Assembly (NCBI GenBank): GCA_025931135.1
Contig: JAICNR010000006.1
Span: 1 to 38,687 of the forward strand
Source: Gemmatimonadota bacterium
Lineage (GTDB): Bacteria; Gemmatimonadota; Gemmatimonadetes; JACCXV01; JAHWKZ01
Direction of reading: 5' to 3'
Length of the DNA: 38,687 nt
Position numbers and translations under genes: made by a program. The notes under the pieces were generated by a model. The model saw only the letters and a program-made list of their open reading frames with translations, was not told where the DNA came from and ran no database searches. Below, in pieces: positions 1-38,687 of this stretch. The stretch's first letter is position 1. Each line of letters begins with the position of its first letter.

Positions 1-45
1 CGTATCGCGCCACTCGCGGTCGGACTTCTCGATCTTCTCGTTCAT
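1..45 (-). CDS. msrB: MsrB, peptide-methionine (R)-S-oxide reductase, N-terminal fragment
   Basis: Only the first 15 codons lie in the window, reading MNEKIEKSDREWRDT. This matches the usual MsrB N-terminus (M-x-E-K-I-x-K-S-D-x-E-W), which precedes the catalytic domain. A GGAGG ribosome binding site sits at 51-55, 5 nt upstream of the ATG. MsrB reduces the R-epimer of methionine sulfoxide in proteins with thioredoxin as donor. The zinc-binding and catalytic cysteines are outside the window, so the call rests on the N-terminal signature alone. Confidence 0.6.
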   Translation of the reverse strand, partial: MNEKIEKSDREWRDT

Positions 46-123
46 AGATGCCTCCGTGATCAAGGGCGGGTTCGGAGGCTCAATATGTCCCGCGGATCAG
101 GACTCCGGCGAGAGGACCGGCGC

Positions 124-1008
124 TCATTCCCCTTTCCGCGCCGGCGTGGGCTCCGCGCCTCGGCCCAGGTCGAGGAGCTTCTCGACCTCGTAGGCGATCT
201 CCTCGTCGACCGCGGCCAGCCGATAGTCGACCCGGATCGTCGTGGGCAGGCCCAGATCCTCGTCGTAGCGGACCTCGATCGATTCGGCACCGCGGTCGAT
301 CGCGTCTTCCACGAAATCGAACAGCCCTTCGACGGTCGGGAAGAAGGCGCGCCACTCCGGCGCGATCGGATCGCCCGACAGGAAGTACTGCCACTCCGCG
401 GGCTCCCCTTCGAGCACGGTGAGGACCACCAGGCCCGCGCCCTCGGGAGAGCAGAAGCACGACCGGCTCAGGGTCAGCTGATAGTCGAGGATCCGCTGCC
501 CCGCCCAGCGCTCGCGTCGGACCCGGAGCTCGGCGCGGAGAGCGACCAGGCGCCCTGCGGCGAGATCGTCGACCACGTACCCGAACTCGTCGTCGACGGC
601 GTCGGGCACGGGATCGATCGAAACCGAGCGCGGAAAACCGAGATCGCCGTCGTATTCCGCTTCGACGTCCGCACCGGCCAGAATGTGTATCTCGATCAAT
701 TCGAAAAGACCGTCGACGTCCGGGTAGAGCCCGGATTGGTTCTCGATCCGCTCACCGTTCTGCGCGAGGCTCACCGTCGTTCCACCGGATGAGACGCTCA
801 CGACCACGGCCAGGGCGCCCTCCGGCAGGCACTCACCGCAGGACCGGCGCATCGCGAGCTCGTACTCGCTGGGGCCGTTCGCCACCCACTTCGCTCGGCT
901 CGCCTCGAGTCTGGCGAGAGGGTCGCCCTCGTCCCCGGGGCCGGATAGCGAGCATGCGACCGCCAAGAGCAGGACCGCGAGCGGAGTGAAGGAAGGGCGT
1001 GCGGTCAT
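124..1008 (-). CDS. Lipoprotein with two tandem DUF6174-like domains
   Basis: The 294-residue protein starts at the ATG at 1008. It opens with a lipoprotein signal peptide (hydrophobic run LAVLLLAVAC, lipidated Cys at about residue 19), so it should be anchored in the cell envelope. The mature part holds two copies of one domain, roughly residues 32-150 and 165-290. Each copy has a W...Y-L entry segment, a Cys-rich C-x(1,2)-C-x-P-E-G motif, an LFxxIE/FVEDAI helix, and an A-x-V-x-Y-D-x-D-L-G-x-P segment near its end. This pattern is that of DUF6174, whose function is unknown. The longer upstream extension of this frame overlaps the rhodanese gene antisense-frame-wise and is not credible. The tandem copy number is the unusual point. 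Confidence 0.7.
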   Translation of the reverse strand: MTARPSFTPLAVLLLAVACSLSGPGDEGDPLARLEASRAKWVANGPSEYELAMRRSCGECLPEGALAVVVSVSSGGTTVSLAQNGERIENQSGLYPDVDGLFELIEIHILAGADVEAEYDGDLGFPRSVSIDPVPDAVDDEFGYVVDDLAAGRLVALRAELRVRRERWAGQRILDYQLTLSRSCFCSPEGAGLVVLTVLEGEPAEWQYFLSGDPIAPEWRAFFPTVEGLFDFVEDAIDRGAESIEVRYDEDLGLPTTIRVDYRLAAVDEEIAYEVEKLLDLGRGAEPTPARKGE

Positions 1009-1043
1009 CCCAAAGGGAAACTGCGCCCGGCGACCCCCGGTTG

Positions 1044-1421
1044 TCACGCTCGCTCCCGGGGCTCCTGGTCCAGCGGGAGCCCGGCCCGGAACCAGGCGCC
1101 GATCCCGCCCGCCAGCGAGCGGACGTTCGTGTAACCCATCTTCTGGATGGAATCGGCGGCGAGCGCGGAGCGATACCCTCCCCCGCAGTAGAGGACGATC
1201 TCGGCGTCCGGTTCGGGGATGGTCCGTTCGATGTCCCGCTCGATCACCCCCTTGCCGAGCCAACCGGCGCCCGGGATCCTGGCGCGGGCCCATTCGCCGG
1301 CCTCGCGCACGTCCACCAGGTAGAACCGCTCGCCCCCTTCGATCCGGCGCTGGAGCTCCTCTACCGAAGTCTCCCGAATCCGTGAGCGCGCGTCATCGAC
1401 GAGATCTTCGAAGCGGCTCAT
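1044..1421 (-). CDS. Single-domain rhodanese (sulfurtransferase-like)
   Basis: A 125-residue protein starting MSRFEDLVDD. It is a single rhodanese module: the LVDVRE strand at residues 35-40, then the active-site loop C79-G-G-G-Y-R84 (C-x4-R form), then the C-terminal G-Y-x-N-V-R-x-L-x-G-G-x-x-x-W signature. The catalytic cysteine is present, so persulfide chemistry is possible. Stand-alone rhodaneses carry sulfane sulfur to varied acceptors, and the acceptor here cannot be told. I prefer the ATG at 1421 over an upstream in-frame start because the family fold begins there and the extra residues are Arg/Ala-rich filler. It follows the pyrimidine operon on the same strand after about 127 nt. 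Confidence 0.85.
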   Translation of the reverse strand: MSRFEDLVDDARSRIRETSVEELQRRIEGGERFYLVDVREAGEWARARIPGAGWLGKGVIERDIERTIPEPDAEIVLYCGGGYRSALAADSIQKMGYTNVRSLAGGIGAWFRAGLPLDQEPRERA

Positions 1422-1548
1422 GCCGCGAGCCGCGCGAGGATCCGCACGTGGTCGCCAATCGCGCTCGCGCGCCGCGACGCGCGCCAGTACCTGAGTGTCT
1501 GGCCGTAACACCGGGTGAAGAGAATGCGGAGGATGTGCACACCCCCTC

Positions 1549-2583
1549 TCAGTCCACGCGATCGAACAGTGACGGTTCGCCCCTGTCGGGTCCGCCGCCG
1601 ACTTGTGCGGGCGGCTCCGTCGAGGCTTCGCGCAGGGCGCGGCGGAAGAGCGAGCGCCTGAGGGAGCGCACGTAGGGTCCGTGGCCCGCTTCGATCCCCG
1701 CCAGGTGGGTGCGCGCGGTGGCGACCTTCGAGTCCAGGTTGTCGACGAAGTGGAGCACGAGCGCCTCCGCCGTCCGCGGCTGGACGGGGCTCCCCCACTC
1801 GAGCTCGCCCTGGTGGCTCAGAATGAGATGCCCGAGATCCATCGCGATCTCGCGCGGGAAGCCGGGGATCCGCGCGATCCGCTCCCGGACCATAGCGAAA
1901 CCGATCGGGATGTGTCCGAGGAGAGTGCCCTCCTCGGTGTACGGGAATCCGGGCTCGACCGCGATCTCGGCCGTCTTGCCGACATCGTGGAGGAACGCTC
2001 CCGCGAGCAGGAGATCCCGATCGAGATCGCCATAATGCTCGGCGGCCGCGGCACAGAGCCGCATGACCGAGAGCGTGTGCTCGGCGAGCCCGCCGACATA
2101 GGCATGGTGGTTGAGCTTGGCCGCCGGCGCAGCGGCGAAGGCTGCCGCCAGCTGGCCGTCGTCGAGGAGCGATCGGACGAGGCGCGAGATCCAGGGATCC
2201 CGGATCGTGGCGACAAGCTCGCGGATCCCCGCCATCGACTCCTCGCCTGGGATCGGGCCCCGGGGGAGGAAGTCGGCCAGGTCGAGAGCCTCGCTCCACG
2301 GCTCGGCCGCGGTAATCCGAAGCTGGAGCATCCCGTTCCACTCCTCCACGGCCCCCCGCACGCGGGCGTAGGCGCCCTCGACCAGGGCCTCGACCATGCG
2401 CTCGACTTCCTCCCAAATCATCGCCGTCACGGTCCCCGAACGGTCGACGAGCGATACGCGCAGGTAGGCGCCCTTCTTCCCGGACCGCCGCTCCACGCGC
2501 TCGACGCGGAACACCTCCTCGACCTCGTCGCCGACCGAGAGATCGGCGCAGAAGACCCGCTTGCGATATATCTCGGGGCTCAT
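1549..2583 (-). CDS. OB-fold/HD-domain phosphohydrolase, YhaM-like 3'-5' exoribonuclease family
   Basis: The 344-residue protein starts at the ATG at 2583 and overlaps the pyrC stop as ATGA. Residues about 10-105 form an OB-fold nucleic-acid-binding domain (V-x-R-x-G-K-K-G-x-Y-L-R-V-x-L-x-D-x-x-G-T-V). Residues about 155-330 are an HD domain with intact metal ligands: N-H-H-A-Y-x-G-G-L-A-E-H169, H199-D200-V-G-K, H224, H252/H257 and D281. OB plus HD is the architecture of YhaM/CBF1-type exonucleases that degrade RNA or single-stranded DNA from the 3' end. Its place as fourth gene of a pyrRBC operon suggests a link to nucleotide salvage from nucleic acid, but that is inference. Substrate and direction of action are not shown by the sequence. 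Confidence 0.8.
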   Translation of the reverse strand: MSPEIYRKRVFCADLSVGDEVEEVFRVERVERRSGKKGAYLRVSLVDRSGTVTAMIWEEVERMVEALVEGAYARVRGAVEEWNGMLQLRITAAEPWSEALDLADFLPRGPIPGEESMAGIRELVATIRDPWISRLVRSLLDDGQLAAAFAAAPAAKLNHHAYVGGLAEHTLSVMRLCAAAAEHYGDLDRDLLLAGAFLHDVGKTAEIAVEPGFPYTEEGTLLGHIPIGFAMVRERIARIPGFPREIAMDLGHLILSHQGELEWGSPVQPRTAEALVLHFVDNLDSKVATARTHLAGIEAGHGPYVRSLRRSLFRRALREASTEPPAQVGGGPDRGEPSLFDRVD

Positions 2584-3881
2584 CGCTCCTCGGGGGCGCG
2601 GCCGTCGTAGGCAACCGTCCCGCCCGCTACCGTCATCACCGGCCGCCCCCGGAGCCGCCATCCCGCGAACGGCGTGTTCCGCCCGAGCGAGCGGAAGCGA
2701 GCTGGATCGACCGTCCACTCCGTCTCCAGGTCGAAGGCAGCCAGGTCTGCGCGCGCCCCCACGCGGACGACCGGAGCCTCCAGCCCCAGCGCGCGGGCCG
2801 CGTCGGCACCGAGCCGCCGCACGAGGGTCGTCAGCGGCAGTACGCCGCGCTCGACCAGTGTGCTGTAGAGGACCGCGAACGCGGTCTCGAGCCCCACCAC
2901 GCCGAACGGCGCCTGCCCGAGACCACGCGCCTTTTCGGCCTCGGTATGGGGCGCATGGTCGGTGGCTACGCAGTCGAGCGTCCCATCCGCCAGCGCCGCG
3001 CGCAGCGCTTCCCTGTCTTCCGAGCCTGCGAGCGGCGGGTTCATCTTCGCCAGGGCTCCGCTTCGTTCGACCTCATCGACCGTCAGCGCGAGATGGTGCG
3101 GGGCCACCTCGGCCGTGACCGCGAGCCCGGCCGCCTTCCCCTCGCGGATCAGTTCGACCGAGCGCGCGGTCGAGACGTGGCACACGTGGAGCCGACCGCC
3201 GGTCCGGGCGAGGATCGCCAGGTCACGCGCAACCGCGTCGCTCTCCGCCTCGCGGGGAATGCCCGACACCCCCAGCCGCTTCGCCAAACCGCCCGATAGG
3301 ATCGCCCCTCCCGCGGACAGGTCGAGGGCCTCGCAGTGATTGGCCACCGGTATTCCCGCCGCCCGCGCGCGCTCGAGCACCGGGCCGAGGGCCTCGTCGG
3401 AGATCGGGCGACCGTCGTCCGAGACCGCCACCGCCCCCGCGCCCGCCAACGCATCGACGTGCGTGGGACGCTCGCCGCGCGAGCCCACGGTGGCCGCCGC
3501 GATAGGATGCACGCGCACCGGTCCGGCGGCCGCGGCGCGCTCGATCACGAGACGGACCATCTCGGGGGTGTCGATCACCGGATCGGTGTTCGGCATGGCG
3601 CAGACAGCGACGAACCCTCCCGCGGCGGCGGCCCGGGTACCGGTCGCGATCGTCTCCTTCGCTTCCTGGCCGGGCTCCCGCAGATGGACGTGGATGTCGA
3701 TCAGCCCCGGCGTGAGGAGGAATCCGGAGAGGTCGATGACATGGACCCCCGCTCGGGGCTCGATCGACCCCTCCACACGATCGATCCGGCCGTCCCGGAC
3801 CAGTACATCGGCGCGGCCGTCATGCGAGAGGGTCGGATCCAGTAACCGCGCGCCGCGGAGGAGCAGCGCGGGCGGGCTCAC
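2580..3881 (-). CDS. pyrC: Dihydroorotase (PyrC, class I/AllB-like)
   Basis: Catalyses reversible cyclisation of carbamoyl aspartate to dihydroorotate, step three of UMP synthesis. The protein is 433 residues, the usual length for class I enzymes. The metal-binding signature H64-V-H66-L-R68-E-P-G is present, followed by the A-M-P-N-T-D-P motif, the His ligands downstream, K-M-N-P-P-L, and the catalytic Asp in A-T-D-H-A-P-H near residue 310. The start is the GTG at 3881, which overlaps the pyrB stop as GTGA. The reading frame stays open far upstream into pyrB, but that part has no dihydroorotase similarity. All key residues are present, so an active enzyme is expected. Confidence 0.95.
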   Translation of the reverse strand: MSPPALLLRGARLLDPTLSHDGRADVLVRDGRIDRVEGSIEPRAGVHVIDLSGFLLTPGLIDIHVHLREPGQEAKETIATGTRAAAAGGFVAVCAMPNTDPVIDTPEMVRLVIERAAAAGPVRVHPIAAATVGSRGERPTHVDALAGAGAVAVSDDGRPISDEALGPVLERARAAGIPVANHCEALDLSAGGAILSGGLAKRLGVSGIPREAESDAVARDLAILARTGGRLHVCHVSTARSVELIREGKAAGLAVTAEVAPHHLALTVDEVERSGALAKMNPPLAGSEDREALRAALADGTLDCVATDHAPHTEAEKARGLGQAPFGVVGLETAFAVLYSTLVERGVLPLTTLVRRLGADAARALGLEAPVVRVGARADLAAFDLETEWTVDPARFRSLGRNTPFAGWRLRGRPVMTVAGGTVAYDGRAPEER

Positions 3882-4864
3882 GCGCGCGCCCAGGCTCCGG
3901 CCGGTGCACCGGTTTCGACGCTCGACGCTTCCAGCGCTTCGCCCAGCGCCGTCAGCGTTGCCATCCGGACCGCGACACCCGCCCGAACCTGAGTCCAGAC
4001 CTCCGTCCGGCCGCCGTCGATCACCTCCCCATCGATCTCCACGTCGCGGTTGAAGGGACCGGGATGCAGAATCAGAGTCTCGCTCGGGAGACGCCGAGCG
4101 CGCTCCATCGTGAGGCCGAACCGCTCGCGATAGGCGGCCCGCTCGGGCAGCGCCTCTCCGGCCGTGAAGCGCTCGCGCTGGATGCGGAGCGCCATCACGG
4201 CGTCCGCACCCGCGAGCGCATCGTCGAGATCCTCCGCGACCGATGACCCCGGCCACCCGCCCGCCTCCGGCTGGAGATGCCGGGGACCGCAAAGCACAGT
4301 CGTAGCGCCCAACGCCGCGAGCCCGTGGACGCACGATCGCGCGACCCGGCTGTGCAGGACGTCGCCCACGATCACGATCCTGCGGCCGCCGAGCGATCCC
4401 CAGCGCCGGCGCAGGACGAGCAGGTCGAGGAGACCTTGCGTGGGATGCTCGCCCGTGCCGTCGCCCGCGTTCACGATGTGGGCTCCGGGGAGTTCCTCGG
4501 AGAGACGCGCCGGGGCGCCGACCTCGGGATGACGTACGATGAAGACGTTGACCCCCATCGCCCGCAGAGTGCGTCCGGTGTCGACGAGCGTCTCGCCCTT
4601 GATAAGGCTGAGCCGCTCGTCACCCACCGAGAGGTGTTCGATGCCGAGCCGCTGCTCCGCGATCTCGAACGAGCAGCGAGTGCGGGTCGAGGGCTCGAGG
4701 ATCAGGTTGACCGCGCTCAACCGGGCGGTCGCGGGCGACTTCGTCGCGCGCCAGCCCGGCGTACCGGCCGCCTCCCAGAAGGAGTCCGCCCGATCCAGCA
4801 GATCGCCGATCTCTTCCGCCTCGAGCCCCGCCAGGCCCAGCAGATGGGGCCTGCGGAAGCTCAT
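3878..4864 (-). CDS. pyrB: Aspartate carbamoyltransferase catalytic subunit
   Basis: Condenses carbamoyl phosphate and aspartate to carbamoyl aspartate, the committed step of pyrimidine synthesis. The 328-residue protein carries the carbamoyl phosphate site S59-T-R-T62 and the H140-P-T-Q signature, followed by the R-V-A-R-S segment of the aspartate domain. The start ATG overlaps the pyrR stop (ATGA), so translation is coupled. No pyrI regulatory subunit gene lies next to it. With pyrR and an attenuator in front, control is likely transcriptional by UMP rather than allosteric through PyrI. PyrB and PyrC sit adjacent, as in the non-allosteric complexes of some lineages, but association cannot be read from sequence. 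Confidence 0.95.
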   Translation of the reverse strand: MSFRRPHLLGLAGLEAEEIGDLLDRADSFWEAAGTPGWRATKSPATARLSAVNLILEPSTRTRCSFEIAEQRLGIEHLSVGDERLSLIKGETLVDTGRTLRAMGVNVFIVRHPEVGAPARLSEELPGAHIVNAGDGTGEHPTQGLLDLLVLRRRWGSLGGRRIVIVGDVLHSRVARSCVHGLAALGATTVLCGPRHLQPEAGGWPGSSVAEDLDDALAGADAVMALRIQRERFTAGEALPERAAYRERFGLTMERARRLPSETLILHPGPFNRDVEIDGEVIDGGRTEVWTQVRAGVAVRMATLTALGEALEASSVETGAPAGAWARA

Positions 4865-5406
4865 TCCTTCGCCGCGCCTCTGTCGATCAGCTCCACCTCC
4901 CAGGTTCCATCCAGGTCCTCCACCTTGACCTTGATCTGCTCGCTCTGCGACGTGGGCACGTTCTTTCCGACGAAGTCCGCGCGAATTGGGATCTCCCGAT
5001 GTCCGCGATCCACCAGGACCGCCAGCTGGATGCGTTTCGGACGGCCGAAATCCATGATCTCGTTGAGCGCAGCACGGACGGTGCGACCCGTGTACAGCAC
5101 GTCGTCGACCAGCACGATCACCTTGCCCTCGACGTCGAAGGGGATGTCGGTCTCCTGCACCACGGCCTGGTCCGAGATGGACTCCAGGTCGTCGCGATAC
5201 AGCGTGATGTCGATCACTCCGATGTCGGGTCGGAACCCCTCGCTGCGCTCGATCTCGTCCACGATGCGCTCGGCAAGTTGCACGCCGCGCCGCTGGATTC
5301 CGAGAATGGCCAGGTTCTCGACGCCGTGGTTGACCTCCACGATCTCGTGGGCGATGCGGGTCAGCGCCCGGTCGATCGCCCGTGCGTCCATCGTGATCGT
5401 TCCCAC
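4861..5406 (-). CDS. pyrR: PyrR, pyr attenuation regulator / uracil phosphoribosyltransferase
   Basis: PyrR binds pyr leader RNA in response to UMP and also has some uracil phosphoribosyltransferase activity. The PRPP-binding loop V-D-D-V-L-Y-T-G-R-T spans residues about 100-109, and the family motifs G-I-Q-R-R-G and D-I-T-L-Y-R-D-D are present. Two GTG starts are in frame. The upstream one (5424) lies 3 nt after the terminator T-tract without a ribosome binding site. The GTG at 5406 has AAGGAGG at 5412-5418 with 5-nt spacing and gives 181 residues, the normal PyrR length. I therefore choose 5406. It is the first gene of the operon and probably controls its own transcription. Confidence 0.92.
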   Translation of the reverse strand: MGTITMDARAIDRALTRIAHEIVEVNHGVENLAILGIQRRGVQLAERIVDEIERSEGFRPDIGVIDITLYRDDLESISDQAVVQETDIPFDVEGKVIVLVDDVLYTGRTVRAALNEIMDFGRPKRIQLAVLVDRGHREIPIRADFVGKNVPTSQSEQIKVKVEDLDGTWEVELIDRGAAKE

Positions 5407-5427
5407 GCGCTCCTCCTTCGACACGAC

Positions 5428-5511
5428 AAAAAAAAGCCCCGCCGGCCCGGGCCGGAAGGACGATCGAATCAGGACGACGGTTTCACCTCTTGCCTCGCGG
5501 GGCCGGCGGGG
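5428..5511 (-). terminator. Attenuator terminator hairpin upstream of pyrR
   Basis: Read on the minus strand, CCCCGCCGGCCC (5500-5511) can pair perfectly with GGGCCGGCGGGG (5437-5448), and eight T residues follow directly (5428-5435). The 3' arm can instead fold locally, since 5441-5454 is self-complementary. Mutually exclusive folds followed by a T-tract before the first gene are typical of a transcription attenuator. Seen in sequence; folding energies were not computed. Confidence 0.75.
5492..5501 (-). promoter_or_regulatory. Candidate PyrR-binding RNA motif
   Basis: The leader reads CCCGCGAGGC, matching the known PyrR binding-loop core CCNGNGAGGY, and is followed by AAGAGG as in several characterised leaders. 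It overlaps the 5' arm of the terminator by two bases, so PyrR-UMP binding there could decide which fold forms. The motif match is direct; the mechanism is inferred from PyrR attenuation in Bacillus and relatives. Confidence 0.65.
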
Positions 5512-5523
5512 TCGGGTCGATCG

Positions 5524-5553
5524 AACCTAGTCCGGGGCCTCTCGACGTGTCAA
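5524..5553 (-). promoter_or_regulatory. Probable sigma-70 promoter of the pyr operon
   Basis: On the minus strand a perfect TTGACA -35 box (5548-5553) is followed after 18 nt by TAGGTT (5524-5529). Transcription would start near 5517, just before the attenuator's 5' arm. This leaves a leader of about 110 nt before the pyrR start. A CGACA-CT-TGTCG palindrome (5559-5570) lies next to the -35 box and could be an operator; no binder is known. Confidence 0.6.
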
Positions 5554-5674
5554 GAAATCGACACTTGTCGGACCCCCACGACACGCCGGGTCGCGGGGCT
5601 TTCGCTCCGTCGCGCGGGGATTAGTTTAGGCCGACCCGCTGAGTAACCCGAGCCAACCCGCCGGCGAGGACCGT

Positions 5675-7615
5675 TTGCGCCCCACGATCTGGCTGACGCT
5701 CTTCTCGCTCTCGCTCCCGGCCACGGCCGCCGGTCAGACGGATACCCCGCCGGACAGCGTGACGGTCGAGATCCGTATGCCGAAGGTCGTCCTCGACGGG
5801 GTGGCCTTCGACGCGTGGCTGGTGCCGGTCGGCGTGCCCGCTGGCGATTCGATCGACTACCGGATCGCTCTCCCCGGTCGACCGGCCGCGGCCGCCGGCA
5901 CCGAGATGAGCGGCCGGATCGCGAGCGGCGACTCCGTGCTGCTCCAGGATCTCCGAATCGAAGGCGGCGGCTCGATGGCGATCTCCGCCACGACGTCGAT
6001 CGGCTCCGCCGAGGGCTCCACACGCGTCCTGCCGGGCTGGCTCGCGCTCCTGCCACCTCTCGTCGCGATCCTGCTCGCGCTCGTCTTCCGCGAGGTCGTG
6101 ATCTCGCTCCTGGCTGGCGTATGGATCGGGGCCCTGTTTCTCTACGACTGGAACCCGCTGACTGCGCTCTGGCGGACGCTCGACACGTACATCGTGGGCG
6201 CGATCGTCGATCCCGGCCACGCAATGATTCTCGTGTTCAGCTTCCTGCTAGGCGGCATGGTAGGGATCATCAGCCGGAACGGCGGAACGTATGGGGTTGT
6301 CGACAAGATCACCAAGCACGCGGTAGGGCCCATCCGCGGGCAGCTCGCGGCGTATGTCATGGGACTCGTGATCTTCTTCGACGACTATTCGAACACGCTG
6401 ATCGTAGGTCCGACGATGCGACCACTGACCGACCGGCTCCGGATCAGCCGGGAGAAGCTGGCCTACATCGTCGATTCGACCGCGGCCCCGGTCGCCTCGA
6501 TCGCGCTGATCTCGGGATGGATCGGCATGGAGGTTGGCCTCATCGACGACGCGCTCCAGTCGATGAATATGCCGTACGAGCCGTACGTGGTCTTCGTCCA
6601 GAGCATCCCGTATCGGTTCTATCCCGTGCTCGCGTTGATCTTCGTCCTGATGGTGATCCTCACCGACCGGGACTTCGGCCCCATGTTGAAGGCCGAGCTG
6701 CGCGCCAGGCGCGAGGGCAAGGTGATCCGGGACGGTGCCCGGCCGGCTTCGGATTTCGACGCCGAGATCCTGACTCCCGTCGAGGGGAAGCCGCGCCGCT
6801 GGTACAACGCGATCGTGCCGATCGCGGTCATGACGATCGTGACCGTCGCCGGTATGTACACCACCGGCCGGGACGCCGTCCTCTCATCTGGCGACACGGA
6901 TCTCGGCCTCTCGAACATCTTCGGCAACGGCGACTCCTACCTGTCGCTGATCTGGGGCTCCTTCTTGGCCTGCGCGGTGGCCATCATCATGACCCTGGCG
7001 CAGCGGCTCCTCACGCTCCAGGAGACGATGGAAGCGTGGATCGCGGGGCTCAAGGCGATGCTGTTCGCCTTCGTTATCCTGGTGCTCGCCTGGGCCCTGG
7101 GGCAGATCACGATCGACGTCCACACGGCCTCCTACCTGATCCACCTGCTGACCGGGAACCTCGACCCGCGCCTCCTGCCCGTCCTCGTCTTCATCCTGTG
7201 CGCGCTGATCTCGTTCGCGACCGGAACCTCGTGGGGCACGATGGCGATCATGATGCCGGTCGTCGTCCCGCTGGCCGTCGCCCTTTCCGGTGAGGCCGGC
7301 TACGGCGAGTCGGATACCTATACGATCCTCCTGGGGGCCGTCTCGTCGGTGCTCGCGGGATCCGTATGGGGGGACCACTGCTCGCCGATCTCGGATACCA
7401 CGATTCTCTCGAGCATGGCCTCGAGCTGCGACCACATCGATCACGTGCGCACGCAGATGCCGTACGCGCTCCTGGTCGGGATCGTGGGGATGGCGGTCGG
7501 CGACATCCCCACCGCCTACGGCATGTCGCCCTGGATCTCGATCCTCCTGGGCTCGGCGATCCTGCTGGGCGTCCTGTACTTGTTCGGGAAGCGCGAGGAC
7601 TCCCCGGCCGTCTAG
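5675..7615 (+). CDS. NhaC-family Na+/H+ antiporter with N-terminal extracytoplasmic domain
   Basis: A 646-residue membrane transporter. A signal peptide (to about residue 20, ending A-A-G-Q) and a polar segment of about 95 residues precede the transport core. The core starts near residue 120 (L-P-G-W-L-A-L-L-P-P-L) and has roughly 11-12 hydrophobic segments. It carries family motifs such as I-F-F-D-D-Y-S-N, D-S-T-A-A-P-V-A-S and G-S-V-W-G-D-H-C-S-P-I-S-D-T. These are characteristic of the NhaC/ion-transporter superfamily that exchanges Na+ or other ions or carboxylates for protons. The start is a TTG preceded by GAGGA; no better start keeps the signal peptide. The stop overlaps the stop of the convergent dehydrogenase gene. 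The N-terminal domain is uncommon, and substrate is not certain. Confidence 0.85.
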   Translation: MRPTIWLTLFSLSLPATAAGQTDTPPDSVTVEIRMPKVVLDGVAFDAWLVPVGVPAGDSIDYRIALPGRPAAAAGTEMSGRIASGDSVLLQDLRIEGGGSMAISATTSIGSAEGSTRVLPGWLALLPPLVAILLALVFREVVISLLAGVWIGALFLYDWNPLTALWRTLDTYIVGAIVDPGHAMILVFSFLLGGMVGIISRNGGTYGVVDKITKHAVGPIRGQLAAYVMGLVIFFDDYSNTLIVGPTMRPLTDRLRISREKLAYIVDSTAAPVASIALISGWIGMEVGLIDDALQSMNMPYEPYVVFVQSIPYRFYPVLALIFVLMVILTDRDFGPMLKAELRARREGKVIRDGARPASDFDAEILTPVEGKPRRWYNAIVPIAVMTIVTVAGMYTTGRDAVLSSGDTDLGLSNIFGNGDSYLSLIWGSFLACAVAIIMTLAQRLLTLQETMEAWIAGLKAMLFAFVILVLAWALGQITIDVHTASYLIHLLTGNLDPRLLPVLVFILCALISFATGTSWGTMAIMMPVVVPLAVALSGEAGYGESDTYTILLGAVSSVLAGSVWGDHCSPISDTTILSSMASSCDHIDHVRTQMPYALLVGIVGMAVGDIPTAYGMSPWISILLGSAILLGVLYLFGKREDSPAV

Positions 7616-8589
7616 GAAATGGGCACCGGATCCGTCGGCGGCCCGCCGCCGACGACGGCGAGCAGGTTCCGCGCGACGACTTCCGCCATGCGTTCGCGCG
7701 TCTCCACGGTGGCCGATCCCAGATGCGGCAGGAGTACGGTTCGTGGCGAGGCCGCCAGCCGCGGGTGGATCGCCGGCTCGCGCTCGTGAACGTCCAGCCC
7801 CGCTCCCATCAAACACCCGGCGTCCAGTGCATCGGCCAGCGCGTCCTCGTCCACGATCGGGCCCCGACTCGTGTTCACCAGGATTGACCCGGACTTCATG
7901 AGCGCCAGCCGGCCGGCGTCCAGGAGATGTCGCGTGTCGTCCGCGAGCGGGAGGTGGACCGAGACGACGTCGGACTCTGAAAGGACAGTTTCGAGGTCGA
8001 GCCGGCGCGCGCCCAGCTTCCGCTCGACCTCGGGGCGGGGCGAGCGGCTCCAGTAGACGATCCGCATGCCGAACGCCATTCCGCGTCGGGCAACCGCCTC
8101 GCCGATCCGCCCCATCCCCAGGATCGCCAGCGTGGCACCGGCCAGCTCCATCCCGAGCAGCTGTCGCGGGTGCCATCCGGTCCACACTCCCGAGCGCACG
8201 ATGCGGTCCCCCTCCAGAACGCGTCGGGCGACCGCGAGGATCAGCCCCCATGTGAGGTCCGCCGTCGCTTCCGTGAGGACGTCGGGTGTGTGCGTAACGG
8301 CCACCCCGCGCTCCGCCGCCGCCGCCAGGTCGACGTTGTCATACCCCACCGCGTAATCCGCCACGATCTCGAGCGCGGGCAGGCGCGTGAGGAGCTGGCG
8401 GTCGATCGTGGTCGTCAGCTGGACGCCGAGCCCAGCCACTTCGCCTCCCCGCTCCGCGAGCAGGCGCGCCAGATCGGCGTCCCCATCGAAGCGCACCACC
8501 TCCGCCGCCTCCTCCAGCGAGGCGAACGGCGCGTCGGGGATGGCTGCGTCGACGAGCACCAGGGGGCGGCCGGCCGCACGGGAATTCAT
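7612..8589 (-). CDS. D-2-hydroxyacid dehydrogenase (glyoxylate/hydroxypyruvate reductase-like)
   Basis: A 325-residue NAD(P)-dependent oxidoreductase of the D-isomer-specific 2-hydroxyacid dehydrogenase family. The Rossmann motif G158-M-G-R-I-G163 is present. The catalytic triad is in place: R242 (N-T-S-R-G), E271 (H-E-R-E-P) and H289 (L-P-H-L-G-S-A-T). After the second beta strand the sequence is Y-W-S-R-S rather than an acidic residue, which favours NADPH and a reductive role such as glyoxylate or hydroxypyruvate reduction. The substrate-binding V-G-Y-D-N-V-D-L segment fits GyaR/GhrB-like enzymes. The gene is convergent with the antiporter gene and overlaps it by 4 nt at the stops, with no obvious terminator. 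Confidence 0.88.
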   Translation of the reverse strand: MNSRAAGRPLVLVDAAIPDAPFASLEEAAEVVRFDGDADLARLLAERGGEVAGLGVQLTTTIDRQLLTRLPALEIVADYAVGYDNVDLAAAAERGVAVTHTPDVLTEATADLTWGLILAVARRVLEGDRIVRSGVWTGWHPRQLLGMELAGATLAILGMGRIGEAVARRGMAFGMRIVYWSRSPRPEVERKLGARRLDLETVLSESDVVSVHLPLADDTRHLLDAGRLALMKSGSILVNTSRGPIVDEDALADALDAGCLMGAGLDVHEREPAIHPRLAASPRTVLLPHLGSATVETRERMAEVVARNLLAVVGGGPPTDPVPIS

Positions 8590-8631
8590 CCCCGCAAGCT
8601 AACGCGAGCGCCCGTGTGAGGTCCGCGCGCG

Positions 8632-8659
8632 TTGCCGCGGCACAACGGCGGCGTATATT
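8632..8659 (+). promoter_or_regulatory. Probable promoter of tRNA-Arg
   Basis: TTGCCG (8632-8637), a 16-nt spacer and TATATT (8654-8659), ending 19 nt before the mature tRNA 5' end. The -10 box matches the consensus at five of six positions. Confidence 0.6.
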
Positions 8660-8678
8660 TGTCCTCCCCGCCCGACGT

Positions 8679-8755
8679 GCGCCCTTAGCTCAATTGGATA
8701 GAGCGTCAGACTACGGATCTGAAGGTTAGGGGTTCGACTCCCTTAGGGCGCACCA
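8679..8755 (+). tRNA. tRNA-Arg (anticodon ACG), CCA encoded
   Basis: A complete cloverleaf. Acceptor GCGCCCT pairs with AGGGCGC; the anticodon stem is TCAGA/TCTGA around loop CTACGGA, with ACG at 8713-8715; the T-arm holds GGTTCGACTCC; the discriminator is A and CCA is encoded at 8753-8755. A34 must be deaminated to inosine to read CGU/CGC/CGA, and the deaminase gene tadA lies in this window. The 3' end is also an apparent integration target (8745-8757). Confidence 0.97.
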
Positions 8756-8757
8756 CT
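8745..8757 (+). repeat. attL-like direct repeat (tRNA-Arg 3' end)
   Basis: AGGGCGCACCACT: the acceptor 3' strand, discriminator, CCA and two following bases. It is identical to 10220-10232. The tRNA-proximal copy keeps the tRNA gene intact. Confidence 0.75.
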
Positions 8758-8865
8758 TACCGCAGCGCAAGCAGCCAACGTCCGCACAGCGGATCGTATC
8801 GGCTGCCCAGATCTTCGTCGAGAATTCGCCCCAGAACTTCGACACTTTCCTCCACCGTCCCGGTG

Positions 8866-9210
8866 TCAAGAATAGCGTGTCTTCTCTCGTCTCCTGGCCT
8901 GCCACGCCGCATAGTTCTCCTGCGCCCGAACAAGCTCGCCTTCAACCATCCCGACCCACTCACGGGTGGCGTACCGTGCTGCACGGGGCTGCAACGCCAG
9001 TGTGAACAGATAGATCTTGCTCTCCCACCAGTCGGTGATCGCTTCGGTTGTGCCCGGGGCGGGTTCTTCCATCTTCCGCGCCTGATCCACGGCTCGCCCA
9101 AGCTGCTCCCACAGCTCCACTGCTTCCCGACGATTCTCTCCGACCTCTGCGTCCCCGATCGCTTGGCTGAGTCGCAAGACGACATACCCGAGTTTGGCCA
9201 TTGTCAGCAT
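8866..9210 (-). CDS. Hypothetical helical protein, island cargo
   Basis: A 114-residue protein starting MLTMAKLGYV at 9210, with a purine-rich GGGAGG stretch upstream; M4 (9201) is an alternative start. It is rich in charged, helix-forming residues (A-V-E-L-W-E-Q-L-G-R-A-V-D-Q-A-R, V-E-G-E-L-V-R-A-Q-E-N-Y) with no signal peptide or membrane segment. I do not recognise a family. After its TGA, another minus-strand frame stays open and coding-like to a TAA at 8757-8759, with segments such as V-E-V-L-G-R-I-L-D-E-D-L and C-G-R-W-L-L-A-L-R. The gene may therefore have been about 150 codons long and suffered a frameshift near 8880. That tail ends within the attL repeat, 2 nt past the tRNA CCA. Confidence 0.55.
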   Translation of the reverse strand: MLTMAKLGYVVLRLSQAIGDAEVGENRREAVELWEQLGRAVDQARKMEEPAPGTTEAITDWWESKIYLFTLALQPRAARYATREWVGMVEGELVRAQENYAAWQARRREKTRYS

Positions 9211-9391
9211 CGTCCCAACCCTCCCATCCTCTCGCGAGTCTCCGGCGCCGCGTGCATGCAGCATAGCCAGACAGCGAGTTCACGATCTGTCAGCGGTCTG
9301 ACCGGGAAAGACTCATAATCCAGTCCCCCGGTGCCACGCGCTCAACTGACCCGGTTGCATAACCACTAGCCTTGGCTATTTATTGGCGTCC

Positions 9392-10167
9392 ATGAAGCTC
9401 GAGTGCTACGTACTGAGCGCCGGAGACATCGACATCCGGCCAGCCAGCAATCGGCGGGAATGGATGGACGCCACTCCCGATCGCTACGCCTACCGTTGCC
9501 TCCCACTGTCGATCGCCAACGCGCACGGGTGGGTGATCTGCTGCGGGGGGGGTTTCCGTGTGGAATGGAACGGTGGAAGTGACCCGCGGGATGTTCAGGT
9601 CTCACTCGCTGGCGATGGAGAGGTGAAGGTGGAGGGGCATTTCGGCTCTGGGATCGTCACGATCTCGATACCGGCCATGTTCCGCACGGAGGCCGACTAC
9701 AACCTCTGGGTATCCGGCCCTCCGAACAGCTTCAAGGACGGAAACATCCCTTGTCCGCCGTGGTGGAAACGGACTGGATGCCATACTCCTTCACGATGAA
9801 CTGGAAGATCACAAGACCAAATCATCCCATCGGGTTCGAGAAAGGAGAGCCCTTTTGCTTCCTCTTCCCCGTGAAACGCGGGTTGGTGGAGCAGGTGGAA
9901 CCCGCTCTGAGGGACCTGGACGAAGACGCAGAGTCGAAGCGTCAGTTCAAATATGCGGGAAGGCTGCGCAAGTTCCTTTCGGATGTTAAGCAGATAAAGA
10001 AAGACGCTACGCCGGACCCCAAAGCCGAGCGAGCCCTCCGGTTCCAGCGCTGGTACATGCAGGGGACCTTGCCTGACGGTACCGGCGCCTTCGAGGGCCA
10101 TCAGAAGAGCTTGGAGATCAAGCCGTTCACGGACCTGCGGAATCGCGAGACCCGAGCGCAGCCCTAA
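9392..10167 (+). pseudogene. DUF6065 family protein, disrupted by a frameshift
   Basis: Two frames together make one DUF6065-like protein of about 258 residues. Positions 9392 to about 9740 encode the N-terminal half (M-K-L-E-C-Y-V, R-E-W-M-D-A-T-P-D-R-Y-A-Y-R-C-L-P, G-P-P-N-S-F-K-D-G). From about 9745 the -1 frame carries the rest (P-L-S-A-V-V-E-T-D-W, S-F-T-M-N-W-K-I-T-R-P, F-E-K-G-E-P-F-C). The match resumes exactly where it stops, so one base appears missing around GACGGAAACATCCC (9736-9749). This is either a real frameshift mutation, a sequencing error, or less likely programmed slippage. DUF6065 has no known function. There is no signal peptide. It lies inside the tRNA-Arg island, on the strand opposite the other cargo gene. 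Confidence 0.75.
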
Positions 10168-10219
10168 GGGATCGTCGCTTCATCCCGTCGTCGACCTTCC
10201 ATACCTCCAGCCACTCCTG

Positions 10220-10232
10220 AGGGCGCACCACT
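10220..10232 (+). repeat. attR-like direct repeat, island distal end
   Basis: AGGGCGCACCACT, identical to the tRNA-Arg 3' end copy at 8745-8757. It lies 52 nt after the DUF6065 stop and 24 nt before the glucan synthase ATG. Confidence 0.72.
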
Positions 10233-10256
10233 ACGTGAGCGCCTAACTTCCGCTCG

Positions 10257-13200
10257 ATGGCTCTCGCCGCACCACAAACCGGCCTCGAGCCGATCCGCGC
10301 CGAGATCTTCGGGCCCGAACGGCTGGCTCAGCACGCGCATGCGCTGGCCCTCTCGCAGCGCGTCCATCCCCAACGCAGACGCAAAGGCGTGCCGCTCCTC
10401 GATCGCTTCGAGGACAACGCACGCGCTCTCCTCGGCGCGTACCGCGCGCTCGCGCGGGAGATCCAGAAGGACCAGCCGATCTCGCCGACAGCCGAATGGC
10501 TGATCGACAACTTCCACATCATCGACGAGCAGCTGATCGAGGTCCGCGAGGCGTTGCCGTCGGGGTACTACCGTGAGCTCCCCAAGCTCGCCACCGGGCC
10601 GCTGGCCGAGCACCCCCGCGCCTACGGGATCGCGTGGGCCTTCGTGGCGCACACCGACAGCCGTTTCGATCCCCATCTGCTCGAGCTCTTTTTGCGCGCG
10701 TATCAGGAGATCGCTCCGCTTACGATCGGCGAGCTGTGGGCGGTCCCGGGTTTCCTGCGGCTGGTGCTCGTCGAGAACCTGCGCCGGCTAGCCCAGGGAG
10801 TCGTCGAGTCGCGGCGCGCCCGGGCCCGCGCAGGCGCCCTCGCCGATCGGCTTCTGGCGGAGGTCGACCACCCCGAGGACGCACTCGAGGAGCTCGAGCT
10901 CTACGAGAATCGCCCGCTCGATCGGACGTTCGTCGTCGAGATCGTCCAGCGGCTCCGGGACTCCGACCCGGCGGCGAGCCCGATCGTGGGATGGCTCGAG
11001 CGGCGCCTCGCGAAGGACGGGACGCTCGCGGAAGTGCTGGTGCGTGAGGAGCACGCGAGCCAGCTCGCCGCTCACGCCACCGTGGCCAACATCATCACGA
11101 GCATGCGCCAGATGTCGGGCTTCGATTGGCAGACGCTGTTCGAGGACGTCAGCCTGGTCGAGGCCGCCCTGCGCGCGGACACGACCGGCGTCTACCCGCG
11201 CATGGATTTCGCGACGCGTGACGCGTACCGGCACGCGATCGAGGAGCTTTCGCGCGGATCGGGCACACCGGAGACCGAGGTTGCCGACGCGGTCGTGGCG
11301 CTCTCCGCCGAGGCTGCGCGACGATCCGACGAGGAGGGGGCCGGCCGGGACGAGCACCTCGGTTACTGGCTCGTCGACAACGGACGCCGCGTGTTCGAGA
11401 AACAGCTCGGATTCCGCGCTCCGGTCGGCAATTGGCTGCGGCGGGCCTATGTCGCGCTCGCCACCCCGGGCTATCTGGGGACGATCGCGCTCGTCACGGC
11501 ATTCCTCCTGATGCTCCTCGTAGCCTATGTCACGCTGTTCGATCAGAACTGGCTCACGGTCGTCGCCCTCGCGTTGCTGGCGTTGATCCCGGCGACCGAC
11601 CTCGCGATTGCGGTCGTCCAGCGCGACGTGAGCGAGCTGCTGGGGCCCCGGCGCCTGGCCAAGCTCGATCTGAAGGACGGCGTGCCGCCCGAGCTCCGGA
11701 CGCTGGTGGTGGTCCCCACCATGCTCACGGGCCCGCGTGGGGTCGGGCAGCAGATCGACCAGCTGGAGCGGCACTATCTCTCGAACTCAGAGGGCGAGCT
11801 CGGGTTCGCGCTGCTGTCGGACTGGCGAGACGCGGTGTCCGAGGTCCTCCCCGACGACGAAGAACTGCTCGCGCTCGCCGCCGACGGCATCGAGCGGTTG
11901 AACCGGGTGTACGGCCCGGCGCCATGGGGCGGTCCCCGATTCCTTCTCCTCCATCGAAGGCGGCAGTGGAATCCCTCGGAGGGGATGTGGATCGGCTGGG
12001 AGCGGAAACGAGGCAAGCTCCACGAGCTGAACCGGCTATTGCGAGGCGCGACGGACACCTCGTTCGTCCTGGACCCGGATCAGGCGGCGGACCTTCCGCC
12101 CGAAGTCCGCTACGTGATCACCCTGGACGCGGACACGCGGCTCAGCCCGGCCGCCGCCCATCGACTGGTCGGCGCGATCGCGCATCCGCTCAATCGCGCG
12201 CACTTCGACCGCGCCGCGGCGCGGGTCACCTCGGGATATGGCATCGTGCAGCCGCGCATCACCCCGATGATCCCCCATGCCGGCGAGCGGACGCTCTACC
12301 ACCGCATCTTCGCGGGCCCTACCGGCATCGATCCCTACAGCGCGGCCGTATCAGACGTCTACCAGGACTTGTTCGGCGAAGGCATCTACGTGGGCAAGGG
12401 GATCTACGACGTCGACGCGTTCGAGGCCGCGCTGGACGGCAGGGTCCCAGAGAACCGGCTCCTATCGCACGACCTGTTCGAAGGCACCTGGGCTCGGTGC
12501 GGGCTCGCCACCGACATCGAGCTATTCGACGACTTCCCCTCCAACTACGAGACGAGCGCCCGCCGCGTCCATCGCTGGGCTCGTGGCGACTGGCAGCTGC
12601 TGCCCTGGATCCTCGACGCGGCGCCGGCCGTGAACGGTCAGCGGGTCCCGTCGTCGATGCACGTCATCAGCCGCTGGAAGATGGTCGACAACCTGCGTCG
12701 GACGCTGTCCCCACCGTCGACCTTCGCTCTCCTCGTGGTCGGATGGCTCACGCTCCCGGTTTCGCCTCTTCTCTGGACCACGTTCGTCGTCGCCACGATC
12801 GCGATGCCGGCCGCGGTCCCGGTCGTGGCCGGGCTTTTCCCACGACGCAGGGGGATCGCAAAGCGGTCTCACATCCGCGGCGTCCTCTTCGACGCGATCG
12901 AGGCCGCGAGCCGCGTAGGACTGGCCCTGGTTTTCCTCCCGAATCGCTCCGTTCTCATGACGGACGCCGTGGCGCGAACGCTCTGGCGGATGACAGTGAC
13001 GCGCCGCAAGCTCCTCGAGTGGGTGCCCGCCGCGCTCGCCGGGAAGGATTCCATGCACGACCTGCCATCCGCTTACCGCTCCATGTGGCGGGGCGTGGCT
13101 CTCGGGCTAGCCGCGGCGGTGGCCGCGCTCGCCCTTCGGTCGGAGGCGTTCCACCTGGCGCTGCCGATGCTGGCGCTCTGGCTGGCGTCCCCGGCGATCG

Positions 13201-16200
13201 CGCTCTGGCTCAGCCGGCCCATGGAGGATGCACCGGGCGAGGAGCTGCTCCCCCGGGAGAGTCACGACCTCACTCTGGTCGCCCGGTCGACATGGCGGTA
13301 CTTCGAGACTTTCGTGGGGGAGTCGACAAACTGGCTTCCGCCCGACAACCTCCAGCTCGACCCCGAACCCATCCTGGCGAAGCGTACGTCGCCGACCAAC
13401 GTGGGCGTGTACCTGCTCTCCGTGGCCTGCGCGCGGGACTTCGCCTGGATCGGCGCCAGCGAGGCGATCGATCGTGTCGAGCGGACATTGGACACTCTGG
13501 ATCGGCTTCAGAGGTTTCACGGTCACTTCCTCAACTGGTACGACGTCGAGCGCCTCGAACCTCTGGAGCCGCGGTACGTCTCAACGGTCGACAGCGGCAA
13601 CCTGGCGGGACACCTCCTCGCCCTCTCCGAGTCACTCCGCGACCAACTCGCCGGCCGGAGGCTCGTGGGGGAGGCGCTCGCCGGTATCGGCCACGCGATG
13701 ACGCTCGCGGAAGAGGCGGTGGCGGGAGCCTCAGCGGTGCGACAGGGGACCGTCACCCGCCGGGAGGTCGACGCAGCGATCACCGCCGTGCGCCGGGCGC
13801 TGCAGCCGGAATCCGCCGTGGACCAGGAGGACCGGCTGGCCGAGCTCGACGAGGCCGCCGCGGACCTCGTGGACGTCGCGCGGGTCTTCGTCTCCGAATC
13901 CCCGGACGGCACCGCGCGCGACTTCGCCTTCTGGGCCGAGGCGGTCCGCTCCGCCGTGCAGAGCCACCTCCGGGACCGCAACGCACTCGCTCCCTGGGAG
14001 CGGCTGCTCGGCTCACCGCCTGTGAATGAAGCGACCGCAGACGGGCCGGCGGAAGACGCCATCCGCCGCCTCCGCGATGTCCTGGGTCGTGCCGCGCCGG
14101 AGGAAGCAGCGGCGGCAGTTCGCGAGGAGCTCGACGCGCTCAACGCCCGCGCAGGGGAAATCGGCGACTCCGCGGGAGAGGCTCGGGCGATGTGGGTCGA
14201 TCGGGTTCGGGCCGCCGCCACCGACGGCGACCGTGCGGCGAAGGCCCTCCGCCAGCGCGCCCTCTCGTTGGCGGTGCGCGCGGAGCGGCTCGCGGGCGCA
14301 ATGGACTTCGAATTCCTCTACGATCCCATGCGCAAGCTCTTCCCGATCGGCTATCGGGTCACGGACAACCACTACGACGCGAGCTACTACGATCTACTGG
14401 CGTCCGAAGCCCGGCAGGCGAGCCTGGTTGCGATCTCCAAGGGCGACATCCCGATCGAGCACTGGTTCCGGCTCGGTCGTCCCGCTACGCCGGTGGGCCG
14501 CGACGCAGCTCTCCTGTCGTGGTCGGGTTCGATGTTCGAGTACCTGATGCCCTATCTGGTCATGGACGCGGCGCCCGACACGCTCATCGAGCGCACGCAG
14601 CGTCTGATCGTCGAGCGGCAGATCCGCTACGGCGCCGATCGGGGCGTGCCCTGGGGGATCTCGGAATCGGCGTACAACGCCCGTGACCTGGACCTCACCT
14701 ATCAATACTCGCACTTCGGCGTGCCGGGCCTCGGGCTTGCGCGCGGCCTGTCGGAGGACCTCGTCATCGCGCCATATGCTACCGCTCTCGCCGCTATGAT
14801 CGCGCCGCGTTCCGCTCTTCGGAACTTCCGCCGCCTGGCGGAGGAAGGAGCACGCGGCGGAATGGGGTTCTACGAGGCGATCGACTACACCCCCGAGCGC
14901 GTCCCCCAGGGCAGTCGGTCGGCCGTGGTGCGAGCGTACATGGCGCATCACCAGGGAATGACGATCCTGGCGCTGACCAACGTGCTTTTGCAGGGCATCC
15001 TTCGCCGACGCTTCCATGCCGTCCCGATCATCGGCGCGAACGACCTCTTGCTGCAGGAGCGCGTACCGCGCGATGTCGCGGTACAGCGGCCGCGGGCCGA
15101 GGAGGTGCATGCGGTGCGTCACGTCCGCGAGGTCGTGCCGACCGTCGAGCGCCGATTCCACTCTCCCCACGAGCGGACTCCACGCACGCACCTGCTCTCG
15201 AACGGCAGCTACACCGTGATGATGACGAACGCCGGGGCCGGGTACAGCCGCCGGCGTGGGATGGCCGTAACTCGCTGGCGAGAGGACGCGACCCGGGACC
15301 ACTGGGGCGCGTTCGTGTTCGTCCGCGACGTGACGACGGGCTCGACATGGTCGGCGGGTTATCAGCCCACGACCGTGGAGCCGGACACCTACGATGTCGC
15401 CTTCACGGAGGATCGCATGGAGATCCGCCGGCGGGACGGCGCGATCGCGACGACCCTAGACGTCATCGTCTCTCCTGAGGACGACGGGGAGCTGAGACGA
15501 GTCACCGTGAAGAACCTCGGATCGCGGGATCACGTTCTCGAGCTGACCACCTACGCGGAGGTCGTGCTCGCGATGCCGGCGGCCGACGCGGCCCATCCCG
15601 CGTTCCAGAACCTGTTCGTCCAGACCGAATACGTCCCGACCTACGGCGCGCTGCTCGCGACCCGCCGGCCACGCTCGGCCGAGGAGGAAACTGTATGGGC
15701 GGTGCACGTCTCGGCAATGGAGGGAAAGTCGCTGGACGCGGTGCAGTACGAGACCGATCGCGCGCGGCTCCTGGATCGCGGCCTCGGCGTGCGCGCCCCC
15801 AGCACGATCGTGGACGGTCGGCCGCTTTCGAACACCACCGGCGCGGTCCTCGATCCGGTTCTCAGCCTCCGTCGCTCGATCCGGCTGCGGCCGGGCGAGA
15901 CCGCGGAGGTGACGTTTTCAACCCTCGTCGCCGATTCCCGCGAGAAGGCCCTGGCTCTCGCCGATAAGTACCACGACCCAGCAACCTTCGAGCGCGAGGC
16001 CGCGCTCGCATGGACTCAGGCCCAGGTGCTGCTCCATCATCTCGGGGTCTCGCAGAACGAGGCCCACCTGTTCCAGCGCCTGGCCAGCCGGGTCCTCTAC
16101 GTCGACCCGACTTTGCGCTCGCCGGCGGCGATCCTGGCGATGGACCGGGGCCAGCGAGCGCTCTGGCGCCATGGGATCTCGGGAGACCGCCCCATCATCC

Positions 16201-19139
16201 TCGCGCGTATCGACCAGATCCGGGACCGCGAAATCATCCGCCAGCTCCTTCGAGCCCACGAGTACTGGGGCTGGAAGGGACTGGCCGTCGACCTGGTGGT
16301 CCTGAACGAGCACGAATTCACGTACAGCGACGAGCTGCAGGACTGGCTGGAGCGGAGCGTTCGCGTAACACGTTCACGCGCTTCCCACGAATCCCACGTG
16401 GGCCACGGCGAGGTGTTCATCCTGCGGGGCGAGCAACTGTCGCAGGAGGATCGGGATCTGATCCGGGCCACGTCCCGCGCCGTGCTGCTCAGCCATCACG
16501 GGTCGCTGGCCGAGCAGCTGGAGTCGGCTCTCAGGGATCAGACCTACGTCGCGACCCCCGCCCAGCCTCCCGTCTCTTCCGAACCCGAAGCCCCTCCGCC
16601 TCGGCTCAAGCTCGCGTTCTTCAACGGCCTGGGGGGATTTGCGGACGGCGGGCGCGAATACGTGATCGTCCTGGGAGAAGGGCAGTGGACGCCCGCACCG
16701 TGGGTCAATGTGGTGGCGAATCCCGACTTCGGGTTCACGGTGTCGGAGTCCGGGTCCGGTTTCACATGGGCGGTGAACAGCCGCGAGAACCGGCTCACTC
16801 CGTGGTCGAACGACCCGGTCAACGATCCTCCGGGAGAGGTCCTCTACGTGCGCGACGAGGACTCGGGGGTGGTCTGGACCCCGACCCCGCTGCCGATCCG
16901 TGAAACCTCCCCCTACGTGGTCCGGCACGGCCAGGGATACACCCGGTTCGAGCACCAGAGTCACGGTATCGCGCTCGAGCTGGTCCAGTTCGTGCCCCTC
17001 GACGATCCGGTCAAGATCTCACGGCTTCACATCCGCAACCTTTCGGACCGTCCCCGACGGCTGTCGATCACCGCGTACGTCGAATGGGTGTTGGGGGTGC
17101 TCCGCGAGTCTTCGGCGCCGTACGTCTGCACCGGGATCGACGAGGAAACGCTCGCCCTGTTCGCCCACAACCGCTGGACGGAGGAGTTCGGCGCGCGGGT
17201 TGCGTTCGCCGATCTCAACGGTCGCCACAGCGAGTGGACCGCCGACCGGGGGGAGTTCCTGGGCCGTAACGGGAACCCCGCCTACCCGGCCGCGATGGAG
17301 CCCGGCCAGGGCCTCTCACAGTCGGTGGGCGCGGGGTTCGATCCGTGTGCAGCTCTGCGACAGACGGTCGCCGTTCCCGCCGGTGGGTCGGCGGAGGTCG
17401 TGTTCCTCCTGGGTCAGGGGGCGAACACAGAAGAGGCGCGGAAGCTGGTGCGCGCGTACCGGGCCGAGAATCTCGATGCGGCGCTCGAGCGCGTCGTGAC
17501 CAGCTGGGACGACGTGCTGGGCACCGTGAAGGTGAGCACCCCGGACGAGTCGATGACGATCATGCTGAACCGATGGCTGCTCTACCAGGCGCTCAGTTGC
17601 CGCGTCTGGGCGCGCTCGGCGTTCTATCAGTCGGGCGGGGCGTACGGTTTCCGCGATCAGCTCCAGGACGTGACAGCGCTCGTCGTAGCGCGGCGCGAGA
17701 TCACACGCGCCCATCTGCTGCGCTGCGCCGCGCGCCAGTTTTCCGAGGGCGACGTGCAGCACTGGTGGCATCCTCCCTCAGGTCGCGGGGTCCGAACCCG
17801 GATCACCGACGATCGGGCCTGGCTGCCCTTCGCACTGATCCAGTACCTGGAGGTCACCGGAGACGACGAGATCCTCGACGAGGAGGTCTCGTTCATCCAG
17901 GGCGGTGAGCTCGAGGAAGGCGAGAGCGAGCGGTACTTCGAGCCCGGGCCGCCCGTCGGAAGTGCCACACTCTACGAACATTGCGCCCGCGCGCTGGACG
18001 TAAGCCTGGGCCTGGGTCCTCACCAGCTGCCGCTCATGGGCGCCGGGGACTGGAACGACGGGATGAACCGCGTGGGCGACGAGGGTCGCGGAGAGAGCGT
18101 CTGGCTGGCGTGGTTTCTCCACTTGACGATGAGCCGCTTCCTCCCCATTGCCCGGGCGCGCGGCGACGACGAGCGCGTCTCGCGCTGGCACGCTTGGCTC
18201 GATGCGCTGGATGACGCGATCGAGCGCGAGGGATGGGACGGAAACTGGTATCGTCGCGCCTTCTTCGACGACGGGACGCCCCTCGGCTCCACCGTCAGCC
18301 AGGAGTGCAAGATCGACTCCATCGCCCAATCTTGGGGCGTGATCTCGGGCGCCGCTCCCCGCGGCCGAGCGGAGCAAGCCATGCGCGCGGTGGAGCAGTA
18401 CTTGATCCGACGCGGTGACGGGCTCGTGCTCCTGTTCACTCCCCCGTTCGATCACTGGGACGTCGACCCAGGCTATATCAAGGGATACCTGCCCGGAGTA
18501 CGGGAGAACGGCGGCCAGTACACTCACGCCGCGCTATGGTCGGTGATCGCCTTCGCGGAGCTGGGAGAGGGTGACAAAGCCGCCGAGCTGTTCTCGATCC
18601 TGAATCCGATCAACCAGACCTCGACGCGTGCGGGCATCTACCGCTACAAGGTCGAGCCGTACGCCGCTGTGGCGGACGTCTACGCGGAGCCGCCCCACCT
18701 GGGCCGTGGAGGATGGACCTGGTACACCGGATCCGCCGGCTGGATGTACCGCGCGGGCATCGAATGGATCCTGGGCTTCCGGCTCCGCGGTCAGGAGCTC
18801 CTGCTGGATCCCTGCATCCCGCGGGACTGGCCCGGCTTCCGGATCTCGTTCGCCTATCACTCGTCTCGATACGAGATCGACGTCGAGAACCCCGCAGGAG
18901 TCATGCGCGGGATCCAGAGCGTAGAGATCGACGGCCGCCCGGCCCCGCTGCGCGCGCGGACCGGCACCGCGAACCCGCGCACGCTTGGGGCCGCGGCGTC
19001 GGGACCGGCGGACGCGGACGATCCGGGGGGCGGTGATCCCTCGCGCACGAGAAGCGAGGCGGGCCGTGACGGCAGCGGCGCGCGGATCCCGCTCGTCGAC
19101 GACGGGCAGTCCCACGCGATCCGGGTGACTCTCGGTTGA
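10257..19139 (+). CDS. Cyclic beta-1,2-glucan synthase (NdvB/ChvB/Cgs type)
   Basis: A giant 2960-residue inner-membrane enzyme that builds and cyclises beta-1,2-glucan for the periplasm from UDP-glucose. The domain order fits Cgs. An N-terminal region holds W-L-I-D-N-F-H-I-I-D-E-Q, and two membrane segments lie at about 405-453. A GT84 glycosyltransferase carries D-A-D-T-R-L near 624 and R-R-V-H-R-W-A-R-G-D-W near 770; further membrane segments lie at about 822-861 and 946-987. A glycoamylase-like domain starts near 1351. A first GH94 N-terminal-type domain begins near 1638 and a second near 2118. The GH94 phosphorylase domain has R-D-Q-L-Q-D near 2465 and G-D-W-N-D-G-M-N near 2597. A low-complexity Gly/Ala/Asp/Arg insert of about 50 residues precedes the C-terminus. 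The ATG is the only start in the open frame and has no clear ribosome binding site. Its stop overlaps tadA. Confidence 0.93.
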   Translation: MALAAPQTGLEPIRAEIFGPERLAQHAHALALSQRVHPQRRRKGVPLLDRFEDNARALLGAYRALAREIQKDQPISPTAEWLIDNFHIIDEQLIEVREALPSGYYRELPKLATGPLAEHPRAYGIAWAFVAHTDSRFDPHLLELFLRAYQEIAPLTIGELWAVPGFLRLVLVENLRRLAQGVVESRRARARAGALADRLLAEVDHPEDALEELELYENRPLDRTFVVEIVQRLRDSDPAASPIVGWLERRLAKDGTLAEVLVREEHASQLAAHATVANIITSMRQMSGFDWQTLFEDVSLVEAALRADTTGVYPRMDFATRDAYRHAIEELSRGSGTPETEVADAVVALSAEAARRSDEEGAGRDEHLGYWLVDNGRRVFEKQLGFRAPVGNWLRRAYVALATPGYLGTIALVTAFLLMLLVAYVTLFDQNWLTVVALALLALIPATDLAIAVVQRDVSELLGPRRLAKLDLKDGVPPELRTLVVVPTMLTGPRGVGQQIDQLERHYLSNSEGELGFALLSDWRDAVSEVLPDDEELLALAADGIERLNRVYGPAPWGGPRFLLLHRRRQWNPSEGMWIGWERKRGKLHELNRLLRGATDTSFVLDPDQAADLPPEVRYVITLDADTRLSPAAAHRLVGAIAHPLNRAHFDRAAARVTSGYGIVQPRITPMIPHAGERTLYHRIFAGPTGIDPYSAAVSDVYQDLFGEGIYVGKGIYDVDAFEAALDGRVPENRLLSHDLFEGTWARCGLATDIELFDDFPSNYETSARRVHRWARGDWQLLPWILDAAPAVNGQRVPSSMHVISRWKMVDNLRRTLSPPSTFALLVVGWLTLPVSPLLWTTFVVATIAMPAAVPVVAGLFPRRRGIAKRSHIRGVLFDAIEAASRVGLALVFLPNRSVLMTDAVARTLWRMTVTRRKLLEWVPAALAGKDSMHDLPSAYRSMWRGVALGLAAAVAALALRSEAFHLALPMLALWLASPAIALWLSRPMEDAPGEELLPRESHDLTLVARSTWRYFETFVGESTNWLPPDNLQLDPEPILAKRTSPTNVGVYLLSVACARDFAWIGASEAIDRVERTLDTLDRLQRFHGHFLNWYDVERLEPLEPRYVSTVDSGNLAGHLLALSESLRDQLAGRRLVGEALAGIGHAMTLAEEAVAGASAVRQGTVTRREVDAAITAVRRALQPESAVDQEDRLAELDEAAADLVDVARVFVSESPDGTARDFAFWAEAVRSAVQSHLRDRNALAPWERLLGSPPVNEATADGPAEDAIRRLRDVLGRAAPEEAAAAVREELDALNARAGEIGDSAGEARAMWVDRVRAAATDGDRAAKALRQRALSLAVRAERLAGAMDFEFLYDPMRKLFPIGYRVTDNHYDASYYDLLASEARQASLVAISKGDIPIEHWFRLGRPATPVGRDAALLSWSGSMFEYLMPYLVMDAAPDTLIERTQRLIVERQIRYGADRGVPWGISESAYNARDLDLTYQYSHFGVPGLGLARGLSEDLVIAPYATALAAMIAPRSALRNFRRLAEEGARGGMGFYEAIDYTPERVPQGSRSAVVRAYMAHHQGMTILALTNVLLQGILRRRFHAVPIIGANDLLLQERVPRDVAVQRPRAEEVHAVRHVREVVPTVERRFHSPHERTPRTHLLSNGSYTVMMTNAGAGYSRRRGMAVTRWREDATRDHWGAFVFVRDVTTGSTWSAGYQPTTVEPDTYDVAFTEDRMEIRRRDGAIATTLDVIVSPEDDGELRRVTVKNLGSRDHVLELTTYAEVVLAMPAADAAHPAFQNLFVQTEYVPTYGALLATRRPRSAEEETVWAVHVSAMEGKSLDAVQYETDRARLLDRGLGVRAPSTIVDGRPLSNTTGAVLDPVLSLRRSIRLRPGETAEVTFSTLVADSREKALALADKYHDPATFEREAALAWTQAQVLLHHLGVSQNEAHLFQRLASRVLYVDPTLRSPAAILAMDRGQRALWRHGISGDRPIILARIDQIRDREIIRQLLRAHEYWGWKGLAVDLVVLNEHEFTYSDELQDWLERSVRVTRSRASHESHVGHGEVFILRGEQLSQEDRDLIRATSRAVLLSHHGSLAEQLESALRDQTYVATPAQPPVSSEPEAPPPRLKLAFFNGLGGFADGGREYVIVLGEGQWTPAPWVNVVANPDFGFTVSESGSGFTWAVNSRENRLTPWSNDPVNDPPGEVLYVRDEDSGVVWTPTPLPIRETSPYVVRHGQGYTRFEHQSHGIALELVQFVPLDDPVKISRLHIRNLSDRPRRLSITAYVEWVLGVLRESSAPYVCTGIDEETLALFAHNRWTEEFGARVAFADLNGRHSEWTADRGEFLGRNGNPAYPAAMEPGQGLSQSVGAGFDPCAALRQTVAVPAGGSAEVVFLLGQGANTEEARKLVRAYRAENLDAALERVVTSWDDVLGTVKVSTPDESMTIMLNRWLLYQALSCRVWARSAFYQSGGAYGFRDQLQDVTALVVARREITRAHLLRCAARQFSEGDVQHWWHPPSGRGVRTRITDDRAWLPFALIQYLEVTGDDEILDEEVSFIQGGELEEGESERYFEPGPPVGSATLYEHCARALDVSLGLGPHQLPLMGAGDWNDGMNRVGDEGRGESVWLAWFLHLTMSRFLPIARARGDDERVSRWHAWLDALDDAIEREGWDGNWYRRAFFDDGTPLGSTVSQECKIDSIAQSWGVISGAAPRGRAEQAMRAVEQYLIRRGDGLVLLFTPPFDHWDVDPGYIKGYLPGVRENGGQYTHAALWSVIAFAELGEGDKAAELFSILNPINQTSTRAGIYRYKVEPYAAVADVYAEPPHLGRGGWTWYTGSAGWMYRAGIEWILGFRLRGQELLLDPCIPRDWPGFRISFAYHSSRYEIDVENPAGVMRGIQSVEIDGRPAPLRARTGTANPRTLGAAASGPADADDPGGGDPSRTRSEAGRDGSGARIPLVDDGQSHAIRVTLG

Positions 19140-19615
19140 CGGATCCCCATCAGCGTTGGATGGAGCTCGCGCTCGAAGAAGCGCGCGCCGCGCGCGACCA
19201 GGGCGATGTCCCGGTCGGCGCCGTGGCCATCTCTGGCGAACGGCTGATCGGCCGCGGTCGGAATCGCACCGAAGAGCTCCAGGACCCCGTGGCGCACGCC
19301 GAGATCTTCGCGCTGCGGGAGGCCGCTCGGGCGCTCGGCTCCTGGCGTCTCCCGGGCGTCACCCTCTACTCGACGCTGGAGCCCTGCGCGATGTGCTCGG
19401 GCGCCAGCGTTCTGGCGCGGATCGAGCGCCTGGTCTACGGGGCGGACGACCCGAAGGCCGGCATGAGCGGAAGCCTCGCGACCCTGCCGCAGGACCCGCG
19501 CCTGAATCACCGCGTCGAGATCGTGCGCGGCATCCTGGCGGATGAATGCGGCGAGCTTCTGCGGTCGTTCTTCCGCGACCGCCGCGGCCTCTCGGACCTT
19601 CCAACCAGCGGTTGA
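19136..19615 (+). CDS. tadA: tRNA adenosine(34) deaminase TadA
   Basis: Deaminates A34 of tRNA-Arg(ACG) to inosine, an essential step for decoding CGN codons. The 159-residue protein has both zinc/catalytic motifs, H54-A-E56 and P-C84-A-M-C87, plus the N-R-T-E substrate loop and C-terminal R-S-F-F-R-x-R-R that contacts the tRNA. The H-A-E and P-C-A-M-C spacing is that of TadA rather than cytidine deaminases. The start is the TTG at 19136, overlapping the glucan synthase stop (TTGA), which gives the normal family length. The substrate tRNA is encoded about 10 kb upstream. Its stop is followed 41 nt later by tRNA-Ser(CGA). Confidence 0.95.
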   Translation: MTDPHQRWMELALEEARAARDQGDVPVGAVAISGERLIGRGRNRTEELQDPVAHAEIFALREAARALGSWRLPGVTLYSTLEPCAMCSGASVLARIERLVYGADDPKAGMSGSLATLPQDPRLNHRVEIVRGILADECGELLRSFFRDRRGLSDLPTSG

Positions 19616-19640
19616 AATCCGACCAGCCGAATGCGAGATT
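19612..19640 (+). promoter_or_regulatory. Possible promoter of tRNA-Ser(CGA)
   Basis: TTGAAA (19612-19617), a 17-nt spacer and GAGATT (19635-19640), with the tRNA starting 16 nt later. The -35 half overlaps the tadA stop codon. The -10 match is only three of six, so co-transcription with tadA is an alternative. Confidence 0.3.
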
Positions 19641-19656
19641 CTGCGCCCTCCTTTCT

Positions 19657-19747
19657 GGAGGGGTGGCCGAGTGGTTGAAGGCGCCGGTCTCGAAAACCGG
19701 TATACGTTAACAGCGTATCGTGGGTTCGAATCCCACCCCCTCCGCCA
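19657..19747 (+). tRNA. tRNA-Ser (anticodon CGA), CCA encoded
   Basis: A class II tRNA with a long variable arm. Acceptor GGAGGGG/CCCCTCC; anticodon stem CCGGT/ACCGG around loop CTCGAAA, with CGA at 19691-19693; variable arm TACGTTAACAGCGTA; T-arm GTGGG-TTCGAAT-CCCAC; discriminator G; CCA at 19745-19747. Decodes UCG. Confidence 0.97.
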
Positions 19748-19913
19748 TCCCCGTTCCGACGAGAGCGACGAAGTCGCGACGATCCGGCGGGCCGAGTCGA
19801 GGCGAGCTCGCTCGCCGAGAATTCGGCTCGCCGGATCGCAGGGTCCGCAGGACCCCGTCGGAACGGATGGCCAGAGCCCGCGGGCAAAGGGATGGCGCCG
19901 AAGGCGCCATCCC
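19748..19913. repeat. Hairpin-rich structured repeat A, directly after tRNA-Ser(CGA)
   Basis: Outer inverted repeat: CCGTTCCGACG (19751-19761) with CGTCGGAACGG (19856-19866). Allowing a 2-nt bulge, pairing continues so that the tRNA's own CCATCC pairs with GGATGG. Inside are a long stem starting CGATCCGGCG...CGCCGGATCG and the mini-hairpin GGGTCCGCAGGACCC (19841-19855). Outside lies an 11-bp perfect hairpin GGGATGGCGCC-GAA-GGCGCCATCCC (19889-19913). The stretch GGGTCC...GAACGG (26 nt, 19841-19866) is identical to repeat B. No coding gene is supported here. Confidence 0.8.
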
Positions 19914-19988
19914 ACCCGGGGAGGTGGTGGCTAGCGCCGTGGGACCGCGGGCCGCCAGCGCCGATCGTCCCTAGATTGAGTCCTTCGC

Positions 19989-20079
19989 GGAGAGGTGTCC
20001 GAGTGGTCGAAGGAGCGCGACTGGAAATCGCGTAGACGTTAACAGCGTCTCGCGGGTTCGAATCCCGCCCTCTCCGCCA
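19989..20079 (+). tRNA. tRNA-Ser (anticodon GGA), CCA encoded
   Basis: A class II tRNA. Acceptor GGAGAGG/CCTCTCC; anticodon stem CGCGA/TCGCG around loop CTGGAAA, with GGA at 20023-20025; variable arm AGACGTTAACAGCGTCT, nearly the same as in tRNA-Ser(CGA); discriminator G; CCA at 20077-20079. Reads UCU/UCC. TAGATT at 19972-19977 may be its -10 box, though the -35 region is poor. Confidence 0.97.
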
Positions 20080-20279
20080 TCCCGTTCCGACGAGCGACCC
20101 GCTGTCGCGACACCGAACCCCGTCGGATCCGGCGAGCTCGCTCGCAAGGATCCGGCGGGGTTCGGTGTTGGGTCCGCAGGACCCCGTCGGAACGGGATGA
20201 CCCCGAGCCCGCAGGCAAGGGATGGCGCCGCAGGCGCCCATCCCGCCAGCCGAGCGGATGGCGCCAAGGCGCCCATCCC
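20080..20279. repeat. Hairpin-rich structured repeat B, directly after tRNA-Ser(GGA)
   Basis: A 14-bp perfect inverted repeat (20079-20092 with 20185-20198) includes the last A of the tRNA CCA and encloses two hairpins. One is a stem of 13 bp plus GGATCC/GGATCC (about 20110-20167). The other is GGGTCCGCAGGACCC (20170-20184). Downstream come two near-copies of the GGATGGCGCC...GGCGCCCATCC hairpin (20219-20244 and 20256-20279). The layout matches repeat A. The last hairpin lies 5 nt beyond the stop of the opposing respiratory operon and could help end transcription from both sides, although there is no T-tract. Confidence 0.8.
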
Positions 20280-20284
20280 GCCCA

Positions 20285-20440
20285 TCACCCCTCCGGATCC
20301 GGCCAGCCCGAGTGCAGATTCCGCTTGATCCTGCGCGTCGTATCCTGGAGCCGCTTCGATCGACGGTCCAGCCGGAAGAGCCACACGAACAGGGCCCCCC
20401 ACAGGACCGCGTACCCGATCGCGAACGTGGTCTCGCTCAC
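20285..20440 (-). CDS. Small single-span membrane protein, CcmD-like
   Basis: A 51-residue protein from the GTG at 20440, overlapping the upstream gene's stop (GTGA). It has one membrane segment (F-A-I-G-Y-A-V-L-W-G-A-L-F-V-W-L-F, residues 6-22) followed by a basic tail (R-R-S-K-R, R-R-I-K-R). Length and topology fit the CcmD family, small proteins that associate with the haem exporter CcmABC in cytochrome c maturation. An ABC ATPase and permease lie three and four genes upstream in the same operon, but these resemble ABC-2 exporters more than CcmA/CcmB. Similarity in so short a protein is weak, so the name is tentative. It is the last gene of the respiratory operon. Confidence 0.6.
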   Translation of the reverse strand: MSETTFAIGYAVLWGALFVWLFRLDRRSKRLQDTTRRIKRNLHSGWPDPEG

Positions 20441-20910
20441 TCCGACTCCCCCTCTCCGCGCACCTCGCTGTAGCCGTCCGCGTGGATCCTCCACGTCCCG
20501 TCCGCGCCCCGCTTCCACACCACGATGAACTTCCCGCCCGATCCGCTTCCCTCGGGCGCGCCGGCGGCGCGGATCCTGTAGTATCCGATGTCGTACGCCA
20601 GATCTCCCGCCACCGCCCGGTCGACGATCTCGAACTCGACGACCGGTCCCGTTCCCGGCTGGTAGGACGACAGCCACTCGAAATGCCGCACGACATGGCC
20701 CTGCGCGATCGAATCGCCCGGGGCCAGGTACCATGCGTCGTCCGTGTACAGTGCGGCCACCCCCTGGGGGTCGCCGTCGCGGTACGCGCGGGAGAACTCC
20801 TCGTACGCGCGATCGAAGGCCCCCCCCGCCTCCGCGGTGTCCTGCCCGCGTGCCGGCGTCGCCCCGAGAGCGACGATCGTCACTCCGATACCGGCTAGCC
20901 ATCCCTTCAT
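20437..20910 (-). CDS. Exported SnoaL-like/DUF4440 protein
   Basis: A 157-residue protein with a cleavable signal peptide (G-V-T-I-V-A-L-G-A-T-P-A-R-G, cleavage near residue 22). A single NTF2-like domain follows: helix F-D-R-A-Y-E-E-F-S-R-A-Y-R-D-G-D, the A-A-L-Y-T-D-D-A strand, and a C-terminal I-V-V-W-K-R-G-A-D-G-T-W-R-I-H-x-D motif typical of the SnoaL-like/DUF4440 group. The fold serves as enzyme or binding scaffold, and no specific reaction can be assigned. AGGAGGGGGA just before the ATG is a strong ribosome binding site. Its place between a cytochrome oxidase assembly-type gene and a CcmD-like gene suggests an envelope role linked to respiration, which is inference. Confidence 0.75.
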   Translation of the reverse strand: MKGWLAGIGVTIVALGATPARGQDTAEAGGAFDRAYEEFSRAYRDGDPQGVAALYTDDAWYLAPGDSIAQGHVVRHFEWLSSYQPGTGPVVEFEIVDRAVAGDLAYDIGYYRIRAAGAPEGSGSGGKFIVVWKRGADGTWRIHADGYSEVRGEGESE

Positions 20911-20929
20911 TCCCCCTCCTTTGTATTGT

Positions 20930-21364
20930 CTAACCGATTTCAGCAGAAGGCCATAGATGATACAACATCACGTAGACCATCACACCAGTGACCGATACGT
21001 AGAGCCAGACCGGATAGGTCCAGCGGGCGATCCGCGCGTGCCGGTCGAACTCCCCCCGGAGCGCCCTCCAGAGGGTCAGGAGCGACAGCGGCACGATCAG
21101 GGCGGCCAGCGGCACATGGGTCGCCAGCACCGCGAAGTAGAGGGCTCGCGGCCATCCTACCTCGGTGAACCGGACTGAGCCCGCCTGTGCGTGATAGGCC
21201 ACGTACGTGACCAGGAACGCGGTCGAAACGAAGAACGCGCCCAGCATGCACGCCCGGTGGCGCGCGATCTCCCCCCGCTGCACGAACCGGTGACCGGTGA
21301 GGAGCAGCGTGGCGGCGACCGCGTTCAGCGCCGCGTTCAGGGCCGGCAGATCGTGGACGGTCAT
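20930..21364 (-). CDS. DUF420 membrane protein (CtaM-like oxidase assembly factor)
   Basis: A 144-residue protein with four membrane segments (about residues 8-23, 39-58, 77-97 and 115-136). It has the DUF420 features L-N-A-x-L-N-x-x-A, G-H-R/F, H-R-x-C-M-L, and a C-terminal R-W-T-Y-P-V-W-L-Y-V-S-V-T-G-V-x-V-Y. Members of the family (CtaM in Staphylococcus) are needed for a functional haem A-containing cytochrome oxidase, and conserved His residues may bind haem or copper. The ATG overlaps the permease stop (ATGA). Its position in an operon with haem A synthesis genes agrees with an assembly role. Confidence 0.85.
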   Translation of the reverse strand: MTVHDLPALNAALNAVAATLLLTGHRFVQRGEIARHRACMLGAFFVSTAFLVTYVAYHAQAGSVRFTEVGWPRALYFAVLATHVPLAALIVPLSLLTLWRALRGEFDRHARIARWTYPVWLYVSVTGVMVYVMLYHLWPSAEIG

Positions 21365-22128
21365 CGGCCCCGCGCCGAGATCACCGCAAGCCCGAAGGCG
21401 AGCGCCGCGAACGTCACGGACACGGTCCAGGCCGACGCCGGCACCGCGGGACCCCCGGCCGCGCCGGCGTACAGCGAGCCGCGGAACGCGGACAGCCCGT
21501 AGGTGACGGGGTTCGCCCGCATCAGGGCGGCGAGTCCGCGGGCGGCCCCCTCCACCGGGAACAAGGCCCCGGATAGGAACCACATCGGCATGAGCACGAG
21601 ATTCACGATCCCGTGGAACCCCTGGATCGACTCCATCCGCCATGCCAGGATGAAACCGAGCGCGGTGAACGCGAAGGCGATCAGAAACAACGCCGCCAAC
21701 GCCGCCAACACGCCCGCCACCGTGACGGGGATCCCCAGGAGCGGCGCCACCGGGAGGAGCAGCACGCCTTGGAGCACGGCGATCGTCGTCCCGCCCAGGA
21801 TCTTCCCGAGGGCGATCGCGGAGCGGGGAACCGGAGCCACCAGAACGCCCTGCAGAAACCCCTCGCGACGATCCTGGATGAGCGAGAACGTGCCCACGAT
21901 CGCGCTCAGGAGCACGACGAAGACGATCGTCCCGGGGTACAGGTATTCCACCGATCCCATCTCGCCCGGCATCCCCTTGGGAGCGAACGACCTGCCCAGA
22001 CCGAAGCCGATCAGCACCCAGAACAGGACCGCGGTCGCGATGGCGCTGACCGCCCGGGTGCGGTCGCGAACGAAGCGCACGCACTCGCGCCACCACAGGG
22101 TCGCAGCCGGGAGCGCGAACCCGCTCAT
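21361..22128 (-). CDS. ABC-2 type transporter permease
   Basis: A 255-residue membrane protein with six predicted hydrophobic segments. It has the ABC-2 family pattern: an N-terminal R-E-C-V-R-F-V-R-D-R-T-R helix before the first segment, F-L-Q-G-V-L-V-A-P-V-P-R-S-A-I-A-L-G-K-I-L-G-G in the cytoplasmic coupling region, and the C-terminal P-M-W-F-L-S-G-A-L-F-P motif of DrrB/NodJ/YadH-like permeases. It pairs with the ATPase encoded immediately upstream (ATGA overlap) to form an exporter. The substrate is unknown. Its place among haem A synthesis and oxidase assembly genes suggests export of a cofactor or a maturation role. Confidence 0.9.
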   Translation of the reverse strand: MSGFALPAATLWWRECVRFVRDRTRAVSAIATAVLFWVLIGFGLGRSFAPKGMPGEMGSVEYLYPGTIVFVVLLSAIVGTFSLIQDRREGFLQGVLVAPVPRSAIALGKILGGTTIAVLQGVLLLPVAPLLGIPVTVAGVLAALAALFLIAFAFTALGFILAWRMESIQGFHGIVNLVLMPMWFLSGALFPVEGAARGLAALMRANPVTYGLSAFRGSLYAGAAGGPAVPASAWTVSVTFAALAFGLAVISARGR

Positions 22129-23063
22129 GTCCCATCCTGGAAGCGGTGGCCAGTGCGTTGCAGGAACACGTCCTCGAGCGTGGGCTCTCCCACTGTGATC
22201 GAGCGGATCGCGCCGGGGAACGCCTCGGCCAGGCGCGGCACGAGCTCTGCCCCGTCCCGGCGCTCGATCCTCACCGCTCCGTCGACCACCGAAACCTCGC
22301 CGCCGAATCGCCCCCGGATCTCCCGCGCCAGCTCGCGAGGGTCGGCGGCGGCGAGCGAGATGACGTCGCCCCGGATCCCGCCCTTCAGCTCGGCCGGGGT
22401 CCCGAGCGCGGCCAGCACGCCCTTGTCCAGGATCCCGATCCGGTCGCAGCGCTCAGCTTCGTCCATCAGGTGCGTGGTGGCGAGCACCGTGATCCTCTCC
22501 GCCTTGCGGAGGTCCTCCACGGTGTCCCACACGTCCCGTCGTCCGCGGGGATCCAGACCTGCCGTGGGCTCGTCGAGGAGGAGCAGGCCCGGGCGGTGGA
22601 GGAGGCCCTTCGCGATCTCGACCCGGCGTCTGAGCCCGGCGGAAAGGGTCGAGACCCTATCTCCGGCTCGGTCGGCGACGCCGAGCCTGGAAAGCAGCTC
22701 CTCCGATCGACCCGCGAGCGCGACGCCTCGAAAGCCGTAGAGGTGGCCATGATGGCGCAGGTTCTCGAGCGGGGTAAGGCGGAGGTCGAGCGCGGGGTGC
22801 TGGAAGACGACTCCGATCCGCCGACGGACGGATGCCGCATCCCCCCTCACGTCCGCGCCGAACACACGCGCAGCACCGCCGGTCGGATGGAGAAGGGTCG
22901 CCAGAACCTGGAGCGCGGTCGTCTTGCCTCCTCCGTTCGGACCCAGGAGCCCGAACAGCTCGCCCGCGCCCACGGCGAACGATACGTCGTGGAGAGCCGT
23001 TCGCTCCCCGTACCGGACTTCGAGGCCCTCGACCTCGATCGGAGGCGGATCGGCCGGCTTCAG
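22125..23063 (-). CDS. ABC transporter ATP-binding protein, probable CTG start
   Basis: An ATPase of about 312 residues with Walker A G-P-N-G-G-G-K-T-T (about 41-49), Q-loop V-F-Q-H-P, a degenerate signature L-S-A-G-L (usual L-S-G-G-Q), Walker B L-L-L-L-D-E-P and switch His in T-T-H-L-M-D. It is of the DrrA/CcmA-like exporter class, with a C-terminal extension ending P-T-L-E-D-V-F-L. The frame has no ATG, GTG or TTG between the end of ctaB and the first beta strand. A CTG at 23063 overlaps the ctaB stop as CTGA, like the other 4-nt overlaps in this operon, so CTG initiation is the best reading. The next GTG would remove part of the nucleotide-binding fold. Confidence 0.88.
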   Translation of the reverse strand: MKPADPPPIEVEGLEVRYGERTALHDVSFAVGAGELFGLLGPNGGGKTTALQVLATLLHPTGGAARVFGADVRGDAASVRRRIGVVFQHPALDLRLTPLENLRHHGHLYGFRGVALAGRSEELLSRLGVADRAGDRVSTLSAGLRRRVEIAKGLLHRPGLLLLDEPTAGLDPRGRRDVWDTVEDLRKAERITVLATTHLMDEAERCDRIGILDKGVLAALGTPAELKGGIRGDVISLAAADPRELAREIRGRFGGEVSVVDGAVRIERRDGAELVPRLAEAFPGAIRSITVGEPTLEDVFLQRTGHRFQDGT

Positions 23064-23923
23064 ATCGGCGCGCGGTCCGCGACCAGCAGAGCGAGGAGCA
23101 GCGGCAGATACGTCACCGAGGCGAGCAGCACGCGGCGCGCCTCCTTCCCTCGCCGTCGCACGGCCATCATGAGGCCCGCACCGAGGAACGCCAGTCCCAG
23201 GACGAGCGCCCCGAAGAAGTAGATCGGACCGGCGAGTCCCAGGAAGGTCGGGATCAGGGAGACCGGTACGAGCGCGGCACAGTACAGCGCCACCTGCCGC
23301 CCGGTCGCCTCGCCGTCCGGATCGATGACCGGCAGCATGGGGAACCCTCCCAATCGATAATCGTCGCGGAATATCCATGCGATGGCGAGAAAGTGCGGGA
23401 GCTGCCACAAAAACAGGATCGCGAACAGGACCCACGCCGGGAGCCCGGCTTCGCCCGTCACCGCGGTCCATCCCATGACGGGAGGGATCGCGCCCGGGAT
23501 CGCACCGATAATCGTGTTGAGCGGCGTCATTCGCTTGAGCGGGGTGTACACGCCGACGTACAGGAGCACGGTGGCGAGCGCGAGGAACCCGGTGAGGAGG
23601 TTCACGAACGCGACCAGGATCGCCACGCCGACCACCGACAGGGCGACCCCCACGGTGAGACCCCGGGCCGGCGTCATCCTTCCCGCCGGGATCGGCCGCC
23701 CCGCGGTGCGCCGCATCCTGGCATCGGCCTCTCGCTCCAGGAACTGGTTCAGCGCGGCCGCCCCGCCCGCTGCAAGCCCAGTTCCCAGCAGGGTCCAGGC
23801 GAGGAGGGCAGGATCGAGGCGCGCGCTGGAAGCCAGGAGAAACCCGGCCGCGGTCGTGACCAGAACGAGCGCGGTGATCCGGACCTTGGTCAGGATCAGG
23901 TAGTCGTTGACCACCGACGTCAC
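23060..23923 (-). CDS. ctaB: Protohaem IX farnesyltransferase (haem O synthase)
   Basis: Transfers a farnesyl group to haem B to give haem O, the precursor of haem A. The 287-residue membrane protein of the UbiA superfamily has the first Asp-rich-type motif N-Q-F-L-E-R-E-A-D-A-R-M-x-R-T and the G-R-P-I-P segment. It also has Y-T-P-L-K-R-x-T-P-L-N-T-I-I-G-A-I-P-G-A-I-P-P-V-M-G-W and the second motif W-I-F-R-D-D-Y-x-x-G-G-F-P-M-L. All are diagnostic of CyoE/CtaB. The GTG at 23923 overlaps the ctaA stop (GTGA). Gene order ctaA-ctaB gives the complete route from haem B to haem A in one operon. Confidence 0.95.
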   Translation of the reverse strand: MTSVVNDYLILTKVRITALVLVTTAAGFLLASSARLDPALLAWTLLGTGLAAGGAAALNQFLEREADARMRRTAGRPIPAGRMTPARGLTVGVALSVVGVAILVAFVNLLTGFLALATVLLYVGVYTPLKRMTPLNTIIGAIPGAIPPVMGWTAVTGEAGLPAWVLFAILFLWQLPHFLAIAWIFRDDYRLGGFPMLPVIDPDGEATGRQVALYCAALVPVSLIPTFLGLAGPIYFFGALVLGLAFLGAGLMMAVRRRGKEARRVLLASVTYLPLLLALLVADRAPI

Positions 23924-24897
23924 CGGGCCCCTGCGACGTCCAAGTGCGGGTCGATCGGCGGATGCGCCTGGGCGGGGGCCAGCGACAGATGCCGATGTGC
24001 CCGCAGCGCGAGAACGAGGGATACCGCCAGCAGGAGCGCACCCGTTCCCAGATGCGCGGTCGTCACCCAAGCGGCCTTGTACGACAGGATCACCCAGCCG
24101 CCGAGCCCGATCTGAAGCGCGATCAGCACTCCGAGGAGCGCAGCGGGACGAACGAGCCGCGGGTCGTGCCGGTGGCCTCGCAGAGCGCGGGCCACGACCC
24201 ACGCAACTACGAGGGTGACGAGCACCGCGCCAACGCGATGCGCGAAATGGATCGCCACCGGGAACGACTCGAGCGGTGGAACGAGGTGTCCGTACGCCAG
24301 CGGAAACGTGGGGATCGCCAGTCCCGCCCCGGAGTGTCGAACGACCGCTCCGAGCAGGATCTGGAGCCAGATCAGGACGGTCGCCCCGACGGCGAGGGAG
24401 AAGTACGACGGAACGCCGAAATCCAGCTTCACGGCCGGGCCGTTCCGCAACCAGTCCCCCGAGCGCGCGACGGCAATCGCGACCGTGACGCCGAACACGA
24501 GCTGGGCGAGACCCGCGTGACTGATCGACACGGGGTCGGGCAGCCGGAGGAGGACGGTCAGACCCCCCAGAAGACCCTGGACGACGACGCCGCCGAGCGC
24601 CAGCCAGCCGAGCGCCCGGACCCAGCTCCGCGGCTCCGAGCGCCAGAGCCAGAGCGCTTCGACGATGATGAGTGCACCCACGAACGTGGCGATCATCCGG
24701 TGGCCGTGCTCGTAGAGGACGCCCCCCTCCATGGCCGGCATCACCCGTCCGAACGAGAGGGGCCAGTCAGGCACGGCCAGCCCCGAGCCCGTGCTCGTGA
24801 CCATTCCTCCCGCCAGGAGCAGGAGAAACGTGCAGACGGCCACGAGTTTCGTGTACACACGGAGCGCGGGCCGGTCGACGACACGAATGACGGTCAT
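23920..24897 (-). CDS. ctaA: Haem A synthase, COX15/CtaA family
   Basis: Oxidises the C8 methyl of haem O to a formyl group, giving haem A for the terminal oxidase. The 325-residue protein has about eight membrane segments as two four-helix halves. Each half has the family signature T-G-S-G-L-A/V-P-D-W-P near residue 38, or H-S-G-A-G-L-A-I-P-T-F-P near 208. Each also has paired His ligands: E-H-G-H-R near 63, H-A-G near 127, H-F-A-H-R near 237 and T-A-H-L near 287. All four haem-binding His positions are present. GGAG lies 3 nt upstream of the ATG. It follows actF after about 90 nt. Confidence 0.93.
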   Translation of the reverse strand: MTVIRVVDRPALRVYTKLVAVCTFLLLLAGGMVTSTGSGLAVPDWPLSFGRVMPAMEGGVLYEHGHRMIATFVGALIIVEALWLWRSEPRSWVRALGWLALGGVVVQGLLGGLTVLLRLPDPVSISHAGLAQLVFGVTVAIAVARSGDWLRNGPAVKLDFGVPSYFSLAVGATVLIWLQILLGAVVRHSGAGLAIPTFPLAYGHLVPPLESFPVAIHFAHRVGAVLVTLVVAWVVARALRGHRHDPRLVRPAALLGVLIALQIGLGGWVILSYKAAWVTTAHLGTGALLLAVSLVLALRAHRHLSLAPAQAHPPIDPHLDVAGAR

Positions 24898-24987
24898 GGT
24901 CTCCGGAAGGCGGAGGTCTCGAGCGGAGAGCGTTTCCCGAATCTACCGTCCCGGCCGCGTTCCACCACCGGGGCGATCACGCCGCCA

Positions 24988-26283
24988 TCAGGCGTGCTGG
25001 GGACCCGTCTCTCTGCGGAGCTTCTCGATGTCCTCGTCGGTCGGCAGGCCCGCCGCGATCGCGATGGGCGGGAACGCGCGCAGGAAGGTCAGGAAACACG
25101 CGAAGAACGTTCCCGCGACGCCAAGGGCGATCAGGATCTCGATCCACCCCAGCGCGATGAAGTCCGGGAACGAGCTCGGGGCGAGGAGCAGCAGGTGGAA
25201 GAGCCAAAGCCCGAAGACGCTGATCGTCGCGAACGCGGTCAGCGTGGCGGGCGTTCGCTTCGACCGGACGCTGAGGAGTCCCAGAAACGGGATCAGGAAC
25301 ACGCAGGCGAGCACGGCAATGGCGACCGGCTCGTACGCGCCCCGGAGGCGCAGCTTTACGAATCCGGTCTCTTCCGGCAACCGGCCGTACCAGATGACCA
25401 GGTACTGCGCGAAGAACAGGTACGTCCAGAAGACCGTGAACGCGAACAGCATCTTGGCGATGTCGTGCAGGTACCGTGGTGGGATCGCATCGCGGAAAGT
25501 CCCCGATCGTAGCCGACACGTGACGATCGCCGTGATGCCGATCGCGCCCAGGAAGTACGTCATGAAGATCCAGGCCGGGAATAGCGTGGAGAACCAGTGG
25601 GGGTCGATCGACATGAGCCAGTCCCAGGCCCAGAACGTGACGATGACGGCGTAGAGAACGGCGTAGGCCGGAGCCAGCTTCGCCCGGACGCGGGTGGAGC
25701 GTTCGAGCTCCACGTCGATTCCCTGCCACCCGGCTGTCAGCCGGTCGTAGAGGTCGCGACGCCATCCGCTCACCCGGTCGCGGAGCCGGCCCAGGTCGGG
25801 CCGCAGCGACCAGTAGACCAGAGCGAGCGCGGCCGCGTAGAGGATCGCCAGCCCGACGGCCTGGCGAATCGAAAAGAAGGTGGAATCCAGCCACGATGCC
25901 TTCGCCGTGGGCGGATGCTCGACCCATTCGTAGACGTGCGGCAGCCCGAAGAGAAGCAGGATCATGATCAGGTACGACGCCGGCAGGAACGCCGTCAGAC
26001 CCTCGGCGAACCGCCGCATCGGCCGGAGCCACTGGCCGTAGGCCGTCGTCGCGGCCGCCACCAGGGCAGCCCCACCTACGGCGATGCCGCTCCAAAGGGA
26101 CCAATTCCAGACGAGCGCGGTCCACGCCCGGTCTGGTTCGCTGAGCACTCCGGCGATGAAGCCTGCGACGCCCAGCAGACAAAGAAGCACAGAAGCAGCG
26201 AAGGCCCCGCGCGGTCTCTCGTCCATGCTCGCGACGAGCTCGGACTCCTTGATCCGCGGGAGATCGTGTCCGTGGCCGCTCAC
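24988..26283 (-). CDS. actF: Alternative complex III subunit ActF, integral membrane
   Basis: A 431-residue protein with about ten membrane segments, starting at a GTG that overlaps the actE stop (GTGA). ActF is the second NrfD-like membrane subunit of alternative complex III and pairs with ActC to form the membrane core. It resembles ActC in motifs such as F-F-A-Q-Y-L-V-I-W-Y-G, W-A-W-D-W-L-M-S-I-D-P-H-W-F-S-T-L-F and L-x-R-A-F-P. The W-S-I/M-D-x-H-W-F-S segment is characteristic of ActF. The complex oxidises quinol and passes electrons to a cytochrome c or directly to an oxidase. No oxidase genes follow it here; ctaA comes next. Confidence 0.9.
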   Translation of the reverse strand: MSGHGHDLPRIKESELVASMDERPRGAFAASVLLCLLGVAGFIAGVLSEPDRAWTALVWNWSLWSGIAVGGAALVAAATTAYGQWLRPMRRFAEGLTAFLPASYLIMILLLFGLPHVYEWVEHPPTAKASWLDSTFFSIRQAVGLAILYAAALALVYWSLRPDLGRLRDRVSGWRRDLYDRLTAGWQGIDVELERSTRVRAKLAPAYAVLYAVIVTFWAWDWLMSIDPHWFSTLFPAWIFMTYFLGAIGITAIVTCRLRSGTFRDAIPPRYLHDIAKMLFAFTVFWTYLFFAQYLVIWYGRLPEETGFVKLRLRGAYEPVAIAVLACVFLIPFLGLLSVRSKRTPATLTAFATISVFGLWLFHLLLLAPSSFPDFIALGWIEILIALGVAGTFFACFLTFLRAFPPIAIAAGLPTDEDIEKLRRETGPQHA

Positions 26284-26804
26284 GGCGCGCCTCCAACCGA
26301 GTCCGCAACAGGGGTGGGGGTCGAGGTGCTGGGAGGCCCGATCGGCAGCGTCCGGAGGTAGTTCACGATGTCCCACCTGGCCGTGGGCGGAATCCGGCTG
26401 TACTCGGGCATGAGCCCGCGTCCTTTGGCGATCACTGCGAACACGTAGGGGTCCGTGTAGCCCGCCACCCGCTCGGTTGCGATCGCGGGCACCGCCGGGA
26501 ACACGCGCGTCAGCGGCCCGTCGCCCCTGCCCGTCCGGCCATGGCAGACGGCGCAGTAGGTGTCGTACCACGCACGCCCGGACTCGAGCGAGGTGGGAGA
26601 CGACGGCTGAGTGTTCGACACGCGATCGTCGACGTTGGTCAGGTCGAACGCCGGCGGACCGTTCAACGGCACCGAGTTCGCAGGCGCCAGGAGCGGCTCG
26701 CGCTCGTGCGGCTCGATGGACGGCGGATCGCTCATCGTGCTGAACCACTCGCATCCCGCCAGCGGCAGGAGCAGGAGAATCACGAGAGCGCTACTCGGCC
26801 TCAT
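26280..26804 (-). CDS. actE: Alternative complex III subunit ActE, monohaem cytochrome c lipoprotein
   Basis: A 174-residue lipoprotein (lipobox L-A-G-C18) with one c-type haem site C84-A-V-C87-H88. A probable distal Met ligand follows at about 132 (G-R-G-L-M-P-E-Y), with the helix W-D-I-V-N-Y-L-R-T-L after it. ActE is the outward-facing cytochrome that passes electrons from the complex. A Pro/Thr/Ser-rich tail ends the protein. Its start overlaps the actD end by 14 nt, and its stop overlaps actF. Confidence 0.93.
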   Translation of the reverse strand: MRPSSALVILLLLPLAGCEWFSTMSDPPSIEPHEREPLLAPANSVPLNGPPAFDLTNVDDRVSNTQPSSPTSLESGRAWYDTYCAVCHGRTGRGDGPLTRVFPAVPAIATERVAGYTDPYVFAVIAKGRGLMPEYSRIPPTARWDIVNYLRTLPIGPPSTSTPTPVADSVGGAP

Positions 26805-27321
26805 CGGTCACCTCGATCGCGCCGAGACCGCTCAGGACCTGGCTGGCATTCTTCTTCCCCTCGTCCTCCGAGGCGTGCACGAAAACGCCGAACAGGTCCT
26901 CCGAGAACCGCGGGTGATACCCCGGCTTGATGGTGAGCGCCGGGATCCGGCTGAAGATGAATACAGCCGCCACCGAGAACAGCCCGCCCAGGAGCACGGT
27001 CAACTCGAACATGATCACGACCGTCACGGGGAAGGAGGACAGCGGCTTGCCGCCCACGTGCAGCGGCCAGGCGAAGAACGTCCAGTACGTCAGGACGAAC
27101 CCGGTGATACAGCCCAGGATCCCACCGGTGATCGTGAAGTATCGGACCGGGCTGGGAGGACGATCCAGCTCGTCCTCGATCTCCGATGTCGGGATGGGCG
27201 AGAAGAGCGTGATGTCGTCCGCCGCGAACCCCTCCGCTTCGAGTGCGTTCACGGCGTGGGCCGCCTCCTCGAGCGTATAGAACGCGCCCCGCACTCCGCG
27301 CTCCATGACCTCGGCGCTCAT
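26791..27321 (-). CDS. actD: Alternative complex III subunit ActD (DUF3341)
   Basis: A 176-residue protein of the DUF3341 family. The N-terminal cytoplasmic domain (residues 8-50) has the G-A-F-Y-T-L-E-E-A-x-x-A-V-N-A-L-E-A-x-G-F ferredoxin-like start. Two membrane segments (about 64-84 and 97-121) are separated by W-P-L-H-V-G-G-K-P. A C-terminal region contains H-P-R-F-S-E-D-L-F-G-V-F-V. ActD has no cofactor and anchors the membrane subunits. The ATG at 27321 overlaps the actC stop (ATGA). Confidence 0.93.
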   Translation of the reverse strand: MSAEVMERGVRGAFYTLEEAAHAVNALEAEGFAADDITLFSPIPTSEIEDELDRPPSPVRYFTITGGILGCITGFVLTYWTFFAWPLHVGGKPLSSFPVTVVIMFELTVLLGGLFSVAAVFIFSRIPALTIKPGYHPRFSEDLFGVFVHASEDEGKKNASQVLSGLGAIEVTDEAE

Positions 27322-28688
27322 GCGGTCTCCATCTCTTTCTTCTGGCGCTTCAACCGCGGGGGCAGGAGCTCCTTGAGCTCGGCGATGGCCATCGACGGCA
27401 GGAACTTGATGAACAGCAGGAACCACATCAGGAACCAGGCGAACGACCCGGCGGTGATCGCCATCTCCACCCACGTCGGGTTGTAGTAGTCCCACTGGTA
27501 CGGCACGAACTCGTGGGCCAGCGACTGGATGATAATGACGAACCGCTCGAACCACATCCCGATGTTCACGAAGATCGACACGATGAACATCCAGAACCAG
27601 GACGTCCGCACGCGCTTGAACCAGAGGACCAGCGGAATGATGCAGTTGCACCCGTACATGATCCACGACGCCCACGCATACTGACCGAAGGCGCGGTCCC
27701 AGAAGATCGCACGCTCGTACGGCGAGCCCGAGTACCAGGCGGTCCAGACCTCCACCAGATAGGCGTAGAACACGATCGACGACGTCAGCAGCAGGAGCTT
27801 CGCCAGGCGATCGAGGTGGTACTCGTCGATATAGTCCTGGAGCCGGAACGCCTTGCGAAGCGGCACCACGAGCGTGATGACCATGGCGACCCCGCTGAAG
27901 ATCGCCCCGGCAACGAAGTACGGGGCGAAGATGGTAGAGTGCCAGCCGGGAACGATCGCCATAGCGAAGTCCCAGGACACGACCGAATGGACCGACAGGA
28001 CCAGCGGCGTCGCGAGGCCCGCCAGGAACAGGTACGCGCGGTTGTAGTGCCGCCACTGGCTGTCGGTCCCCTGCCAGCCGAGCGAAAGGGCGCCGTACAG
28101 CTTCTGCCGGAAGCGCGTCTGCGCCCGGTCGCGAGCGGCCGCGATGTCCGGGATCAGCCCCACGTACAGGAACACGGAGCTGATCGTGAAGTATGTCGAG
28201 ATCGCAAAGAAATCCCACACGAGGGGACTTCGGAAGTTCGGCCACAAGAGCCGCTCGTTGGGATACGGCACCAGGTAGTAGAAGTACCAGACGCGGCCCA
28301 GGTGGATGAGCGGAAAGAGTCCTGCCGTCATGACCGCGAACACCGTCATCGTCTCGGAGATTCGGTACACGGCGGTCCGGAACTGGGCGCGGAAGAGGAA
28401 CAGGATCGCGGAAATCAGCGTCCCCGAGTGCGCGATGCCGACCCAGAACACGAAGTTCGTGATGTACACGGCCCACATGATGGGAGGCACGTAGCCCGCC
28501 ACGCCGAGACCCACCTTGATCTGGTAGATCTCGGCGATCACTCCGATGCCGAGCACCGTGAGGACGATGGCCATCATAGCCGCCCATCCGACGCCGGGAC
28601 GCTGCAGCGTTGCGAGGACGTCGCGGTTGACGCGCCGGAAGACTCCGGCCTGCGCGCGCCCGCTCCTGAGGCTCGTGATATCGGTCAC
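27318..28688 (-). CDS. actC: Alternative complex III subunit ActC (NrfD/PsrC-like)
   Basis: A 456-residue membrane protein with about ten segments, of the NrfD/polysulfide reductase PsrC family. It is the quinol-binding membrane partner of ActB. Family features include I-A-H-S-G-T-L-I-S-A-I-L, H-L-G-R-V-W-Y-F-Y, P-N-F-R-S-P-L-V-W-D-F-F-A and S-V-H-S-V-V-S-W-D-F-A. The region near residue 380, F-V-N-I-G-M-W-F-E-R-F-V-I-I, is typical of ActC. A GTG start at 28688 has AGGAG upstream; it lies 10 nt after the actB stop. Confidence 0.94.
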   Translation of the reverse strand: MTDITSLRSGRAQAGVFRRVNRDVLATLQRPGVGWAAMMAIVLTVLGIGVIAEIYQIKVGLGVAGYVPPIMWAVYITNFVFWVGIAHSGTLISAILFLFRAQFRTAVYRISETMTVFAVMTAGLFPLIHLGRVWYFYYLVPYPNERLLWPNFRSPLVWDFFAISTYFTISSVFLYVGLIPDIAAARDRAQTRFRQKLYGALSLGWQGTDSQWRHYNRAYLFLAGLATPLVLSVHSVVSWDFAMAIVPGWHSTIFAPYFVAGAIFSGVAMVITLVVPLRKAFRLQDYIDEYHLDRLAKLLLLTSSIVFYAYLVEVWTAWYSGSPYERAIFWDRAFGQYAWASWIMYGCNCIIPLVLWFKRVRTSWFWMFIVSIFVNIGMWFERFVIIIQSLAHEFVPYQWDYYNPTWVEMAITAGSFAWFLMWFLLFIKFLPSMAIAELKELLPPRLKRQKKEMETA

Positions 28689-28698
28689 GCGTGGCTCC

Positions 28699-31600
28699 TC
28701 AATGCGCCCCGGCGGGCTCGGCGGCCGGCTCGGCGACCTCGATGCCGGTCCGGTCGGTGACGTGCTTGAGATAGAAGTTGGCGGGCCGCGTGTTCAGGTG
28801 CATGAGAGCACTGTAGGCCAGCGGGCCGCGTGCGAGTCGCGCCACGCGGCTTTCAGGATCCTTGAGATTCCCGAAGACGATCGCGTCGGTGGGACACGTC
28901 TGCTGGCAGGCGGTCTTGAGCGCCCCGTCGGGGATCACCGCGTCCGCCCCCTGATCCTTAATCGCGATCTTGGCCGCGTTGATCCGCTGCACACAGTAAG
29001 TGCATTTCTCCATCACGCCCTTCTCGCGCGCGGTCACGTCCGGGTTCAGACCCCAGTTCAGCGGCTCCGGCCACTCGTACTGGAACCAGTTGAAGTAGCG
29101 CACCTTGTAGGGGCAGTTGTTGGAGCAGTAGCGCGTCCCGACGCAGCGGTTGTAGACCTGGACATTCAACCCGTCCGGGTTGTGGTACGTGGCGTACACG
29201 GGGCATACCGGCTCGCACGGTGCGGCGCCGCAGTGCTGGCAGAGCATCGGCAGATGATGAGTCTCCAGCCGGCCGCCGGGCTTCTCCTCGAAATAACGCT
29301 CGATCCGGAGCCAGGTCATGAAACGGCTCTTCGCGACCCGCTCGGGGCCCACGAACGGCAGATTGTTCTCGGCGCTGCACGCGGTCACGCATGCGTTGCA
29401 ACCGGTGCAGGCGTCCAGGCTGATCGCCATCCCCCAGCGGTAGGCGCCGTCCGGGTCGGAGTCCCGGACCACGCGGTCCACGGTGAGCGGAAGGTCCTCA
29501 CCGACGATGTGCTGTTCGCCGTGGCTCTCGACCGCGCCGCCGGCCGCCAGGCGCAACGCCTCGGCCATCGGTACCGCCTCGGCGAGGTCGCGACCGTGAT
29601 CGCTGTCCGATCCCTGATAGGTGAGCGGATGCACCCAGGCGCCGGTCCGCGCGAGCCGCACCCGCACCCCCTGCCAGGCGAAGCCGCCGCTGTCGGGATC
29701 CGCCGTCGGGGGGAGGAGCGCGATCGGGTTGACCCCACGACCGGTCGCGAAACGCCCCATCCGGTCGTGGCCGCGGCCCAGCGGCATCGCAAGCGTGTCG
29801 CGTCGGGCACCCCGGTAACGGACGACCGGCGCCTCGACGGAGCCGTGGCTCGACTCGATCGATATCACGTCGCCGTCCGCGAGGCCGAAATGGTCGGCCG
29901 TGTCGGGGTGGAGCTCGGCCCAGGTGTGCCAGCTGGACGTGGTGGCGGGATCGGGGAGCTCCTGGAGCCAGGGCCGGTTCGCGGTACGTCCGTCGTACAT
30001 CGCGATCTGCGGGAACACGACGAGCGCGAACGTGTCCTCGCCTGAAGGGCCCTCGTACTCGGGCGGAGCGAAGTCCGTGGGCTCACCGCTGCCGGCCTCG
30101 CCGGTCGCCGCGGCCCCGACCCCGTCCTGCCCGAGATTCGCGCCCTCCGCCGGCTGACCCGAGGACGGCGCAACCGCCGCGCCCTCCCACACCCCTCCCG
30201 TCCTGAGGATTTCGGCCCAGGCACGCTCGTCCGGTGCGCGGTCGGTCCACGCGGTCCGCAGGTAGTCGTACCACGTTCCCTCCGGGGCAACCGCGGCGCC
30301 TTCGGCGTCGCCGACCGCGCGCCACAGGTCGAGGAGCACGTCGGGGGTCGCGCGGGTATCGAACACCGGACGCATCGCGGGCTGCTGGATTCCGGCCACC
30401 CCCTGCTGCGGCACCCAGTCCCCCCATGACTCGAGCGGAGTGTGATCGGGCAGGAGCCAGTGGCACCAGGCCGCCGTCTCGTCGAACACGGGGCTGAACG
30501 AGACGCGGAGCGGGACCTGCCGGAGCGCCTCTGCGAAGCCGAGCGCCGGGGGAAGGGTGAAGACGGGATTCGCGTCGGCGACGAACAGCGCTTCGACGCC
30601 GCCCGTTTGCATCTCGCTCACGAGTTCGACGATCGCCCGATACGAGCCCTCGACGGCACCGGTGACGGGCGTGGTCAATCGCACCGTGTCACCGACCGCG
30701 CCGCCGGCCCGGTTCAGGAGGGCGACCGCAGTGGCGGCTGCGGTCGCCTTGGGGTGCGCCGTGGAGATGCCACCCGGCAGCGCTACGCTCCGCCGCTCGC
30801 CGAACATGCGCGCCAGCCGCTCGATCACCGCCGGATCCACTCCCGTCGCCTCGCCGGCCCGCTGGGGCGTCCACTCGCCTGCTTCACCGCCGGCGCCGAG
30901 CACATTCGCCATCGCCAGGGCAATCAGATACTCGGTGCCCGGCTTCACCGAAACCCACTCGTCCGCATTCGAAGCCGTCATGGAAAGGCGCGGTTCGACG
31001 GCCACGAAGACCCCCTTCTCCACCGCATCGTCGCCTCGGAAGGCGTGCATCCGCGACCACTCGACCGCATAGCGGACAGGAGAGATCCAAGTCTCCAGGA
31101 ACTCGGCGCCGAAGGAGATCACGAACTCGGCGCCTTCGATGTCGTAGCTCGGAATCACCGACTCTCCGAACACGCGTCGATTCGCTTCCAGGAGCGGCTC
31201 ATAGGCGAACGCCTCGTAGACGACGCGACGGGCGCCGACGGCCTGCGCCCATTCGTCATAGAGCCGCTCGCGGGTCCCGGTCTGGAGCCCGGTCAGGAGG
31301 ACGATCGATCCTCCCGTCCCCGCTGGCGCGCGCAACCGACGCAGCTCTTCGGCCAATGCCGACGTCGCGTTGGCCCACTGCGCGTCGACGTAATCGCCGT
31401 CGACCAGCCGTTTGACGCCTTTCAGCCGATCGGGATCGTAGAGATGCTGATGGGCAGCCTGCCCACGGGCGCAGAGCTTTCCGCGGTTCACGGGACTGTC
31501 GGGATTGCCCTCGAGCTTGATGACCCGCCCCTCGCGCGTCTTGACGTGCGTGCCGCAGCCCGCGGGACATTCACGGCACGTGGAGGCGAACCAGGTGGGG

Positions 31601-31731
31601 ATCCCCGGCGTGATGTTATCCGGGGGCACCACATAGGGAATGAGAGACTGCGGTCCGACTTTGGCGTCGCACGCGGTGGCCGCACCGGCGCCCGTGATCC
31701 CGATCAGCTTGAGGAAGTCCCGTCTCTCCAT
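28699..31731 (-). CDS. actB: Alternative complex III subunit ActB (molybdopterin-oxidoreductase-like plus iron-sulfur domain)
   Basis: A 1010-residue periplasmic-side subunit fusing two modules. It begins with a twin-arginine-like R-R-D-F-L-K signal. The first module (about 45-750) resembles molybdopterin oxidoreductases and keeps a C52-x2-C55-x3-C59...C87 cluster. In studied ActB proteins this module lacks a molybdenum cofactor. A Gly/Ala/Pro-rich linker lies near residues 510-570. The second module (about 770-1000) is a polyferredoxin with C-T-G-C-N-A-C-V-T-A-C, C-Q-H-C-G-A-A-P-C-E-P-V-C-P, C-V-G-T-R-Y-C-S-N-N-C-P, C-T-Y-C and C-Q-Q-T-C-P motifs, enough for four clusters. It passes electrons between quinol and the haem subunits. 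Confidence 0.95.
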   Translation of the reverse strand: MERRDFLKLIGITGAGAATACDAKVGPQSLIPYVVPPDNITPGIPTWFASTCRECPAGCGTHVKTREGRVIKLEGNPDSPVNRGKLCARGQAAHQHLYDPDRLKGVKRLVDGDYVDAQWANATSALAEELRRLRAPAGTGGSIVLLTGLQTGTRERLYDEWAQAVGARRVVYEAFAYEPLLEANRRVFGESVIPSYDIEGAEFVISFGAEFLETWISPVRYAVEWSRMHAFRGDDAVEKGVFVAVEPRLSMTASNADEWVSVKPGTEYLIALAMANVLGAGGEAGEWTPQRAGEATGVDPAVIERLARMFGERRSVALPGGISTAHPKATAAATAVALLNRAGGAVGDTVRLTTPVTGAVEGSYRAIVELVSEMQTGGVEALFVADANPVFTLPPALGFAEALRQVPLRVSFSPVFDETAAWCHWLLPDHTPLESWGDWVPQQGVAGIQQPAMRPVFDTRATPDVLLDLWRAVGDAEGAAVAPEGTWYDYLRTAWTDRAPDERAWAEILRTGGVWEGAAVAPSSGQPAEGANLGQDGVGAAATGEAGSGEPTDFAPPEYEGPSGEDTFALVVFPQIAMYDGRTANRPWLQELPDPATTSSWHTWAELHPDTADHFGLADGDVISIESSHGSVEAPVVRYRGARRDTLAMPLGRGHDRMGRFATGRGVNPIALLPPTADPDSGGFAWQGVRVRLARTGAWVHPLTYQGSDSDHGRDLAEAVPMAEALRLAAGGAVESHGEQHIVGEDLPLTVDRVVRDSDPDGAYRWGMAISLDACTGCNACVTACSAENNLPFVGPERVAKSRFMTWLRIERYFEEKPGGRLETHHLPMLCQHCGAAPCEPVCPVYATYHNPDGLNVQVYNRCVGTRYCSNNCPYKVRYFNWFQYEWPEPLNWGLNPDVTAREKGVMEKCTYCVQRINAAKIAIKDQGADAVIPDGALKTACQQTCPTDAIVFGNLKDPESRVARLARGPLAYSALMHLNTRPANFYLKHVTDRTGIEVAEPAAEPAGAH

Positions 31732-31750
31732 GCTCCCTTTCGCCGTATCC

Positions 31751-32287
31751 TCAGTAGTGACAGACCGAACAGTCGTCGGAGGCTCCGCGATCCCGATGGC
31801 ACGTCACGCACCAGCCCATCGTGAGCGGCGCTACGCGCGAGACCTCGTCCATCGCGCCGACGTTCCCGTGACACTCCGCGCACGTCACTCCCGCGCGAAC
31901 ATGCGGCTTGTGATTGAACTGAACGAACGCCGGCACGCTGTGCACCCGAACCCAGGGCACGGCCGTGGAATCGGCCGCGAACCCCAGCAGCTTCTGGATC
32001 TCGGTCCGGAACTCATCGGTCGTCCCGGCCACGAAGCGGTGGCAGCCCATGCACGTCCCGACCGGAGGGATGCCGGCTTCCTCAGAAACGTTCGCCGAGT
32101 AGTGGCAGTACGCGCAGGGAATGCTGTCGATTCCGACGTGGACCGAGTGCAGGAAGCGAATCGGCTGGACCGGAGTGTCTTCCCGGGCTATCTGCGCCTT
32201 CCACCCGGTTCTTTCGCAGGCGGACGCCCCAAAGACGAGCAGGATCGGCAGAATCGACCGTCGCCAACCAGACGCGTGTATCGGCAT
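31751..32287 (-). CDS. actA: Alternative complex III subunit ActA, pentahaem cytochrome c
   Basis: A 178-residue protein with an N-terminal hydrophobic anchor (I-L-P-I-L-L-V-F-G-A-S-A-C; the Cys is a possible lipid site). It carries five C-x-x-C-H haem sites in order: C-A-Y-C-H, C-M-G-C-H, C-A-E-C-H, C-V-T-C-H and C-S-V-C-H near the C-terminus. Extra His residues in H-S-x-H and H-K-x-H pairs can serve as distal ligands. This fits ActA of alternative complex III, which usually has five haems. It is the first gene of the operon. Confidence 0.93.
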   Translation of the reverse strand: MPIHASGWRRSILPILLVFGASACERTGWKAQIAREDTPVQPIRFLHSVHVGIDSIPCAYCHYSANVSEEAGIPPVGTCMGCHRFVAGTTDEFRTEIQKLLGFAADSTAVPWVRVHSVPAFVQFNHKPHVRAGVTCAECHGNVGAMDEVSRVAPLTMGWCVTCHRDRGASDDCSVCHY

Positions 32288-32392
32288 GCCTTCACCGGCG
32301 CGAGGTGAACATGGACGCGGACGTCGATGCTGGTGGAGCGCCCGCTCATTGGTCAGGCGGGGACGGTCGATCTCGCTCGAGGAGCGCCGAGA

Positions 32393-32420
32393 AATATGCT
32401 TGAGACGTCAAGGGTGTCAA
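32393..32420 (-). promoter_or_regulatory. Probable promoter of the act-cta operon
   Basis: On the minus strand TTGACA (32415-32420), a 16-nt spacer and CATATT (32393-32398). This gives a start near 32386 and a leader of about 100 nt before actA. A second TTGACG overlaps just downstream. The tRNA-Glu island's distal repeat (32440-32455) ends 20 nt upstream of the -35 box. Confidence 0.6.
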
Positions 32421-32439
32421 GGGCCTATACCGGCGCGAA

Positions 32440-32455
32440 TTGGTGGCCCCAACGG
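32440..32455 (-). repeat. Distal att-like direct repeat of the tRNA-Glu island
   Basis: TTGGTGGCCCCAACGG on the plus strand, identical to 35280-35295. The following AACGAAACTCC weakly resembles the tRNA T-loop (GATTCGAACCC), so this may be a decayed remnant of a longer tRNA 3' end. Confidence 0.75.
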
Positions 32456-32622
32456 AACGAAACTCCGAGCGGCATCCCGGCGGAATCTCTGATCATATCG
32501 GCTCTGGCAAGGCCATCTCGAAGAATAACCGCCCTTGTGCCGATCCCGCCTGGAGTCGAGCCAGAGAGGCGCTTGCTCTCCCGCCCTTTACTCCCGCCCC
32601 CGTCAACTCCGATCTTCTTGCC

Positions 32623-35271
32623 ATGTCTCACCCCACAGGCGTGGTCGCGTTCATGTTCACCGACATCGAAGGCAGCACGACGGCGTGGGAGCGCGATCGC
32701 GCCACGATGCAAGCGGCGCTCGTGGATCACGACCGGATCGTGCGGGCCGCAATCGAGCGAGATCACGGATACATCTTCAAGACTGTGGGGGATGCCTTCT
32801 GCGCGGCCTTCGCAGGGTGCCGCGAGACGGTGTCCGCCGCCCTGGCGATTCAACGCGACCTCTCCGCCCATGATTGGGGAATCTCTCTCCCCCCCACGGT
32901 GCGCATCGCGATCCACGCCGGAGAGGCCGACGAGCGAGACGGAGACTACTTCGGGACGAGCGTGAACCGGGTGTCGCGGCTGGTCGCACTCGGTCATGGC
33001 GGACAGATCCTCCTGTCCCAGACGGCCCGCGACCTCACGCGCGACGACCTGCCGCGCGACGTCACGCTGGACGACTTGGGCGAGCACCGCCTCAAGGATC
33101 TCCGCGAGCCCGAGCGGGTCTACCAGCTAGTCCATCCCGATCTTCCGAGCCGGTTTCCCGCGCTCCGGTCGATCGACCATCTGCCACACAACCTGCCGAT
33201 CCAGCTCACGAGCTTCGTCGGGCGCGAACGCGAGATCGCCGAGATCCGGGCGATCATCCCCGCCAATCGGTTGGTGACGCTCACTGGCTCTGGCGGAAGT
33301 GGGAAAACTCGAATCGCCTTGCAGGTCGCGGCAGAACTCATCGGCACGTTCCCCGACGGAACGTGGTTCGTCGACCTGTCGCCGCTGACGGACCCCGCTC
33401 TGATTCCTCAGACGGTGGCACAAGTGCTGGGGGTGCGCCCCATACCCGGACGGGAGATGAGCGAAGTCCTTACGAGTTACCTCGCGCAGCGGTCCCTCAT
33501 CGTCCTCCTCGACAATTGCGAGCACCTGGTCGAGGCCGCAGCCGAGTGGAGCGAGGGGGTGCTGAAGCAGGCGCGGAACGTCAGGATCCTGGCAACCAGC
33601 CGCGAGGCCCTGGGAACGACCGGAGAGGTCATACTAAGGGTCTCTTCGCTCGCCGTACCGGAGGCGGGGCACGAGGGATCCACCATTCCTCTCCACGACG
33701 TCGACCGTTACGAGGCCGTACGGCTCTTCGCGGAACGAGCGGCGCTGGTCGTTCCCGGGTTCAGGATCGACGATGCCAACGCCGCTGCTGTCGTCCAGAT
33801 CTGCCGGCGATTGGACGGGATCCCACTGGCGATCGAGCTCGCGGCCGCCCGTGTCAGGCTCTTGACCCCGCAAGAGATCGCGGCTCGAATCGGCGATCGC
33901 TTTCGCCTATTGGCCGGGGGCCGCCGCGCCCTCTCACGCCACCAGACGTTGCGCACCGCCATCGATTGGAGCTACGACCTGCTCGATGACGAGGAGCGGA
34001 AGCTCTTTAGGAGGCTTTCGGTCTTCACCGGCGGCTGGACGCTGGAGGCGGCCGAAACGGTGTGCGAGGATGGCGGAGACGTGTTCGATCTTCTAACGCG
34101 TCTCGTCGACAAGTCGCTTGTCGCCGTCGAGCGAACCGAGACCAGCGAAACGCGGTACCGGATGCTCGAGACGACACGGCAGTATGCTCAGGACAAGCTC
34201 ATCGAAGCCGGCGAGACGGCTGAGCTGATGGCGCGACACGGACAGTGGTGCCTCGACCTGGTGCGGCGCTATGCGGATAGCCGCCGCGGCTCGGAGGAAG
34301 AGATCCACACGCGCCGTCTGAGTCGCGACTATGAGAATGTCCGCGCTGCGCTGGAGTGGAGCCTGGCGAGCGAGGAGACCGCCGCGATGTCCTGGGAGGC
34401 CGTTTCTCGGCTTCCGTTCTACTGGTACCGGAGAGGTCTTCATGCCGAAGGGATCGAATGGATAGAGCGAGCGCTGTCGATCTCCGGAACGTTGCCTCTG
34501 ACCACTCATATCGAGCTCCATTGCGGGTTGGCCACGCTCCATCTCTTCCACGGGGACTTCGCGCTAGCCCGGGACCACGGAGACGAAGCTCTCGCACTAG
34601 CGCGGGAGACCGGCGACGAGCAGAGCCTGCTCGCGGCGCTTACGACGGTAGCTAGGAACGGGACTTGGAGCTCCGAAGAACAGGGAGTCCGAGAGGCGAT
34701 CGCGATCGGGGAAGAGGGCCTCGCTCTGGCTCGGAAGACCGGGGACGAGTTCCATCGATCGATCCTGTTGACCAATCTGGGCGAGGGGTTTCGAACCCTC
34801 GGCGACCTCGAAAGGGCCTTCGAGGTCAACCGCGAGTCCCTGGAGACCAGACAAGGCAGCGCGCGGGTCAGCAACCTGTACAACCTCGGTCACATCGCCC
34901 TCGAGCTCGGTGACGAGCAGCAAGCGGACGAGCGTTACGCGGAAGCGTACCGAGTTGCCCGCGAGTTCCGCGATCCGATGGGCCTCGTGAACCAGATCGG
35001 CGCGATCGCTCAGCTCTCGGCATTTCGTGGGCACCACGATAAAGCCGCCCGGCTTTTTGGAGCGTTCGAAACACACCTGGACCGAATGGGCATCGCAGAA
35101 ACCCCGCCCGACCGCCGCACTCGTGAGCGGTTCCTCGTGATCAGTCGCGACGCGCTCGGCGTGGTCGAGTTCGGTAGAGCATGGGAGGAAGGAGGCGCGA
35201 TGACGGTGGAAGAAGCGCTTGCTTTAGCTTATCAGGACCCGCTCGGCCGCGAGTCGGCTCCGGAAGGTTGA
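32623..35271 (+). CDS. Adenylate cyclase - STAND (NB-ARC-like) ATPase - TPR protein
   Basis: An 882-residue cytoplasmic protein. Residues about 5-170 are a class III nucleotide cyclase with metal ligands D14 (F-T-D-I-E-G-S-T) and D57 (V-G-D-A-F). Purine-selecting K53 and D108 suggest ATP, and transition-state N115 and R119 (V-N-R-V-S-R) are present, so it looks active. Residues about 190-520 are a STAND ATPase: F-V-G-R-E-R-E, P-loop G-S-G-G-S-G-K-T (222-229), Walker B V-L-L-D-N-C-E (294-300) and the L-P-L-A-I-E-L-A-A-A-R-x-R-L motif. TPR-like helices follow to about 850. The usual C-terminal LuxR DNA-binding domain of related regulators is absent. It probably couples sensing by the repeats to cAMP production; the signal is unknown. 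The ATG lacks a clear ribosome binding site. Confidence 0.9.
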   Translation: MSHPTGVVAFMFTDIEGSTTAWERDRATMQAALVDHDRIVRAAIERDHGYIFKTVGDAFCAAFAGCRETVSAALAIQRDLSAHDWGISLPPTVRIAIHAGEADERDGDYFGTSVNRVSRLVALGHGGQILLSQTARDLTRDDLPRDVTLDDLGEHRLKDLREPERVYQLVHPDLPSRFPALRSIDHLPHNLPIQLTSFVGREREIAEIRAIIPANRLVTLTGSGGSGKTRIALQVAAELIGTFPDGTWFVDLSPLTDPALIPQTVAQVLGVRPIPGREMSEVLTSYLAQRSLIVLLDNCEHLVEAAAEWSEGVLKQARNVRILATSREALGTTGEVILRVSSLAVPEAGHEGSTIPLHDVDRYEAVRLFAERAALVVPGFRIDDANAAAVVQICRRLDGIPLAIELAAARVRLLTPQEIAARIGDRFRLLAGGRRALSRHQTLRTAIDWSYDLLDDEERKLFRRLSVFTGGWTLEAAETVCEDGGDVFDLLTRLVDKSLVAVERTETSETRYRMLETTRQYAQDKLIEAGETAELMARHGQWCLDLVRRYADSRRGSEEEIHTRRLSRDYENVRAALEWSLASEETAAMSWEAVSRLPFYWYRRGLHAEGIEWIERALSISGTLPLTTHIELHCGLATLHLFHGDFALARDHGDEALALARETGDEQSLLAALTTVARNGTWSSEEQGVREAIAIGEEGLALARKTGDEFHRSILLTNLGEGFRTLGDLERAFEVNRESLETRQGSARVSNLYNLGHIALELGDEQQADERYAEAYRVAREFRDPMGLVNQIGAIAQLSAFRGHHDKAARLFGAFETHLDRMGIAETPPDRRTRERFLVISRDALGVVEFGRAWEEGGAMTVEEALALAYQDPLGRESAPEG

Positions 35272-35279
35272 CCCCGGTG

Positions 35280-35295
35280 TTGGTGGCCCCAACGG
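35280..35295 (-). repeat. tRNA-proximal att-like direct repeat (tRNA-Glu 3' end)
   Basis: On the minus strand CCGTTGGGGCCACCAA: the end of the T-stem, acceptor 3' strand, discriminator, CCA and one more base. Identical to 32440-32455. Confidence 0.78.
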
Positions 35296-35356
35296 GATTC
35301 GAACCCGTGTTTTAGCCTTGAGAGGGCTACGTCCTAGGCCACTAGACGATGGGGCC
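35281..35356 (-). tRNA. tRNA-Glu (anticodon CTC), CCA encoded
   Basis: Acceptor GGCCCCA pairs with TGGGGCC; the anticodon stem is TAGCC/GGCTA around loop CTCTCAA, with CTC at 35322-35320; the T-arm ACGGGTTCGAATCCCGT is present; the discriminator is A and CCA is encoded. Decodes GAG. The 3' end forms one repeat of the adjoining island. Confidence 0.97.
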
Positions 35357-35375
35357 TTCCTGAAAGGAGCTGAAG

Positions 35376-35404
35376 AAATTACCCGCGATGTCGGCGATTG
35401 AAAA
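35376..35404 (-). promoter_or_regulatory. Possible promoter of tRNA-Glu
   Basis: On the minus strand TTTTCA (35399-35404), a 17-nt spacer and TAATTT (35376-35381), 19 nt before the tRNA 5' end. The -35 box overlaps the T-tract of the upstream terminator. Confidence 0.4.
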
Positions 35405-35423
35405 GGGCCTCCCGGGCGGCCCC
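35401..35423 (-). terminator. Probable terminator of the GGDEF gene
   Basis: On the minus strand GGGCC-GCCCGGGA-GGCCC followed by TTTT, starting 3 nt after the GGDEF stop codon. The stem is 5 bp with further G/C around it. Confidence 0.5.
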
Positions 35424-35424
35424 G

Positions 35425-36444
35425 TTACTCGATCTCCCCTGCCCCCTCGGGGCGCCGCTTCTCCGAGTACATCCGATGGTCCGCTTCGGCGAGCTTCTCG
35501 TCGACGTTCTCCCCCGGATTCCGCACCGCAAGCCCCATGGAGACGCCGATTCTGGCGCCGGTGGGCACGGAGGGAGAGCTCTCCAACGCCTCCACCACCC
35601 GTTGCCGGATCCGCCGCGCCGCCTTTTCGGCGCCTTGCGCGTCCGTTTCCAGGAGCACGACCAGAAACTCGTCCCCGCCGTAGCGGATCACCGCGTCGAT
35701 CGAGCGCACGTTCCGTTGCAACGCCTGCGCGAACGCCACCAGGATGTGGTCTCCCTGACGGTGGCCGTACTGGTCGTTGACGAGCTTGAAGTCGTCCAGG
35801 TCCAGCATCAGCAGCGCGAACGGCCGCTCGAATCGCTCAGCGCGGTCCTTCTCCGTTGGCAGGACCCGATCCAGGTATCGTCGATTGTAGACTCCGGTTA
35901 GCGGATCGGTGATCGTCAATCGGTCGAGCTCACCTCGCGCGCGATTGAGCTCGAGCGCGACCGCGAGCTGGCTGGCCAACGCCTGCAGGAGCAGAGCTTC
36001 GTCCTGATCGAAGGCATCGGTCTTGTCGCTTTCGACGTTCAGCACGCCGAGGACGCGGTCGCGGATCTTGATCGGGACCGCCAGCTCGCTCTTCGCCTCC
36101 GGCACGCCCGGCACGTAGCGCTCGTCGTTCCGCACATCGGGGACGTATAGGGGGGTCCCTTCGACCGCCACCCAGCGGGAGATTCCGCGCTCGCCTTTCA
36201 GAGAGATCCGCATCCCGCGGGTGCCGGCGGGATAACCGTGCTCGTCGACGATGACGAGCTCGTCCGTCTGATCGTCGACCAGGAGGATCGCGCAGTTGAA
36301 AAAGTCGAGGACCTTGCGGGCGACTTCGAGCACGACGCGGTAGATCGACCACTCGTCCTCGACGAGGGCCATCTCCTGGCTGAGCTCGCAAAGCGCCCGG
36401 AATCGGTCCGCCCGACTCGGTGTCTCGGCGGTGTCGGAGCTCAC
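35425..36444 (-). CDS. GAF-GGDEF diguanylate cyclase
   Basis: A 339-residue soluble protein. Residues about 15-170 are a GAF sensor domain (S-Q-E-M-A-L-V-E-D, A-V-P-I-K-I-R-D-R-V-L-G-V-L-N-V-E-S), and about 172-335 are a GGDEF domain. The catalytic motif is the intact G256-G-D-E-F260, preceded by the inhibitory I-site R247-S-I-D250 at the correct 5-residue spacing. It should therefore make c-di-GMP from two GTP with product feedback. Y-N-R-R-Y and L-D-D-F-K-L-V-N-D-Q-Y-G-H are present. I chose the GTG at 36444; the frame runs on to a TTG at 36603, but that TTG overlaps the -35 box below and the extra residues look non-coding. The GAF ligand is unknown. Confidence 0.88.
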   Translation of the reverse strand: MSSDTAETPSRADRFRALCELSQEMALVEDEWSIYRVVLEVARKVLDFFNCAILLVDDQTDELVIVDEHGYPAGTRGMRISLKGERGISRWVAVEGTPLYVPDVRNDERYVPGVPEAKSELAVPIKIRDRVLGVLNVESDKTDAFDQDEALLLQALASQLAVALELNRARGELDRLTITDPLTGVYNRRYLDRVLPTEKDRAERFERPFALLMLDLDDFKLVNDQYGHRQGDHILVAFAQALQRNVRSIDAVIRYGGDEFLVVLLETDAQGAEKAARRIRQRVVEALESSPSVPTGARIGVSMGLAVRNPGENVDEKLAEADHRMYSEKRRPEGAGEIE

Positions 36445-36574
36445 GTCGTGGTCGAACGGCGGAAGCGTGGTCGGAGAGGACTGCAGGTGGTGGCCATGGG
36501 TTCCGATCTGGGGATCTGCCCCCGCGACTCCTCTCCCGCGGCTTTCAGGGAATGGCGACCCGTCCGATGGGCGA

Positions 36575-36603
36575 ACGTTACCCACTCCCCGGGACGAGGT
36601 CAA
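36575..36603 (-). promoter_or_regulatory. Possible promoter of the GGDEF gene
   Basis: On the minus strand TTGACC (36598-36603), a 17-nt spacer and TAACGT (36575-36580). It would give a leader of about 120 nt before the GTG at 36444; no riboswitch pattern was recognised there. Confidence 0.35.
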
Positions 36604-36613
36604 CGAAGCGCGG

Positions 36614-37372
36614 TCAGGGGCTGACGGGGCGCGCCTTTTCTTCCAGGTACGCCATCACGCGCCTGGCTTCCTCCTCCGTCACCGGCCTGACGCTCATCAT
36701 CGCCATGTTCGCGCGCATCCTGGCGATTACCGTCGGCCAATCGTCAGCGGTGTGGGCGAGGGGAGACGGCGTCTCGTGGCAGAAGCCGCATCGGCTCTCG
36801 AAGAACTCGGCCTCGGGTCCGGTCCCGAGCTCCTCGGCAGCCGCGACCGGCATCGCGTTCCGTTGCAGATATGCCACCAGGCTGTCGATGTCTTCCGCCG
36901 AGGGGGTCTGCGCGCTCGCCATTCCCGAAAGGAGATACTGGCCCAGGATCCCTCGCGTCATAGGCCCGCCCATCCGGTCGTGCAGCGTCTGGGCTCGCAT
37001 GACCATCCGGCGCATGAGGATGGGCCATTCCTCCGCGGCGTGCATCTGGGGCGCCGGCAGCCAGTGGCACTGGATGCAATAGGCTTGCAGCAGCGAGGCG
37101 CCGCGGGCGTCGGGCTCGGGAAGGTCCGCCAGGTTGAAGTTGGGGGGCGGCAGGCCGGAGCCCATCGAGCTGACCATCCGCCACCGCTGACCTCGATCGA
37201 GACTGGCGGTGGCGATGCCGCCGAGCTCGCTGAGAACGGTATCGACTTCGGCGAGGATCTCCTCGGATTCCCCCTCGACTTGCGAATCCGGTCGTTGCCC
37301 GCAACCCGTGAACAGGATGAGACCGGACAGGAGTGTCCCGACGATCCCTGCGGCGCACCACTTCGAGGCCAT
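36614..37372 (-). CDS. Dihaem c-type cytochrome lipoprotein
   Basis: A 252-residue lipoprotein (L-F-T-G-C24) with two haem sites, C99-I-Q-C-H103 and C195-G-F-C-H199. Each is followed by a W-P-x-x-(I/V)-x-R-M-(V/R) helix, so the two halves are related. Met-rich segments after each site (R-R-M-V-M-R, M-R-A-N-M-A-M-M) may supply distal ligands. The start ATG at 37372 has GGAGGAG just upstream; an upstream in-frame extension is unsupported. The protein is likely a periplasmic electron carrier. The partner is unknown, and the nearby nuoN suggests only a respiratory neighbourhood. Confidence 0.85.
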   Translation of the reverse strand: MASKWCAAGIVGTLLSGLILFTGCGQRPDSQVEGESEEILAEVDTVLSELGGIATASLDRGQRWRMVSSMGSGLPPPNFNLADLPEPDARGASLLQAYCIQCHWLPAPQMHAAEEWPILMRRMVMRAQTLHDRMGGPMTRGILGQYLLSGMASAQTPSAEDIDSLVAYLQRNAMPVAAAEELGTGPEAEFFESRCGFCHETPSPLAHTADDWPTVIARMRANMAMMSVRPVTEEEARRVMAYLEEKARPVSP

Positions 37373-37482
37373 CGACTCCTCCGGCTGGAGGTTACAGAAA
37401 GCGTCTGTTCCAGGGTTTCCCTGCACGGCAGGAACGCGCTGTCGGGAGGTTCTTCAATCTCTGTGCCGGGACTTTCCCCAGG

Positions 37483-38025
37483 TCAGCCCGCAGGCACGCT
37501 CCACACGCGGAGATCGTCGATCCACACCGTCCCCGCGCCCTCGATCAGGACGTTGAGCTCGATCGAGACGGGATTGCGGCACAGTCCCGGATTCGAGAAC
37601 CGGACCTCCTGTGGGGCCCACTCGGAATTCCCGGTGACGGCGCTCCCGTATCCACGCACGAACGCCGCCTCCCCCTCGGCGGGCCGGCACCACATTTCCA
37701 GAACGGCCCGGCCACTCAAGCCGCTGCTGCGAAGAAACCCCGTGAAGGCCACCTCGCCCTGCACGGGCCCGAGGTCGTCGAGCCGGTACAGGCGCAGACG
37801 GCCACCCTGACTCGTCTGGACCCGCAGGCTCCCGCCACCGTCCTGCGACACCGCCGGGTCGAACGCGGCGTCGGCTCCGGGCGGGATCGCACCCTCGCTG
37901 AGCGGAAAGCGGGCGACCTCGATCGCGCCGGCGGTCCCCGGGCCCGAGTCGTGTCCGGGAGCGCCTTCGCCGCACCCGCCCAGCGCCACGACCCCGAGGA
38001 GGGCCAGCCCGACCGGGAGCTTCAC
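37483..38025 (-). CDS. Small lipoprotein with beta-sandwich, CBM-like domain
   Basis: A 180-residue lipoprotein starting at the GTG at 38025, which overlaps the nuoN stop (GTGA). The signal is V-K-L-P-V-G-L-A-L-L-G-V-V-A-L-G-G-C with lipidation at residue 18. The mature region is rich in alternating beta strands and ends G-T-V-W-I-D-D-L-R-V, the typical last strand of jelly-roll carbohydrate-binding modules (CBM4/9/22-like). Two Cys residues (in M-W-C-R-P and G-L-C-R-N) may form a disulfide. Ligand and role are unknown. Translational coupling to nuoN is unexpected for such a protein. Confidence 0.65.
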   Translation of the reverse strand: MKLPVGLALLGVVALGGCGEGAPGHDSGPGTAGAIEVARFPLSEGAIPPGADAAFDPAVSQDGGGSLRVQTSQGGRLRLYRLDDLGPVQGEVAFTGFLRSSGLSGRAVLEMWCRPAEGEAAFVRGYGSAVTGNSEWAPQEVRFSNPGLCRNPVSIELNVLIEGAGTVWIDDLRVWSVPAG

Positions 38026-38687
38026 GGCGCACCCGGCAGGCCAGTCGACGACGAGCGCGCCAGCTCGACCCAGCCGCCCGGGAAGATCCCGAGGCCGAGC
38101 ACGCCCACCACGAGAATCAGCAGCGCGATCGCCGCCATCGCGGGAACCCGGGAACGGATCGGCGCTCGGTCCGAAGTCCACATGTACATGGCGACCACGA
38201 CCTTGAGGTAGAAATAGGCCGAAATCACAGAGGCCAGGACGAGCAGGACTGCAAGCGGTACATGACCGGCCCGGACCGCCGCGGACAGGATCGCGAATTT
38301 CCCGACGAAACCCGCTGTCGGAGGAATGCCCGTCAGGCTGAACATGAACAGCGCCATTGCCGCTGCGAGCAGGGGATGGCGCCAGGCGATGCCGGCATAG
38401 TCGCGGGCGATCGAAGTGTTCTCCGTTCCCTTCTCCCCCAGGACGATCACGATCCCGAACGCGCCCAGCGTCATCAGAGTATACGCCGCGAGGTAGAAGA
38501 GAATCGCCGAGGTTCCCAGGTCGCTGTGCGCGACCAACGCCACCAGCAGGTAGCCCGCGTGCGCGATGGAGGAGTACGCCAGCATGCGCTTCACGTTCCG
38601 CTGCGGGATCGCCAGCAGGTTGCCGATGATCATCGTCAGGAACGCCAGCGTGGAGAAGATGACGAAGGGCACCTGCGGCTCCATGCC
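38022..38687 (-). CDS. nuoN: NADH-quinone oxidoreductase subunit N, C-terminal part
   Basis: A proton-pumping antiporter-like membrane subunit of complex I. The 221 residues in the window run off the right edge, so the N-terminal half is missing. Diagnostic segments are present: A-I-P-Q-R-N-V-K-R-M-L-A-Y-S-S-I-A-H-A-G-Y (with a conserved Lys), and F-S-L-T-G-I-P-P-T-A-G-F-x-G-K-F. The Q-x-N-x-K-R-M-L-A-Y-S-S-I-A-H-A-G-Y wording distinguishes NuoN from NuoL and NuoM. The rest of the nuo operon should lie upstream, beyond the window. Confidence 0.93.
   Translation of the reverse strand, partial: GMEPQVPFVIFSTLAFLTMIIGNLLAIPQRNVKRMLAYSSIAHAGYLLVALVAHSDLGTSAILFYLAAYTLMTLGAFGIVIVLGEKGTENTSIARDYAGIAWRHPLLAAAMALFMFSLTGIPPTAGFVGKFAILSAAVRAGHVPLAVLLVLASVISAYFYLKVVVAMYMWTSDRAPIRSRVPAMAAIALLILVVGVLGLGIFPGGWVELARSSSTGLPGAP

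Follow-up and report, generated by a model that had tools for sequence, protein, structure and literature searches.

The window that we analyzed is a stretch of 38,687 nt from a Gemmatimonadota MAG (G000; 2.43 Mb in 249 contigs, 81% complete). In this window, a single gene lies between a tRNA-Glu gene and the promoter of the act (alternative complex III) operon (Table 1). The tRNA-Glu gene is complete, and the cassette sits immediately at its 3' end. A sequence of 16 bp, TTGGTGGCCCCAACGG, spans the 3' end of the tRNA and is found again, perfectly and in the same orientation, 2.84 kb downstream. Fifteen of these 16 bases are the 3' end of the tRNA (the 3' arm of the T-stem, the acceptor arm, the discriminator base, and CCA), and the last is one base past the CCA. 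An earlier note on this DNA had claimed that a perfect 16-bp direct repeat flanks exactly one gene, that the stop codon of this gene is 8 nt from the repeat, and that there is no room for a recombinase. We confirmed each of these points: the stop codon ends at 35271 and the repeat starts at 35280, no recombinase ORF fits between the repeats, and the segment from 32440 to 35295 contains no integrase of its own, the cyclase gene being the single gene present.

The protein has the FTDIEGST, GDAF, and VNxxxR motifs of cyclases as well as Walker A and B motifs, so the gene is apparently intact and not an obvious pseudogene. (The ORF finder placed the start at a TTG at 32440, which is not credible; the cyclase domain begins with the ATG at 32623.) We found no support for an anti-phage role of the cargo: the matches were all weak and concerned a methyltransferase and, in the cyclase protein, the ATPase and TPR regions. 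On the far side of the cassette, 20 nt separate the CCA of the distal repeat from the -35 box of the act operon. The promoter elements are conserved in alignments with two relatives (G001 and G002), and the nucleotide homology with G001 extends to about 32421, a position immediately upstream of the -35 box and about 20 nt from the repeat.

Table 1. Features of the tRNA-Glu locus (positions in the window) and other segments bounded by tRNA 3'-end repeats.
Feature	Genome	Position	Strand	Repeat	Size	Content or evidence
First act-operon gene	G000	31751..32287	-			Cytochrome c7 family; conserved flank past the distal repeat
act operon promoter	G000	32392..32420	-			-35 TTGACA (32415-32420), -10 CATATTT (32392-32398)
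Repeat copy 2	G000	32440..32455		16 bp		Distal cassette end; orientation as copy 1
Leader	G000	32456..32622	+		167 bp	Non-coding, from repeat copy 2 to the gene
Sole cargo gene	G000	32623..35271	+		882 aa	Class III adenylate/guanylate cyclase, STAND/NB-ARC ATPase, TPR
Repeat copy 1	G000	35280..35295		16 bp		tRNA 3' end plus one base past CCA; read directly, genome pattern search
tRNA-Glu (anticodon CTC)	G000	35281..35356	-			Insertion site; ARAGORN, Rfam tRNA match in G000
GAF-GGDEF gene	G000	35425..36603	-			Conserved neighbor upstream of the tRNA in G001 and G003
Cytochrome c gene	G000	36614..37426	-			Upstream of GGDEF in the window; adjoins act in G001 and G002
tRNA-Arg(CCG) cassette	G000			49 bp, perfect	1.09 kb	One 146-aa ORF
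tRNA-Val(GAC) cassettes	G000			25/25 and 43/46	Copies at +2.6 and +5.1 kb	Two cassettes
tRNA-Ala(TGC) cassette	G000			19/20 bp	2.6 kb	Glycosyltransferase and PhyH-cupin gene
tRNA-Val(TAC) cassette	G002			21 bp	1.2 kb	One methyltransferase
tRNA-Val(GAC) cassettes	G002	C24 (L207) 12061-18216			0.77, 2.2, 1.9, 2.1 kb	Four tandem cassettes, among them V2, V3, and V4

The 16-bp repeat is unlikely to have arisen by chance, because when 4,500 intervals of equal length were simulated (Markov orders 1-3), the longest match to the 3' half of the tRNA was 14 bp, and it was usually 8-9 bp. We also scanned the 3' half of each tRNA in G000 and five relatives against its own flanks (106 tRNA calls); for other tRNAs, the longest downstream match was typically 8-13 bp. 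Furthermore, a pattern search that allowed up to one mismatch found only two copies of the repeat in the 2.43-Mb G000 assembly, and its 15-mer likewise occurs just twice.

The five relatives are G001, from the same genus as G000; G002, G003, and G004, from the same family; and G005, from a sister family in the same order. Upstream of tRNA-Glu, nuoN is kept in all four of G000, G001, G003, and G004, and the GGDEF gene is kept in all of these except G004. The content of the 3' flank is different in all four: in place of the cyclase gene, G001 has TolB-like, MarC, glucoamylase-like, and cytochrome c genes, followed by act; G003 has a TPR gene that is cut by the end of the contig; and G004 has BlaI-BlaR1, followed by cytochrome c. 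The G002 contig has cytochrome c before act and ends before any tRNA. In the window, the cytochrome c gene has instead moved to the upstream side of the GGDEF gene, so there was local rearrangement as well. There is no second copy of the repeat at the locus in G001-G004; in particular, the tRNA 3' end was not seen again in the interval from tRNA-Glu to act in G001. The earlier note had named a relative with the cyclase gene at this site but no repeat as evidence against its reading, and none of G001-G004 carries the cyclase there. It also predicted that an empty site would read tRNA-Glu and then the act promoter. This arrangement is present in the sister family but not in the nearer relatives: in G005, tRNA-Glu(CTC) lies directly before the act promoter, 25 nt from the -35 box. 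The similar spacing of the distal repeat in G000 implies that it stands where the tRNA is in the uninserted arrangement. Within the genus, we found no clean empty allele (an otherwise identical site). A cyclase homologue also starts about 0.15 kb downstream of tRNA-SeC in G005 (contig C342, 1-2613; L094), where the contig end hides any distal repeat.

The earlier note's suggestion to look for other segments bounded by tRNA 3'-end repeats was fruitful, as they are present in G000 and G002 at other tRNAs. Altogether, these two genomes have ten tRNA-bounded segments at six tRNA sites, which represent five tRNA species. The cassettes are 0.8-2.8 kb and mostly have one cargo gene, or else two. Among the roughly 19 host tRNAs of G000 with at least 2 kb of downstream sequence, 4 bear 3'-end repeats. 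At tRNA-Val(GAC) of G000, the first cassette is one cyclase-TPR gene and the second contains TauD-like and transporter-like genes. The conserved genes downstream of this tRNA are about 0.85 kb away in G001, compared with about 16 kb in G000. Past the second repeat at this tRNA (contig C138, L161; oriented 5580-16500), G000 has another 11 kb or so of accessory genes with eroded boundaries, including a cyclase-TPR gene, an aldo/keto reductase, a glycerol kinase, and others, which are absent from G001 there. In G001 (L182, contig C180), radical-SAM and SixA-like phosphatase genes are adjacent, with tRNA-Ala after both; in G000 (contig C220, L154; 1446-6184), the radical-SAM gene is separated from the SixA-like gene by tRNA-Ala, its pair of cargo genes, and the repeat.

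Our scan did not identify a tRNA 3'-end repeat cassette in G001. At tRNA-Arg(CCG), two G001 contigs, C17 (L177) and C108 (L178), have inserts of about 0.5 and 1.1 kb with differing contents, and the flank beyond the site is 89% identical between them, so these are apparently from two strains. The larger insert carries a small lipoprotein-like gene, as does the G000 cassette. We also scanned three single-contig genomes of the class (G052, G030, and G010; 116 tRNA calls, some with overlapping regions); these lack arrays, and their single repeat is a short one at +117 of a tRNA-Ser. Across 295 genomes, the 3' half of tRNA-Val(GAC) was counted only in family f1, but the pattern was too family-specific to inform on the class.

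In the G002 array at tRNA-Val(GAC), V2 and V3 have common ends of about 215 bp on the tRNA-proximal side and about 228 bp on the distal side (about 82% and 85%); some of the proximal sequence is also present in V4. The cargo of V2 and V3 is unrelated: V2 encodes a PD40/TSP3-like protein and V3 encodes a protein without a Pfam match. A c-di-GMP-I-GGC riboswitch (RF03167, 63.9 bits) lies at 14442-14553, within the proximal end of V3, and V2 and V4 have related sequence. The cassette end had no exact match in the viral contigs that we scanned. We considered whether 8-10-bp repeats in the cassette ends (TGGTGCCAAA and GTGCTAGT) might be arm-type integrase sites, but they do not exceed chance; because random pairs of 220-nt segments from the window share at least 10 bp about 15% of the time, these repeats are not evidence of arm sites.

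The recent cassettes have perfect repeats of 49-52 bp. The long repeats start at tRNA position 28-32, in the anticodon stem-loop, and end 2-3 nt past the CCA. Tyrosine integrases whose crossover is in the anticodon loop of a tRNA gene usually leave a block of this extent; shorter blocks, from the T-loop or T-stem to the CCA, fit either decay or crossover of the T-loop/3'-end type. The extent of the fresh repeats is the signature of tRNA-targeted site-specific recombination. We rejected an origin from a tRNA-derived retro-primer because these repeats run 2-3 nt past the CCA into flanking DNA.

Which enzyme might move these cassettes? Each of the six genomes (G000-G005) has one or two proteins with the tyrosine recombinase domain (PF00589), and in G000 these are an XerC and, at the end of a contig, a partial XerD-like match. 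When we scored five full-length proteins and one fragment from among these against NCBIfam, the best models were XerC or XerD, with scores slightly below the curated equivalog cut-offs. Models of the integron integrase scored far below cut-off on the Xer proteins, and G000 has no other PF00589 match. Serine recombinases (PF00239) are absent from all six genomes, and no integrase-bearing element related to the cassette was seen in them. For comparison, 40 other genomes of the class have 0-51 matches to PF00589, and mostly 3 or more. The main caveat about the missing enzyme is that MAGs are incomplete, with mobile elements especially being lost in binning; a helper element could be absent from the fragmented G000 assembly (249 contigs, 81% complete).

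We think it probable (about 70%) that positions 32440 to 35279 are an old one-gene cassette that was inserted at the 3' end of tRNA-Glu(CTC) by a recombinase that acted in trans or has been lost, because the cassette encodes no recombinase and XerC/XerD are the only ones that we could detect in the genome. The tRNA-Glu cassette is best read as a member of a class that recurs in this family: short, with one or two genes, and bounded by a tRNA 3'-end repeat. It would be of the integrase-less kind known elsewhere from additive flexible genomic islands or similar to CIMEs. The repeats at other tRNAs suggest that insertion at tRNA-Glu was by site-specific recombination. The recombinase would have joined a DNA circle, presumably with its own copy of the tRNA 3' end, to the tRNA gene in the chromosome. 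The tRNA would have remained complete, and the distal repeat would be the 3' end that was displaced or brought in. Some cassettes of the class stand in tandem, and the youngest is presumably the one next to the tRNA. The insertion at tRNA-Glu would be old, since the identity of the repeat is down to 16 bp, and with so little left, this copy is probably no longer mobile. Because the cyclase gene has been kept intact in an old insertion, it is probably under selection. Some observations count against this explanation: the tRNA-Glu repeat is among the shortest of the set; the cyclase gene has a host-like GC content (64.9%); and G001 has other genes and cytochrome c between the tRNA and act, which implies that the local history includes rearrangement too. 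It is conceivable, if doubtful, that the cassettes form a non-autonomous system, in which single genes between conserved non-coding ends are stacked at several different tRNAs by a recombinase from outside the cassettes, possibly XerC/XerD or a transient helper, in a family where integrases are otherwise not visible.

The earlier note proposed either a minimal cassette moved in trans or an end-stage remnant. Both survive; we favor the cassette moved in trans because the recent cassettes are short and have shared ends around different cargo. Overall, our data favor a recurrent class of small cassettes, which may be mobile in trans. As a remnant, the segment would be what is left of a larger integrase-bearing element (an ICE, IME, or prophage) that lost everything but its ends and one gene, which we consider unlikely. 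There is a precedent in CIMEs, which are remnants of ICEs or IMEs that keep their att sites and not their recombination genes (PMC7563491), and the 16 bp of surviving repeat does indicate age. Yet several cassettes that are recent, given their perfect 49-52-bp repeats, are equally short, with one or two genes, and no phage, ICE, or relaxase gene was recognized in them. Also, independent deletions would not readily give neighbors like V2 and V3, with the same ends and different cargo, and the six nearest genomes are without any integrase-bearing element.

Two other explanations dispense with a site-specific recombinase, and we consider both to be very improbable. A coincidental match of 16 bp beside an ordinary chromosomal gene might be entertained because the repeat is only 16 bp and because such genes are numerous (9 matches to the cyclase query in G000). 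But the simulations and most other tRNAs fall short of 16 bp; the repeat coincides exactly with the point next to the act promoter where homology stops; and the same structure occurs at other tRNAs with far longer repeats. Alternatively, a tandem duplication of the tRNA region and later deletions might have left a tRNA fragment behind. The permuted local gene order, in which the cytochrome c gene has changed sides, would fit with this, as would the tRNA-Ala locus of G000, where the tRNA and cargo lie between two genes that are neighbors in G001. Random duplication would not be expected to produce fresh repeats that, in different tRNAs, start at the anticodon stem-loop and end just past the CCA, and the content between the repeats is unrelated to the flanks.

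Cassettes marked by tRNA repeats are not new in kind, as they are known from other phyla. In Ca. Actinomarinales, cassettes were recognized by repeats of a tRNA fragment, and no mobile genetic elements were identifiable in the genome (PMC7771536). In Ca. Methylopumilus, an additive island of 330 bp to 42 kb with 1-63 CDS has the last 20 bp of tRNA-Lys as its recurring sequence (PMC10872708). Like these additive flexible genomic islands, the Gemmatimonadota cassettes target tRNAs and differ in content between close relatives. The tRNA-Glu site has an intact tRNA with the cassette at its 3' end, the 16-bp repeat, and four different contents among G000, G001, G003, and G004; tandem repeats, another trait of additive islands, are found at tRNA-Val(GAC) of G000 (2) and G002 (4) and not at tRNA-Glu. 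In contrast to additive islands, the Gemmatimonadota cassettes are at five tRNA species and mostly have one gene each, and V2 and V3 share non-coding ends around different cargo, with the riboswitch in one end. These conserved-end, exchangeable-cargo cassettes of G002 might be the part that is new. In the literature on tRNAs, genomic islands, and integrases in Gemmatimonadota, the titles and abstracts that we searched (most subscription journals were outside this search) do not describe such cassettes.

Other known systems are similar in part. Like the cassette, CIMEs have att-like repeats on both sides and lack integrase and transfer genes, and they may be in tandem; the classical ones are 1.2-13 kb (PMC7563491). 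However, CIMEs are decayed derivatives of ICEs or IMEs that are mobilized by accretion with a related element, and we found no such element in the six nearest genomes. The ssrA islands of Dehalococcoides are also in tandem and also have copies of an RNA gene's 3' end as their boundaries (20 bp of the tmRNA; 16 of 31 islands have an integration module; PMC3146451), but they carry or adjoin the serine recombinases DsiB/DsiA, whereas no such recombinases are detectable here and the targets are tRNA genes. Tycheposons are bordered by tRNAs and carry cargo, but they are elements of 4-200 kb with a tyrosine recombinase (PMC10872708), unlike our 2.84-kb cassette, which has no recombinase. Lacking an integrase of its own, the cassette also differs from tRNA islands of the P4, ICE, or IME type. 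Finally, CALIN arrays are tandem single-gene cassettes with a recombinase in trans (PMC11389934) and with attC sites as boundaries, but here the boundaries are tRNA 3' ends, and we found no integron integrase.

Several streamlined aquatic lineages are reported to have integrase-less tRNA cassettes for which no mover is known. The genomes that we studied offer an unusually clean setting, with perfect repeats in the recent cassettes, shared ends around different cargo in V2 and V3, and a background of only XerC/XerD-type recombinases, which makes the question of the mover enzyme concrete. Our results also suggest that orphan signaling genes can be gained singly at tRNA genes.

Another contig of the G000 assembly, C49 (L159), has a tRNA-Val(TAC) without an encoded CCA, whose 48- and 36-bp 3'-end repeats enclose 3.4 and 0.5 kb. 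We did not count this contig as a host locus because both of its tRNAs duplicate ones elsewhere in the assembly. It is probably a contaminant from another phylum, and would then be a separate case of the same phenomenon.
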